From assembly GCA_029260055.1 (NCBI GenBank), contig JAJDDX010000313.1:1-39248 (forward strand): a stretch of 39,248 nt of DNA, given 5' to 3'. Both the position numbers and the translations under genes were made by a program. Shown here piece after piece: positions 1 through 39,248 of the stretch. Numbering within the stretch: position 1 is the stretch's first letter; each line of letters starts with the position of its first letter. The notes beneath the pieces are model-generated. The model had not been told where the DNA came from. It did no database searches and saw only the letters and a list, made by a program, of their open reading frames with translations. Origin of the DNA: Phycisphaerae bacterium (GTDB lineage Bacteria; Planctomycetota; Phycisphaerae; UBA1845).

Positions 1-1026
1 GAGGTCGCCGTCGGCGTCCAGGTCCGACAAAGCGACAGCCGACCCGTTGCCTTCGTAGTGCGTCCAAGTCGGTGTCGCCGTGAACGGGTCTGCCGTCCTG
101 CCGTCGTATCGTCGAGCGAAACCGGTGCCGCGCGGGCCCGATCGGTCAGGGTCGCTGCCCGGTCCATCGCCGTGAAGCTTGCCGTTCCTCGATGAGAGCT
201 GCGTGTTGTCGGTGACAAAGAGATCGGTCTGCCCGTCGGCGTCGACATCCCCGTACGTGCCCATCACCGAAAACTGAGTCGGCATGTCGGTCGTGTGCCA
301 CACCGCCGTCGTCGCGAGCGTGCCGCCGCTGTTCTCGTACACCCACGTATCGGTGCGGGTGCCGGCGCCGATCAGTTCGAGCCAACCGTCGTTGTCATAG
401 TCGCAGAAGAAGAGATCCATCAGATCCCACGTATCGGCGGACACCCACGACGCCGTCGCCTCGAGCGTGCCGCCGACGTTCATGTAGACGTAGTTGTGCC
501 ACTGATGGGCCCCGGTGTACGGAAAGCCGGTGCCGACGGCCAGGTCGGGACGTCCATCCCCGTTCACGTCCCCGAAGGCCACATGAAACGCCCCGAGTTC
601 GTCAGGCGATTCCCAGTCCGGGAGCGACGAGAACGTGCCGGCGTTGTTCAGGTAGACGCGGGCAGTCGCGACGCCGGGGTCGGGGCCCGTCGTGCCGACC
701 GCCACGTCAAGCCAGCCGTCACCGTTGACGTCCGCGATGCTGATGTGTCCGTTGTAGGCCGCGTCGCTTGCAAGCCAGTCGGGCGACAGTGGAAACGTGC
801 CGTCACCCTGCCCGTAGTAGACAGCGAGGTACTCGCGTCGCATATCGTTGCCGTTGCCGACGACGAAGTCGAGCCAGCCGTCTTGATTGATGTCCACGAG
901 AGCGCCGCCCGTACTGTATGGCGTGTCCGTCGACTCCCAATCCGGCACACTCGGATAGATGACCTGTGCGTGCACGGCACCCACACCGAGAACCAGAACC
1001 GGCGCAAACAAACTCAGAATCTTCAC
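1..1026 (-). CDS. Exported FG-GAP/VCBS repeat protein, 3' end outside window
   Basis: The open frame runs off the left edge of the window and starts with GTG at 1026, preceded by a GGGGAT ribosome-binding stretch. The first 20 residues (VKILSLFAPV...) form a signal peptide ending in AHA-Q, so the protein is exported. After it come at least five FG-GAP/VCBS-type repeats with Asp-rich calcium-binding loops, for example DINQDGWLDFVVG, DVNGDGWLDVAVG, DVNGDGRPDLAVG, DYDNDGWLELIG and DVDADGQTDLFV. Such repeats build integrin-alpha-like beta-propellers that bind Ca2+ and usually mediate surface contacts. No enzymatic domain is visible in the 342 codons present, and the C-terminus is missing. Family assignment is firm; the ligand is unknown. 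Confidence 0.85.
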   Translation of the reverse strand, partial: MKILSLFAPVLVLGVGAVHAQVIYPSVPDWESTDTPYSTGGALVDINQDGWLDFVVGNGNDMRREYLAVYYGQGDGTFPLSPDWLASDAAYNGHISIADVNGDGWLDVAVGTTGPDPGVATARVYLNNAGTFSSLPDWESPDELGAFHVAFGDVNGDGRPDLAVGTGFPYTGAHQWHNYVYMNVGGTLEATASWVSADTWDLMDLFFCDYDNDGWLELIGAGTRTDTWVYENSGGTLATTAVWHTTDMPTQFSVMGTYGDVDADGQTDLFVTDNTQLSSRNGKLHGDGPGSDPDRSGPRGTGFARRYDGRTADPFTATPTWTHYEGNGSAVALSDLDADGDL

Positions 1027-1167
1027 GGCGTGATCCCCTGTAAGCCCCTCCGTTAAACCTCAGCTTAACGAAACCGCCGCACCGATTCAACAAGAAGATT
1101 CCATGAATCGCCTAATTGGTTTAGAGCGCTTGCTATTGAGATGGGTGCGGAACCGCCCCTCGCGCCC

Positions 1168-2316
1168 TTATTCGGGCTCTTCAACCGGCACGAACTTGGC
1201 CTCGTCCTGCGGAGGTGCGGCGCGGCGCGGCGCCGCAGCGTCGATTTGGTCGAGTTTCTGTCCGAGTTCCTCGATCATCAGACCGCACAATTCCCGTGAC
1301 CAGTGCAGTGAGGTGGAACCAAACGCCGGGGCGCTGATCTCGCCGCTCATCGACCAGATCACGTCGCCTCCGCGCGTGTCGATGCACCGACAGCTAAACG
1401 ACACTTTCGTCATCCCGGCGCGCCTTGCATAGGTATGCACGTCGCCAACGACAAGGGCATCGACCCCGAGGAGCCCCCCCGCCTCGGCGTAACTTCGGTT
1501 TTTGACGATTTGGGTAGCGATCAGGTCGTGTTCTTCGAGCACTTCGGAGAGGCGGTTGCGCTCGCGGACGGAATAGCGACCGATGCTCAGCAACTCAGCC
1601 GCGAACTGATCCGAGACGGCCGATCCCGCCGTGATGACATCGAGAGGCAGCTCGTCGTCCGGATCGTAGTCGTCATCGTCATCGTCGTCGTCATCGTCGT
1701 CGTCGTCATCATCGTCGTCGTCATCGTCGTCGTCGTCATCATCGTCGTCGTCGTCGTCATCATCGTCGTCGTCGTCATCATCGTCGTCATCATCGTCGTC
1801 GTCATCGTCGTCGTCATCGTCATCGTCATCGTCGTCGTCGTCATCGTCATCGTCATCGTCATCGTCGTCGTCCTTCTTTGCGGTGACGATGCTCACGCTT
1901 TCCTTCTCGGTGACCGTTTCTCGATCGCTGCCGGTTTCCGCCTTCGGTTCAGCCGCCGCGACCGGCGGCGGTGCCGTTCGATCCGTGTCGCCACGGGCGC
2001 GGCTATCTTGCAGGTCCTGCTCGTCGAGGCGTTTCGTGCGATCGGAATCCACCGTGTCCGCGCCTGAGCCGGCGTCCGGTTCCGGCGTTGCCTCCTCCTT
2101 GGCCTCGCCCGGCGGAGCGATTCGCCGCGCTCCGGGCGGCGTCCAGTTGAATTCGAGTACCGCCACGCTCCGAATCGCATCGTGATTGGCGCGTCGGTTG
2201 ACGTGAACCTTGAAGTTGGCTCCGTCCTTGCCGCAGCCGATGATAGATGCCACGACGAACGCGAACAGCATAAGTGCGCCGTTTCGCCCATTTCGCAAGT
2301 ACGTCAAGGTGTTCAT
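1168..2316 (-). CDS. Lipoprotein with CsgG/LpoB-like fold interrupted by a 68-residue poly-aspartate tract
   Basis: This 382-aa protein starts at an ATG preceded by GGGAGG. It has a lipoprotein signal peptide (hydrophobic residues 14-27, lipobox IIGC, Cys28). A short strand-like segment (SVAVLEFNW) is followed by a low-complexity charged linker, then exactly 68 Asp at residues 149-216. The remainder (GSAVSDQFAAELL, RYSVRERNRLSEVLEE, GGLLGVDALVVGDV) resembles the CsgG/LpoB/FlgO-type periplasmic fold, in which a strand, an 'SDxFxxxL' helix and a 'VxERxxLxxVLxE' segment follow each other. The Asp tract therefore appears inserted into that fold. The acidic tract would bind cations, possibly at the cell surface, but this is inference. 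It lies 192 bp downstream of the kinase gene on the same strand. The lipoprotein call is strong, the fold assignment moderate and the function unknown. Confidence 0.8.
   Translation of the reverse strand: MNTLTYLRNGRNGALMLFAFVVASIIGCGKDGANFKVHVNRRANHDAIRSVAVLEFNWTPPGARRIAPPGEAKEEATPEPDAGSGADTVDSDRTKRLDEQDLQDSRARGDTDRTAPPPVAAAEPKAETGSDRETVTEKESVSIVTAKKDDDDDDDDDDDDDDDDDDDDDDDDDDDDDDDDDDDDDDDDDDDDDDDDDDDDDDDDDDDDDDDDDDDDYDPDDELPLDVITAGSAVSDQFAAELLSIGRYSVRERNRLSEVLEEHDLIATQIVKNRSYAEAGGLLGVDALVVGDVHTYARRAGMTKVSFSCRCIDTRGGDVIWSMSGEISAPAFGSTSLHWSRELCGLMIEELGQKLDQIDAAAPRRAAPPQDEAKFVPVEEPE
1669..1872 (-). repeat. Trinucleotide repeat encoding 68 consecutive Asp codons
   Basis: Every codon in this 204-bp block is GAC (46) or GAT (22) on the minus strand, with no other triplet. 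The irregular interspersion of GAT means it is not a pure microsatellite, so it is either old or maintained by selection on the protein. Replication slippage would change length in frame without disrupting the lipoprotein gene. Confidence 0.95.
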
Positions 2317-2508
2317 CCGCCAGCCTCCCAGGCACCCGGTCTCACCGCGATCCGCGCCGCACCATCGTCAACCGCCGCTCCTCCGGTGTCGATCCTATGC
2401 GCCGCACCTTAGCTTACAAGGAAAAACCCGGATGACTAGCGGGTCGCCGATGCTTCGGCAGCGGCGCCGCCGGGAGAGGCACGGCCGGAAGGCGTCTATC
2501 TTCCGCGT

Positions 2509-5340
2509 TCAGTGTGACACCGGGCTGCCGACGTGGTCCAGCGCGCGCTTCGTATACGAATGCTCCTCGCCACGGACTCGCCTGTGAATGGCGAGCACTT
2601 CGCGCCACGTCGACAGGGCCTCGCTGTCACCGCCAACGCGCTCCAGCAGTTCGGCGTAGGATTCGAGCGCGCGGGCCGTTTCCGGATAATCGCCGCGATC
2701 GAGCAGGCGCTGTGCATCGAGTGCCTCGCGGTAGACGGTGACGGCCTCGGTCTTGCGCCCGCTCTCCACGAGCAGGTCTGCCAGCGCCTCGACCGAATCC
2801 AGCGTCCGCCGGTGCACCGGCCCCCACACGCGTCCCCGAACTTCGAGGCTCTCTCGAAGCAGGGCCTCGGCTTCACTGGTCTGCTTGCGATCCCTCAGTA
2901 TCGTCGCGAGTAGCACCATGCCCTCGGGCGTATCGGGATGCCCTTCTCCCCGTGACGCGCGCCGTCGCGCCAGCGTCTCACGGGCAACTGTCTCGGCCTC
3001 TTCGAGTTCGCCGGCGGCATGCAACGTCGCGGCAAGATCGACTCGCGCGTGCAGCGTGGCCGTGTGTGCCTTGCCCTGCGCAGCTTCCCGATCAGCCACG
3101 ACGCGGGCCAGCAGCGCCGCCGCCTCATCCAGTTTCTCCTGCCCACGCAAACTGTGGCAGAGATACTGCTCGGTATTGAGTGTGCGGTAGTCCTTCCGAC
3201 CCCACAACTCAGCACTGACCTCGATCATCGCGCGAACTATAGCTTCGCCTTCCTCGAACCGGCCGCAGGCCTGCGCGAACCGTGCCTTGGCGCCGGCCGC
3301 ATAGAAGGTCGTTGGATGCGTCTCGCCGTGCATACCGCGCAGCCGCTCGACGTTCGAACCGTGGAGCGTCCATCCGTCATCCGCGCGGCCGACCACCCGC
3401 AGGGCCCCGGTTAGCGTGTTGAGCAGAGTCCGCTCCGCGAGCGCGTCAACGCTCCCGAGGCGCAGCACATCACGGTAGGCGTCGTTCAGGAGGGTAACCG
3501 CCTCTTCATGTTTGCCGCGATCGTGAAGCACTGATGCCAACCTGCGGACCGCGTCGTATATCCAGGGGTCTCTTTCGTCGAACATGCGCCGCCGGATTTC
3601 GAGCACCTCTCGCATGAGGCGTTCCGCTTCCTCGAACCTGCCCTGGCGCTGATAGAGCTTGGCCATCCATGCCTCGGTGGAGCTGGTCTGCTTGTGCTCG
3701 CGCCCCACCGATGCGCGCCAGTTATCGAGTGCCCCCACCAGTTGCACCTCGGCATCCTCATATCGCGCGAGTTCCTGGTATATGTTCCCGATGTAGTGAC
3801 GGACCGAGGCTTCCGTTTCCGGATATCCCTCGAAAGCCTCGCCGATTCGGGGCACGGCCCGATCGACGGCCTCGATGACCGTAACTTCGGGCCCGATCCG
3901 GCCTGGAAAGGCAGCCTCAATCACCTGCTTGGAGAAGAAGTTCCGCGTCGCCTTGAGCTTCTCGGCTTCCTGCTCCGCGTGGGATTGCGCCTCCTCCGCA
4001 CTGAGTCGTGCCTGTTGCGCGTCGGTCAGTCGGTGCCGTGCCAGCTCTTCCGCGCGCCACGCGCGGGCGAGGCCGATGCTTGTTCCGATCACCCCCGCAA
4101 CCAACAGCAAGAAGGCCGCGGCGACCCCCACAACCAACGCCCTATTGCGCCGGGCGAACTTGCGAAGCTGGTAGATCGTGCTCGCGGGCCGCGCGGTGAT
4201 GGGTTCATCTTCGAGATAGTGCCGCAGGTCGGCCGCCAGATCGGATGCCGACGAGTAACGCCGTTCCACATCCTTCTCCAGCGCCTTGGCGATAATCGTC
4301 TCGAGGTCACCCCGGAAGCTCTTGGCAATCGAACTGAGCGGAACCGGGTCGTCCTCGCGAATCACGCGAACCGCCTCGGGTATGGTCTTGTTGCGTAAGT
4401 CGTAGGGAAGCCGTCCGGCGAGCAGCTCATATAGCACCACGCCCAGGGCGTATACATCCGAACGCGTATCGAGCTTGTCGGGATCACCAGCCACCTGCTC
4501 GGGGCTCATGTAGGGGATCGTGCCGATGAGCTGTCCCACGTCTGTGCGGAGGGTGGTGGCCTCCAGGTCCGCGTCCGTCGCACGGGCGACGCCGAAGTCG
4601 AGGACTCGCGGCTGACCCGTTGTGTCCACAAGGATGTTGGCCGGCTTGAGATCACGGTGGATGACGCCTTTCTGATGTGCGTGCTGTACGGCATCACAGA
4701 CGCGCCGAAACAGTTCGAGCCGCGATCGCGCGCCCATCCGATTCGTGTCCGCATGATCCGTGAGCGGCGTGCCGTCGATGTACTCCATCGCGAAGTAGGG
4801 CACCTTCCCGTGCCCCGCGTCGGCTGTGCCGGCATCGTAGACCTGGGCGATACCCGGATGCTGCAGTCGACCGAGCAGGTGCGCCTCCTGCTCGAAACGG
4901 CGCAGAATCGCGCGTGATCCCACGCCGGAATGAACGACCTTCAAGGCGACTTGTCTTCGTGGATTCTCCTGCTGAGCGAGGTAGACGACGCCCATACCGC
5001 CCCACCCGAGCGTCCGCGTGATTCGATAGGGGCCGATTTGCTCGGGGTGGTCGGATGGCGGAGTCGGAACCGTGCCGGGCGGGAGTTGGGAACCGGACAC
5101 GCCGGCATTCTGCAGCGCTTCGGCACTCGGCGCGAAGTCCAACGGGAAAGCGGTCCCCAAAGCGGGCGAGTCGAGGAAGGCGTCCTGATCATCGTGGTTC
5201 GCCAGCAACGACTCCACTTCGACACGGAGAGACTCATCGCCCTCACAGGCCCGGCGCACGTACGCCGCCTGATCGTCGCTCTCTAACTCTCGTGCTGCGA
5301 GAAAGACCTCGCGCACTCGCTCGTACTCTTGCGGAGTCAT
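2509..5340 (-). CDS. Transmembrane Ser/Thr protein kinase with C-terminal TPR sensor region
   Basis: A 943-aa protein. I chose the ATG at 5340 because it overlaps the stop of the sigma-factor gene (ATGA), implying translational coupling; a longer frame upstream is possible but unlikely. Residues 1-100 are the small helical N-terminus common in planctomycete kinases. The Hanks-type kinase domain spans about 104-375: Gly loop GWGGMG (112-117), Lys134, HRDLKPAN (Asp230), DFG (Asp248), SPE (279-281). A single membrane span follows at about 401-423, then a coiled coil (430-480) and roughly ten tetratricopeptide repeats to the C-terminus. The kinase should be cytoplasmic and the TPR domain external. 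All catalytic residues are present. Planctomycete ECF sigma factors are often paired with such kinases, so the likely partner or substrate is the adjacent sigma factor. Confidence 0.93.
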   Translation of the reverse strand: MTPQEYERVREVFLAARELESDDQAAYVRRACEGDESLRVEVESLLANHDDQDAFLDSPALGTAFPLDFAPSAEALQNAGVSGSQLPPGTVPTPPSDHPEQIGPYRITRTLGWGGMGVVYLAQQENPRRQVALKVVHSGVGSRAILRRFEQEAHLLGRLQHPGIAQVYDAGTADAGHGKVPYFAMEYIDGTPLTDHADTNRMGARSRLELFRRVCDAVQHAHQKGVIHRDLKPANILVDTTGQPRVLDFGVARATDADLEATTLRTDVGQLIGTIPYMSPEQVAGDPDKLDTRSDVYALGVVLYELLAGRLPYDLRNKTIPEAVRVIREDDPVPLSSIAKSFRGDLETIIAKALEKDVERRYSSASDLAADLRHYLEDEPITARPASTIYQLRKFARRNRALVVGVAAAFLLLVAGVIGTSIGLARAWRAEELARHRLTDAQQARLSAEEAQSHAEQEAEKLKATRNFFSKQVIEAAFPGRIGPEVTVIEAVDRAVPRIGEAFEGYPETEASVRHYIGNIYQELARYEDAEVQLVGALDNWRASVGREHKQTSSTEAWMAKLYQRQGRFEEAERLMREVLEIRRRMFDERDPWIYDAVRRLASVLHDRGKHEEAVTLLNDAYRDVLRLGSVDALAERTLLNTLTGALRVVGRADDGWTLHGSNVERLRGMHGETHPTTFYAAGAKARFAQACGRFEEGEAIVRAMIEVSAELWGRKDYRTLNTEQYLCHSLRGQEKLDEAAALLARVVADREAAQGKAHTATLHARVDLAATLHAAGELEEAETVARETLARRRASRGEGHPDTPEGMVLLATILRDRKQTSEAEALLRESLEVRGRVWGPVHRRTLDSVEALADLLVESGRKTEAVTVYREALDAQRLLDRGDYPETARALESYAELLERVGGDSEALSTWREVLAIHRRVRGEEHSYTKRALDHVGSPVSH

Positions 5341-5915
5341 GCCGTTGTGTCGTCCCGCATTTCGCGCCGCAACCACGCGCGCGCCATCTGCCAGTCACCC
5401 GTCACGGTGCGCGGCGAGACCCCGAGAAACTCCGCCACTTCCTTGAGTTCGAGCCCGCCGAAGAACCGTAGCTCGACGATCCTGGCTTGCCGCTCACGCA
5501 GGTGTGCCAGCTTCTCGAGCGCCTCGTCGAGCGCGATCAGGTCGATGTCCCGCTCATCGAGGACGGCAACGTCTTCGTCGAGCCGTACGCGTTCACGGCC
5601 GCCGCCGCGTTTCTGCCTTTGATGCCCCCGGGCGTGGTCAACGAGGATTCGACGGATGGCCTGCGCAGCCACGGCGAAGAAATGGGCCCTGTTCTTCCAT
5701 TCGACGTCTTCTTGCCGAATCAGGCGCACATAGGCGTCGTGAACCAGGGCGGTCGCCTGGAGCGTATGGTCGGGACGCTCCCGGTTCAGGTAGCTCTGCG
5801 CCAGCGCGCGGAGCTCGTCATACACCAGCGGCATGAGGCGCCTCACAGCCGAGTCGTCTCCGTCGCTCGCATCTCGCAGAATTCGCGTCACATCCGCGTC
5901 TTTTGGCCCGCTCAT
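5337..5915 (-). CDS. ECF-family RNA polymerase sigma factor (kinase-associated type)
   Basis: A 192-aa protein when started at ATG 5915 (MSGPKDADV), which has a G-rich leader. The frame is open further upstream, but that extension is not sigma-like and would cross the candidate promoter and the divergent gene. Region 2 covers about 20-95 (YDELRALAQSYL, NRAHFFAVAAQAIRRILVDHAR). Region 4 covers about 130-186 (LRERQARIVELRFFGGL and the helix-turn-helix KEVAEFLGVSPRTVTGDW). Length and sequence fit the TIGR02999-type ECF sigma factors common in Planctomycetota and Acidobacteriota, which typically have no classical anti-sigma gene and sit next to Ser/Thr kinases. The stop overlaps the kinase start, so the two form an operon. 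Target promoters are unknown. Confidence 0.93.
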   Translation of the reverse strand: MSGPKDADVTRILRDASDGDDSAVRRLMPLVYDELRALAQSYLNRERPDHTLQATALVHDAYVRLIRQEDVEWKNRAHFFAVAAQAIRRILVDHARGHQRQKRGGGRERVRLDEDVAVLDERDIDLIALDEALEKLAHLRERQARIVELRFFGGLELKEVAEFLGVSPRTVTGDWQMARAWLRREMRDDTTA

Positions 5916-5964
5916 GCCCCCGCCAGCCCGAAGAAGGAAAACTCCGTTGCCACTATCACACATG

Positions 5965-5993
5965 ATTGTCGCGTTTCTGAACGGACGAGACAA
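5965..5993 (-). promoter_or_regulatory. Candidate sigma-70 promoter for the sigma factor/kinase operon
   Basis: On the minus strand a -35 TTGTCT (5993-5988) and a -10 GACAAT (5970-5965) are separated by 17 nt. The predicted start near 5958 leaves a leader of about 43 nt before the ATG at 5915 and excludes the upstream ATG at 5963. The -10 matches consensus at four of six positions, so this is a tentative call. Confidence 0.35.
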
Positions 5994-6147
5994 GATGATT
6001 CGGGCCGAGCGGACGCAGACCGATAAGGTGCTCCCTCCAGCGGCGAGACGCCCGTCCAGGCGCTGCTCGGCGGGCTGGCGGCGGACCGAACCCGGCTGCC
6101 CGGCATCTTGCCCGTCAGGAACGAGGATCTGCTGGAGATAAGAAGCC

Positions 6148-7431
6148 ATGAAGACACGAATGCACGCTTTGGTCGGCGGCATAGTCGCCCTGATCAGCAC
6201 GGTCGGGCCCGCCCCTGCGGCACCGCCAAACGTGACCTACCAGGGGCAACTGAAAGACGGTGATCTGCCCGTGAACGCGGTGGCCGACTTTCGTTTCGCG
6301 CTGTTCGATGCCGACGTGGGCGGGGAACAACTCGCCACATTCGAGGCCTTCGAGGTGGGTATCACCAACGGCCTGTTCACTGTCCCGCTCGCGTTCGATC
6401 CGGACGTGTTCGCCGGCGGTGAGCCGCGCTGGCTCGCCATCGCCGTGGCCATCCCGACCGGAACGGAATCCGTGTGGCTCGAGGGCAGGCAGCCGGTGAC
6501 GGCGGCGCCGACCGCGTTGTACGCCCTGTCGGGTAACCCGGGGCCCACCGGTCCTGCCGGACCGCAGGGGCCTGCCGGACCGCAGGGGCCGCCAGGACCG
6601 CCCGGCGCGGACGGCACGGACTCGCCGTGGCTGACAGCGGCGCTCGATCCGACTGACATCTACTTTCCGCAGTATGTCGGCGTCGGCACGTCCAACCCGC
6701 AGGCACCAATGCACGTCTACGGCGTCAACAACTGGAACGTCGCGACGACCGAAGGCGATTTCAAGGTCGGCAACGCGCTTTATCGGCTCAAGGTGGGCGT
6801 CGCGGCTGGCGGCGTCGGGGCGGGTGATGTACGCGTCTACGCACAGGGCGGCACACACAAGCTCATCCTCGGCTCCAACGCGACGGACGTGCTGACGGTC
6901 TCGGAAGCCAACGGCGGCTCGGTCGGGATCGGTACGCCAGCCCCCACCACCGCGCTCGACGTGGTCGGCGATGTGACGGCGGCCGCGTACACGTACGATA
7001 CACCGAAAACCAAGAAGCTGACCTTGTCGCCCTTCGATTTTCAACCGATCGCTTCCGGTGTGACCTACAGCTACATGGGCGGCCTGCACTACGGCTCCCT
7101 CACACCCGCACCAATCGGGTTCATGGCAACGGCCAACTTGCCGGACGGCGCATCCGTGACTCGGATGGTGGTACACGTGGTCGACGAGTCAGCCCAGAAC
7201 GTGGAAGTCGGCTTTCAGTTCGTGTCGTTTGATGGCCAAACCAACACCATCATCGCCACCGCTGAATCACATGGCTCGTACGGCTACCAGGCCCGGCCGG
7301 CAAACATCACGCACACGGTCGACAACTCGGCGGGATACTACATCGTCATGCCGTTCTGCACGGCTTGGCCCCACAACGACCTCCGGATCAAGGCGGTCGT
7401 CCTGACTTATACGGTGGACGCGGTCGACTGA
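6148..7431 (+). CDS. Secreted protein with short collagen-like tract
   Basis: This 427-aa protein starts at ATG 6148 with GGAG ten bases upstream. It carries a signal peptide (residues 1-25, cleavage near APA-APP). Residues about 26-125 (VTYQGQLKDGDLPVN, DFRFALFDA, NGLFTVPL) resemble the N-terminal domain seen in many bacterial secreted fibre-like proteins. Nine Gly-X-Y triplets rich in Pro follow at residues 129-156, long enough to nucleate a trimer but not a long rod. The next segment contains two 'VGVGTxxPQAPMHV' / 'VGIGTPAPTTALDV' motifs typical of trimeric tail-fibre or adhesin shafts. The last 150 residues are beta-rich and unrecognised. It is divergently transcribed from the sigma factor and may be its target, but that is a guess. 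Extracellular location is likely. Confidence 0.85.
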   Translation: MKTRMHALVGGIVALISTVGPAPAAPPNVTYQGQLKDGDLPVNAVADFRFALFDADVGGEQLATFEAFEVGITNGLFTVPLAFDPDVFAGGEPRWLAIAVAIPTGTESVWLEGRQPVTAAPTALYALSGNPGPTGPAGPQGPAGPQGPPGPPGADGTDSPWLTAALDPTDIYFPQYVGVGTSNPQAPMHVYGVNNWNVATTEGDFKVGNALYRLKVGVAAGGVGAGDVRVYAQGGTHKLILGSNATDVLTVSEANGGSVGIGTPAPTTALDVVGDVTAAAYTYDTPKTKKLTLSPFDFQPIASGVTYSYMGGLHYGSLTPAPIGFMATANLPDGASVTRMVVHVVDESAQNVEVGFQFVSFDGQTNTIIATAESHGSYGYQARPANITHTVDNSAGYYIVMPFCTAWPHNDLRIKAVVLTYTVDAVD

Positions 7432-7582
7432 CCCGCCCACCGGCAACGATGCTTGATTGCGCCAGAGGCAGCGCCGTGATCGGGTCAGGTGTGGACGCAC
7501 CACCACCCGGTCGCGGCGTTTGCCTTGCGCCGTCGCCCCCTCTGCTTGCATTGCCGCGCACCACCGCTACAACACGACCACC

Positions 7583-8242
7583 ATGACGAAGCCACCCGCG
7601 ATCATCTTCGACCTGGACGGTACGCTGGCCGACACGCTCGGCGACCTCACCTCTTCCCTCAACGTGCTGCTTGCCGAAATCGGTAAACCGGGGCGAAGCC
7701 GCACCGAAGTGGAAGGGATGGTCGGCGACGGGCTCGGTCCGCTGATCAGTCGCGTGGCCGCCATCGACAACCCCAAGGAGATACGCGATCTCGTCCAACG
7801 GTATCGACCGCTCTACCGGGAACGAATGCTCGACACGACGTGCCTCTATCCGGGCATCGACGCGATGCTCGACGACCTCACGGAACTCGACACGCAGATG
7901 TGCGTCTTCTCCAACAAGCCCCAGGAGTTCACCACACCGATCTGCGAGACACTGCTGGTGCGTCGGACTTTCGTGCGCTGGCTCGGCGCGGGCGAAACCG
8001 TGCCGCGCAAGCCGAATCCCACCGGTGCGCTCGAACTTGCCAGCGCGATGGACACGCGCCCGAGCCAGGTGGTCTTCGTGGGCGATTCATCGATCGATGT
8101 CGAGACGGCCGCCAACGCGGGGATGACCTCCGTCGGCGTGACATGGGGGTTTCGGACGCGCGAGCACCTGATCGCAGCCGGCGCGGACTACATCATCGAC
8201 GAGCCCGCGCAGCTTCTGCCGCTTATTTTCCCCTGCTCGTGA
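7583..8242 (+). CDS. HAD-superfamily phosphatase (phosphoglycolate phosphatase-like)
   Basis: A 219-aa protein with the ATG placed at 7583, directly before MTKPPAIIFDLDGT; the open frame extends upstream but lacks family sequence there. Motif I is DLDGT (nucleophile Asp at about residue 10, acid Asp at 12). Motif II is FSNKP, motif III is the Lys of RKPNP, and motif IV is VGDSSIDVETA. The helical cap between motifs I and II is the subfamily I type found in Gph, PpaX and beta-phosphoglucomutase-like enzymes. It should dephosphorylate a small organic phosphate in the cytoplasm; the exact substrate cannot be read from sequence. The gene converges on the CoA-transferase fusion with an 11-bp gap. 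Confidence 0.88.
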   Translation: MTKPPAIIFDLDGTLADTLGDLTSSLNVLLAEIGKPGRSRTEVEGMVGDGLGPLISRVAAIDNPKEIRDLVQRYRPLYRERMLDTTCLYPGIDAMLDDLTELDTQMCVFSNKPQEFTTPICETLLVRRTFVRWLGAGETVPRKPNPTGALELASAMDTRPSQVVFVGDSSIDVETAANAGMTSVGVTWGFRTREHLIAAGADYIIDEPAQLLPLIFPCS

Positions 8243-8258
8243 GACGTGTACTGTCACG
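8238..8258. terminator. Short inverted repeat across convergent stops
   Basis: CGTGA (8238-8242) and TCACG (8254-8258) form an inverted repeat spanning the stop codons of two convergent genes. It has only a 5-bp stem and no adjacent T-run, so a bidirectional terminator is possible but weakly supported. Confidence 0.2.
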
Positions 8259-10143
8259 GCTCGCGCCGGGGCCGCCGCTTCTTGTCGAACGGAATCCGCA
8301 GGTGGTATGCGCCGTCCTCGAGGTTGCTCTCGACCGGATAACCGCACTTGTGGAACACGCGCAGCATACCGTGGTTGTCGACGAGCACGTCGGCCGTAAA
8401 GCCAGCGATACCGTTCGATCGTGCGCTGTCCACGGCAGCGTTCATCAGCGTGGTGCCGATCCCCTTGCCCTGCCAATCGTCACGAACGAGAAAGGCGGCG
8501 TCGGCGAAGTTGCTCTTCGGGTCGTTCCGGTAATGAGCGATCGCGATCAGTTCGGCGTCCTCGGTCGCGTCGGTCATCGCGACCAGAGCCATATCCGCGC
8601 GGTAGTCGACGCGAAGCAGCTCCTGGAGCTTCTCATGCGGCATCGACTTGAGCATCTGAAAGAAACGATAGTGAATCGAGTCGTCGGACAGCTTGTAGAA
8701 CAGGTCGCGAACCAACCGCTCGTCGGTCAGCCTCAACGGACGCATGAACACCCGCGTCTCGTCGCTCAGGTCGATCCACTGTTCCAGCTCCTCCGGATAG
8801 ATCGCGGGGTGAATCGGTAGCTCGATCTGGTCGTGATAGATCAACCCTCGCGTTTTCGCCTCCGCGATAAGCCAGGGGCGGAACTTCGGGTGAGCGATTT
8901 GGATCAGTGCCATCGCCCGCTCACGCATCGTCTTTCCGTGCAGGTAGGCCGCCCCGTACTCCGTCACGACGTAGTGGACGTCACCACGGCTGGTCACCAC
9001 CCCGGCGCCCGGCTTGAGCATGGGCACAATCCGTGAGATGGTCTCACCGGCCGCGGTCGACGGCAACGCGATGATCGGCTTGCCCCCCTTGGAGCGTGCG
9101 GCCCCGCGCGTGAAATCCACCTGACCACCGATCCCGCTGTAGAACATGGTCCCCAGCGAATCCGCGCACACCTGCCCGGTCATATCCACCTCAATCGCCG
9201 CGTTGATCGATATCATCTTGTCGTTCTTGGCGATATTGAACGGGTCGTTGACGTACTCGGTCGGGTGGAACACGACCATCGGGTTGTTGTCGATGAAGTC
9301 GTAGAGCTTGCGCGATCCGATCACGAAGCTCGCCACGATCTTACCGCGATGGAGTGTCTTTTCGGCGTTCGTGATGACGCCCTTCTCGACCAGTGGAATC
9401 ACGCCGTCGCTGAACATCTCCGTGTGAATGCCAAGGTCCTTGAACTCCGTGAGGAAGTGCAGCACGGCGTCCGGGATCGTGCCGATTCCGAGTTGCAGCG
9501 TCGCACCGTCTTCGACCAGATTGGCGATATGCCGGCCAATGCGCCGCGACAGCTCGTCCGGCTCGCCCTGCGGCGCTTCCGGCAACGCCACATCGCTCGC
9601 CACGAGATGGTCGATGTCCCGCACGTGAATGAAGCAGTCCCCCAGCACACGCGGCATGCGAGCATTCACCTCGGCAACGACGATTCGAGCGGACTCAGCC
9701 GCCGCTTTCACGATGTCCGTCGACACGCCATAGCTGCAGTAGCCGTGCTCATCCGGCTCGCTCACCGAGATCAATGCCACGTCGATGACCGCGCGCCCGC
9801 TTCGGAAGAGCGCCGGGATCTCGGAAAGGAAGATCGGGGTGTAGTCGGCCCTGCCGGCTGCTACGGCCTCCCGTGTGTTCGGGCCGATGAAGTACGCGTT
9901 GTGTCGAAAACGATCGCCCAGCGGTGCCCTGGCATAGGGCGCCGTCCCAAGCGTCATGATGTGGACGATCTCCGTGTCGCTCAGCTCCCTGCGCTCGGCA
10001 AGTGCCGTCACGAGCGTCTCGGGCTCCGCCACACCCGAGCCCACGAACACACGATGACCGGGCCGGACGCACGCGACGCCCTCCTGCGCGGTGGCGATCT
10101 TGTCCTTGAACCGTTCCGTCCAATGCGCCACGGTCTGTTTCAT
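8254..10143 (-). CDS. Acetyl-CoA hydrolase/CoA-transferase fused to a GNAT acetyltransferase
   Basis: A 629-aa protein starting at ATG 10143 with AAGGAG nine bases upstream. Residues about 1-435 form an acetyl-CoA hydrolase/4-hydroxybutyrate CoA-transferase-type domain, with GIGTIPDAV at 219-227, the probable catalytic Glu242 in GIHTEMFSDG, and the C-terminal YSGIGGQVDFTRGA segment. Residues about 462-620 form a GNAT domain with the acetyl-CoA loop VRDDWQGKGIG (553-563). Fusions of these two domains are a known architecture. The enzyme probably releases or transfers CoA from acetyl-CoA or a related acyl-CoA. The GNAT part could acetylate the enzyme itself or another protein and so sense acetyl-CoA, which is inference. 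A sigma-54-like promoter lies upstream, linking it to the nearby NtrC-type regulator. Confidence 0.92.
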   Translation of the reverse strand: MKQTVAHWTERFKDKIATAQEGVACVRPGHRVFVGSGVAEPETLVTALAERRELSDTEIVHIMTLGTAPYARAPLGDRFRHNAYFIGPNTREAVAAGRADYTPIFLSEIPALFRSGRAVIDVALISVSEPDEHGYCSYGVSTDIVKAAAESARIVVAEVNARMPRVLGDCFIHVRDIDHLVASDVALPEAPQGEPDELSRRIGRHIANLVEDGATLQLGIGTIPDAVLHFLTEFKDLGIHTEMFSDGVIPLVEKGVITNAEKTLHRGKIVASFVIGSRKLYDFIDNNPMVVFHPTEYVNDPFNIAKNDKMISINAAIEVDMTGQVCADSLGTMFYSGIGGQVDFTRGAARSKGGKPIIALPSTAAGETISRIVPMLKPGAGVVTSRGDVHYVVTEYGAAYLHGKTMRERAMALIQIAHPKFRPWLIAEAKTRGLIYHDQIELPIHPAIYPEELEQWIDLSDETRVFMRPLRLTDERLVRDLFYKLSDDSIHYRFFQMLKSMPHEKLQELLRVDYRADMALVAMTDATEDAELIAIAHYRNDPKSNFADAAFLVRDDWQGKGIGTTLMNAAVDSARSNGIAGFTADVLVDNHGMLRVFHKCGYPVESNLEDGAYHLRIPFDKKRRPRREP

Positions 10144-10219
10144 CGCTCGAGACTCCTTCAGGCCCGCTATGTGCCGCGGCTCGCGCGATGCGACCCCACA
10201 TTGCGGACACCATGAGCCA

Positions 10220-10235
10220 TGCAAGACCATGGCCA
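10220..10235 (-). promoter_or_regulatory. Candidate sigma-54 promoter for the CoA-transferase/GNAT gene
   Basis: On the minus strand the sequence TGGCCATGGTCTTGCA matches the sigma-54 consensus (TGGCACG-N4-TTGCW) in TGGC and in all of TTGCA, with the exact GG-N10-GC spacing. The implied start is near 10210, giving a leader of about 67 nt that contains the AAGGAG site. A sigma-54 activator is encoded about 2 kb away. Confidence 0.5.
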
Positions 10236-10327
10236 TTCTGCGCGCACCCCGAAAACGGGAGCACGTTCGAAAACCGGCAGATTGGCGAAGGCGTATGGGA
10301 CGAAGTGCGAACCGGAATCGCGCGGCG

Positions 10328-10735
10328 TTAACCGACCGCGGATGGGTTGATCCCGAGCGCTTCCGCGAGCTTCGACAGTTCGAATGGCTTCTCGATGAAC
10401 TTGGGTTGGGCGGCCGCGTCGTCTGTGGGACCCACTCCCGTCCGCACGATTCGCGTGGACGGATTCCGGGCAAGTGCGCGATCCTCGACCGCAGTGGATG
10501 CTCCGTCAGCCAGGCGCTCGGCCACAATGACGGCGTCCACCGTGTGCCCTTCCAACATGCGATCCGCGCCGGTCCGCGAATCGACCTGGAGGACATCACA
10601 CCATCGGCTGAGGTAGGTCACGATCGACCAACGGAGAAGCGCTTCGGGCTCGACGACAAGCACTCGCGGACGACCACCATCGGGTGTCGCCGATCCGCCA
10701 GTGCGATCGCTATCGCCGTCCGTTTGCTTTTGCAT
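10328..10735 (-). CDS. Small pseudo-receiver (degenerate CheY-like) protein
   Basis: This 135-aa protein starts at ATG 10735, with GGAGG seven bases upstream. After a 22-residue polar leader it has a receiver-like fold: RPRVLVVEPEALLRWSIVTYL (strand 1 and helix 1), VDAVIVAERLADG (strand 3) and KFIEKPFELSKLAEAL (strand 5 and helix 5). Two hallmarks are missing. The acidic pair after strand 1 is EP instead of ED or DD, and the position of the phospho-acceptor Asp in 'VIVAERLAD' is Ala. The conserved Lys of strand 5 (EKPF) is kept. The LLRWS segment resembles LIRWS of the NtrC-type regulator encoded nearby, so it may be a duplicated and decayed receiver acting without phosphorylation. No output domain follows. 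A sigma-54-like element precedes it. Confidence 0.75.
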   Translation of the reverse strand: MQKQTDGDSDRTGGSATPDGGRPRVLVVEPEALLRWSIVTYLSRWCDVLQVDSRTGADRMLEGHTVDAVIVAERLADGASTAVEDRALARNPSTRIVRTGVGPTDDAAAQPKFIEKPFELSKLAEALGINPSAVG

Positions 10736-10764
10736 GGTTGACCTCCGCGCTTCCACGGCTATCA

Positions 10765-10780
10765 AGCACAACGCATGCCA
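10765..10780 (-). promoter_or_regulatory. Candidate sigma-54 promoter for the pseudo-receiver gene
   Basis: On the minus strand TGGCATGCGTTGTGCT matches ten of the twelve defined positions of TGGCACG-N4-TTGCW and keeps GG-N10-GC. The predicted start, near 10754, leaves about 19 nt of leader containing GGAGG. Confidence 0.45.
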
Positions 10781-11030
10781 CAGTTCAAGCGATCCAGTCC
10801 ATTGAAGCAGTAACGGCACGAACCGCGTTGCAGCGGCCTTCCGCGCCGAACCGGGACGGGCCGGGCTGACGGTCCCTCCCACTCGGACCCGTGGTATTTG
10901 GCACAACCGTCGTGCGAAATGCCCCGAAGGCACGCGCATCGCTCGAGGCGGGCCCAGTGCGCCAAGCTCGTCGGGCCGGACACGGCGAACATATGCGGCT
11001 CGGCGGATGCGCGGCCTTTGGACTGAACTT

Positions 11031-11084
11031 GCTCGAAATAGCGAGCCCGGACACCACACCTTGGGCTCGCTGTCCGCGCGAGCC
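11031..11084. promoter_or_regulatory. Inverted-repeat array, candidate operator for the globin kinase operon
   Basis: Four alternating half-sites occur in 54 bp: GCTCG (11031-11035), GCGAGCCC (11041-11048), GGGCTCGC (11063-11070) and GCGAGCC (11078-11084). GCGAGCCC and GGGCTCGC are a perfect 8-bp inverted repeat 14 bp apart, and GGCTCGC-N7-GCGAGCC is a perfect 7-bp one. The right part overlaps the expected -35 position, so a regulator bound here would block or modulate transcription. The binding protein is unknown; autoregulation by the adjacent response regulator is possible. Confidence 0.5.
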
Positions 11085-11098
11085 ACAATGGATATAAT
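11070..11098 (+). promoter_or_regulatory. Candidate sigma-70 promoter giving a near-leaderless kinase mRNA
   Basis: A perfect TATAAT lies at 11093-11098. Seventeen bases upstream sits a poor -35 (CTGTCC, 11070-11075), inside the inverted-repeat array. The start would fall close to 11105, which is the A of the kinase ATG, so the transcript would be leaderless or nearly so. There is no Shine-Dalgarno sequence before that ATG, in agreement. Confidence 0.45.
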
Positions 11099-11104
11099 GC
11101 CCGC

Positions 11105-12313
11105 ATGCCGGATTCGCGTTTCTCAGACATGATGAAGCTGATCGGCTTCGACGCCCGTGACGCCGCCCTCCTGGGGCAACAGGCGGACACGATCGAGCCG
11201 TGGATACCGTCCATCGTGGATCATTTCTACGAAGCTTTGCTGCAGCGGCCGGACGCCCGCGCTATTTTCACAGGGGGCGAGCCGCAAATCGAACGCCTCC
11301 GGCATCTCTTGGCCGATTGGCTGCGAGGGCTATTCAGCGGCACCTATGACAGCGCCTACTACGAAAAACGGCTCGCCATCGGGGCCGCCCACGTCCGCGT
11401 GGCCCTGCCGCAGCAATACATGATCCTGGGAATCGAGTTGATCCGGCAGGAACTGGAGACCGCCCTCCGCTCGGCCGACGTGGCGGAGACGGACCTGACC
11501 CTCCGATCTCTCGACAAGCTCCTCACGCTCGAACTCGCGATCATGCTCGAGAGTTACAAGGAAGGGTTCGCCAAGCGAATCCGCCGATCTGAGCGTGACG
11601 CGCTCGAGGAGAAGCTCACCCGCGCCGAGCACTTGGCTGAGATCGGGCAGTTGGCTGCCTCGCTCGCGCACGAAATCAAGAACCCGCTCGCCGGGATCAG
11701 CGGGGCTATCGAGGTGATCGGCGACGGTATGCCGGCCGGCAACCCCCACCGCCAGATCGTCAAGGAGATCCTCGGGCAGATCAGTCGCCTCGACGCGGCC
11801 GTCAAGGACTTGTTGGTGTACGCACGCCCGGTCAAACCGCGCGCCGCGCAGATCGTGCTTCACGACGCGGTCGTCCGGGTGCTGATGCTTCTCCGTGAAG
11901 AGCCCGAAATTCAGCGCGTCCGCGTGGACTACGAGCCGCCGGCCGGCGACTCGACCGTTCACGCCGACGACAGCCACATGGAACAACTGTTGATGAACCT
12001 CATCATCAACGCGGCGCATGCGTCGCAGGACGGTCAGGTCATCAAGGTCGAGGTCATTCCGAACGGCGAGTCTGTTCGGCTGGCTGTGACGGACTGGGGA
12101 GCCGGCATGCCGCCCCACGTCCGCGAGCGCGCTTTCGAAGCGTTTTTCACCACGAAGGCGAAAGGAACGGGACTCGGGCTTGCCATCTGCCGTCGACTCG
12201 TCGAGGCTACGGATGGCACTATCGAATTGCAGAGCGAACTCGGCGAAGGCACGAAGGTCATGGCGAGCCTACCTCGCACAGGCCCCACAGAGGACAAAAG
12301 AACACAACGATGA
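11105..12313 (+). CDS. Globin-coupled histidine kinase (protoglobin sensor)
   Basis: This 402-aa protein begins with a protoglobin-type sensor domain (about 1-160) that contains the 'KRLAIGAAHVRVALPQQYMILG' region; His96 is the expected proximal haem ligand. A linker helix leads into a HisKA/HATPase module: H-box SLAHEIKNPL with phospho-accepting His189, N-box LLMNLIINAAHAS (295-307), G1 DWGAGMPP (330-337) and G2 KGTGLGLA (353-360). No membrane segment is present, so it should act in the cytoplasm. Family knowledge predicts haem-based sensing of O2, NO or CO that controls autophosphorylation. The stop overlaps the start of the NtrC-type regulator, its probable partner. No ribosome-binding site precedes the ATG; M9 or M10 are alternative starts. 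Confidence 0.9.
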   Translation: MPDSRFSDMMKLIGFDARDAALLGQQADTIEPWIPSIVDHFYEALLQRPDARAIFTGGEPQIERLRHLLADWLRGLFSGTYDSAYYEKRLAIGAAHVRVALPQQYMILGIELIRQELETALRSADVAETDLTLRSLDKLLTLELAIMLESYKEGFAKRIRRSERDALEEKLTRAEHLAEIGQLAASLAHEIKNPLAGISGAIEVIGDGMPAGNPHRQIVKEILGQISRLDAAVKDLLVYARPVKPRAAQIVLHDAVVRVLMLLREEPEIQRVRVDYEPPAGDSTVHADDSHMEQLLMNLIINAAHASQDGQVIKVEVIPNGESVRLAVTDWGAGMPPHVRERAFEAFFTTKAKGTGLGLAICRRLVEATDGTIELQSELGEGTKVMASLPRTGPTEDKRTQR

Positions 12314-13671
12314 TGGTACGCGTGTTGATTATCGAGGACGAGCACCTGATCCGGTGGTCGCTCAGACAAAAGTTCGAGGCCAGGGGCTATCAGGTCGCCG
12401 AGTCTGAAACGGGCGCCGCGGGGCTTGCCGCCCTCGAGGAAGAGCAGTTCGACCTTCTCATGCTCGATTACAAGCTTCCGGATATGACCGGCTTGGACGT
12501 GTTGGGCAAGATCCGTGAGAAGGACAAGGATATCGTCGTCATTATGATGACCGCCTTCTCGAGCATCGAAAGCGCCGTCGATGCCATGAAACTGGGCGCA
12601 TACGACTACGTCACGAAGCCCTTCGACATGGATCAGCTCCTGCGTACCACCGGGAAAGCCCTGGAGACCACGAAGCTGCGTCGCGAAGTGCGCGAGCTGC
12701 GACGGCACATGCAGCAGACGTTCGGTTTCGATCGCATCATCGGCGACTCGCCGCTCATGGCCGAACTGTACGGTCTCCTCGATCGTGTCGCCATGAGCAG
12801 TTCGTCGACGCTGTTTCTGCGCGGCGAATCCGGCACGGGCAAGGACTTGTTCGCCCGCATCATCCACTACAACTCGGACCGCGCGGGCCGGCCTTTCATG
12901 AACATCACCTGCACCGCGCTGTCCGAGACGCTACTGGAAAGCGAACTCTTCGGCCACGAGAAAGGTGCCTTTACGGACGCCAAGAGCGCCAAGCGCGGGC
13001 TCTTCGAGTTGTCCGACGGCGGCACCATCTTCCTAGACGAAGTCGGCGACATGCCGCTGAACCTCCAAGCGAAGCTGCTTCGCTTCCTGGAGGAGCGCAC
13101 CTTCCGCCGGGTCGGCGGAACCACGGAAATCTCCGTAGATGTCAGGCTGATCGCAGCCACGAACCGCGACATCGAGCGTGCCATTGAAGAGGGCGCTTTC
13201 CGCGGCGATCTGATGTACCGCCTCAATGTCATACCGATCGACCTTCCGCCGGTGCGGGAGCGCGGCAACGACATCAAGCTTCTTGCCCAGTACTTCGTGG
13301 ATCAATTCGCCAAGGACTTCAAGAAGCCGGTCACGGACATCACCAAGGGCGCCTACGACAAGCTGTTCGACTACGCGTGGCCCGGAAACGTGCGGGAGCT
13401 GCGCAACGTCATGGAACGGGCCGTTCTTCTCTGCGACAAGGACGCAATCGGGCCGGAAGATATCATGATCGGTCGCGCGGGCTACGCGAGCCCCGCCAAC
13501 CCGGCCACGTTCGTGCTGCCGGCCGACGGCATCAACATCCACGAGCTCGAAAACGATCTGCTCCGCCAAGCGCTGGCTCGGGCCGGTAACAACAAGACGC
13601 AGGCGGCCAAACTGCTGCGTCTGAGCCGTGACGCTTTTCGGTATCGCCTCGAGAAACTCGGGTTACTCTAG
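12310..13671 (+). CDS. NtrC-family sigma-54-dependent response regulator
   Basis: A 453-aa protein with three domains. The receiver domain (about 3-118) has the acidic pair ED (9-10), phospho-acceptor Asp53 in MLDYKLPD, Thr81 and Lys103. The AAA+ sigma-54 interaction domain (about 142-375) has Walker A GESGTGKD (172-179), the sigma-54-contacting loop GAFTDA (219-224) and Walker B GGTIFLDE (237-244). A Fis-type helix-turn-helix sits at the C-terminus (NNKTQAAKLLRLSRDAFRYR). The start ATG overlaps the kinase stop, so the pair is co-translated. It should hydrolyse ATP to open sigma-54 promoters when phosphorylated. Three sigma-54-like promoters nearby are candidate targets, including one for nifJ directly downstream. 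GAFTDA is a known variant of GAFTGA. Confidence 0.95.
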   Translation: MMVRVLIIEDEHLIRWSLRQKFEARGYQVAESETGAAGLAALEEEQFDLLMLDYKLPDMTGLDVLGKIREKDKDIVVIMMTAFSSIESAVDAMKLGAYDYVTKPFDMDQLLRTTGKALETTKLRREVRELRRHMQQTFGFDRIIGDSPLMAELYGLLDRVAMSSSSTLFLRGESGTGKDLFARIIHYNSDRAGRPFMNITCTALSETLLESELFGHEKGAFTDAKSAKRGLFELSDGGTIFLDEVGDMPLNLQAKLLRFLEERTFRRVGGTTEISVDVRLIAATNRDIERAIEEGAFRGDLMYRLNVIPIDLPPVRERGNDIKLLAQYFVDQFAKDFKKPVTDITKGAYDKLFDYAWPGNVRELRNVMERAVLLCDKDAIGPEDIMIGRAGYASPANPATFVLPADGINIHELENDLLRQALARAGNNKTQAAKLLRLSRDAFRYRLEKLGLL

Positions 13672-13913
13672 AGTTTCCCTCCGGGCGAAAAAGCAATATT
13701 TTATCGGACGTTCCAATGGGGTATTTAACACTGATCATGGATGATTTAGCGCGAAGATGTCTCGGGGATGCTGGCGAGCCCCCTCGCCCGCTGCCGAAGA
13801 AGACCCAGGTTCACGATGACTTGGCCTGCGGGAATAGCTTTTCCGCGTCGGGGCGCCGGGTGCGCACACCTGAGTCCGGCACCGTGAGGTCCACGTCGGA
13901 TCTCACCGGCGCT

Positions 13914-13925
13914 CGAGCATGCTCG
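13914..13925. promoter_or_regulatory. Perfect 12-bp palindrome, candidate NtrC-type enhancer site
   Basis: CGAGCATGCTCG is fully palindromic and is centred about 100 bp upstream of the start predicted from the sigma-54-like element. That is the usual position for an upstream activator sequence bound by an NtrC-type dimer. The regulator encoded immediately upstream is the obvious candidate to bind it. Confidence 0.45.
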
Positions 13926-13993
13926 CGCGCGGGTGAAGCGGACACGCGGGCAGCCGACACTTGGCAGCCCCGGGGCGGTCGCCAGGGCAGCGG

Positions 13994-14009
13994 TGGAACG
14001 CTTCTTGCC
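13994..14009 (+). promoter_or_regulatory. Candidate sigma-54 promoter of nifJ
   Basis: TGGAACGCTTCTTGCC matches ten of twelve defined positions of the sigma-54 consensus TGGCACG-N4-TTGCW, with exact GG-N10-GC spacing. The implied start is near 14020, about 75 nt before the nifJ ATG. Confidence 0.55.
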
Positions 14010-14094
14010 GTGCTCTTATCTGGGCCCGTTCCTCCACCGTGGAACCGAACGGTTTTTCCCCGCCCCAGTACAAGCGGGAGTTAGGTCAAAGGAA

Positions 14095-17000
14095 ATGGAA
14101 AACGCGGAGCAGGCGACATCTATGCCTCGACAGAAAATCACCATCGAAGGCAACGAGGCGGCCGCCTACGTAGCTTACCAGTGCAGCGACAACGCGGCGA
14201 TTTATCCCATCACGCCGAGTTCCGGGATGGGCGAATGGGCGGATCAGTGGAGCGCCGAGGGCAAGCCGAACATCTGGGGCACCGTGCCTCACGTCATCGA
14301 GATGCAGAGCGAAGGCGGAGCGGCCGGCGCCGTGCACGGCGCCCTGCAGACAGGCGCGCTGGCCACGACGTTCACCGCGTCGCAAGGCCTGCTCCTGATG
14401 ATCCCGAACATGTACAAGATTGCCGGCGAACTGACGGCGGCGGTCTTCCACGTCTCGGCGCGCGCGATCGCCACACATGCGCTGTCGATCTTCGGCGATC
14501 ACAGTGACGTGATGGCGGCACGTAGCACGGGGTTCGCCTTTCTCGCCGCCGGAAGCGTCCAGGAAGTCATGGACCTCGCCACGGTGTCCCACGCGGCCAC
14601 GCTCAAGGCACGCGTGCCGTTCGTTCACTTCTTCGACGGTTTCCGAACATCGCACGAAGTGCTCAAGATCGAGGCGCTGACGCAAGACGACCTTCGAGCC
14701 ATGATCGACAACGACCTGGTGCTCGCCCATCGGGCGCGTGCCATGAACCCGGAGAACCCGGTCGTACGCGGCACGGCACAGAATCCGGATGTGTTCTTCC
14801 AGGCGCGTGAGGCCGTCAACCCCTACTACGACGCCTGCCCGGGCATCGTCCAGGAGATGATGGACCGGTTCGGCAAGCTCGTCGGGCGCCAGTACCACCT
14901 GTTCGACTACGTCGGCCACCCCGAGGCGGACCGCGTCATCATCGCTATGGGCTCCGGCGCGGAGGCCGTCCACGAGACCGTCGACCACCTGAATGCCGGC
15001 GGCGAGAAGGTCGGCCTTGTCAAGGTGCGATTGTACCGCCCGTTCGATAGTGAGCGTTTCATCACGGCGCTGCCGAAAAGCGCGCGTGTCGTCACGGTAC
15101 TCGATCGGACGAAGGAACCCGGCGCGACGGGCGAGCCACTCTATCAGGACGTGGTGACCGCGATGATGGAGCACCACGCGTCCGGCGGCAACGGCTTCGC
15201 GAAACTGCCACGCGTCATCGGCGGGCGCTACGGCCTGTCGTCGAAGGAGTTCAACGCGGCGATGGTCAAGGGTGTCTTCGATGAGATGACCAAAGACGCT
15301 CCCAAGAACCATTTCGTCGTCGGCATCAACGATGACGTGACGAACAACTCGATCGATTATGCCCCCGGTTTTACCAGCGAAGACGACGACACGGTGCGAG
15401 CCGTCTTCTTCGGCCTCGGTTCGGACGGCACGGTCGGGGCGAACAAGAACTCGATCAAGATCATCGGTGAGGAGACGGACAACTACGCCCAGGGCTACTT
15501 CGTCTACGACTCGAAGAAGGCCGGCTCGGTCACGGTATCCCACCTCCGCTTCGGCAAGAAACCGATTCGCTCGAGCTACCTGATCCACAAAGCGAGCTTC
15601 GTGGCGTGCCATCAGGCGGCGCTGATCGAACAGATCGACGTGCTGGATCTCGCGGACCCTGGAGCCATCTTCCTGCTCAATACGCATGCTGCGGCGGACA
15701 GCGCGTTCGACACGCTACCGCGCGAGGTACAGCAGCAGATCATCGACAAGGGGATCAAGCTCTACGTCATCGACGCCTACAAGGTAGCCGGCGAACTTGG
15801 CCTGGGCGCGCGGATCAACACGATCATGCAGACCTGCTTCTTTGCGATCTCCGGGGTCCTCCCGCGTGATGAGGCGATCGAGAAGATCAAAGCGGCCATT
15901 CAGAAGACATACGGCAAGAAGGGTGAAGCGGTCGTCAAGAGCAACTTCGCCGCTGTGGACAAGGCGCTTGAGAACTTGCACGAGGCGGCCGTGGGCGGCA
16001 GCGTCACCTCGCAGCGCTGCCGAGCGGCACACGTGTCACAGGACGCGCCGGAATTCGTCCGCAACGTAACGGCCGAGATGATCGCGGGCCGCGGCGACGG
16101 ACTGCCTGTCAGCAGCATGCCGGCCGATGGCACTTTCCCGACCGGCACGACCAAGTGGGAGAAGCGCAACATCGGGCTCGATATTCCAGTCTGGGATCCT
16201 GGTACGTGCATCCAGTGCAACAAGTGTGCCCTGGTCTGCCCTCACGCCGCTATCCGCGCGAGCGCGTTCGAGCCGGCTTCACTCGAGAACGCACCCGCGA
16301 CCTTCAAGTCGATCGACGCCCGCGGCGGCGAGTACAAGGGCCTCAAGTTCACGATCCAAGTCGCGCCGGAAGACTGCACCGGTTGCAGCCTGTGCGTCGA
16401 GGCGTGCCCGGCCAAGAACAAGAAGGAGGTCCGGCTCAAGGCGATCAATATGGCGCCGCAAGCGCCGGTCCGCGACACCGAACGAGAGAACTACGCCTTC
16501 TTCCTCGATATCCCGGAGCTCGATCGAACGGCTCATAAGATCGGCTCGGTCAAGGGCTCGCAATTCGCCCTGCCGCTGTTCGAGTATTCCGGCGCGTGCG
16601 TGGGCTGCGGCGAGACGCCCTACGTCAAGCTCGTCAGCCAGTTGTTCGGCGATCGTGCGATCATCGGCAATGCCACGGGCTGCTCGTCGATCTACGGCGG
16701 CAACCTCCCGACGACGCCGTGGACGACCAACGCCGACGGACGCGGACCGACCTGGTCCAACTCACTCTTCGAAGACAACGCGGAGTTCGGACTAGGCTTC
16801 CGCCTCTCGCTGGACAAGCAGAACGAATACGCACGGGAACTGCTCGAGAAGCTCAGCGCAGAGATCGGTCCGGATCTGGTTCGGCCGCTACTCGAGTGCA
16901 AACCGACCGATGAAGCGGGAATCCGCACTCAGCGGCAGTTCGTGGCCCAACTCAAGGAGCGCTTGCCCAAGATCGGCGCGCCGGATGCCGCCAACCTGAT

Positions 17001-17727
17001 GAGCGTGGCGGACTCCTTGCTCAAACGGAGCGTCTGGATCATGGGTGGCGACGGTTGGGCGTACGACATCGGCTACGGCGGGCTGGACCACGTGCTCGCT
17101 TCGGGGCGCAACGTCAACGTGCTCGTGCTCGACACCGAGGTCTACTCGAACACCGGCGGACAGATGTCCAAAGCCACGCCGCTCGGTGCCGTCGCCAAGT
17201 TCGCCGCCGCCGGTAAGGCGGTGCAGAAGAAGGACCTTGGCATGATGGCGGTGGCCTACGGGCACGTCTACGTCGCCCAGATCGCGATGGGCTCGTCGGA
17301 CAACCAATGTGTCAAAGCCTTCGTCGAGGCGGAGAGCTACGACGGACCATCCTTGATCATCGCCTACAGCCACTGCATCGCCCACGGCATCAACATGCGC
17401 AAGGGCCTGAGCCACCAGAAGGCGGCCGTCGATTCAGGGCATTGGCCGCTCTATCGATTCGACCCGCGGCGCACGCTGGCCGGCGAGAACCCGATGCAGC
17501 TCGACTCGAAACCGCCGAAGCTTCCGCTTCGGACGTACATGGAGAGTGAGAACCGCTTCGCCATGCTTCTCAAAAGCCAACCGCAGCGTGCGGAGGCTCT
17601 GGTGCGTCAGGCGCAGCAAGCGGCAACGGCTCGGTATCAGGAGTACGCCCGGCTGGCCGCAGCGGACGGCAATGAACAGAAGAAGGACACCGGCGCGGGT
17701 CGACAAACGGTCGGCACCGGTGCCTAG
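14095..17727 (+). CDS. nifJ: Pyruvate:ferredoxin (flavodoxin) oxidoreductase
   Basis: A 1210-aa single-chain PFOR, close to the usual length of about 1,170-1,200. I placed the start at ATG 14095, preceded by AAAGGA; ATG 14122 is an alternative, and the GTG frame upstream lacks homologous sequence. The order of domains is canonical: pyrimidine-binding domain with YPITPSSGMGEWAD, a CoA-binding middle, then a two-[4Fe-4S] ferredoxin domain (Cys705/708/711/715 and Cys761/764/767/771). A third cluster lies in the TPP domain (Cys835, Cys838, Cys863 and a late Cys in NQCVKAF), with the TPP/Mg motif GDGWAYDIGYGGLDH near 985. It converts pyruvate plus CoA to acetyl-CoA, CO2 and reduced ferredoxin, and is oxygen-sensitive. 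Its location beside a globin-sensor kinase and behind a sigma-54-like promoter suggests control by oxygen or redox state. Confidence 0.97.
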   Translation: MENAEQATSMPRQKITIEGNEAAAYVAYQCSDNAAIYPITPSSGMGEWADQWSAEGKPNIWGTVPHVIEMQSEGGAAGAVHGALQTGALATTFTASQGLLLMIPNMYKIAGELTAAVFHVSARAIATHALSIFGDHSDVMAARSTGFAFLAAGSVQEVMDLATVSHAATLKARVPFVHFFDGFRTSHEVLKIEALTQDDLRAMIDNDLVLAHRARAMNPENPVVRGTAQNPDVFFQAREAVNPYYDACPGIVQEMMDRFGKLVGRQYHLFDYVGHPEADRVIIAMGSGAEAVHETVDHLNAGGEKVGLVKVRLYRPFDSERFITALPKSARVVTVLDRTKEPGATGEPLYQDVVTAMMEHHASGGNGFAKLPRVIGGRYGLSSKEFNAAMVKGVFDEMTKDAPKNHFVVGINDDVTNNSIDYAPGFTSEDDDTVRAVFFGLGSDGTVGANKNSIKIIGEETDNYAQGYFVYDSKKAGSVTVSHLRFGKKPIRSSYLIHKASFVACHQAALIEQIDVLDLADPGAIFLLNTHAAADSAFDTLPREVQQQIIDKGIKLYVIDAYKVAGELGLGARINTIMQTCFFAISGVLPRDEAIEKIKAAIQKTYGKKGEAVVKSNFAAVDKALENLHEAAVGGSVTSQRCRAAHVSQDAPEFVRNVTAEMIAGRGDGLPVSSMPADGTFPTGTTKWEKRNIGLDIPVWDPGTCIQCNKCALVCPHAAIRASAFEPASLENAPATFKSIDARGGEYKGLKFTIQVAPEDCTGCSLCVEACPAKNKKEVRLKAINMAPQAPVRDTERENYAFFLDIPELDRTAHKIGSVKGSQFALPLFEYSGACVGCGETPYVKLVSQLFGDRAIIGNATGCSSIYGGNLPTTPWTTNADGRGPTWSNSLFEDNAEFGLGFRLSLDKQNEYARELLEKLSAEIGPDLVRPLLECKPTDEAGIRTQRQFVAQLKERLPKIGAPDAANLMSVADSLLKRSVWIMGGDGWAYDIGYGGLDHVLASGRNVNVLVLDTEVYSNTGGQMSKATPLGAVAKFAAAGKAVQKKDLGMMAVAYGHVYVAQIAMGSSDNQCVKAFVEAESYDGPSLIIAYSHCIAHGINMRKGLSHQKAAVDSGHWPLYRFDPRRTLAGENPMQLDSKPPKLPLRTYMESENRFAMLLKSQPQRAEALVRQAQQAATARYQEYARLAAADGNEQKKDTGAGRQTVGTGA

Positions 17728-17745
17728 AATACAATAGCAGGATTG

Positions 17746-18738
17746 ATGATGGATCTATCAACCGAATACCTCGGCATGAAGCTCAAGAACCCGCTGGTGG
17801 CGGGGCCCTCCCCGATTACGCGGGACCTGGATAACATTCGCGCGCTCGAGGACGCCGGCGTCGGCGCCGTCGTCCTGAACTCGCTGTTCGAGGAAGAGAT
17901 CGCCCACGGACACGGCGCCCACGATCACTTTCTCGACCACAGTACCGAGTCGCACGCGGAGTCCACGTCGTATGCGCCGGCGCTCGATTACACGCCGGTG
18001 GGCACTGAGCCTTACCTCGAACACCTCCGCGCCGTGAAGCAGGCGGTCGGCATTCCGGTGTTCGCGAGCCTCAACGGCTGCACACGCGGCGGCTGGGTCG
18101 AGTTCGCATCGGAACTCGAGCAGGCCGGCGCCGACGGACTCGAACTGAACGTCTATCAAGTCGCCACCGACCCGGAGGTAAGCCCGGCCGACGTGGAGAA
18201 CAACTACGCGGAGATCCTGTCGGCCGTCTCGAAGGCCGTCCGGATCCCCGTAGCCATGAAGCTCGCCCCTTACTTCAGTTCGCTGCCGCACATGGCCAAA
18301 CGTCTGGAGGAATGCGGGGCGGCGGGCTTCGTCTTGTTCAACCGTTTCTACCAGCCGGACATCGATATCGACACGCTTGAAGCGGTCCCCAACCTGTCGC
18401 TCAGCGCGCCTCACGAGGTGCGTCTGCCGCTAAGGTGGATTGCCATTCTGGATCCGGTGGTGAAGGCATCGCTGGCGGCCAGCACTGCGGTCTACACCTG
18501 GGCGGAAGTGGTCAAGCTGCTGATGGTCGGAGCCGACGTGACACAGCTTTGCGCCACGCTCCTGCGTAACGGTGCGCCCGTGGTACCGAAGCTCCTCGAG
18601 GGTCTGACGGCCTGGATGGAGGAGCACGAGTACGAGAGCGTCACCCAACTCCAGGGCTGCATGAATCACCGCACCACGAGCGATCCCGGTGCGTTCGAGC
18701 GCGCTAACTACTTGCGCGCGTTGCAGTCGTACGCCTGA
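17746..18738 (+). CDS. Dihydroorotate dehydrogenase-like flavoprotein linked to nifJ
   Basis: A 330-aa TIM-barrel protein starting at ATG 17746, 18 bp after nifJ, so very likely in the same operon; ATG 17749 is an alternative start. It matches the dihydroorotate dehydrogenase-like family (LSTEYLGMKLKNPLVAGPSP, ADGLELNVYQV, VGADVTQLCATLLRNG as the phosphate/FMN-binding end). The 'ELNxSCPN' segment of true DHODs, which precedes the catalytic Cys or Ser, is replaced by ELNVYQVATDPE, so it should not be pyrimidine-biosynthetic. Genes of this type recur next to nifJ in anaerobes; the substrate is unknown. An FMN oxidoreductase coupled to ferredoxin or PFOR is a reasonable guess. Confidence 0.9.
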   Translation: MMDLSTEYLGMKLKNPLVAGPSPITRDLDNIRALEDAGVGAVVLNSLFEEEIAHGHGAHDHFLDHSTESHAESTSYAPALDYTPVGTEPYLEHLRAVKQAVGIPVFASLNGCTRGGWVEFASELEQAGADGLELNVYQVATDPEVSPADVENNYAEILSAVSKAVRIPVAMKLAPYFSSLPHMAKRLEECGAAGFVLFNRFYQPDIDIDTLEAVPNLSLSAPHEVRLPLRWIAILDPVVKASLAASTAVYTWAEVVKLLMVGADVTQLCATLLRNGAPVVPKLLEGLTAWMEEHEYESVTQLQGCMNHRTTSDPGAFERANYLRALQSYA

Positions 18739-18831
18739 CCCCAGGCGTCGACACCTAACGTTTTGCCGACCCGGTGGCATCCGGTCGCTCGCGGCGTTCC
18801 TGCGAATCGCACGAATGCAAAGGAGGCGACC

Positions 18832-19554
18832 ATGCCCGGCCAATCAACGACCCGCGACCCCGCACTCACCAGAATCGTCGAACGCCAGATGCGCAACTGG
18901 GAGCTGGCGCGTACACAGCACCCGACGGACGCCCGGCAAGAACCGGCCGAAGTCGCCGAATTCATCGCCGTATCCCGCCAAGTGGGAGCCGGCGGCGCCG
19001 AAGTCGCCGCGATGCTCGGCGAAAGGCTCGGGTGGCCCGTGTTTGACAAGACCATTCTCCAGGTCATGGCCGGTACCGACGAGATCAGGCGAAAGCTCTA
19101 CGATTCAATGGACGAACGTGACATTGGGTGGTTTGAGGAGGCCCTGAGAGCCTTCGCCGATCCGGCGTTTGTCAAGAATGACTACTTCCACAGGTTGGTG
19201 GAAACGGTCCTCTTTATCGCGAGAAAGAGCCCGGCAGTCTTTCTCGGGCGTGCGGTCGACCTCATTCTACCGAGACAGGCCGGGTTCCGGGTGCGACTTG
19301 TGGCCCCACTTGACAATAGGTTAAGTAACTTTACACGTGAATTCGACGTCTCCGGCGACGAAGCAAGGCAGCAGATTCCCCAGCTCGACAGCCAACGCGC
19401 CGAGTTCACTCGCAAGCACTTTGCCACCGAACCGGACGATCCGCAGCGGTATGACCTCATTGTCAACATGGCGAGTTTCGAGCCTTCCGACGCCGCAGAG
19501 CTGATCTTCTCGGCCCGCGCGAAGCTGAGGAGGTTAAGTCCCGACACTGCCTGA
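18832..19554 (+). CDS. Cytidylate kinase-like P-loop protein
   Basis: A 240-aa protein with a strong AAAGGAGG site six bases before ATG 18832, which fixes the start. It belongs to the cytidylate kinase-like family: SRQVGAGGAEVAAMLGERLG at about residues 47-66 carries the modified P-loop (GxGGxE in place of GxxxxGKT), and FDKTIL follows as in CMP kinases. The FLGRAVDLILP and VRLVAPLDNR segments match the nucleotide-binding and lid region. Family members are not proven CMP kinases and many are of unknown function. It lies 93 bp downstream of the DHOD-like gene on the same strand and may be the last gene of the nifJ transcription unit, though its own good ribosome-binding site permits independent expression. 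Confidence 0.85.
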   Translation: MPGQSTTRDPALTRIVERQMRNWELARTQHPTDARQEPAEVAEFIAVSRQVGAGGAEVAAMLGERLGWPVFDKTILQVMAGTDEIRRKLYDSMDERDIGWFEEALRAFADPAFVKNDYFHRLVETVLFIARKSPAVFLGRAVDLILPRQAGFRVRLVAPLDNRLSNFTREFDVSGDEARQQIPQLDSQRAEFTRKHFATEPDDPQRYDLIVNMASFEPSDAAELIFSARAKLRRLSPDTA

Positions 19555-19560
19555 GCGGCT

Positions 19561-19597
19561 TCCGCCGACGCACGCTCACTTCAATACGCTCGGCGGA
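19561..19597 (+). terminator. Hairpin after the cytidylate kinase-like gene
   Basis: TCCGCCGA (19561-19568) and TCGGCGGA (19590-19597) are a perfect 8-bp inverted repeat with a 21-nt loop, just after the stop codon. No T-run follows, so it may stabilise the 3' end or act with Rho rather than as an intrinsic terminator. Confidence 0.35.
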
Positions 19598-20021
19598 GTA
19601 GTCTCGGCGCGTCGTTCTTGAGAAGAGATTCCCACAAACGGCAAGCCCAAGCGCCCGGGACTCGTGTCAATGACTGTCGTCAAAAGACGTCGCCGAGCGC
19701 AGCGGCTCGAGTTCCGTCCGATCGCCGGAGCCAAGTCTCGAACCGTTTTTGCTCGCTGGCGGCCATGTGCGGTTTGGCACGCCGCTGGCGGGAATCCCCC
19801 AGGGCAGGTGCCCGGTTGGACCTCACGGGGTACCGGCAACGCGTCCTGTGACCGCCCGGCGCCATTCCCGCTCATGGCATGGAACTTGCCTTTGAATCTT
19901 GTGCTTGTAAGAATCGGGAAGGGTACCGGAGACTGTAACCCGAACGAGATGTATGCAGGGCTGGAGGTCTTGCCGTCGCGGCGAAAGTGTCGCTGCAATT
20001 CCCGCCCTGACAACGGAAACT

Positions 20022-20107
20022 GAGTCGCGTGCGCCAGTGGGTTAACCCCCTTCCGACTTCCCTCTCCTCCGGCCCGAAACGGGAGGGAACCCCTGGCGCC
20101 GCGGCTC
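20022..20107. repeat. Hairpin repeat unit, copy 1
   Basis: Copy 1 of an 86-87 bp unit. Its ends (GAGTCGCG and CGCGGCTC) and next inner arms (CGCCAGTGGGTT and AACCCCTGGCG) are inverted repeats, and the centre holds TTCCCTCTCC...GGCCCGAA, which is identical over 21 nt in all three copies. The inner stem is CCCG-AAA-CGGG. Confidence 0.8.
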
Positions 20108-20170
20108 TTCAATAAACTGGGCAAGGACGCGACCCGAATCGGACGTTGGGTCTCGTTCCGCCGAATCAAC

Positions 20171-20257
20171 GAGTCGCTGACGCCAGGGGAACAATTCCCT
20201 TCCGATTTCCCTCTCCTCCGGCCCGAACACGGAAGGGACCCCCTGGCGTTGCGGCCC
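20171..20257. repeat. Hairpin repeat unit, copy 2
   Basis: Copy 2 begins 149 bp after copy 1. Its arms CGCCAGGGG (20181-20189) and CCCCTGGCG (20240-20248) are a perfect 9-bp inverted repeat, with the shared 21-nt core between them. Confidence 0.8.
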
Positions 20258-20329
20258 TTGATCTTCGAGGACCAATCAGGTAGTTTATCAGGTAACTTAA
20301 GAATCGACCCCCAATTGGGAAGAACCAAA

Positions 20330-20416
20330 GGGTCGCGAACGTCAGCGGGATCATCCCCTCCCGAGTTCCCTCTCCTCCGGCCCGAATACGGGAGGGAGCC
20401 GCTGGTGTCGCGACCC
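20330..20416. repeat. Hairpin repeat unit, copy 3, with T-run
   Basis: Copy 3 begins 159 bp after copy 2. Its outer arms GGGTCGCGA and TCGCGACCC are a perfect 9-bp inverted repeat and the inner hairpin is CCCG-AATA-CGGG (20381-20392). It is followed by a T-rich run (20417-20428, TCCTTCTTTTTT), so on the plus strand this copy looks like an intrinsic terminator. Confidence 0.8.
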
Positions 20417-20494
20417 TCCTTCTTTTTTACTGATGCAAGAGAGGCGAGTTCCGGCAGCGGCTTGCCGGCTTACTCGCGGACCGTCGAGTGCTTC

Positions 20495-20523
20495 TTGCGC
20501 TTCGGCGCCATCCTTCGTATACT
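20495..20523 (+). promoter_or_regulatory. Candidate sigma-70 promoter of the hemerythrin gene
   Basis: TTGCGC (20495-20500) and TATACT (20518-20523) are separated by 17 nt. The predicted start near 20530 leaves a leader of about 60 nt ending in AGGAG before the ATG. Confidence 0.5.
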
Positions 20524-20590
20524 TGCGGCAGCATCGGGAACGCCCTCGGGGCGCGGGCTTGGACGTGGTTGAACCTACCAGGAGAACGGC

Positions 20591-21043
20591 ATGGACACGG
20601 CCGAGTTTGCCAGACGCATACGGGACGAGCACGAGCAGGTCAACGAATTGGCGGAAGCGTTACGGACGCAGACAGCCGTCGTTCCGCGCGCCGGCACGGA
20701 GCACTGGCTTCGCCGATTGAAGGACCGTTTCGAACACTTCCGCGCTCATCAATACAAACACATGGCCCTCGAGGAGCAGGAGGGCTACATGACCTTGGTC
20801 GTCGAGCGCCGTCCCACGTTGTCAGCGCAAGTGGAGCACCTGAAGCATGAGCACCGCCAGTTCGCGCACCTCATGGATCGAATCCACGAGACGCTCGAAG
20901 TCCTCGAACCGACCGACGCGCTGGTGGCGTTCGATTGCTGCCGCCGAGTCGACCAGTTGCTATCGTATATCGATCGCCACGAGAATGACGAGAACTTGCT
21001 GATGACGTACGTATTCACACAGGACATGGGCGCGCACGACTGA
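20591..21043 (+). CDS. Hemerythrin-like HHE-domain protein
   Basis: A 150-aa all-helical protein with AGGAG seven bases before ATG 20591. Candidate diiron ligands are spaced as in hemerythrin-like HHE proteins: His14 (RDEHEQV), His49/His53 (FEHFRAHQ), His57 with Glu61 (HMALEE), His86/His88 (LKHEHRQ) and His130 with Glu134 (DRHENDENLL). Such proteins bind O2 or respond to nitrosative and oxidative stress; this one has no attached output domain or signal peptide, so it acts in the cytoplasm. It lies downstream of the oxygen-sensitive PFOR cluster but behind its own promoter and the repeat block. O2 scavenging or repair of iron clusters is inferred, not shown. Confidence 0.87.
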   Translation: MDTAEFARRIRDEHEQVNELAEALRTQTAVVPRAGTEHWLRRLKDRFEHFRAHQYKHMALEEQEGYMTLVVERRPTLSAQVEHLKHEHRQFAHLMDRIHETLEVLEPTDALVAFDCCRRVDQLLSYIDRHENDENLLMTYVFTQDMGAHD

Positions 21044-21059
21044 CGCTCGCGCGGCACGA

Positions 21060-23612
21060 TCACCCGGCGTCTGGCTCTTCCACCGGTGCTTCTTCCTGGG
21101 CGAAGCTGAAACTCTCCAGCCCCTGGATCGCCTTGACCCAGTATTCGAAGGCCTTACCCACCGCCAGTCCCAAGAGCGAGCCCTCGGGGTAGACGCCCGT
21201 CTCATCCCGGCACCCCGCCAGCGTACTGGTAAGTAGCTCCAGCGCCTCGTGGATCGTGTCGACGCTGTAGACGTGGAACTTGCCGTCGGCGCACGCTTCG
21301 ACCACGTCGTGGCGAAGCATGAGATCCCGCACGCAGGACTTCGGAATGATGACGCCTTGCGTCCCGGTCAGGCCGAGGTCGAAACAGGTGTCGAAGAAAC
21401 CCTCGACCTTCTCATTGGCTGCGCCGATCGCGAGGATGTTCCCGACCTGATCGACCGCACCGGTCATCGCCAGATCCTGACGGAGCGGCACTTCCGTCAG
21501 CGCACTGATCAGGCAGCACACCTCCGCGCCGGAGGCCGAATCTCCGTCGATTCCACCGTAGCTCTGTTCGAGTGCGATGGAAGCGTGGAATGCGAGCGGA
21601 TGTTCCGTCTTCAGCAAGGACCGCAGCAACCCGCTGAGGATATGGAACCCTTTCGTGTGTACGGAGCCGCTCAGGTTTGACTCGCCTTCGATGTTGATCA
21701 CGCCGGCCGAACCCGGGCCGATGCTGGCCGTGATTCGCGCGGGGAACCCATACACCAGCGGCCCGGCATGCGTGACCGCGAGCCCGTTGACCTGCCCCAC
21801 CTTGGTTCCGGTCGTGGCCACTCGAATCGTGCCGTCGGCCAACATCTCGCGGAAGCGCTTGGAGGGCAACTCGGCGCGCTTCTTGGTGCGGCGAATGGCG
21901 TCGCGCACGTCATCGCCGTTGACGAGGTCGTGTCGCTCTTTCCCGGCAACGTAGGCGGCTTCGTGCGCGATGTCGGCAAGTCGCCCGAACCGCGTCGTCA
22001 GATCGTTCTTTCCCCCGGCGATTCGAGCGCCGTGCTCGACGAGCGCCGCGACCGCCGAGTTAGAGAAAGCCGACAGGTCCTCCTCTTTGGCGATGCGCGC
22101 CAACACGGCGCTGTATTGGGCGATGCCGTGCTCATCGCGGTCGATCATCTGGCCGAAATCCGCGAGCACTTTGAACAGGTAAGGGAAGTCCGGATCGTAG
22201 GCATCGAGCTGATAATAGATCTCGGCGTCGCCGAGCAGAATGACCTTGACGTTCACCTCGATCGGTTCCGGGGTCAGGTAAGGCCCCCACCACGGCGCCG
22301 TCATCTCCGGCGGCATGATCTCGAGGCGCCCCGTGCGCAGTGTGCGCAAGAGGACTTTCCACGCGCCGGGTTCGCGGAGCACCTCGCGCGCTTCGAGAAT
22401 CAAATAGCCACCGTCCGCCCGCAACAACGAACCCGCACGCACCATCAGGTGATCGCTCTGCCCTCGGCCTCTGCCGTCGTACTTCTGATCGATCGAACCG
22501 AGCAGGTTGCTCATGGTCGGCGTGTTTTCGACGTTGATCGAACAAGAGAGATCGTCGGCGTGGCTCATCAAGACATTCACGCGATAGCGACGCAGGTATT
22601 CGTCGTCCTCGAACTCCTTCGCGGGAGCGCGGATCGAAGCTACGTCGGTGACGAGTTCGTCGAGGAAGGTGGCCACGGCTGAATCCGTGAATCGAACCTT
22701 GAGACATTCGACGAACCCCTCGAGGACCAATCGCACCGCTTCGTGTCGCAGGTCGCGGACCGCATCCGCGTGGTGCCGTTGGAGTTCGTTCGTCTTGGTC
22801 ATCATTTCGCGGAGTGGGTCCTGGAACGACGCGACGCGATCCTGGTAGTCAGTCGCGGCTTCATCACTGATCGCCCCCTCGCCGCGCAGCTTCTCCCACT
22901 CTTCCGGTGACACCGCCTTGCCTTCGACGAGCGGCAGCAACGCCGCCTGCGTCGCGGGGCCCACTTGCACACTGACCAGCGCCAAGCCCGCCTCACGAAC
23001 GGACTCCTCGAACGGCTTGACCACCTCGTCAATCTTCGTCTTGGTCGCTCGATCGAGCGCGGCGCGCCTGGTTCTCATGGCGTCCGAAGACACCGCGCCT
23101 TCCAGGTCATCGCGTATGAAGTCGACGAGGTCGTCGACATGTCGCGCGAGTACGGGGCCGTCGCCGCGCGGGAGCGTGATGAGGCGCGGACGGGACGGCT
23201 GTGAGAAGTTGTGTACGTAGCATCGGTCCTGCGCCAAAGGGCATGCCAAGCGCGTGTCTTCGAGGAGTCGACGGACCAGCGTCATCCGCCCCGTCCCCGC
23301 CAAGCCCCGGACAAAGATATTCTGTCCCGGAGCCCTCGTCTCGAGCCCGAAACGCAGGGCTTCCATCGCCGCGTCCTGCCCGATGACGTCTGTCGCCGGT
23401 TCAACCTCGTCCGTGGTTTCGAACGGAAGGGACTTCGGATCGCAGCGCCACCGAAGGTCATCGACCGCGAGCGGCTTGTGCTCCGGCGCCGGCTCCATAA
23501 CGATCACTTCCCGGTCGTCTCCGGTGCCGCCTACCTCTTCGGTCGACCCGCCATCGGGCGCATGAGCCTCCTCGGGAACGCGGTCATCCTTCTTGCGCTT
23601 GCGGCTCGCCAT
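21060..23612 (-). CDS. Lon-like protease with degenerate P-loop (AAA_32/Lon_C type)
   Basis: An 850-aa protein starting at ATG 23612. After a charged N-terminus (1-45) comes an AAA-like domain, interrupted by a long helical insertion (about 170-340). The P-loop at 103-110 reads GLAGTGRM, with Arg in place of the Walker Lys. The C-terminal Lon protease domain has the dyad Ser692 (GGIDGDSASGAE) and Lys735 (AANEKVEGFF), as in the Lon-related putative proteases of the YcbZ/AAA_32 family. Proteolysis should be intact, while ATP use is doubtful from the P-loop alone. There is no membrane anchor, so it is cytosolic rather than LonB-archaeal. It converges on the hemerythrin gene with a 16-bp gap. Substrates are unknown. 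Confidence 0.92.
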   Translation of the reverse strand: MASRKRKKDDRVPEEAHAPDGGSTEEVGGTGDDREVIVMEPAPEHKPLAVDDLRWRCDPKSLPFETTDEVEPATDVIGQDAAMEALRFGLETRAPGQNIFVRGLAGTGRMTLVRRLLEDTRLACPLAQDRCYVHNFSQPSRPRLITLPRGDGPVLARHVDDLVDFIRDDLEGAVSSDAMRTRRAALDRATKTKIDEVVKPFEESVREAGLALVSVQVGPATQAALLPLVEGKAVSPEEWEKLRGEGAISDEAATDYQDRVASFQDPLREMMTKTNELQRHHADAVRDLRHEAVRLVLEGFVECLKVRFTDSAVATFLDELVTDVASIRAPAKEFEDDEYLRRYRVNVLMSHADDLSCSINVENTPTMSNLLGSIDQKYDGRGRGQSDHLMVRAGSLLRADGGYLILEAREVLREPGAWKVLLRTLRTGRLEIMPPEMTAPWWGPYLTPEPIEVNVKVILLGDAEIYYQLDAYDPDFPYLFKVLADFGQMIDRDEHGIAQYSAVLARIAKEEDLSAFSNSAVAALVEHGARIAGGKNDLTTRFGRLADIAHEAAYVAGKERHDLVNGDDVRDAIRRTKKRAELPSKRFREMLADGTIRVATTGTKVGQVNGLAVTHAGPLVYGFPARITASIGPGSAGVINIEGESNLSGSVHTKGFHILSGLLRSLLKTEHPLAFHASIALEQSYGGIDGDSASGAEVCCLISALTEVPLRQDLAMTGAVDQVGNILAIGAANEKVEGFFDTCFDLGLTGTQGVIIPKSCVRDLMLRHDVVEACADGKFHVYSVDTIHEALELLTSTLAGCRDETGVYPEGSLLGLAVGKAFEYWVKAIQGLESFSFAQEEAPVEEPDAG

Positions 23613-23764
23613 ACTCCGACTCCCGAAAATGCGGGACTGATCGTCCGCTCACTTGCGGCAACCGCCCGCCTGCGTAAAACCGTTCCATCAGCGATGCCGA
23701 GCCCACCGAAGCGCAGGCCCCACGTGAAGCCTAACAGCGATCGGCAACGCCTGTAAGGGCACCT

Positions 23765-25147
23765 CTAAGCGGTCACGATCCCGAGCGGCGGCATGGTCTT
23801 CCATCGCCCGCGGGTAAAATCAGGGAAATCCACCGAGCGCCCCCGCCGCTCGACCGAGCGCTCGGTCAAATCGAACGGCGCGCTCCAGGCGGCGGCATCG
23901 TAGACGTCCATGTCGAGCGGCTCGCCCGTGCGGAGGCAGTGAATCAGCCGGTAGTCCTCCAGGAAATCCATCCCGCCGTGCCCGCCGCTGGCCTTCTTGA
24001 CGGCCTCCGACTTCCAAAGCGGGTGCTCATATTCGGCGTACTTGTCGAGCGTCTCCCACGTGTGCGCCTTGCTTCGACCTTCGATGTACACGCGCTCGGG
24101 CCACTTCTCGAAAATGCCTTTGGTGCCCTGCACGATGTGGAGGCGGCTGTAGGGTCGCGGAAGGTTCGTGTCGTGGACGAGGTAGATGGTCTTGCCGCCC
24201 ACGGTCCGGATGATCGCGAGGTTGACGTCTCCGAGGGCGTACTTCTCGTTCCGTCGGGGGTCGTTCGGATCGAGGTGTTCGCTCTGCCAGAGCTGCAGCC
24301 CTCGCGACGGGCCGCTGACCGACACGAGATAGTCAAACCGATCACCGCGATTGACGTTCATGCACTGGGCGACCGGGCCCAGGCCATGCGTAGGATAGAG
24401 GTTGGCGTTGTGGGCGATCGAGTGGTCTCGCCGCCACAGGCCCTCGCCACCGGTGCCGAACTTGATGCCGCGAAGATCGTGAAGGTACCCGCCCTCGCCG
24501 TGCATCACGTCACCGAGCAGACCTTTGCGCACCATGTTGAGGCACATCATCTCGGCACGGTCGTAGCAGCAGTTCTCCATCATGACACAATGCTTGCCCA
24601 TCTTTTCCGCGGTCTCGACGAGCTGCCAGCACCCGTCGAGCGTCGTGGCTGCGGGCACTTCGGTCGCCGCGTGCTTGCCGTTGGTCATAGCCGCCACGCA
24701 CACCGGCACATGCCACCGCCAGGGCGTCGCGGTGAAGACAAGATCGAGGTCTTCTTCGGCACAGAGTCGCTCGAAATCGCGCTCGCCGCGGGTGTAGGCT
24801 GTGGGACGCGCCTGCCCGGCCTTCTGCACGATGTCCTGCGCTCGCTTGGCGTGAGCCTCGTTGATGTCGCAGATCGCCCGAATCTCCACGCCGTCGAGCT
24901 TCACCAGTGTGTTGACATGGTGGGTGCCCATACCACCAACGCCCACGAATCCGATGCGAACACGGTCGAGCGGCGCGGCAAAGAACGGCTGCGCTGGTGC
25001 CGGGCCGAGTTGTCGCCCGGTGGTGGCGCACCCTGCAAGGCCGAGTCCGCCGAGCGCCGCGCCGAGGCCGGCGACCGCACCGGTCTTCAAGAACTCACGT
25101 CGGTCATGGGTGCGCTCCGTGGCATCGGGTTGGCCGGCTTCATGCAT
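23765..25147 (-). CDS. Tat-exported Gfo/Idh/MocA oxidoreductase, GH109-like
   Basis: A 460-aa protein; ATG 25147 follows AAGGGG. The N-terminus has a twin-arginine motif (DRREFLK, Arg16-Arg17), a hydrophobic stretch and a possible lipobox LAGC (Cys40), so it is exported folded with its cofactor and may be lipid-anchored. The Rossmann motif is GVGGMG (69-74). Distinctive segments (PWRWHVPVCVAAM, KHAATEVPAA, MMENCCYDRAEMM, NLYPTHGLGPVAQ) match glycoside hydrolase family 109, NAD-dependent alpha-N-acetylgalactosaminidases that cleave by transient C3 oxidation. Many planctomycete relatives have unknown specificity. No sugar-metabolic partner genes are adjacent, so the substrate is open. Confidence 0.9.
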   Translation of the reverse strand: MHEAGQPDATERTHDRREFLKTGAVAGLGAALGGLGLAGCATTGRQLGPAPAQPFFAAPLDRVRIGFVGVGGMGTHHVNTLVKLDGVEIRAICDINEAHAKRAQDIVQKAGQARPTAYTRGERDFERLCAEEDLDLVFTATPWRWHVPVCVAAMTNGKHAATEVPAATTLDGCWQLVETAEKMGKHCVMMENCCYDRAEMMCLNMVRKGLLGDVMHGEGGYLHDLRGIKFGTGGEGLWRRDHSIAHNANLYPTHGLGPVAQCMNVNRGDRFDYLVSVSGPSRGLQLWQSEHLDPNDPRRNEKYALGDVNLAIIRTVGGKTIYLVHDTNLPRPYSRLHIVQGTKGIFEKWPERVYIEGRSKAHTWETLDKYAEYEHPLWKSEAVKKASGGHGGMDFLEDYRLIHCLRTGEPLDMDVYDAAAWSAPFDLTERSVERRGRSVDFPDFTRGRWKTMPPLGIVTA

Positions 25148-25394
25148 CAATGGACCCCTTCGAAAGAACCGGGTTGAACGTCGAGCCTCGTGGCGGCTGG
25201 GTCACCGGGAAGGGCGGGTTGCAGCCGCATTCCGTCGGTTGGAGAGCCTACCAGCGCGCCGCGGTTTGCGCAAGGGTTGATGTGCGGGGGCTTGGCGCTG
25301 TGCCTACATCGCGCTCCGCGCGAGCGTGTCCGGATTGCAGGTGGACGGGCTCCCGTCCCTTGAACTCTGACTCGGGGGTCACTGACTCGAGATG

Positions 25395-26702
25395 CTAGGA
25401 CGTGGGTTTCTTGGGCTTCGCGGCGGCGGTAGCGGCGGGCTGCTCGGATTCCGATTCCTTCTTGTCCTTGCCCGACTTCCCGTCCCTTTCGTCGGTCGGC
25501 TCTTCGGCGCCTTCTTTCTTCTCGCCTTCCGCGTCTCCTGCGCCTTCTTCGCCTTCCGCCTCGGTCTCTGCGTCGTCTTCGTCGCGTGTCGAGCCGGCCA
25601 CGGAAGGCGAGCGGGCCAGCAGGCACCATTTCGACAACTCGCTGACGAGAGGTTTGATTTGCTCGATCGGTGATTCCGCCCTCGCAGCCTTCTCGATCTT
25701 GGCTGCAGTGTCGGCGATCGGGTCGAAGCCGTAGCCACCCGCGTCGCTCTTGAGCATCCGCGCGGCGATGGCGACTTGACTGAGGTCGGCACTGGCGGCC
25801 GCCTCCTCCACGGAGCGGAGCTTCTCGGGCAACTCCTTCACGAACTCGTCAATTAGCCCAACCATCGACGCCTCGTTTGCCAGCGAACTGATCAGCGGTT
25901 CTTCGTGGATCGTCTCGAACAGTTTGGCAAGGTCGTCACGTCGGTAGGGTTTCGCGATGTGCGCATCGCAGCCGGCATCGATGCACTTCTGCCGATCGCT
26001 GTCCTCGTCCAGAGCGGTAGCCGCCACAATCTTGCCGGAGTATCCCTGGGCGCGCAGCGCACTGGTCGCCTCGAACCCGTCCATGACGGGCATTTCCATA
26101 TCCATGAGGATTACGTCGTAGACGTTCTCGCTCGCCTTTTCGACGGCCACCCTGCCATCCGGCGCATGATCCACGGTGGCGTTGAGGCTATCGAGATAGA
26201 CCTTCGCCAGGCGTACGAGCGAGACATCGTCCTCAGCCAAGAGGACGCGCACTTTGACCGCTTCCGGGCAGTAGAGACTCGGGTCGATCCCCTGATCGAA
26301 CCGCACACAAACCTCGTGCGCCGTCCCCTGCATGAGACGGCAGCCCACGACCGTCCCGACTACGTTGTTCCAGGTTTCCTGCTGCGTCACCAACTGGATG
26401 ACACACCGCGAACCGTTGTGGACGAATCCGCCATGCACAAAGGCTATGCCGCCGGCGCTGAGGTTGCGCGTGGGCGCGAGGTAGGCGACGGGGCCGGGGT
26501 CGCCGGGCTGCTGCAAATGGACGACACATCCCTTAAGGCGGTAACCGTAGCGTTCAGCTCGACGCCGGTCGCGGGCCCGGGGCGCTACATTTTCCGTCGA
26601 GTCGACCGAGTCGAGCATCTTCTGGATCGTCGCCTGGTCCAGGCGCAGTGAACGCATGAGTTGCTGCTTCGACGCGGGGTGCGAAGATGGTAACTGTGGC
26701 AT
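25395..26702 (-). CDS. PilZ-receiver protein with degenerate HPt-like domain
   Basis: A 435-aa protein if begun at ATG 26702 (MPQLPSS); no strong ribosome-binding site marks it. Residues about 43-135 form a PilZ domain with the RxxxR-type stretch (RDRRRAERYGYR) and NLSAGG, the two c-di-GMP-binding signatures. Residues about 150-265 are a full receiver domain: acidic pair Glu158-Asp159/Asp160 region, phospho-acceptor Asp201 (MDMEMP), Thr229, Lys251. A four-helix segment (about 280-362) looks like HPt, but where 'HxLKGxAG' is expected it reads RMLKSDAGGYG, with Arg315 at the histidine position. The tail (370-435) is acidic and lysine-rich. It lies downstream of the hybrid kinase on the same strand and is its plausible partner, joining a phosphorelay to c-di-GMP. 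Confidence 0.85.
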   Translation of the reverse strand: MPQLPSSHPASKQQLMRSLRLDQATIQKMLDSVDSTENVAPRARDRRRAERYGYRLKGCVVHLQQPGDPGPVAYLAPTRNLSAGGIAFVHGGFVHNGSRCVIQLVTQQETWNNVVGTVVGCRLMQGTAHEVCVRFDQGIDPSLYCPEAVKVRVLLAEDDVSLVRLAKVYLDSLNATVDHAPDGRVAVEKASENVYDVILMDMEMPVMDGFEATSALRAQGYSGKIVAATALDEDSDRQKCIDAGCDAHIAKPYRRDDLAKLFETIHEEPLISSLANEASMVGLIDEFVKELPEKLRSVEEAAASADLSQVAIAARMLKSDAGGYGFDPIADTAAKIEKAARAESPIEQIKPLVSELSKWCLLARSPSVAGSTRDEDDAETEAEGEEGAGDAEGEKKEGAEEPTDERDGKSGKDKKESESEQPAATAAAKPKKPTS

Positions 26703-26987
26703 ATCGAACTCAACCAAGCTGCAGGCGCCCTGGCGTGCCCCATGCCGTTTCACGGACCTTGTCAGGTCGTCGAGACGGAGGACGTGTAGCGTACGGTTCA
26801 CGGGCCGTCGCGCTCCGATCGCGCTGCGTCCGTAGTGTTTGTAGTATCGGCGCTCGCGGTTTCCCGTTACAGTTTGTATCCGGATGCGGGTGATGATCTG
26901 CGGCGGCGTCCGATCCTCGACATACGTCACCGGAAACGACGTGATTATCGGCTCAAGACTACCGCACGCCCGGCTTCCGGGCGACGG

Positions 26988-29411
26988 TCACGAATCTGCC
27001 GGATCGCTGCGGGGGACGTCCAGCGCCGGGATCGCATCGATCGTCTCACGAAGCGCGTCTAGCTCGGGTGAAGTCCGCGTGACGGTGCCATTCCGAGTCA
27101 TAGCCAGCAACGCCGCCGCCTGGCGGGAAAGCGGCATGAAGCCGTGTATTCCCGCAGCCCCGACCAGTTTGTGGAGTTCGTCTTCAGCCCTGCTGAGCAT
27201 GCCGTCCTCTATCGCAGCGCGGATGTCTCGGAAGCGTTCGTCCAGAGAATGGGCAAACCCGGCCACGGCGGCCATGAGTCGCTCACCGTTGAGGCTCACC
27301 GATCTCGCGGGCAGTGCTCGCCCGTCACCTCGTCGAGGATCCTCGGTTTGGAGATAGGCGCCGACTCTGTCGAGCAGCGACGCCAAGGAAATCGGCTTGG
27401 ACCAGAGATCATCGAAGCCCGCGTCCAGAAGCGTCCGTCTGTCACTCGGTTCCGTCGACGCCGTCAGCGCGATCATGGGCGCCCGACACCCGCGGCGACG
27501 AAGTTCGCACGCCGCCTCTCGCCCGTCCATGATCGGCATACGGATATCGAGCAAGATCAGGTCGAACTCCTGTCGCGACGCAGCCTGCACCGCAGCCCGG
27601 CCGTCCGCCACGGAAGTCACTCGAGCGCCGGTATCGAGCAGCGCATCGGACACCATGCGGCGCGTATCCAAGAAGTCCTCGGCAAGCAGTATGTGCCCGG
27701 AAAGCCTGTGCGCGGTCCCGCGGAACGCGTGGTCCGCAGTCGCGAAGACCGGAAGCACCATGTCCTTGGGCTCCAGGAACGCCGCGTCGGCCGCGTCGAG
27801 CGGAAGTCGCAGCGCGAAAGCACTACCCTCTCCCGCCCGGCTCTCCACGGATAGTGAACCTCCGAGCTGTTCGGCAATCGACTTGGCCACCGGCAGCCCG
27901 AGCCCCGTGCCGCCGGGAACCGCGCCGAGCGTCGTCTCCAGTTGGCTGAATGTATCGAAGACCTCATCCAACGCGTCGGCCGGAATGCCCACGCCGGTGT
28001 CTTCCACGATGATGACCAACTGCGGCGATGCATCCTCCCGGTCCGCTCGGATCCGCACGCACACACGCCCCGCTTCGGTGAACTTCAGTGCGTTGTTGAC
28101 CAGGTTGATGATAGCCTGCTTCAGTCGGGTCGGGTCGGTTACAAGGCGCACCGGGATCGGGTTCTCGTACCGGATAGTGAACTCGACGTTCGAATTTCGG
28201 TGTTGCGGGCGCACCGCAGCCTCGACGTCAGCCATGATCTCGGCAAACACGCAGGCGACCGGATGGACGCCGAAACGACCGGCCTCGACCCTCGCTACGT
28301 CCAGCAGATCGTTCAGAAGCGTCAAGAGGAGTCGGCCGTTGCGCAGAATGATGTCGCGCTGCGCCTCTTCATCCGTCGACAGAGCCCGTCCGCCGGCGCG
28401 CAGTTCAGCCGCCCCGAGTATCGCCGCCAACGGAGTGCGGAGTTCGTGGCTCATGTTCGCGAGGAACACGCTCTTCGCCCTGCTTGCGGCTTCGGCCGCC
28501 TCCTTGGCCCGCTTAATGTCCGCCTCGGCCTTGACACGTTCGGTCACATCGCGTGCGACGCCGATGATGCCGGCCACGTTGCCATCCTCGAAGAAGGGCC
28601 GCTCGTTGACCTCCAACATGATGGGGCGTCCGTCGCGATGGCGCACCTCGACGAGGTAAGTCGGCCCCTCCTTGCCGGTCCGAATCGTCTCCTCGGTGAC
28701 ATCCACGACCGCTTCGTTCACAGGGTTGTCGGTGAGGTAGGCCGTGTAGTGCTTTTCCCATTCCTCGCGCGTGTATCCGGTGACCTGCTCGATGGACGGC
28801 GAGAGGTAGTCGAACACGCCTTCGACATTGTGCCGGTAGACGAAGTCGCGCGTGTGGTCGAGCAGCGTCTGAAGCTCCTGGCCCAGCGCCGAGAGCTGCC
28901 CTGACGACACCCGAAGCTGTTCAGCCGTGTTTCGTTGCTCCGTCAAGTCCAGCACTTGTACAGTGAATGCGGATGAATCATCGTGAGGATCGTGCCCGCG
29001 CCTGATCGACACGGCCGCGTGCAAGACGGCGCCGTCAGCCCGGATCAGGCGCGTATCGAGGTCGCCGGTATCGATTTCGCCAGAGGCCACGCGCTCGAAC
29101 TCTCGCTCGTCTCGCGCCCGGACGTCCGGATTCGTCAGTCCGCCCCAGGCCCGGCCTTGGAGGGTCTCCCGGGAATAGCCGAGCATGCCACACAGTCGGT
29201 CGTTTGCCTCGACGACGGCCCCTGCGCGCGACAGTAACCCGACGCCGACAAGCCCCCCTTCGAGACCGGCCCAATGTCCGACGGTCGCCCTGCTCCGCGA
29301 GTTGGCGTGGCCTCGAGACGACTCGATCTCACGCTCGAGATCGAGTACTCTCGCGCGCAGACGCGATAGCTGGTCGGGGTCGGAGCCGGAGTTGTTATGC
29401 GGATCGGTCAC
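26988..29411 (-). CDS. Cytoplasmic hybrid PAS histidine kinase with receiver and HPt
   Basis: An 807-aa protein with GTG start at 29411 and only a weak ribosome-binding site. An N-terminal coiled coil (12-32) is followed by two PAS domains (about 45-165 and 175-295). HisKA has His322 in MSHELRTPL and HATPase has NLVNNALKF (436-444), DTGVGIP (471-477) and GGTGLGLP (500-507). A receiver carries Asp622 (LLDIRMP) and Lys672. An HPt domain carries His747 in ELHKLVGAAGIHG. All phosphorelay residues are present, giving H-D-H transfer within one chain. No membrane segments are seen, so the signal is cytoplasmic. Nearest on the same strand, 285 bp downstream, is the PilZ-receiver protein, whose Asp201 could receive the final phosphate. 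The signal is unknown. Confidence 0.93.
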   Translation of the reverse strand: MTDPHNNSGSDPDQLSRLRARVLDLEREIESSRGHANSRSRATVGHWAGLEGGLVGVGLLSRAGAVVEANDRLCGMLGYSRETLQGRAWGGLTNPDVRARDEREFERVASGEIDTGDLDTRLIRADGAVLHAAVSIRRGHDPHDDSSAFTVQVLDLTEQRNTAEQLRVSSGQLSALGQELQTLLDHTRDFVYRHNVEGVFDYLSPSIEQVTGYTREEWEKHYTAYLTDNPVNEAVVDVTEETIRTGKEGPTYLVEVRHRDGRPIMLEVNERPFFEDGNVAGIIGVARDVTERVKAEADIKRAKEAAEAASRAKSVFLANMSHELRTPLAAILGAAELRAGGRALSTDEEAQRDIILRNGRLLLTLLNDLLDVARVEAGRFGVHPVACVFAEIMADVEAAVRPQHRNSNVEFTIRYENPIPVRLVTDPTRLKQAIINLVNNALKFTEAGRVCVRIRADREDASPQLVIIVEDTGVGIPADALDEVFDTFSQLETTLGAVPGGTGLGLPVAKSIAEQLGGSLSVESRAGEGSAFALRLPLDAADAAFLEPKDMVLPVFATADHAFRGTAHRLSGHILLAEDFLDTRRMVSDALLDTGARVTSVADGRAAVQAASRQEFDLILLDIRMPIMDGREAACELRRRGCRAPMIALTASTEPSDRRTLLDAGFDDLWSKPISLASLLDRVGAYLQTEDPRRGDGRALPARSVSLNGERLMAAVAGFAHSLDERFRDIRAAIEDGMLSRAEDELHKLVGAAGIHGFMPLSRQAAALLAMTRNGTVTRTSPELDALRETIDAIPALDVPRSDPADS

Positions 29412-29584
29412 GACTTGGTTCCAAGGGCCAGCCCGATTCCATGGGGCAGCCTACGTCGGCCGTCGAGAAAACTCAATCATCAGAGGCCGCTCACGTTCGG
29501 TGCCGCTGGGGTGCGTCGCCTCGAACCACGGGTCGCCAAGCTTACCTTCGGCATGCAACCGAGTGCGACATTGGTAGTGCTCCC

Positions 29585-29612
29585 TTTCCAGCCGGCGAAC
29601 GGAGGATATAAT
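29585..29612 (+). promoter_or_regulatory. Candidate sigma-70 promoter of tRNA-Arg
   Basis: A perfect TATAAT (29607-29612) lies 16 nt after TTTCCA (29585-29590). The predicted start near 29619 gives a short leader of about 48 nt before the tRNA. Confidence 0.5.
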
Positions 29613-29666
29613 CCATGTGCGTGTGTCCCGGATCCGGAACACGCGCAGCACGCCCTGGTCCATGTG

Positions 29667-29740
29667 GCGCCGGTAGCTCAGGTGGATAGAGCATCGGATT
29701 TCTAATCCGAATGTCGCAGGTTCGAGTCCTGCCCGGCGCG
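29667..29740 (+). tRNA. trnR: tRNA-Arg, anticodon UCU
   Basis: Folds as a standard 74-nt tRNA: acceptor GCGCCGG pairs with CCGGCGC, discriminator G, D-loop with AGGTGG, anticodon stem TCGGA/TCCGA with loop TTTCTAA (anticodon TCT), and T-arm GCAGG-TTCGAGT-CCTGC. CCA is not encoded. It reads AGA codons. A truncated integrase lies just downstream, as in elements that insert into tRNA 3' ends. Confidence 0.96.
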
Positions 29741-29786
29741 GTCGAAAACGCGGTTTTTGAGGCCCGAACACCCCGATTTCGCTCGC

Positions 29787-29803
29787 GCGCGCAAGAAGCG
29801 CGC
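29787..29803 (+). terminator. GC hairpin downstream of tRNA-Arg
   Basis: GCGCGC-AAGAA-GCGCGC forms a compact 6-bp stem 46 nt after the tRNA. It lacks a T-run, so it may be a processing or Rho-assisted end, or part of the integration junction. Confidence 0.3.
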
Positions 29804-29827
29804 AAAGAACGGTCCAGACTAGGCTGG

Positions 29828-30247
29828 TCAGCCAGCGACATTCTTCAGTTTCCTCACACCTTCCCGCAGGTCGCTGGTGTCCACGCGGTTGTAGTACTTC
29901 ACGGTCGTCTCGATGTTCTCGTGGCCAACCGGACGTTGCACGGTCGATACGGGGACACCCGCGCGCACCAACCGCGTGCAGCACGTTCGCCGCAAACCGT
30001 GAATCGTCACGTGGGGTATCTCGGCCTTCTTCGCTGTGCGACGCCATGTCCGGTCGATGTTGTACCCCGACGATATGGGCGGTAACCCTTCGCGGTAGCC
30101 GTTGCCGTCGAGTATCGACTTGACGGTCAGCCAGGACGGAACCTCGTAACTGATGTCGACACCGTCACCGTTCTCGCGCCGGGTCAGGCCCGTTCGACGC
30201 TCGATTCCGTGGTGCGAACTCGCCGCAGCCAAGCCATTTCCAGGCAC
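29828..30247 (-). pseudogene. Truncated tyrosine recombinase/integrase, C-terminal fragment
   Basis: The 139-codon fragment keeps only the C-terminal part of a tyrosine recombinase. HGLRRTCCTRL gives the box II His and Arg, VGHENIETT the third His, and VKYYNRV the catalytic Tyr. The N-terminal SAM-like domain and box I (usually TGLRxGE with the first catalytic Arg) are missing, apart from a short TGLTRREN remnant. The frame is closed upstream by a stop near 30296, and a GTG is the only possible start. It reads toward the tRNA-Arg 3' end, the usual layout for an element integrated at a tRNA. The product would be inactive. I read it as an integration scar. Confidence 0.75.
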
Positions 30248-30344
30248 GGTGGCGCTACGCCACGCACGGGTTTCCCGGTTGAATCCGCGAGGCCGTTACT
30301 GGTACCCTACGTGGACTGGATTCGCCGCTTCCAGGAGGTACGCC

Positions 30345-31193
30345 ATGATTCGTCCACCTCGCCTTCTCGCGACTGTCGTCTCGATCCTGGCAGCCACGAG
30401 CGGTGAGTCATTGACAACCCAAGACGGCGGAGCAATCAGGCCGGACGCATCCCGACCGAACAACCTTCCCGGTGCCGCTGCTGCCGTAGCTAGGCCCTCG
30501 GACCGATCGGATGCCATCGGTCCTCAGCCGTCCATTGTCGTACCTCCGCACAGCGTCACGACCACGACGCCGAATCGCGGCACGACAACCATTGCGAAGA
30601 GCATCATCGGGCCCACGAGCCACGTTGGTGCGCAGGTTCTCCGTAACGCCAACGGCATGCTGGTCGGCGACCCGAGCGGCCTCGACTGCGGCAACTCGGT
30701 CATAACGCAAAGCGTGGAAAGCACGACGATGACGTATGGGATGGGTGTACGCTGCGGTGGCCACAACTGGACCGCACAGAACGACTTCGGCGACGTCGTC
30801 GGACCTGCGACGGGCAGTGCCCCGGACGGCACCCGCAGCTTCAAGGATATCTCGGCGGTCGTCAGAGGCTTTCAGAGCACGCAGTCGGAGCCGAAGGTCT
30901 GGCTGGATCTTCAAGGCGGGACAGCGACGCCTGAGATCCCGGATTTCAGCGACATCAACTTCGCGGACATCAATTGGACGGTTGCGGGTTTCCAAGGCGG
31001 CAGTTACCCGTTCCCGGCACCGTGCGATTGTCCGGGGCAAATGTGTCCACAGCGGTGCAATGGATCCGAGCGACATCAATCGGCTCATCGACCTTCTGAA
31101 CGGTGCGAATACCACCCGGCCCTGGCTGGGCGTGTCGTTGCCAAACCGGTCGCGAACGCGGAGTACCCGGTGTGCCTGACAGAGAGGTGTTAG
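30345..31193 (+). CDS. Secreted protein of unknown function, probable C-terminal frameshift
   Basis: A 282-aa frame starts at ATG 30345 with AGGAGG seven bases upstream, so the start is firm. The N-terminus has a modest hydrophobic signal-like segment (LLATVVSILAATS). The middle is Gly/Thr-rich and beta-like (GVRCGGHNWTAQNDFGDV). DFSDINFADINWTVAGFQGGSYPF is a C-terminal motif pattern frequent in planctomycete exported proteins. After CDCPGQ the reading frame becomes a low-quality stretch. A different plus-strand frame (31062-31179) instead reads MDPSDINRLIDLLNG, which looks like a dockerin-type EF-hand continuation. A one-base indel near 31045-31060 would restore it. No enzymatic domain is recognised. 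It is followed after 1 nt by the Cys-rich gene. Confidence 0.7.
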   Translation: MIRPPRLLATVVSILAATSGESLTTQDGGAIRPDASRPNNLPGAAAAVARPSDRSDAIGPQPSIVVPPHSVTTTTPNRGTTTIAKSIIGPTSHVGAQVLRNANGMLVGDPSGLDCGNSVITQSVESTTMTYGMGVRCGGHNWTAQNDFGDVVGPATGSAPDGTRSFKDISAVVRGFQSTQSEPKVWLDLQGGTATPEIPDFSDINFADINWTVAGFQGGSYPFPAPCDCPGQMCPQRCNGSERHQSAHRPSERCEYHPALAGRVVAKPVANAEYPVCLTERC

Positions 31194-31194
31194 C

Positions 31195-34095
31195 ATGAAT
31201 CTCACGAACACTATGCGTCTGGTTGTTGTCTACTCATGTGTGCTCTCCGCCTCCGCTGTTGCGGCAGGTCCAGCGGATTCCGATCGGCAGGGGTCACGCC
31301 TCTGCGTTATGGAGCAGCCACGCAGTTTCGACAACGAAGCACTCTTCGCGCGTGTCGAAGGCGACATCGTCCGTTCAGATCGTCTCGTCGGAACGGGCGG
31401 GATGTTCGGTGACTTCGACGGCGATGATGACGTGGACCTCTACGACTACAATGCCATTCAGATCTGCCACAGCCTCTCCGGCCCGGATGTCGCCACGCCA
31501 ACGGCATGTGCGGTATTCGATGCGGATTCCGACGAGGACATCGACCTCTCCGACATCGGTGCGTTCATGGATGTCTACACGGGCATCCTGAGTGGAGTCG
31601 TCGTCAACGCGGGCGGACTCGTGCCGGTGGCTTGGCCGGACCACACCGTAGCCTATCACAGCGGTGAGCCCGGGACTCTTCATAACAACGCACTGAACGG
31701 TGTGGCTGCCCAGGCGGGTTACGTCCAGGATGACCTCTGGTACGACTGGACCATCCTCTCGCAGCCGATCGCAAGCGGAATCGTCGTGCTCTCGAATTCG
31801 TCGGAGCCGGACACTGCCTACACCATTCTACCTGACATGTTGCCGGGCGTTTACGAGTTTCAACTTACCGTGACGAACCTGATCACACTCGAGTTCGGGC
31901 AGGACGTGGTTGCCCTCTCGGTCGCCGCGTGCATCACGCATGCTGACTGCCACGACGGCAATCTGTGCACTTTGGATGCGTGCGTAGCAGGCGCGTGTTC
32001 CCACACACCGAACGCGCTCCCGTGTGACGACGGCCTGTTCTGCAACGGTGCCGATACATGTTCGGGCGGCACGTGCTCTCTTCACGCCGGCGACCCATGC
32101 GGTGGCTTTGCATGTAATGAGGTCCAAGACACCTGCGGTGGAGGGACGGTGACCTTGTTGCCTCCGGTGGTGGATCATTCGCGGCTTTGCTTTGGTCAGC
32201 AGACGGTCATCACGGCGACTGCTTCCGGCGGAACGGGCGTCAACATGTTCACCTTTACAGTTGGCAATCCACTGCTGCCGGGTGAGATGCTGGTGCCGGG
32301 CCCCGGCTCGAACCAGGCGACTTACACCGGGCCAGCCGCCCAGGCGACGACACAGACGATCACGATCAGCGTCACTGAGTCCGGCGGCAGCAGCGACCAA
32401 ACGCAGGTGCCTATCGAGACGATCGACCCAGCGACATGCGTTGACGGCGAGGCGTGCACGACTGACGTGTGTGATTTCGGCGTCTGCAACAACTTGCCGG
32501 TAGCCGTGGGGATCGCCTGCGGAGACCCTACTGACGACGCATGCACGAATCCCGATACGTGTGACGGGGCAGGCGCATGCGTGGCGAACCATGAATTCGC
32601 GGGCACCGCTTGTGGTGACGCCGGCGATACCGAATGCGACGATCCGGATTCGTGCGACGGAGCCGGGACGTGCGTCGCCAACCACGTGGCGGACGGCACG
32701 GGCTGTACGGATGACGGCAACGACTGCACGGGCGACACCTGCTCGGGAGGCGTGTGTGCCCATGCCAATCTGGTTGTCGGTACGGCGTGTGGTAGCGCAG
32801 CTACGACTCAGTGCACCGTGCCCGACACGTGCAACGGCGCCGGGTTCTGTCAGCCGAACAACTTGGCCGACGGGACTTCGTGTCCCGACGACGGCAATGA
32901 TTGCACGCTGGATGCCTGCGACACGGGCGTTTGCGCCCACCCGAACAAGCCGGCGGGCAGCGCGTGCGGTGACGCGGTAGTCAGCGACTGCGATGCGGCC
33001 GACACGTGCGACGCAGCCGGGACCTGCCTGCCGAACCCTGCGGTAGACGGAGACCCGTGCACGAACGACGGCAATGCATGTACGGACGACGTGTGCGGCG
33101 GTGGTGCCTGCACGCACCCGAACCTGGCCGACGGCGCGGCTTGCGATGACGGGCTCTTCTGCACCGCGACCGACACATGCACGACGGGTGTCTGCGGCGG
33201 CAGCGGCGGCACATGCACGCCTCCGGACTTGTGCAGCGAGGCGGCAGATGCGTGTGTCGAATGCCTCGTGGACGGCGATTGCACGGACGTTGACATCTGC
33301 ACGACCGACATCTGTGCTGCGGGAACCTGTCTTCATATTCCCAACACGGTGGCGTGCGACGACTTGCTGTTCTGCAACGGCCCGGATTCGTGTTCTGGCG
33401 GCACCTGTTCGATCCATGCCGGGTCGCCCTGTGCCGAAGCGTGCGATGAGGCGTCCGACAGTTGTGTGGCCTGCCTGGTCGACGGGGACTGCGACGACGG
33501 GAACCCGTGTACGAACAACACGTGTACGGCTGGCGTCTGTCAGTCCGTCAATAACACGGATGGTTGCGATGACGGGCTCTTCTGCACCGCGACCGACACG
33601 TGCAGTGGTGGCGTGTGCGTCGGCAGCGGAGCCCCGTGCAACCCTGGTAACCCGTTTTGTCACGAGGCGTCGGATTCCTGCAAGGAGTGTCTGAACGGGG
33701 CGCATTGCGACGACGGGAACGTCTGCACAACAGACATTTGCGACGCATCGTTCCAGTGCTCCAACGGTTCTAACAGCGATCCGTGCGACGACGGCCTGTT
33801 CTGCAACGGTGTGGACACTTGCTCCGGCGGCGTTTGCTCGATCCATGCAGGCGATCCGTGCTCAGGCGGTCCCGAATGCGCAGACAACTGTGACGAGGGC
33901 GCCAACACCTGCCATCGGCCCGCTGGTACGGCTTGTGGCATTGGGAGCGACACCGACTGCACCGACCCGGATACCTGCGACGGCGTCGGCACCTGCGACT
34001 CGAACGACGTGCCGGACGGGACGGCATGTAACGACTGCCCGCTCGGCCCTCCGGACTGCGATGTGTGTAGCGCGGGCGTGTGCGAGAATCTGTGA
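31195..34095 (+). CDS. Large secreted cysteine-rich repeat protein with dockerin-like EF-hands
   Basis: A 966-aa protein with GAGAGG eight bases before ATG 31195 and a signal peptide (residues 1-24, AVAA-GP). Residues about 77-130 carry two Asp-rich EF-hand loops (GDFDGDDDVDLYDY, DADSDEDIDLSD) resembling dockerin motifs. A PKD-like beta domain follows. From about residue 245 to the end are many Cys-rich units of the type CDDGLFCNGxDTCSGGxCS and GTACGDxxDTxCTxPDTCDGAGTC, related to slime-mould-type and EGF-like repeats; a second beta domain interrupts them around 320-405. The Cys are regularly spaced and presumably disulphide-bonded. Internal repeats are visible at the DNA level. It is probably a surface or matrix protein; binding partners are unknown. 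It follows the frameshifted secreted gene in the same orientation. Confidence 0.85.
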   Translation: MNLTNTMRLVVVYSCVLSASAVAAGPADSDRQGSRLCVMEQPRSFDNEALFARVEGDIVRSDRLVGTGGMFGDFDGDDDVDLYDYNAIQICHSLSGPDVATPTACAVFDADSDEDIDLSDIGAFMDVYTGILSGVVVNAGGLVPVAWPDHTVAYHSGEPGTLHNNALNGVAAQAGYVQDDLWYDWTILSQPIASGIVVLSNSSEPDTAYTILPDMLPGVYEFQLTVTNLITLEFGQDVVALSVAACITHADCHDGNLCTLDACVAGACSHTPNALPCDDGLFCNGADTCSGGTCSLHAGDPCGGFACNEVQDTCGGGTVTLLPPVVDHSRLCFGQQTVITATASGGTGVNMFTFTVGNPLLPGEMLVPGPGSNQATYTGPAAQATTQTITISVTESGGSSDQTQVPIETIDPATCVDGEACTTDVCDFGVCNNLPVAVGIACGDPTDDACTNPDTCDGAGACVANHEFAGTACGDAGDTECDDPDSCDGAGTCVANHVADGTGCTDDGNDCTGDTCSGGVCAHANLVVGTACGSAATTQCTVPDTCNGAGFCQPNNLADGTSCPDDGNDCTLDACDTGVCAHPNKPAGSACGDAVVSDCDAADTCDAAGTCLPNPAVDGDPCTNDGNACTDDVCGGGACTHPNLADGAACDDGLFCTATDTCTTGVCGGSGGTCTPPDLCSEAADACVECLVDGDCTDVDICTTDICAAGTCLHIPNTVACDDLLFCNGPDSCSGGTCSIHAGSPCAEACDEASDSCVACLVDGDCDDGNPCTNNTCTAGVCQSVNNTDGCDDGLFCTATDTCSGGVCVGSGAPCNPGNPFCHEASDSCKECLNGAHCDDGNVCTTDICDASFQCSNGSNSDPCDDGLFCNGVDTCSGGVCSIHAGDPCSGGPECADNCDEGANTCHRPAGTACGIGSDTDCTDPDTCDGVGTCDSNDVPDGTACNDCPLGPPDCDVCSAGVCENL

Positions 34096-34123
34096 TACGG
34101 CGGGCAACGATGGTCACCAGCTC

Positions 34124-34354
34124 ATGAAGCTGAGCCGGATCGCAAGTGTCACCGACGTTGACCGTGCGCGTGAGATCGGCCTGCTGGAGGAGGGCGCAGA
34201 TTTCAGGCTCTACTCCGAGCCAGGGGCTAGACGCATGTACGTGTACAACATCGACCGCCTTCGCACCGCTTGGCGCTCGCACTCGTGGAAGATCGCCAAG
34301 TCATGGCAGATGGGCGTCGAGCCGCTCAAGAAGTGGCTAGCGAGCGTGTCGTAG
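34124..34354 (+). CDS. Small hypothetical protein, possible mobile-element remnant
   Basis: A 76-aa frame from ATG 34124, 28 bp after the Cys-rich gene. It is charged and helix-rich with aromatic residues (FRLYSEPGARRMYVYNIDRLRTAWRSHSWKIAKSW). I recognise no family. The composition is compatible with a DNA-binding or phage-type accessory protein. No clear ribosome-binding site precedes it and an upstream in-frame extension overlaps the Cys-rich gene in another frame. It could be a real small protein or the 3' end of a decayed gene. Confidence 0.35.
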   Translation: MKLSRIASVTDVDRAREIGLLEEGADFRLYSEPGARRMYVYNIDRLRTAWRSHSWKIAKSWQMGVEPLKKWLASVS

Positions 34355-34548
34355 CCGAGCCCCGAGTCCGCCGAAAACGTGACGGCGACCTTCTCGCCAG
34401 TCATAGCGATCGCAGGTTCCCGAGTCGACAGCGGTCAAGTGCATCTGGGGCCGCGTGGCATCACACTGTCGGGGGCGTAGATAAGCCAGGCATCCACCCG
34501 GTCTTTCCGATTGCCCGTGCCTGGCATCACAAGGTAGGATTGCCCGGC

Positions 34549-35433
34549 ATGAGCGACCAGCAGCACCCAGTGGAGACGATATATCGGTCGGCGGCCAGGG
34601 AGGACTGCCTCGCGCAGGCCCTGGTGCTCGAAACCACGGGCTTCCGGCACAAAGTCGTCCGGGACGGGGCGGAGTTCGCGCTTGTCGTCGCGGGCGGGGA
34701 TGCCGCGCGAGCCCGGGCAGAACTCGACGACTACGCCAGCGAGAACCGTGAATGGCCGGCCGAGGCCGTAGTGCTTCCTCAACGCGGGAGTGGTTGGCCA
34801 GGCGTCTTCGGCTATGCCCTGGTGTTGCTGCTCGTGGCTGTGCTCGAGTATCAGCGCGCGTTCGCCCTCGACTGGCATGCAGCTGGAAAGACACACGCTG
34901 GTTCGATTCGGCACGGCGAATTATGGCGTGCGATGACCGCCCTGACCTTGCATGCGGACCTAGCTCATCTGGGCGCCAACGTCCTCATCGGCGGCCTGAT
35001 CGGGCTCTTCGCCGGCCAGTTATTCGGCTCCGGTTTGGCATGGATCAGCATCCTGATGGCGGGGACGGCGGGCAACGTACTGAACGCCTGGGTTCGCCAC
35101 GCTACCCACACCTCCGTTGGCGCATCGACGGCGGTGTTTGGGGCACTGGGCTTAGTCGCGGCATACTCATGGCAACGTCGGCGACACATGCGAGGATCCA
35201 GGCTAAGACGGTGGGCACCACTTGTGGGCGGCGCGGTTTTGTTGAGCCTCCTCGGGACGGGCGGTGGGCGGACCGACGTAGGTGCGCATGTAGCCGGCTT
35301 CTTTTGCGGCGCGCTGCTCGGCGCACTCTACGGGAAGCTGGGCGAGCAGATGTTCTTCACCGCACGGGGTCAACTCCTGCTGGGAGCGGCCGCTCTGGCT
35401 CTCCTCGCAACCGCATGGACACTCGCCCTGTGA
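34549..35433 (+). CDS. Rhomboid-family intramembrane serine protease
   Basis: A 294-aa protein; the ATG at 34549 follows a TAGGAT-type site. The N-terminal 75 residues form a small soluble domain resembling the DUF2007-type signal-transducing fold (REDCLAQALVLETTGF, AELDDYAS). Six hydrophobic segments follow from about residue 84. GELWRAMTALTLHADLAHLGAN is the canonical rhomboid entry. The catalytic dyad is Ser193 in SVGASTAVFG and His247 in VGAHVAGFFCG, both present. It cleaves within or near the membrane-spanning segments of substrates. No neighbour suggests its target. The nearby secreted proteins and the PEP-CTERM protein have membrane-spanning or sorting segments, but a link is speculative. 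Confidence 0.93.
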   Translation: MSDQQHPVETIYRSAAREDCLAQALVLETTGFRHKVVRDGAEFALVVAGGDAARARAELDDYASENREWPAEAVVLPQRGSGWPGVFGYALVLLLVAVLEYQRAFALDWHAAGKTHAGSIRHGELWRAMTALTLHADLAHLGANVLIGGLIGLFAGQLFGSGLAWISILMAGTAGNVLNAWVRHATHTSVGASTAVFGALGLVAAYSWQRRRHMRGSRLRRWAPLVGGAVLLSLLGTGGGRTDVGAHVAGFFCGALLGALYGKLGEQMFFTARGQLLLGAAALALLATAWTLAL

Positions 35434-35689
35434 GCGATCCCTTCCAGGTCGTCAGGACGGTTGTGCTTGCCCACATCGGCGGCTTCCGCTTCGTGCGATC
35501 GGGCTCACTTCCGCTACGCACATGGCTCGGGCGACGCTCACGTTCTTCTGCGCCGTTTTGGGAGCGGATACCCTCGGCACGCTTCGACACGCCATGCACG
35601 CCAGGAACATGTTCAGTGTACGTCGCCTTGCGCGATCGCAGCCAAACGGGAAGCCACGTGATTCCGGTCTCGTCATGCCCCCAAGCGCG

Positions 35690-36427
35690 CTAACTGATGC
35701 GTACGTACTCCGAGGGCACCACGTACTTGGGTTCGTGACCGAGCAGCCGGGTCGCCTCGCTGACTCGCTCGATCAGCCTGTCCAGAAACCCCGCGGTCCG
35801 TTCGCTCACGTGGAACAGGATGTCGTTGGCTCCCGGCGAGAGCGTGTGAAACCACATCTTGCTCGGCAGGAAATGGAGCATGTAGTCCAGATGCCCCACG
35901 GGATCGTTTTCCCACAGGAGGTTGAGCCCATCCGGGTGGTGCTTCCAGTCCTCGGTGTCAACGTCCATGAGGTGGTACTTGACGTTGTTTTCCTGCGCCC
36001 AGTCGAAAGCCGGTATGCCGCCCTGGCCATACGGCGGCCGAAACACCGTGATGTCCGCACCCACCATGGGCTCGAAATAGGCCCTGCAGCGATCCAGGTC
36101 CTCGGTGATTTCCGGGGCTCGGGTCAGCCAGTTCCACCACAACTCGGGATCATGGCGATACGCATGCAGGCCGATGAAATGACCTTCGTCCAGGATCCGG
36201 TCGATTCCTTTCTGGAATGCGCTGTCCGGCGGCGGGGTGGGCCAGGGATAGGCCGGGCCCCGGACGAAGAACACGGCCTTGATGGGCCCTTCGGGGTGGG
36301 TAGCCAGGGTCTCGAGGATCTGATCCAGCGGCGTGAGAAGCTCCGCGTCTGAAAGACCGGTCGCGTCCACCATGTCGGCCGCCAGCGGCCCGTCGTCAAA
36401 TGTGAGAATCCACTCGGCCTCGGTCAT
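35690..36427 (-). CDS. NodB-type polysaccharide deacetylase
   Basis: A 245-aa protein beginning at ATG 36427 with GGGGGAT nine bases upstream. The carbohydrate esterase family 4 motifs are all visible: LTFDDGP (Asp11-Asp12), GLHAYRH (metal ligands His88 and His92), RPPYGQG (130-136) and DILFHVS (His206). There is no signal peptide or membrane segment, which is unusual for peptidoglycan or chitin deacetylases, so a cytoplasmic or small-saccharide substrate is possible. The Trp-rich loop at 96-101 (LWWNW) may shape substrate binding. It stands alone between gene-free stretches. Confidence 0.9.
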   Translation of the reverse strand: MTEAEWILTFDDGPLAADMVDATGLSDAELLTPLDQILETLATHPEGPIKAVFFVRGPAYPWPTPPPDSAFQKGIDRILDEGHFIGLHAYRHDPELWWNWLTRAPEITEDLDRCRAYFEPMVGADITVFRPPYGQGGIPAFDWAQENNVKYHLMDVDTEDWKHHPDGLNLLWENDPVGHLDYMLHFLPSKMWFHTLSPGANDILFHVSERTAGFLDRLIERVSEATRLLGHEPKYVVPSEYVRIS

Positions 36428-36863
36428 GATGCAATCCCCCTTTTCGCCGGACCTCTGCGACCTCTACAGGACAAGCAGTAGAACCCATTCCCGCCCGAGC
36501 CGACCGTACGGATTCCGGCGGTTCATCCGTTCGATCGTGCCCTCGCACGCGCGCGGGGCTCGAATCTCCTCCGGGTCGCTCTCTCGCCACTTGATGCCAG
36601 CCAGACGTTGGCTGGGCACAATCCACGCCTGTCCTCATCGACTAATCCCTACTGTTTGTCAATGCACGACTGACGGCTTCGACACGTCAACAATGTCCGC
36701 GATTCCGGCCACCGCCGCCTCTTGACCGCCCTTCCATGTACAGCCAGGTTCGCCGTCCGTGCTCGTTTCACCGCGCGCCGCCTCCAGCCCTTCCGTCAGG
36801 GTTCATGGGTGCGGCCTCCTCTCGTGTTGCGCCCCCGGCGGGCGCCCACGTCGATCGACCGGG
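36428..36863. other. Gene-free stretch between deacetylase and Nudix genes
   Basis: 436 bp with no ORF I would defend. The only visible structure is a perfect 6-bp hairpin CCAGCC-N7-GGCTGG at 36597-36615, with no T-run on either side. The right end holds sequence downstream of the minus-strand Nudix gene, and the left end the leader of the deacetylase. Confidence 0.5.
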
Positions 36864-37853
36864 TCATCGCGCCTCCGCCACGCCGCACGCGGTGTGAAAG
36901 AGCACCTTATCGAAAAACAGGGCGATCCGGCGGTTGAGTTCCAGCACGCGGTACACCTCGATGGGCCTCTCCCAGACCCCGGTGCTCTGCACGTAGGTCC
37001 AGACGTGTTTGCGGAGCAACATCAATGCGCTGATCAGGTCGGGAAGAGCACACCCGGCGTCGGACAGCTCCCGGCCGACCGTCATCGAGACGCGCCGGAG
37101 CCCGTCCTCTCCGTCGCCGCCCTTCAGCCACGTACTGAACTGACTGAGGATGAACGAACCGAGTTCGAGGAGCCGGCCCGGATCGAGCCGCTCGAGCGAA
37201 CTCGTCGTCGGATTCGAGCGCACGTCGGCCAGCCACAAGCGCGCGATGGTACCCACGCGCTCGTCGATGATCCTCACCAGCGCATCGGACGCCATCTCGT
37301 CGTGCGGCCCGATATTGAGTCGACGAAAAGACTCCTGGATCGCCCACTCGTCCTCGTGCGCGATTGCGCAGAACCGAATGGCCTTCTCATTCGACACGAA
37401 GGCCAGCGGCGGTAGATCATCGAGCGCAAAATAGGACGTGGCTTCGGCGTCATCCCCGGCCTCTTCGACTCCGCCGACCTTCTGAAGCTCGAACGTGACG
37501 ATAAGCAGATCGCCGTAGAAATTGCTCTGACTCGAGTCCGCGTCGAGAAGCCTGACGATCCGGCCATCGATACCAGTTTCTTCCTTGAGTTCTCGCCGGG
37601 CCGCCTGCCCGATCGTCTCTCCGGTCTCGGCAAACCCTATCGGGAGGCACCACATGCCCTCGTGCGGGGCGTTCCTTCGCTTTACGAGGAGCACCTCGTG
37701 CCGGGCGTTGAGGACGAGGCACGCGGCCACCGGGAGCGGGTTCTGATAGAAGACCGTCTCGCAGGACGAACACACGTCCCGGGTCCGGCCTTCGATGCGG
37801 CGCGCGTCGACCGGCGCCGCACATTGGGAACAGAATCGCAGTCTCAGCGCCAT
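36864..37853 (-). CDS. Nudix hydrolase with zinc ribbon and C-terminal RsbR-like helical domain
   Basis: A 329-aa protein. ATG 37853 overlaps the end of the methyltransferase gene by 10 nt, implying coupling. A zinc ribbon (Cys8, Cys11, Cys28, Cys31), as in NudC/NADH pyrophosphatase-like proteins, precedes a complete Nudix box at 73-95 (G-x5-E-x7-REL-xEE-xGI). Residues about 185-329 form an all-helical domain with pattern SFILSQFSTWL, DLISALMLLRKHVW, LELNRRIALFFDKVLFH. This resembles the RsbRD N-terminal/non-haem-globin-like sensor domains found on bacterial signalling proteins. That domain on a Nudix enzyme is unusual. Likely action is on a nucleoside diphosphate derivative; the helical domain may regulate it. 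Confidence 0.85.
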   Translation of the reverse strand: MALRLRFCSQCAAPVDARRIEGRTRDVCSSCETVFYQNPLPVAACLVLNARHEVLLVKRRNAPHEGMWCLPIGFAETGETIGQAARRELKEETGIDGRIVRLLDADSSQSNFYGDLLIVTFELQKVGGVEEAGDDAEATSYFALDDLPPLAFVSNEKAIRFCAIAHEDEWAIQESFRRLNIGPHDEMASDALVRIIDERVGTIARLWLADVRSNPTTSSLERLDPGRLLELGSFILSQFSTWLKGGDGEDGLRRVSMTVGRELSDAGCALPDLISALMLLRKHVWTYVQSTGVWERPIEVYRVLELNRRIALFFDKVLFHTACGVAEAR

Positions 37854-38647
37854 AGCGGATCTCGGCAACGGAAGACGGCGTCGTTCTTCTCGACAACCAC
37901 TTGTCCGTGAGCTCGCAATTCCTCGTCAACGAAACGAGTCAAACGGTCCGGCACGTCGCCCCCGGGCAAGGCACCCGGCGTCACCAGCGGGAGTTTGAAC
38001 TTCAGGTAAGCCAGCAGTTCGTCGGCGTGCCGGGACTCGAAGACCAGTCGGTTTGAGTAGTCGAGTTGTTCGACGGCGCCGAACCAATCGCTAAGCTGCG
38101 CCCACCCGTTCTCTGCCGAGAATCGGCGGGTCAGGTCAAGCGCCGTGTCACCTCCATCGGCGAGTGCGGCATCGGGAAGCCGCCCGCGCAGGCTCGCCTC
38201 ACTGTGCGTCACCGCCAGGAACAGACCGCCCGGCGCCAGTACGCGCGCCAGGTCCGGCAGCACATCTACGAAGAAATACAGAGCGTAGGAGCAGGCCACA
38301 AGATCGAAATGCCGGTCAGGCCACGGTAGTTCCGTGTCGACCCGCATCGATACGAAATCTCCCTGACGCCCGGCCGCTCGAACGCGAGCCATGAATGCGC
38401 CCTCGTCCGACACGCACACGTCGACGCCCGTGATGCAAGCATCGGCAGCGACACGCGACGCAAGCGACTCCGCCATGAAGCCGAATCCACAGCCGACATC
38501 CAGGACCTTCTTCGCGCCGGTAAGATCGAGTCCCGCGAGCGCAAAGTCTCGCACATCGACCGGGTTCGTCGAACGCCGCCGGATGATGGATGAGATGCCC
38601 TCGTGAATCGCCGGGCATCGATAGGACCAAAGAACCGAGTCCGCCAT
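37844..38647 (-). CDS. Class I SAM-dependent methyltransferase
   Basis: A 267-aa protein from ATG 38647; the frame is open further upstream but without family sequence. Motif I is VLDVGCGFG (48-56). ITGVDVC gives the acidic residue for the ribose, WPDRHFDLVACSYALYFF is the motif IV region, and ARVLAPGGLFLAVTH is post-motif V. It is a Methyltransf_11/25-type enzyme; the acceptor cannot be told. Its last bases overlap the start of the Nudix gene, so the two are probably co-expressed. Confidence 0.9.
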   Translation of the reverse strand: MADSVLWSYRCPAIHEGISSIIRRRSTNPVDVRDFALAGLDLTGAKKVLDVGCGFGFMAESLASRVAADACITGVDVCVSDEGAFMARVRAAGRQGDFVSMRVDTELPWPDRHFDLVACSYALYFFVDVLPDLARVLAPGGLFLAVTHSEASLRGRLPDAALADGGDTALDLTRRFSAENGWAQLSDWFGAVEQLDYSNRLVFESRHADELLAYLKFKLPLVTPGALPGGDVPDRLTRFVDEELRAHGQVVVEKNDAVFRCRDPLWR

Positions 38648-38880
38648 GACATTGGCATTATTCCTGAAGTTACTTAACACCTCAAGGGCGAACCACAGCC
38701 GCAAGACCGAGCCGGGCTTGGCGTCGGTGACTGGTGGCACACAGCACGGCCGCGCCGCCGTGACGAAGTGAACTCAGGCGGAACGCCCGGAGCCGGGTGA
38801 GACCGCGAGCGGTGGGCCCGGGCGCCTACCGGCTCGACCGGCGGGCGAAGGGGACCCGTAACAGGATGCATGGCAGAGGT

Positions 38881-39248
38881 TTATGGGCGGAGCCGGTGCC
38901 TCCTGCGCCCCCGGCGCATGACAAATGCGGCGCCACCGAACGCCAGGCACGCCAGGGTCGCCGGCTCCGGCACGATCGTGGCCGACGAAGGCTGGAAGTC
39001 GAACATGAGATCGCCGCCGGCGCCCGCAACCGGGAGAAACGTCCCGCCACCGATGACATCTTCGCCGGAAGCATACCAGTAGACGATCGGATCGTCCGGG
39101 GTCAGTTGAAAGCCGAAGGAGATTGTAGCGCCTTCGTTGGGGTTGCCCGTCGCGGGAGTGGCGTTCAGCGCGTCGAACAGGTACACACCCGGCTGCGTCG
39201 GGAGCGACAGACCGAGGGAGCCAACCGTGATGGGTCCCGCCTCGGGCA
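38881..39248 (-). CDS. PEP-CTERM sorting-signal protein, 5' end outside window
   Basis: The frame is open to the right edge of the window; at least 122 residues are present and the start is not in view. The last 30 residues form a classic PEP-CTERM signal: VPEPATL, then a hydrophobic stretch (ACLAFGGAAFVM), then a basic cluster (RRGRRRHRLRP). Such proteins are processed by an exosortase and delivered to the surface or extracellular matrix. The preceding part is beta-rich (FQLTPDDPIVYWYAS, GGGTFLPVAGAGG) with no recognised domain. No exosortase is encoded in the window. Confidence 0.9.
   Translation of the reverse strand, partial: PEAGPITVGSLGLSLPTQPGVYLFDALNATPATGNPNEGATISFGFQLTPDDPIVYWYASGEDVIGGGTFLPVAGAGGDLMFDFQPSSATIVPEPATLACLAFGGAAFVMRRGRRRHRLRP

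Follow-up and report, generated by a model that had tools for sequence, protein, structure and literature searches.

The window analysed here, a stretch of 39,248 nucleotides, holds what is with good probability (about 0.8) the core of a sigma-54 regulon that responds to oxygen or another haem ligand, is found in one order of the Phycisphaerae and includes trans-acting RNAs. Its most distinctive member is a family of small hairpin RNAs, which the preliminary description of this DNA overlooked. In the proposed circuit, a globin-coupled histidine kinase (gHK) would phosphorylate the NtrC-type regulator encoded 3' of it, and we infer that it is this NtrC protein which binds two palindromes of the form TGNGnnAWWTnnCNCA, ~21 bp apart, and from this enhancer would open sigma-54 promoters ~40-230 bp downstream. 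The best-supported direct targets, which the pair most likely activates, are the gene divergent from gHK (in the window psREC, in relatives frequently one with a CBS domain), the order-specific RNA family and, in several relatives, gHK itself; PFOR/POR, acetyl-CoA fusion, hydrogenase-maturation and cytochrome genes may belong to the regulon in some relatives.

The globin kinase-NtrC locus and its sigma-54 elements

The features on which the argument rests are, in window coordinates:

8254..10143, minus strand: acetyl-CoA hydrolase/transferase-GNAT fusion (AcetylCoA_hydro, AcetylCoA_hyd_C and GNAT; Pfam/NCBIfam)
10220..10235, minus strand: sigma-54-like element ahead of the fusion, TGGCCATGGTCTTGCA, score 10.9 (PWM scan), weakly conserved and without a tandem enhancer
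10328..10735, minus strand: psREC, atypical stand-alone receiver domain (family-profile comparison)
10765..10780, minus strand: sigma-54 promoter of psREC, TGGCATGCGTTGTGCT, score 15.1 (PWM scan)
10889..10927: tandem palindromic enhancer (UAS) pair between psREC and gHK, 21-bp spacing, summed score 24.4 (motif scan)
11105..12313, plus strand: gHK, protoglobin-coupled histidine kinase (Protoglobin, 7.4e-34; HisKA; HATPase_c)
12310..13671, plus strand: NtrC-type sigma-54 activator with receiver, AAA+ and Fis-type HTH domains (Response_reg, Sigma54_activat, HTH_8)
13994..14009, plus strand: sigma-54 promoter of nifJ, TGGAACGCTTCTTGCC, score 12.3 (PWM scan), conserved upstream of nifJ
14095..17727, plus strand: nifJ, pyruvate:ferredoxin (flavodoxin) oxidoreductase, PFOR (TIGR02176, 1854 bits; cut-off 911)
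17746..18738, plus strand: dihydroorotate-dehydrogenase-like protein, 3' of nifJ (NF005741, above cut-off)
18763..19554, plus strand: cytidylate-kinase-like (CMK) protein, start uncertain (PF13189)
19765..19802: tandem enhancer pair preceding the RNA array, spaced 20 bp, summed score 19.9 (motif scan)
19875..19890, plus strand: sigma-54 promoter for the hairpin array, TGGCATGGAACTTGCC, score 14.9 (PWM scan), with the start predicted at ~19901
20019..20112, plus strand: RNA hairpin copy 1
20168..20262, plus strand: RNA hairpin copy 2
20327..20421, plus strand: RNA hairpin copy 3, with a terminator-like T-run behind it at 20423-20428
20495..20523, plus strand: sigma-70-like promoter TTGCGC-17-TATACT, past the RNA terminator and before the hemerythrin gene (read from the sequence, consensus match only)
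20591..21043, plus strand: hemerythrin-like protein (PF01814)

The gene families named in the preliminary description, viz., the overlapping gHK and NtrC genes (by 4 bp), PFOR, the fusion, a pseudo-receiver and a hemerythrin, were all borne out by Pfam, NCBIfam or profile matches; nifJ and the hemerythrin gene are separated also by the dihydroorotate-dehydrogenase-like and cytidylate-kinase-like genes, present in 5/49 and 7/49 gHK loci, respectively. The gHK protein has the architecture of a globin-coupled histidine kinase, an N-terminal protoglobin domain fused to HisKA-HATPase_c, and its candidate haem-ligand His96 and phospho-acceptor His189 are identical in 17/17 aligned proteins; as in the AfGcHK kinase, His96 would be the proximal haem ligand. 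While psREC gives no Pfam match at E <= 0.001, its family profile aligns with the NtrC receiver (hhalign 97.3%). It was rejected as a canonical receiver domain, its acidic pocket being mostly EP(D/E) and the window protein having Glu at the acceptor position, where 17/18 aligned members of the family carry a phospho-acceptor-like Asp. The fusion has homologues at E <= 1e-100 in 26/40 genomes, own included, and scores 315.8 against TIGR03948 (butyryl-CoA:acetate CoA-transferase), below the equivalog cut-off of 674.8.

Across the class sample, gHK is present in 58/65 members of the window's order versus 1/233 others, and gHK and NtrC genes are neighbours in 48/49 relative loci. The gene order as a whole, whose conservation had been suggested as a check, is not kept across these loci. 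The other components of a sigma-54 regulon are in place: the genome has one rpoN match, as the preliminary description had required, alongside -24/-12 promoters, the AAA+ activator and upstream enhancers.

A palindrome, TGCGnnAWWTnnCGCA, emerged de novo upstream of gHK, in tandem and ~21 bp apart. The motif derived de novo from the RNA promoters and the one derived independently from the regions upstream of gHK correlate at r = 0.98, and the gHK-derived matrix places a site scoring at least 10 at 25/35 RNA promoters outside gHK loci, versus 3.7-4.4% of random 250-mers. Tandem enhancers lie at most 600 bp upstream of gHK in 22/50 loci, compared with a background of 0.016 per 600 bp in the rest of those loci; pairs accompany 4/129 other sigma-54-like sites and only 5/14 held-out gHK genes. 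A search of the own genome with the tandem model returned the psREC site, one of the model's 36 training rows, as the best match and the sole one at E < 1. In the window, psREC and the RNA array have this enhancer, whereas nifJ and the fusion lack it; a weak pair (score 13.9) lies at 13716-13754.

The three GG-N10-GC elements reported earlier before nifJ, the fusion and psREC all exist. Since 13 window sites score at least 10, where first-order Markov sequences give 8.3 +/- 3.2, the motif alone does not raise them above chance; those of nifJ and psREC are credible because they are conserved in relatives, that of nifJ in 18/24 upstream regions (own included; one of the 18, in G002, is weak and at -497), whereas the fusion element is only weakly so. 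The preliminary description missed one more such element, the fourth, at 19875-19890(+), as well as the three RNA hairpins arrayed in tandem 3' of it.

The preliminary description further proposed a circuit in which, in this genome, its three elements place both nifJ and the fusion under the direct control of gHK-NtrC. What stands of its oxygen-responsive regulon is a recurrent gHK/NtrC sigma-54 system with enhancers upstream of gHK; direct control of these two genes in the window we consider doubtful, though the best of the alternatives. Besides the conserved nifJ site, it draws on relatives in which enhancer and sigma-54 site occur together at nifJ (G011, G050), at a POR gamma/delta-type gene (G013, G053) and at the fusion (G022 and, behind a CBS gene, also G034 and G004); such combinations also precede psREC, CBS-domain and CMK genes. 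However, no enhancer pair scoring at least 15 was found within 500 bp upstream of nifJ or the fusion in the window, the fusion promoter is poorly conserved, and pair and sigma-54 site coincide in only 3/24 nifJ and 1/30 fusion upstream regions.

A family of small structured RNAs

In the array at 20019-20421 a structured RNA is present three times in tandem, and its copies fold with z of -4.3 to -6.2. Two models of this RNA, R1 and R2, match in 27/60 and 47/60 genomes, respectively, own included, R2 with one to three copies each; in the class sample, the RNA is found in 46/65 members of the window's order versus 2/233 outside. Of 51 genomes with gHK, 8 gave no RNA match. In a MAFFT alignment of 25 copies, 16/18 pairs change on both sides and 94.2% of cells are paired, and 0/500 shuffles reach the covariation and pairing values. 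While the stems vary, the loop is nearly invariant, CU-rich and runs into CCGGCCCGAA; part of the order shows drift (UUCGG for UCCGG in family f4), and the loop core has no match in 8/55 loci. A T-run is present at 41/65 copies versus 5.9% by chance. The window product would be a ~530-nt transcript with three hairpins, ending at the T-run before the hemerythrin gene.

Against Rfam, the window gave only a tRNA at the gathering threshold, its RNA region three sub-gathering matches at E <= 10 (E 1.6-9.8), and 11 relative loci four sub-gathering matches at E <= 1. One match, mir-427 (E 0.11), lies antisense to an RNA copy in a relative locus. Membership of the window RNA in alpha-r14 or another Rfam family was rejected, no covariance model matching at E <= 1. 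A literature search revealed, among the matches listed, neither a described Phycisphaerae sRNA nor a globin two-component system controlling an sRNA; the family is apparently undescribed.

A sigma-54 site scoring at least 10 lies within 300 nt upstream of 50/65 copies (41 distinct promoters), against 4/65 downstream and 5.65% of 4000 random windows, and is wanting at 15/65. In genomes used for no model, 14/23 copies have the promoter and 9 the promoter with an enhancer pair; among held-out copies of G540/G545 only 1/6 has a site, a weak one. No more than 10 kb separate the RNA from gHK in the own genome, G002, G003, G015, G029 and G033.

The idea that the hairpins represent REP-like palindromes or belong to a mobile element, with a chance promoter match, to which three similar tandem copies (62-78% to the reference copy) might point, is largely refuted by their one to three covarying copies per genome, their upstream sigma-54 sites far above chance and an own genome that holds, in the R2 search, the array plus one weak match and nothing more.

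Because its nearly invariant CU-rich loop sits on freely covarying stems, the RNA most likely acts in trans, and would do so by base-pairing with the translation-start regions of mRNAs or by blocking them, in the manner of the alpha-r14 RNAs; no conserved mRNA target emerged from the target analysis. It is unlikely, if less so than the remaining alternative, that the hairpins are instead cis-acting leaders or attenuators of a downstream gene read from the sigma-54 promoter. The terminator-like hairpin with its T-run would suit such a role, which is possible at nadE loci, since in 18/55 loci nadE lies 42-585 nt 3' of the RNA and shares its strand; a hemerythrin gene lies behind it in 3/55 (window, G014, G019). 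Yet the other 34/55 have neither gene within 1.5 kb behind the RNA (some contigs end early), and in G003, G015, G029 and G033 the RNA lies directly 3' of the NtrC gene. Moreover, tandem copies share one conserved loop instead of a conserved alternative structure, and the window hemerythrin gene has its own sigma-70-like promoter past the T-run.

Still less probable is that, of the enhancer shared by the RNAs and the gHK locus, another NtrC paralogue is the main activator and gHK-NtrC itself only a target. These genomes do contain paralogues at 40-45% identity, and the RNA survives in 4/7 order members of the class sample lacking gHK (G039, G389, G511, G523), in which no orthologous NtrC was found (best <= 43% identity, or none at E 1e-100). 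Three of these four gHK-less genomes lack the sigma-54 site, so the RNA can persist without it, and its absence fits a loss of control; G523 keeps one. Against another activator speak the concentration of the enhancer immediately upstream of gHK, the order-level distribution common to gHK and RNA, and the want of any enhancer pair seen at the RNA in G389, G511 and G523.

Relationship to known systems

The closest known systems are NmpRSTU of Myxococcus xanthus and AfGcHK. The latter, from Anaeromyxobacter sp. Fw109-5, is the best PDB match to the gHK sensor globin (residues 2-154, E 6e-22), presuming that entries 5ohe, 5ohf and 6otd ('Globin-coupled histidine kinase') are AfGcHK. Its homologue set, as far as PMC6211767 was available, has a two-receiver partner, whereas the adjacent partner here is NtrC.

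The preliminary description knew of no named system with this exact arrangement; that needs correcting by NmpRSTU, a named globin kinase system acting through an NtrC-like regulator on a sigma-54 oxygen regulon with a CBS-domain gene and hemerythrin (available parts of PMC11841059; PMC6211767). According to these, it is likewise headed by a protoglobin histidine kinase, works through an NtrC-like sigma-54 activator and enhancers that are paired palindromes with half-sites of the GCG...CGC type, regulates itself, and has CBS-domain and hemerythrin genes in the regulon and a receiver-only NmpT encoded nearby; a supplementary figure legend places NmpU/NmpT homologues in Planctomycetes (PMC11841059; PMC6211767). 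The shared core of protoglobin kinase and NtrC-like regulator in one locus recurs in 48/49 relative loci. In contrast, the hybrid kinase NmpS stands between sensor and regulator there, while the gHK gene overlaps the NtrC gene here, and the enhancer there is GCGCA-N5-TGCGC, with TGCGnnAWWTnnCGCA here having similar half-sites, being 1 bp shorter and A/T in its core (PMC11841059; PMC6211767). The available text of PMC11841059 is without 'sRNA', 'small RNA' or 'noncoding', and its sections 16 and 22 do not name PFOR. As for an NmpS-like hybrid receiver-kinase, the 8 window proteins scanned include no second histidine kinase.

Sigma-54-dependent sRNAs switched on by an NtrC-family activator are familiar from the Qrr and GlmY-GlmZ types, which differ in host group and signal, their sequences having been compared only through Rfam. 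The alpha-r14/NfeR1 sRNAs of Rhizobiales, in the accessible portion of PMC10746234, similarly have three hairpins with variable stems, each exposing an identical, ultraconserved, unpaired CU-rich anti-Shine-Dalgarno motif; that motif is CCUCCUCCC, against CUCUCCUCCGGCCCGAA in the window, and their promoter is of the -35/-10 type (PMC10746234). The results as a whole suggest an oxygen-to-RNA control circuit, in which gHK and its sigma-54 activator appear to switch on both the small hairpin RNAs and a few genes of anaerobic metabolism, the response to oxygen and its sign being presumed. We give roughly even odds to a broader proposal, that order-wide, apparently undescribed multi-hairpin sRNAs with a nearly invariant CUCUCCUCCGGCCCGAA-type loop, driven by the globin oxygen sensor through sigma-54, form the trans-acting post-transcriptional arm of a Planctomycetota oxic/anoxic switch, perhaps by titrating or mimicking the ribosomal anti-Shine-Dalgarno or by binding a dedicated protein. 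A concrete question follows: what does this loop bind, given that it hardly varies within the order and the stems that carry it do? If the circuit holds, structure and promoter both define this RNA family, a regulator and a signal have been proposed for it and its enhancer is defined. The regulon would also be linked to PFOR/POR and acetyl-CoA metabolism, with exact sequences for testing, and the globin-kinase/NtrC oxygen regulon of myxobacteria would extend to another phylum.

The kinase-activator locus and its host group

The gene families named in the preliminary description were all found in the window, and the rpoN gene that a sigma-54 regulon requires is present in the genome. The features that concern us are as follows.

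8254-10143, minus strand: acetyl-CoA hydrolase/transferase-GNAT fusion
10328-10735, minus strand: atypical receiver (psREC)
10889-10927: enhancer pair (two palindromes) at psREC/gHK
11105-12313, plus strand: protoglobin-histidine kinase (gHK)
12310-13671, plus strand: sigma-54 activator (NtrC)
14095-17727, plus strand: nifJ, encoding PFOR
19765-19802: enhancer pair of the RNA array
19875-19890: sigma-54 site of the RNA array
20019-20421, plus strand: three tandem RNA hairpins
20591-21043, plus strand: hemerythrin gene

The gHK and NtrC genes overlap by 4 bp. The sensor globin of gHK is most like, among PDB entries, the globin-coupled histidine kinase of 5ohe, 5ohf and 6otd, which we take to be AfGcHK, and its His96 and His189 are identical across all 17 aligned proteins. 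In profile comparison, psREC resembles the receiver of NtrC itself, with Glu as its acceptor residue in the window. The closest named relative among 80 related loci listed is Phycisphaerae bacterium OFTM250; the remaining 79, mostly kinase-domain matches from other taxa, were used purely as background. Among the 298 genomes of a class sample, gHK (E <= 1e-60) was found in 58/65 members of the window's order, its own genome included, versus 1/233 others; two of these 58 (G037 and G045) match in the kinase part alone, and G009 is a partial match. A TATAAT hexamer at 11093-11098, ending 6 nt ahead of the gHK start codon, suggests from its sequence a leaderless sigma-70 transcript of gHK, besides any sigma-54 control.

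A structured RNA family with sigma-54 promoters

The strongest part of the regulon, and a new one, is an sRNA family. Within the 1-kb gap that precedes the hemerythrin gene lie three direct repeats of 103 nt, overlooked in the preliminary description, each of which folds as one long hairpin (z -4.3 to -6.2), with a T-run after the third copy. A search model built from these three copies (R1) matched 27 of 60 genomes, and a second model (R2) matched 47 of the 60, the window's own genome being included in both counts. In the class sample, R2 matched 46/65 order members versus 2/233 others; the two matches outside the order (E about 9e-4, without sigma-54 site or enhancer pair) are probably due to chance. 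A phylum-wide search with stricter filters was positive in 2 of 246 genomes, one being the window's own and the other weak. Rfam searches of the window, the RNA region and the relatives' loci gave no family at its gathering score over the RNA; elsewhere in the window, Rfam places a tRNA gene at 29667-29740 (71.7 bits).

A MAFFT alignment of 25 copies, built without structure, contains 18 base pairs, 16 of them changing on both sides. In it, 94.2% of cells are paired; slid controls give 37-57%, and shuffles 82.0%, with 0/500 reaching the observed value. For the count of further pair types, 6/500 shuffles reached it. The columns T-C-C-G-x-C-C-C-G-A are invariant in the 25 copies; in other parts of the order the loop varies, reading UUCGG in family f4, and the core pattern is unmatched in 8/55 loci. 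One copy with its 30-nt 3' flank is letter-for-letter equal in loci L370 (G540) and L371 (G502), and since these genomes are assigned to two different families, contamination of one of the two assemblies is suggested.

A sigma-54 site (score at least 10, within 300 nt upstream, same strand) precedes 50 of 65 sense copies, six antisense copies of 71 matches being excluded, and these sites represent 41 distinct promoters. Of the 65 copies, 4 have such a site downstream, 13 upstream on the other strand, where several regions are divergent promoters, and 1 downstream on the other strand; the chance rate is 5.65% of 4000 random windows. A T-run ends 41/65 copies, versus 5.9% by chance. In genomes used for no model, a promoter was found at 14 of 23 RNA copies, which are not independent: several are from congeners of training genomes, some copies recur in both G540 and G545, and G502 and G540 have one sequence in identical form.

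Distances of 10 kb or less between the RNA and gHK occur in the window's own genome, in G002, G003, G015, G029 and G033 (G003 and G033 being congeneric), and in G529, a congener of G029. Across the 60-genome set the RNA occurs in 43/51 genomes with gHK versus 4/9 without (Fisher p = 0.018, relatedness ignored). G039, G389, G511 and G523, which have the RNA but neither gHK nor a close NtrC, speak against a strict dependence of the RNA on gHK; the sigma-54 site is absent at the RNA in G039, G389 and G511, and no enhancer pair was seen at the RNA in G389, G511 and G523.

Trans action of the RNA is favoured by analogy, because its stems vary around a conserved CU-rich loop, as do those of the alpha-r14 RNAs (PMC10746234). 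The 12-base complement of the loop has 121 matches in 40 genomes, versus 61 for a reversed control, 28 of the 121 being the RNA genes themselves. Duplex energies against the start regions of psREC, gHK, NtrC, nifJ, fusion, hemerythrin, cytidylate-kinase-like (CMK) and dihydroorotate-dehydrogenase-like orthologues gave family mean z of -0.84 to 0.16 relative to mononucleotide shuffles. Action in cis on nadE (NAD+ synthase) or hemerythrin is possible, because the RNA precedes these genes at certain loci: nadE lies 42-585 nt behind it in 18/55 RNA loci (L197-L200, L202, L203, L205-L209, L213, L219, L220, L224, L227, L230 and L232; tblastn, six checked by NCBIfam) and hemerythrin in 3/55.

A common enhancer and the reach of the regulon

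The three sigma-54-like elements of the preliminary description are present, but the motif alone proves nothing, because the window holds 13 such sites versus 8.3 +/- 3.2 expected; motif matching within the window was therefore discarded as evidence, and comparison with relatives had to decide. An unsupervised palindrome search of the 41 RNA-promoter upstream regions recovered TGNGnnAWWTnnCNCA, usually twice and about 21 bp apart, the spacing being exactly 21 in 31 of 59 pairs with a nearby sigma-54 site. A separate search of gHK upstream regions converged on this matrix too (r = 0.98 with no shift), and sites scoring at least 10 with this gHK-derived matrix occur at 25/35 RNA promoters outside gHK loci versus 3.7-4.4% of random 250-mers. 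The 600 bp upstream of gHK contain an enhancer pair in 22/50 loci, and in held-out genomes 5/14 gHK upstream regions have one; elsewhere, the same loci have 21 pairs in 769 kb, 10 of them at RNA, nifJ, POR or HypD promoters, and the background of 79 listed loci from other taxa (1.25 Mb) has five at threshold 18. In the window, the next-best pairs after those at psREC/gHK and the RNA array score 16.1 (4888-4925) and 13.9 (13716-13754); the former, within a 955-aa minus-strand ORF (2509-5376), is probably a chance occurrence. A search of the window's own genome with a tandem-enhancer model (R3) returned the psREC site alone at E < 1, with 150 of 1982 first-look candidates scored.

Among relatives, the combination of an enhancer pair and a sigma-54 site precedes the following genes; one of the scans behind this list covered pairs of at least 17 with a sigma-54 site of at least 11.

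Genes preceded by enhancer pair and sigma-54 site
gHK itself: L019, L021, L036, L038, L041, L043, L047, L055, L058
psREC: e.g. L022, L023, L036, L038, L040, L042, and the window
CBS-domain genes and RNA genes
nifJ: G011, G050
POR gamma/delta-type gene: G013, G053
fusion: G022; behind a CBS gene in G034 and G004
CMK: G057
HypD: G016
cytochrome c gene: G047

The POR gamma/delta-type gene (L040:8359-9291, minus strand; L041:822-1751, plus strand) apparently belongs to a separate-subunit 2-oxoacid:ferredoxin oxidoreductase, and the L040 pair is the strongest seen (34.8). A NifJ search of G013 at E 1e-200 gave no match; this genome may use the POR-type enzyme in place of NifJ.

A sigma-54 site is found in 18/24 nifJ upstream regions (four partial matches of 28 excluded; that of G002 is weak, at -497), and together with an enhancer pair in only 3/24. 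For the fusion, 17/30 regions (one of 31, without a locus, excluded) have any sigma-54 site, several far upstream, and 1/30 has both. With the enhancer at nifJ or the fusion in some relatives and few regions overall, the acetyl-CoA node is therefore linked to the regulon within the group, but the data do not support the direct control of both genes envisaged for this genome. A 34-bp near-palindrome at 13903-13936 (TCACC..GGTGA, CGAGCATGCTCG centre), some 57 bp ahead of the -24 element of nifJ, might by its sequence be a site for another regulator.

Predicted oxygen response and relation to known systems

When phosphorylated, NtrC-type proteins oligomerise at paired sites and remodel the sigma-54 polymerase. 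Here gHK would apparently be coupled directly to NtrC, and an AfGcHK-like sign would therefore mean that oxygen turns the regulon on; the target genes (PFOR/POR, HypD and hemerythrin) argue for low oxygen as the condition that does so. In Myxococcus xanthus, NmpU is taken as oxygen-active, keeping NmpS, and hence NmpR, off, and an NmpR target rises under hypoxia (PMC11841059). psREC could, like NmpT of that system, be a phospho-sink or competitor. The sigma-54 regulon of the preliminary description is real in outline and has a named relative in NmpRSTU of M. xanthus.

Follow-up and report, generated by a model that had tools for sequence, protein, structure and literature searches.

A probable sigma-54-dependent small RNA array in the predicted regulon of a globin-coupled kinase and NtrC-family regulator of Phycisphaerae

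The Qrr small RNAs (sRNAs) are characterized by a conserved pairing core. In Vibrio they are controlled by sigma-54 and the NtrC-family activator LuxO, and several copies are present in some genomes (PMC8043402, PMC10162802). Pxr of Myxococcus xanthus has a predicted sigma-54 promoter, adjacent NtrC-like regulator and kinase genes and three stem-loops, its function needs a loop C, and it has tandem paralogues in Cystobacter (PMC5684412, PMC5568312). In the NmpRSTU system, also of M. xanthus, a globin-coupled, O2-linked kinase signals to the NtrC-like regulator NmpR, paired dyads lie upstream of sigma-54 promoters and hemerythrin belongs to the regulon; the term sRNA is absent from the paper describing it (PMC11841059). 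The globin-coupled kinase AfGcHK of Anaeromyxobacter senses O2 (PMC8697598). Lastly, RoxS/RsaE of Bacillus and Staphylococcus has C-rich regions, responds to O2/NO through two-component control and acts in redox metabolism, with known targets (PMC4409812).

Here we describe a locus with features of each of these systems in a 39,248-nt stretch of DNA from a Phycisphaerae bacterium (contig JAJDDX010000313.1 of assembly GCA_029260055.1), the whole of which we refer to as the window. We conclude that three hairpins at this locus are tandem copies of a previously uncatalogued bacterial sRNA, and we consider it probable that they form a sigma-54-dependent, likely trans-acting three-hairpin unit in the regulon of a globin kinase/NtrC system that itself likely senses O2 (Table 1).

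Table 1. Features of the window that bear on the predicted sRNA, in order of position
Feature	Position	Strand	Basis and remarks
Acetyl/butyryl-CoA:acetate CoA-transferase with C-terminal GNAT	8254..10599	-	PF13336, PF02550, PF00583; TIGR03948 below cut-off
Sigma-54 box TGGCATGCGTTGTGCT, facing the CoA-transferase gene	10765..10780	-	Sigma-54 scan, module search
Second dyad pair, CGTGGTATTTGGCACA and CGTGCGAAATGCCCCG, 21 bp apart	10890..10926		Same dyad; between kinase gene and minus-strand sigma-54 box
Protoglobin-HisKA-HATPase histidine kinase, likely O2 sensor	11105..12313	+	PF11563 (7e-34), PF00512, PF02518
NtrC-family response regulator	12310..13671	+	REC, Sigma54_activat, HTH_8
Possible sigma-54 box TGGAACGCTTCTTGCC, upstream of the probable real start of the pyruvate:ferredoxin oxidoreductase gene	13994..14009	+	Score 14.6; weak evidence
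Dyad pair (predicted enhancer), TGTGCGGTTTGGCACG and TGGCGGGAATCCCCCA, 20 bp apart	19766..19801		Motif trained without the window
Sigma-54 (-24/-12) promoter TGGCATGGAACTTGCC	19875..19890	+	Best plus-strand sigma-54 site of the whole window
Predicted transcript, three hairpins and ~120-nt 5' leader	19901..20432	+	From promoter and terminator; start ~12 nt past the -12 box
sRNA hairpin copy 1	20022..20108	+	Fold, pairing in window; model R2 (built without window) E 3e-13
Apical core of copy 1, invariant	20058..20078	+	Identity among copies; near-invariance of UCC-GGCCCGAAC over 60 homologues
sRNA hairpin copy 2	20171..20258	+	Fold, pairing in window; R2 E 1.3e-14
Apical core of copy 2, invariant	20207..20227	+	Identity among copies
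sRNA hairpin copy 3 (terminal)	20330..20417	+	Fold, pairing in window; R2 E 7e-15
Apical core of copy 3, invariant	20366..20386	+	Identity among copies
T-run TTCTTTTTT after copy 3, intrinsic-terminator tail	20420..20428	+	Sequence; T-runs after last copy in relatives' arrays
Hemerythrin gene, next downstream	20591..21043	+	PF01814; also adjoins the RNA in L082 and L100

The hairpin array and its relatives

The initial annotation described three repeats with an identical 21-nt core in a gene-free stretch, the third ending in a T-run, and all of this was borne out. The core, TTCCCTCTCCTCCGGCCCGAA, is the same in all three copies (0 expected from shuffles), the T-run is where it was said to be, and 19555-20590 is without genes as far as tested, a 250-aa minus-strand ORF within it having no NCBIfam match. 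The hairpins start 149 and 159 nt apart and, folded as plus-strand RNA, give z-scores against shuffles of -6.3, -6.4 and -4.2 for copies 1, 2 and 3, respectively; for the predicted transcript z is -4.9, with the three hairpins staying local.

Homologues were sought with three covariance models: R1, from the three window copies, R2, from the hits of 28 relatives with the window left out, and R3, from 62 sequences including all copies. R1 gave weak to strong matches in 27 of the 51 genomes of the same family, and all of the matches inspected had cores close to CUCYCCGGCCCGAAC on differing stems. With R2 the number of matching family genomes was 38 of 51, and the window copies were recovered at E-values of 7e-15 to 3e-13. 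R3 found homologues in 67 of 114 genomes of the order, mostly at a single locus per genome, and in none of 293 genomes sampled from the rest of the phylum, an absence that is not firm because only about 15 candidates were scored per genome. Most genomes have one hairpin per array, about ten arrays have two and the window has three. Additional diverged copies of the core occur on unlinked contigs of three genomes of one genus (G022, G037 and G044; genus g23), suggesting paralogues.

The arms of the hairpins had also been said to covary, a claim for which the window itself provides thin evidence (two-sided change with pairing kept at 3 of 31 pairs) and which had to be settled by the relatives. 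There it stood: two-sided changes were found at 26 of the 31 stem pairs in the relatives-only alignment and at 27 in the larger one, in which 90.4% of cells were paired, relative to 69% in shuffled and 34-48% in slid controls. While fitting these alignments to the model biases them towards its structure, the slid controls and the wholesale swapping of stem sequences make an artefact unlikely. The apical pairs within the core show almost no two-sided change, and it is therefore in sequence that we regard the core as conserved. Over 60 homologues the loop U-C-C-G-G-C-C-C-G is essentially invariant and UCC-GGCCCGAAC nearly so. With homologues and covarying stems in hand, the possibility that the unit is unique to this locus and its pairing not conserved in relatives, which the initial annotation had named as fatal to its reading, falls away.

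Neither the window stretch nor any of 20 relatives matched Rfam at gathering score, a permissive Rfam search yielded only a chance hit, and a known RNA family was rejected. The sole exact match to the 21-nt core in public genomes, in Haloferula rosea, scores over the core alone and was taken as chance. Viral contigs gave no match, and we found no description of this RNA in the literature searched, which is no proof that none exists. Judged by its sequence, the RNA belongs to a known kind, the sigma-54-driven regulatory RNAs such as Qrr, Pxr and NrsZ, and is a new family among them, with a control system that is unusual and probably oxygen-sensing. It is a structured family that Rfam lacks and that occurs in over half of an order's sampled genomes.

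Promoter, enhancer sites and terminator

In many loci the flanking genes are directed away from or against the RNA, which would therefore need its own promoter. A consensus scan for sigma-70 promoters found none. TGGCAY-N5-TTGC boxes, on the other hand, are conserved in the aligned upstream regions of relatives, and a strong sigma-54 box (GG-N10-GC) lies within 250 nt upstream at 38 of 51 loci, window included (dinucleotide shuffles gave 1.7 +- 1.3, downstream regions 2 and the reverse strand 5), and is absent at the other 13. The distance from box to hairpin falls into two groups, a short one of about 24-38 nt and a long one of about 70-230 nt that leaves a 5' leader, and it is to the latter that the window promoter belongs. 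The sigma-54 factor is encoded in 58 of 60 genomes tested (E 5e-53 in the window's own genome). In a sub-group of three loci (L103, L104 and L119) a second conserved block, CCCCAAATGCCGACCAGCAGGGG, lies between promoter and hairpin and is itself an apparent extra 5'-leader hairpin.

Exact k-mer enrichment revealed nothing in the way of enhancer sites, and it was a palindromic EM model, applied to the sequence upstream of the sigma-54 boxes, that produced the dyad TGYGGCAWWTGCCRCA de novo (log-likelihood 122, as against 25-30 for shuffled sequence). When the model was retrained without the window, sites of at least 12 bits were present upstream at 36 of 50 relative loci, downstream at one and far upstream at none, a count that is partly circular because the model was fitted to those upstream regions. 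The spacing to a second site, present in about half, was not fitted and peaks sharply at 20-21 bp. No good dyad was found at L100, L113, L114 and L118. The window dyads at 19766 and 19786 are individually weak (9.7 and 8.6 bits), and the window holds exactly two dyad pairs, this one and that at 10890/10911, with 0.035 pairs per shuffled window. Upstream sites for an NtrC-family activator are thus present as predicted sequence sites. Modules of a dyad pair with a sigma-54 box numbered 31 in the loci examined and 0 in shuffles; the window has only two, one at the sRNA and one at the CoA-transferase gene beside the kinase gene.

At the other end of the RNA, 42 of 51 arrays have at least five T among the 8 nt that follow their last copy, relative to a background of 7%. 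Together with homologous arrays in many genera and an sRNA promoter of the sigma-54 type, the terminal T-run supports the tandem small-RNA family that was one of three interpretations offered by the initial annotation.

The globin-coupled kinase and its predicted regulon

Like the NmpR-type O2 regulon, the window encodes a globin-coupled kinase together with an NtrC-family regulator, and this system probably senses O2. The NmpR site, GCGCA-N5-TGCGC with 14-15 nt between sites, was not found; the dyad here is TGYGGCA-WW-TGCCRCA, with starts 20-21 bp apart, and because of this difference the logic can be called similar while an orthologous regulon is not proven.

The kinase/NtrC pair adjoins the RNA at five loci, its domains being confirmed by Pfam at L085 and L101 and assigned by sequence clustering at L095, L099 and L105. 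Dyad pairs occur near 9 of 20 kinase genes (0.25 expected), many of them in genomes in which the kinase is distant from the RNA, and the dyad is in this way common to RNA and kinase genes. Among near-complete genomes, the kinase is present in 33 of the 34 that gave a strong RNA hit, compared with 31 of 39 that did not (Fisher p 0.03, relatedness ignored); as the latter number attests, the kinase can do without the RNA. The predicted promoter of the RNA and its linkage to the regulator are well supported by sequence, and that the switch-on signals are common to the RNA and the nearby two-component system suggests that the RNA is part of the oxygen response.

What else might the system control? 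Besides the RNA and the globin kinase itself, modules precede genes for small receiver-like proteins, a 4Fe-4S protein and a copper ATPase and, in the window, that for the CoA-transferase. The last, which faces away from the globin kinase gene and has a pair of this dyad and a sigma-54 box in front of it, is likely a member of the regulon. The small receiver-like proteins (LLIVEPEALVRWSL...) lie directly behind modules at L105, L136, L137, L144 and L145, and a 70-aa piece of them has no Pfam hit. At L073 a single dyad pair separates two divergent sigma-54 boxes, one for the RNA and one for a copper ATPase gene, and RNA and gene may be co-regulated. The pyruvate:ferredoxin oxidoreductase ORF opens at 13933, with homology starting from residue ~68-70, and a Met at ~14092 looks like the true start; if it is, the box at 13994 would fall in the promoter of this gene, and no good dyad pair was found near it. 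With the dyad as a guide, the regulon could be mapped in one genome after another.

The neighbours of the RNA vary. NadE is the most frequent, lying downstream in the orientation of the RNA in 17 loci, hemerythrin is so placed in three (the window, L082 and L100), a copper ATPase is upstream in 10, and NtrC-family genes are near the RNA in several. Hemerythrin, pyruvate:ferredoxin oxidoreductase, CoA-transferase, malic enzyme and NadE all fit low-oxygen or redox metabolism. A Cytidylate_kin2 (PF13189) gene, at 18763-19554 of the window, is found in linkage with the RNA and with the genes for hemerythrin and pyruvate:ferredoxin oxidoreductase both here and in L100. A PF07638 sigma factor with a kinase, and weak matches to PF07596, are tentative hints of a lineage resembling planctomycetes.

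Proposed mode of action, alternatives and known counterparts

How might such an RNA work? We propose that the protoglobin-coupled, probably O2-sensing kinase controls phosphorylation of the NtrC-family regulator, which when phosphorylated would bind the paired dyads upstream of the hairpins and activate sigma-54 RNA polymerase at the adjacent promoter. The RNA would then be made when the kinase/NtrC system is active, as a transcript of ~530 nt with three near-identical hairpins that would end at the terminal hairpin and its T-run. Each hairpin is predicted to display, at the apex of a long and variable stem, a C-rich loop (CUCUCC...GGCCCGAAC), and the loop would probably base-pair with G-rich ribosome-binding sites of target mRNAs, the RNA thereby adjusting metabolism as oxygen changes, with the three copies serving to raise its dose. 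It is the pyrimidine-rich half of the loop that could pair with ribosome-binding sites, by analogy with RoxS and other C-rich sRNAs; a protein could just as well bind the other, invariant half, GGCCCGAAC. This segment exceeds the length required of an SD-binding loop, and there is room for such a partner. A search of 51 family genomes for the loop complement with a start codon returned mostly the antisense strand of the RNA gene itself or sporadic ORFs, adjacent gene starts had no special complementarity (mean z -0.28 for NadE), and complementarity of the loop to rRNA, with E. coli 16S and 23S as stand-ins, was at chance.

More tentatively, we entertain the idea that the RNA is an order-wide arm of the globin-kinase/NtrC oxygen response, in which a single-hairpin sRNA would act by way of its long invariant loop on a protein or a dedicated RNA partner and tandem gene copies would set the dose. 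If that is true, oxygen sensing and post-transcriptional control are coupled in bacteria for which few sRNA mechanisms have been described.

It is possible, if rather unlikely, that the sigma-54-dependent sRNA acts by protein binding, its GGCCCGAAC loop titrating or recruiting an RNA-binding protein or RNase in the manner of CsrB/CrcZ, with tandem copies adding sites. The invariance of the loop over 60 homologues whose stems are freely replaced, the tandem copies in about ten arrays and target searches that produced no convincing mRNA are consistent with this explanation, but a single hairpin, as in most genomes, is poor for a sponge, there is no candidate partner protein to name, and the pyrimidine-rich half equally fits SD pairing.

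That the hairpins are elaborate intrinsic terminators or cis-acting leaders of their neighbours, hemerythrin here and NadE elsewhere, is improbable. It had been suggested that they are terminators guarding the hemerythrin gene, and to the extent that the last copies (copy 3 here) resemble intrinsic terminators, with a G+C-rich stem and then the T-run that is common to most arrays, this part of the suggestion was correct; the same-strand placements of NadE and hemerythrin also speak for it. However, a terminator would leave unexplained, and have no use for, an invariant loop conserved beyond the stem; strong T-runs are missing after copies 1 and 2; the RNA has a sigma-54 promoter and dyads of its own; and it adjoins many other genes, those downstream being unrelated and often convergent. 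REP/BIME-like dispersed palindromic repeats mobilized by a TnpA-REP transposase, another early suggestion prompted by tandem hairpins in an intergenic region, can be dismissed, because no fourth copy of the core with up to three mismatches exists in the 7.63-Mb genome, in which R1 finds the three copies, the reverse strand of one and nothing else convincing, and relatives mostly have one locus per genome.

The trans-acting sRNA under globin-kinase/NtrC control is consequently the reading we prefer, and since promoter, enhancer sites, regulator and signal are all predicted, the whole chain can be tested at once. Its confirmation would extend globin-coupled oxygen sensing, so far described for protein genes, to regulatory RNA and would open a way into the study of RNA regulation for a group in which experiments are scarce.

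Each of the known systems matches part of this picture. Pxr, compared by organization and not by sequence, has in common with our RNA a predicted sigma-54 promoter, neighbouring regulator and kinase genes and three stem-loops, but it is from other bacteria. Our array repeats a single unit almost identically and with an unvarying loop, a protoglobin domain forms part of the kinase, and homologues also occur at unlinked sites. The likeness to the Qrr sRNAs is one of control logic, in sigma-54/NtrC-family control and multiple copies; their signal is quorum sensing, and here the copies can sit on one transcript. NmpRSTU and AfGcHK share with the window a globin-coupled kinase with an NtrC-like regulator, paired dyads before sigma-54 promoters and a link to hemerythrin. 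RoxS/RsaE is likewise a C-rich sRNA under an O2-linked two-component system with a role in redox metabolism, although its regulators are ResD/SrrA instead of sigma-54 with NtrC and the sequences are unrelated. By analogy with these systems, our best reading is of an RNA that would be built like Qrr or Pxr and would, in its logic, resemble RoxS.
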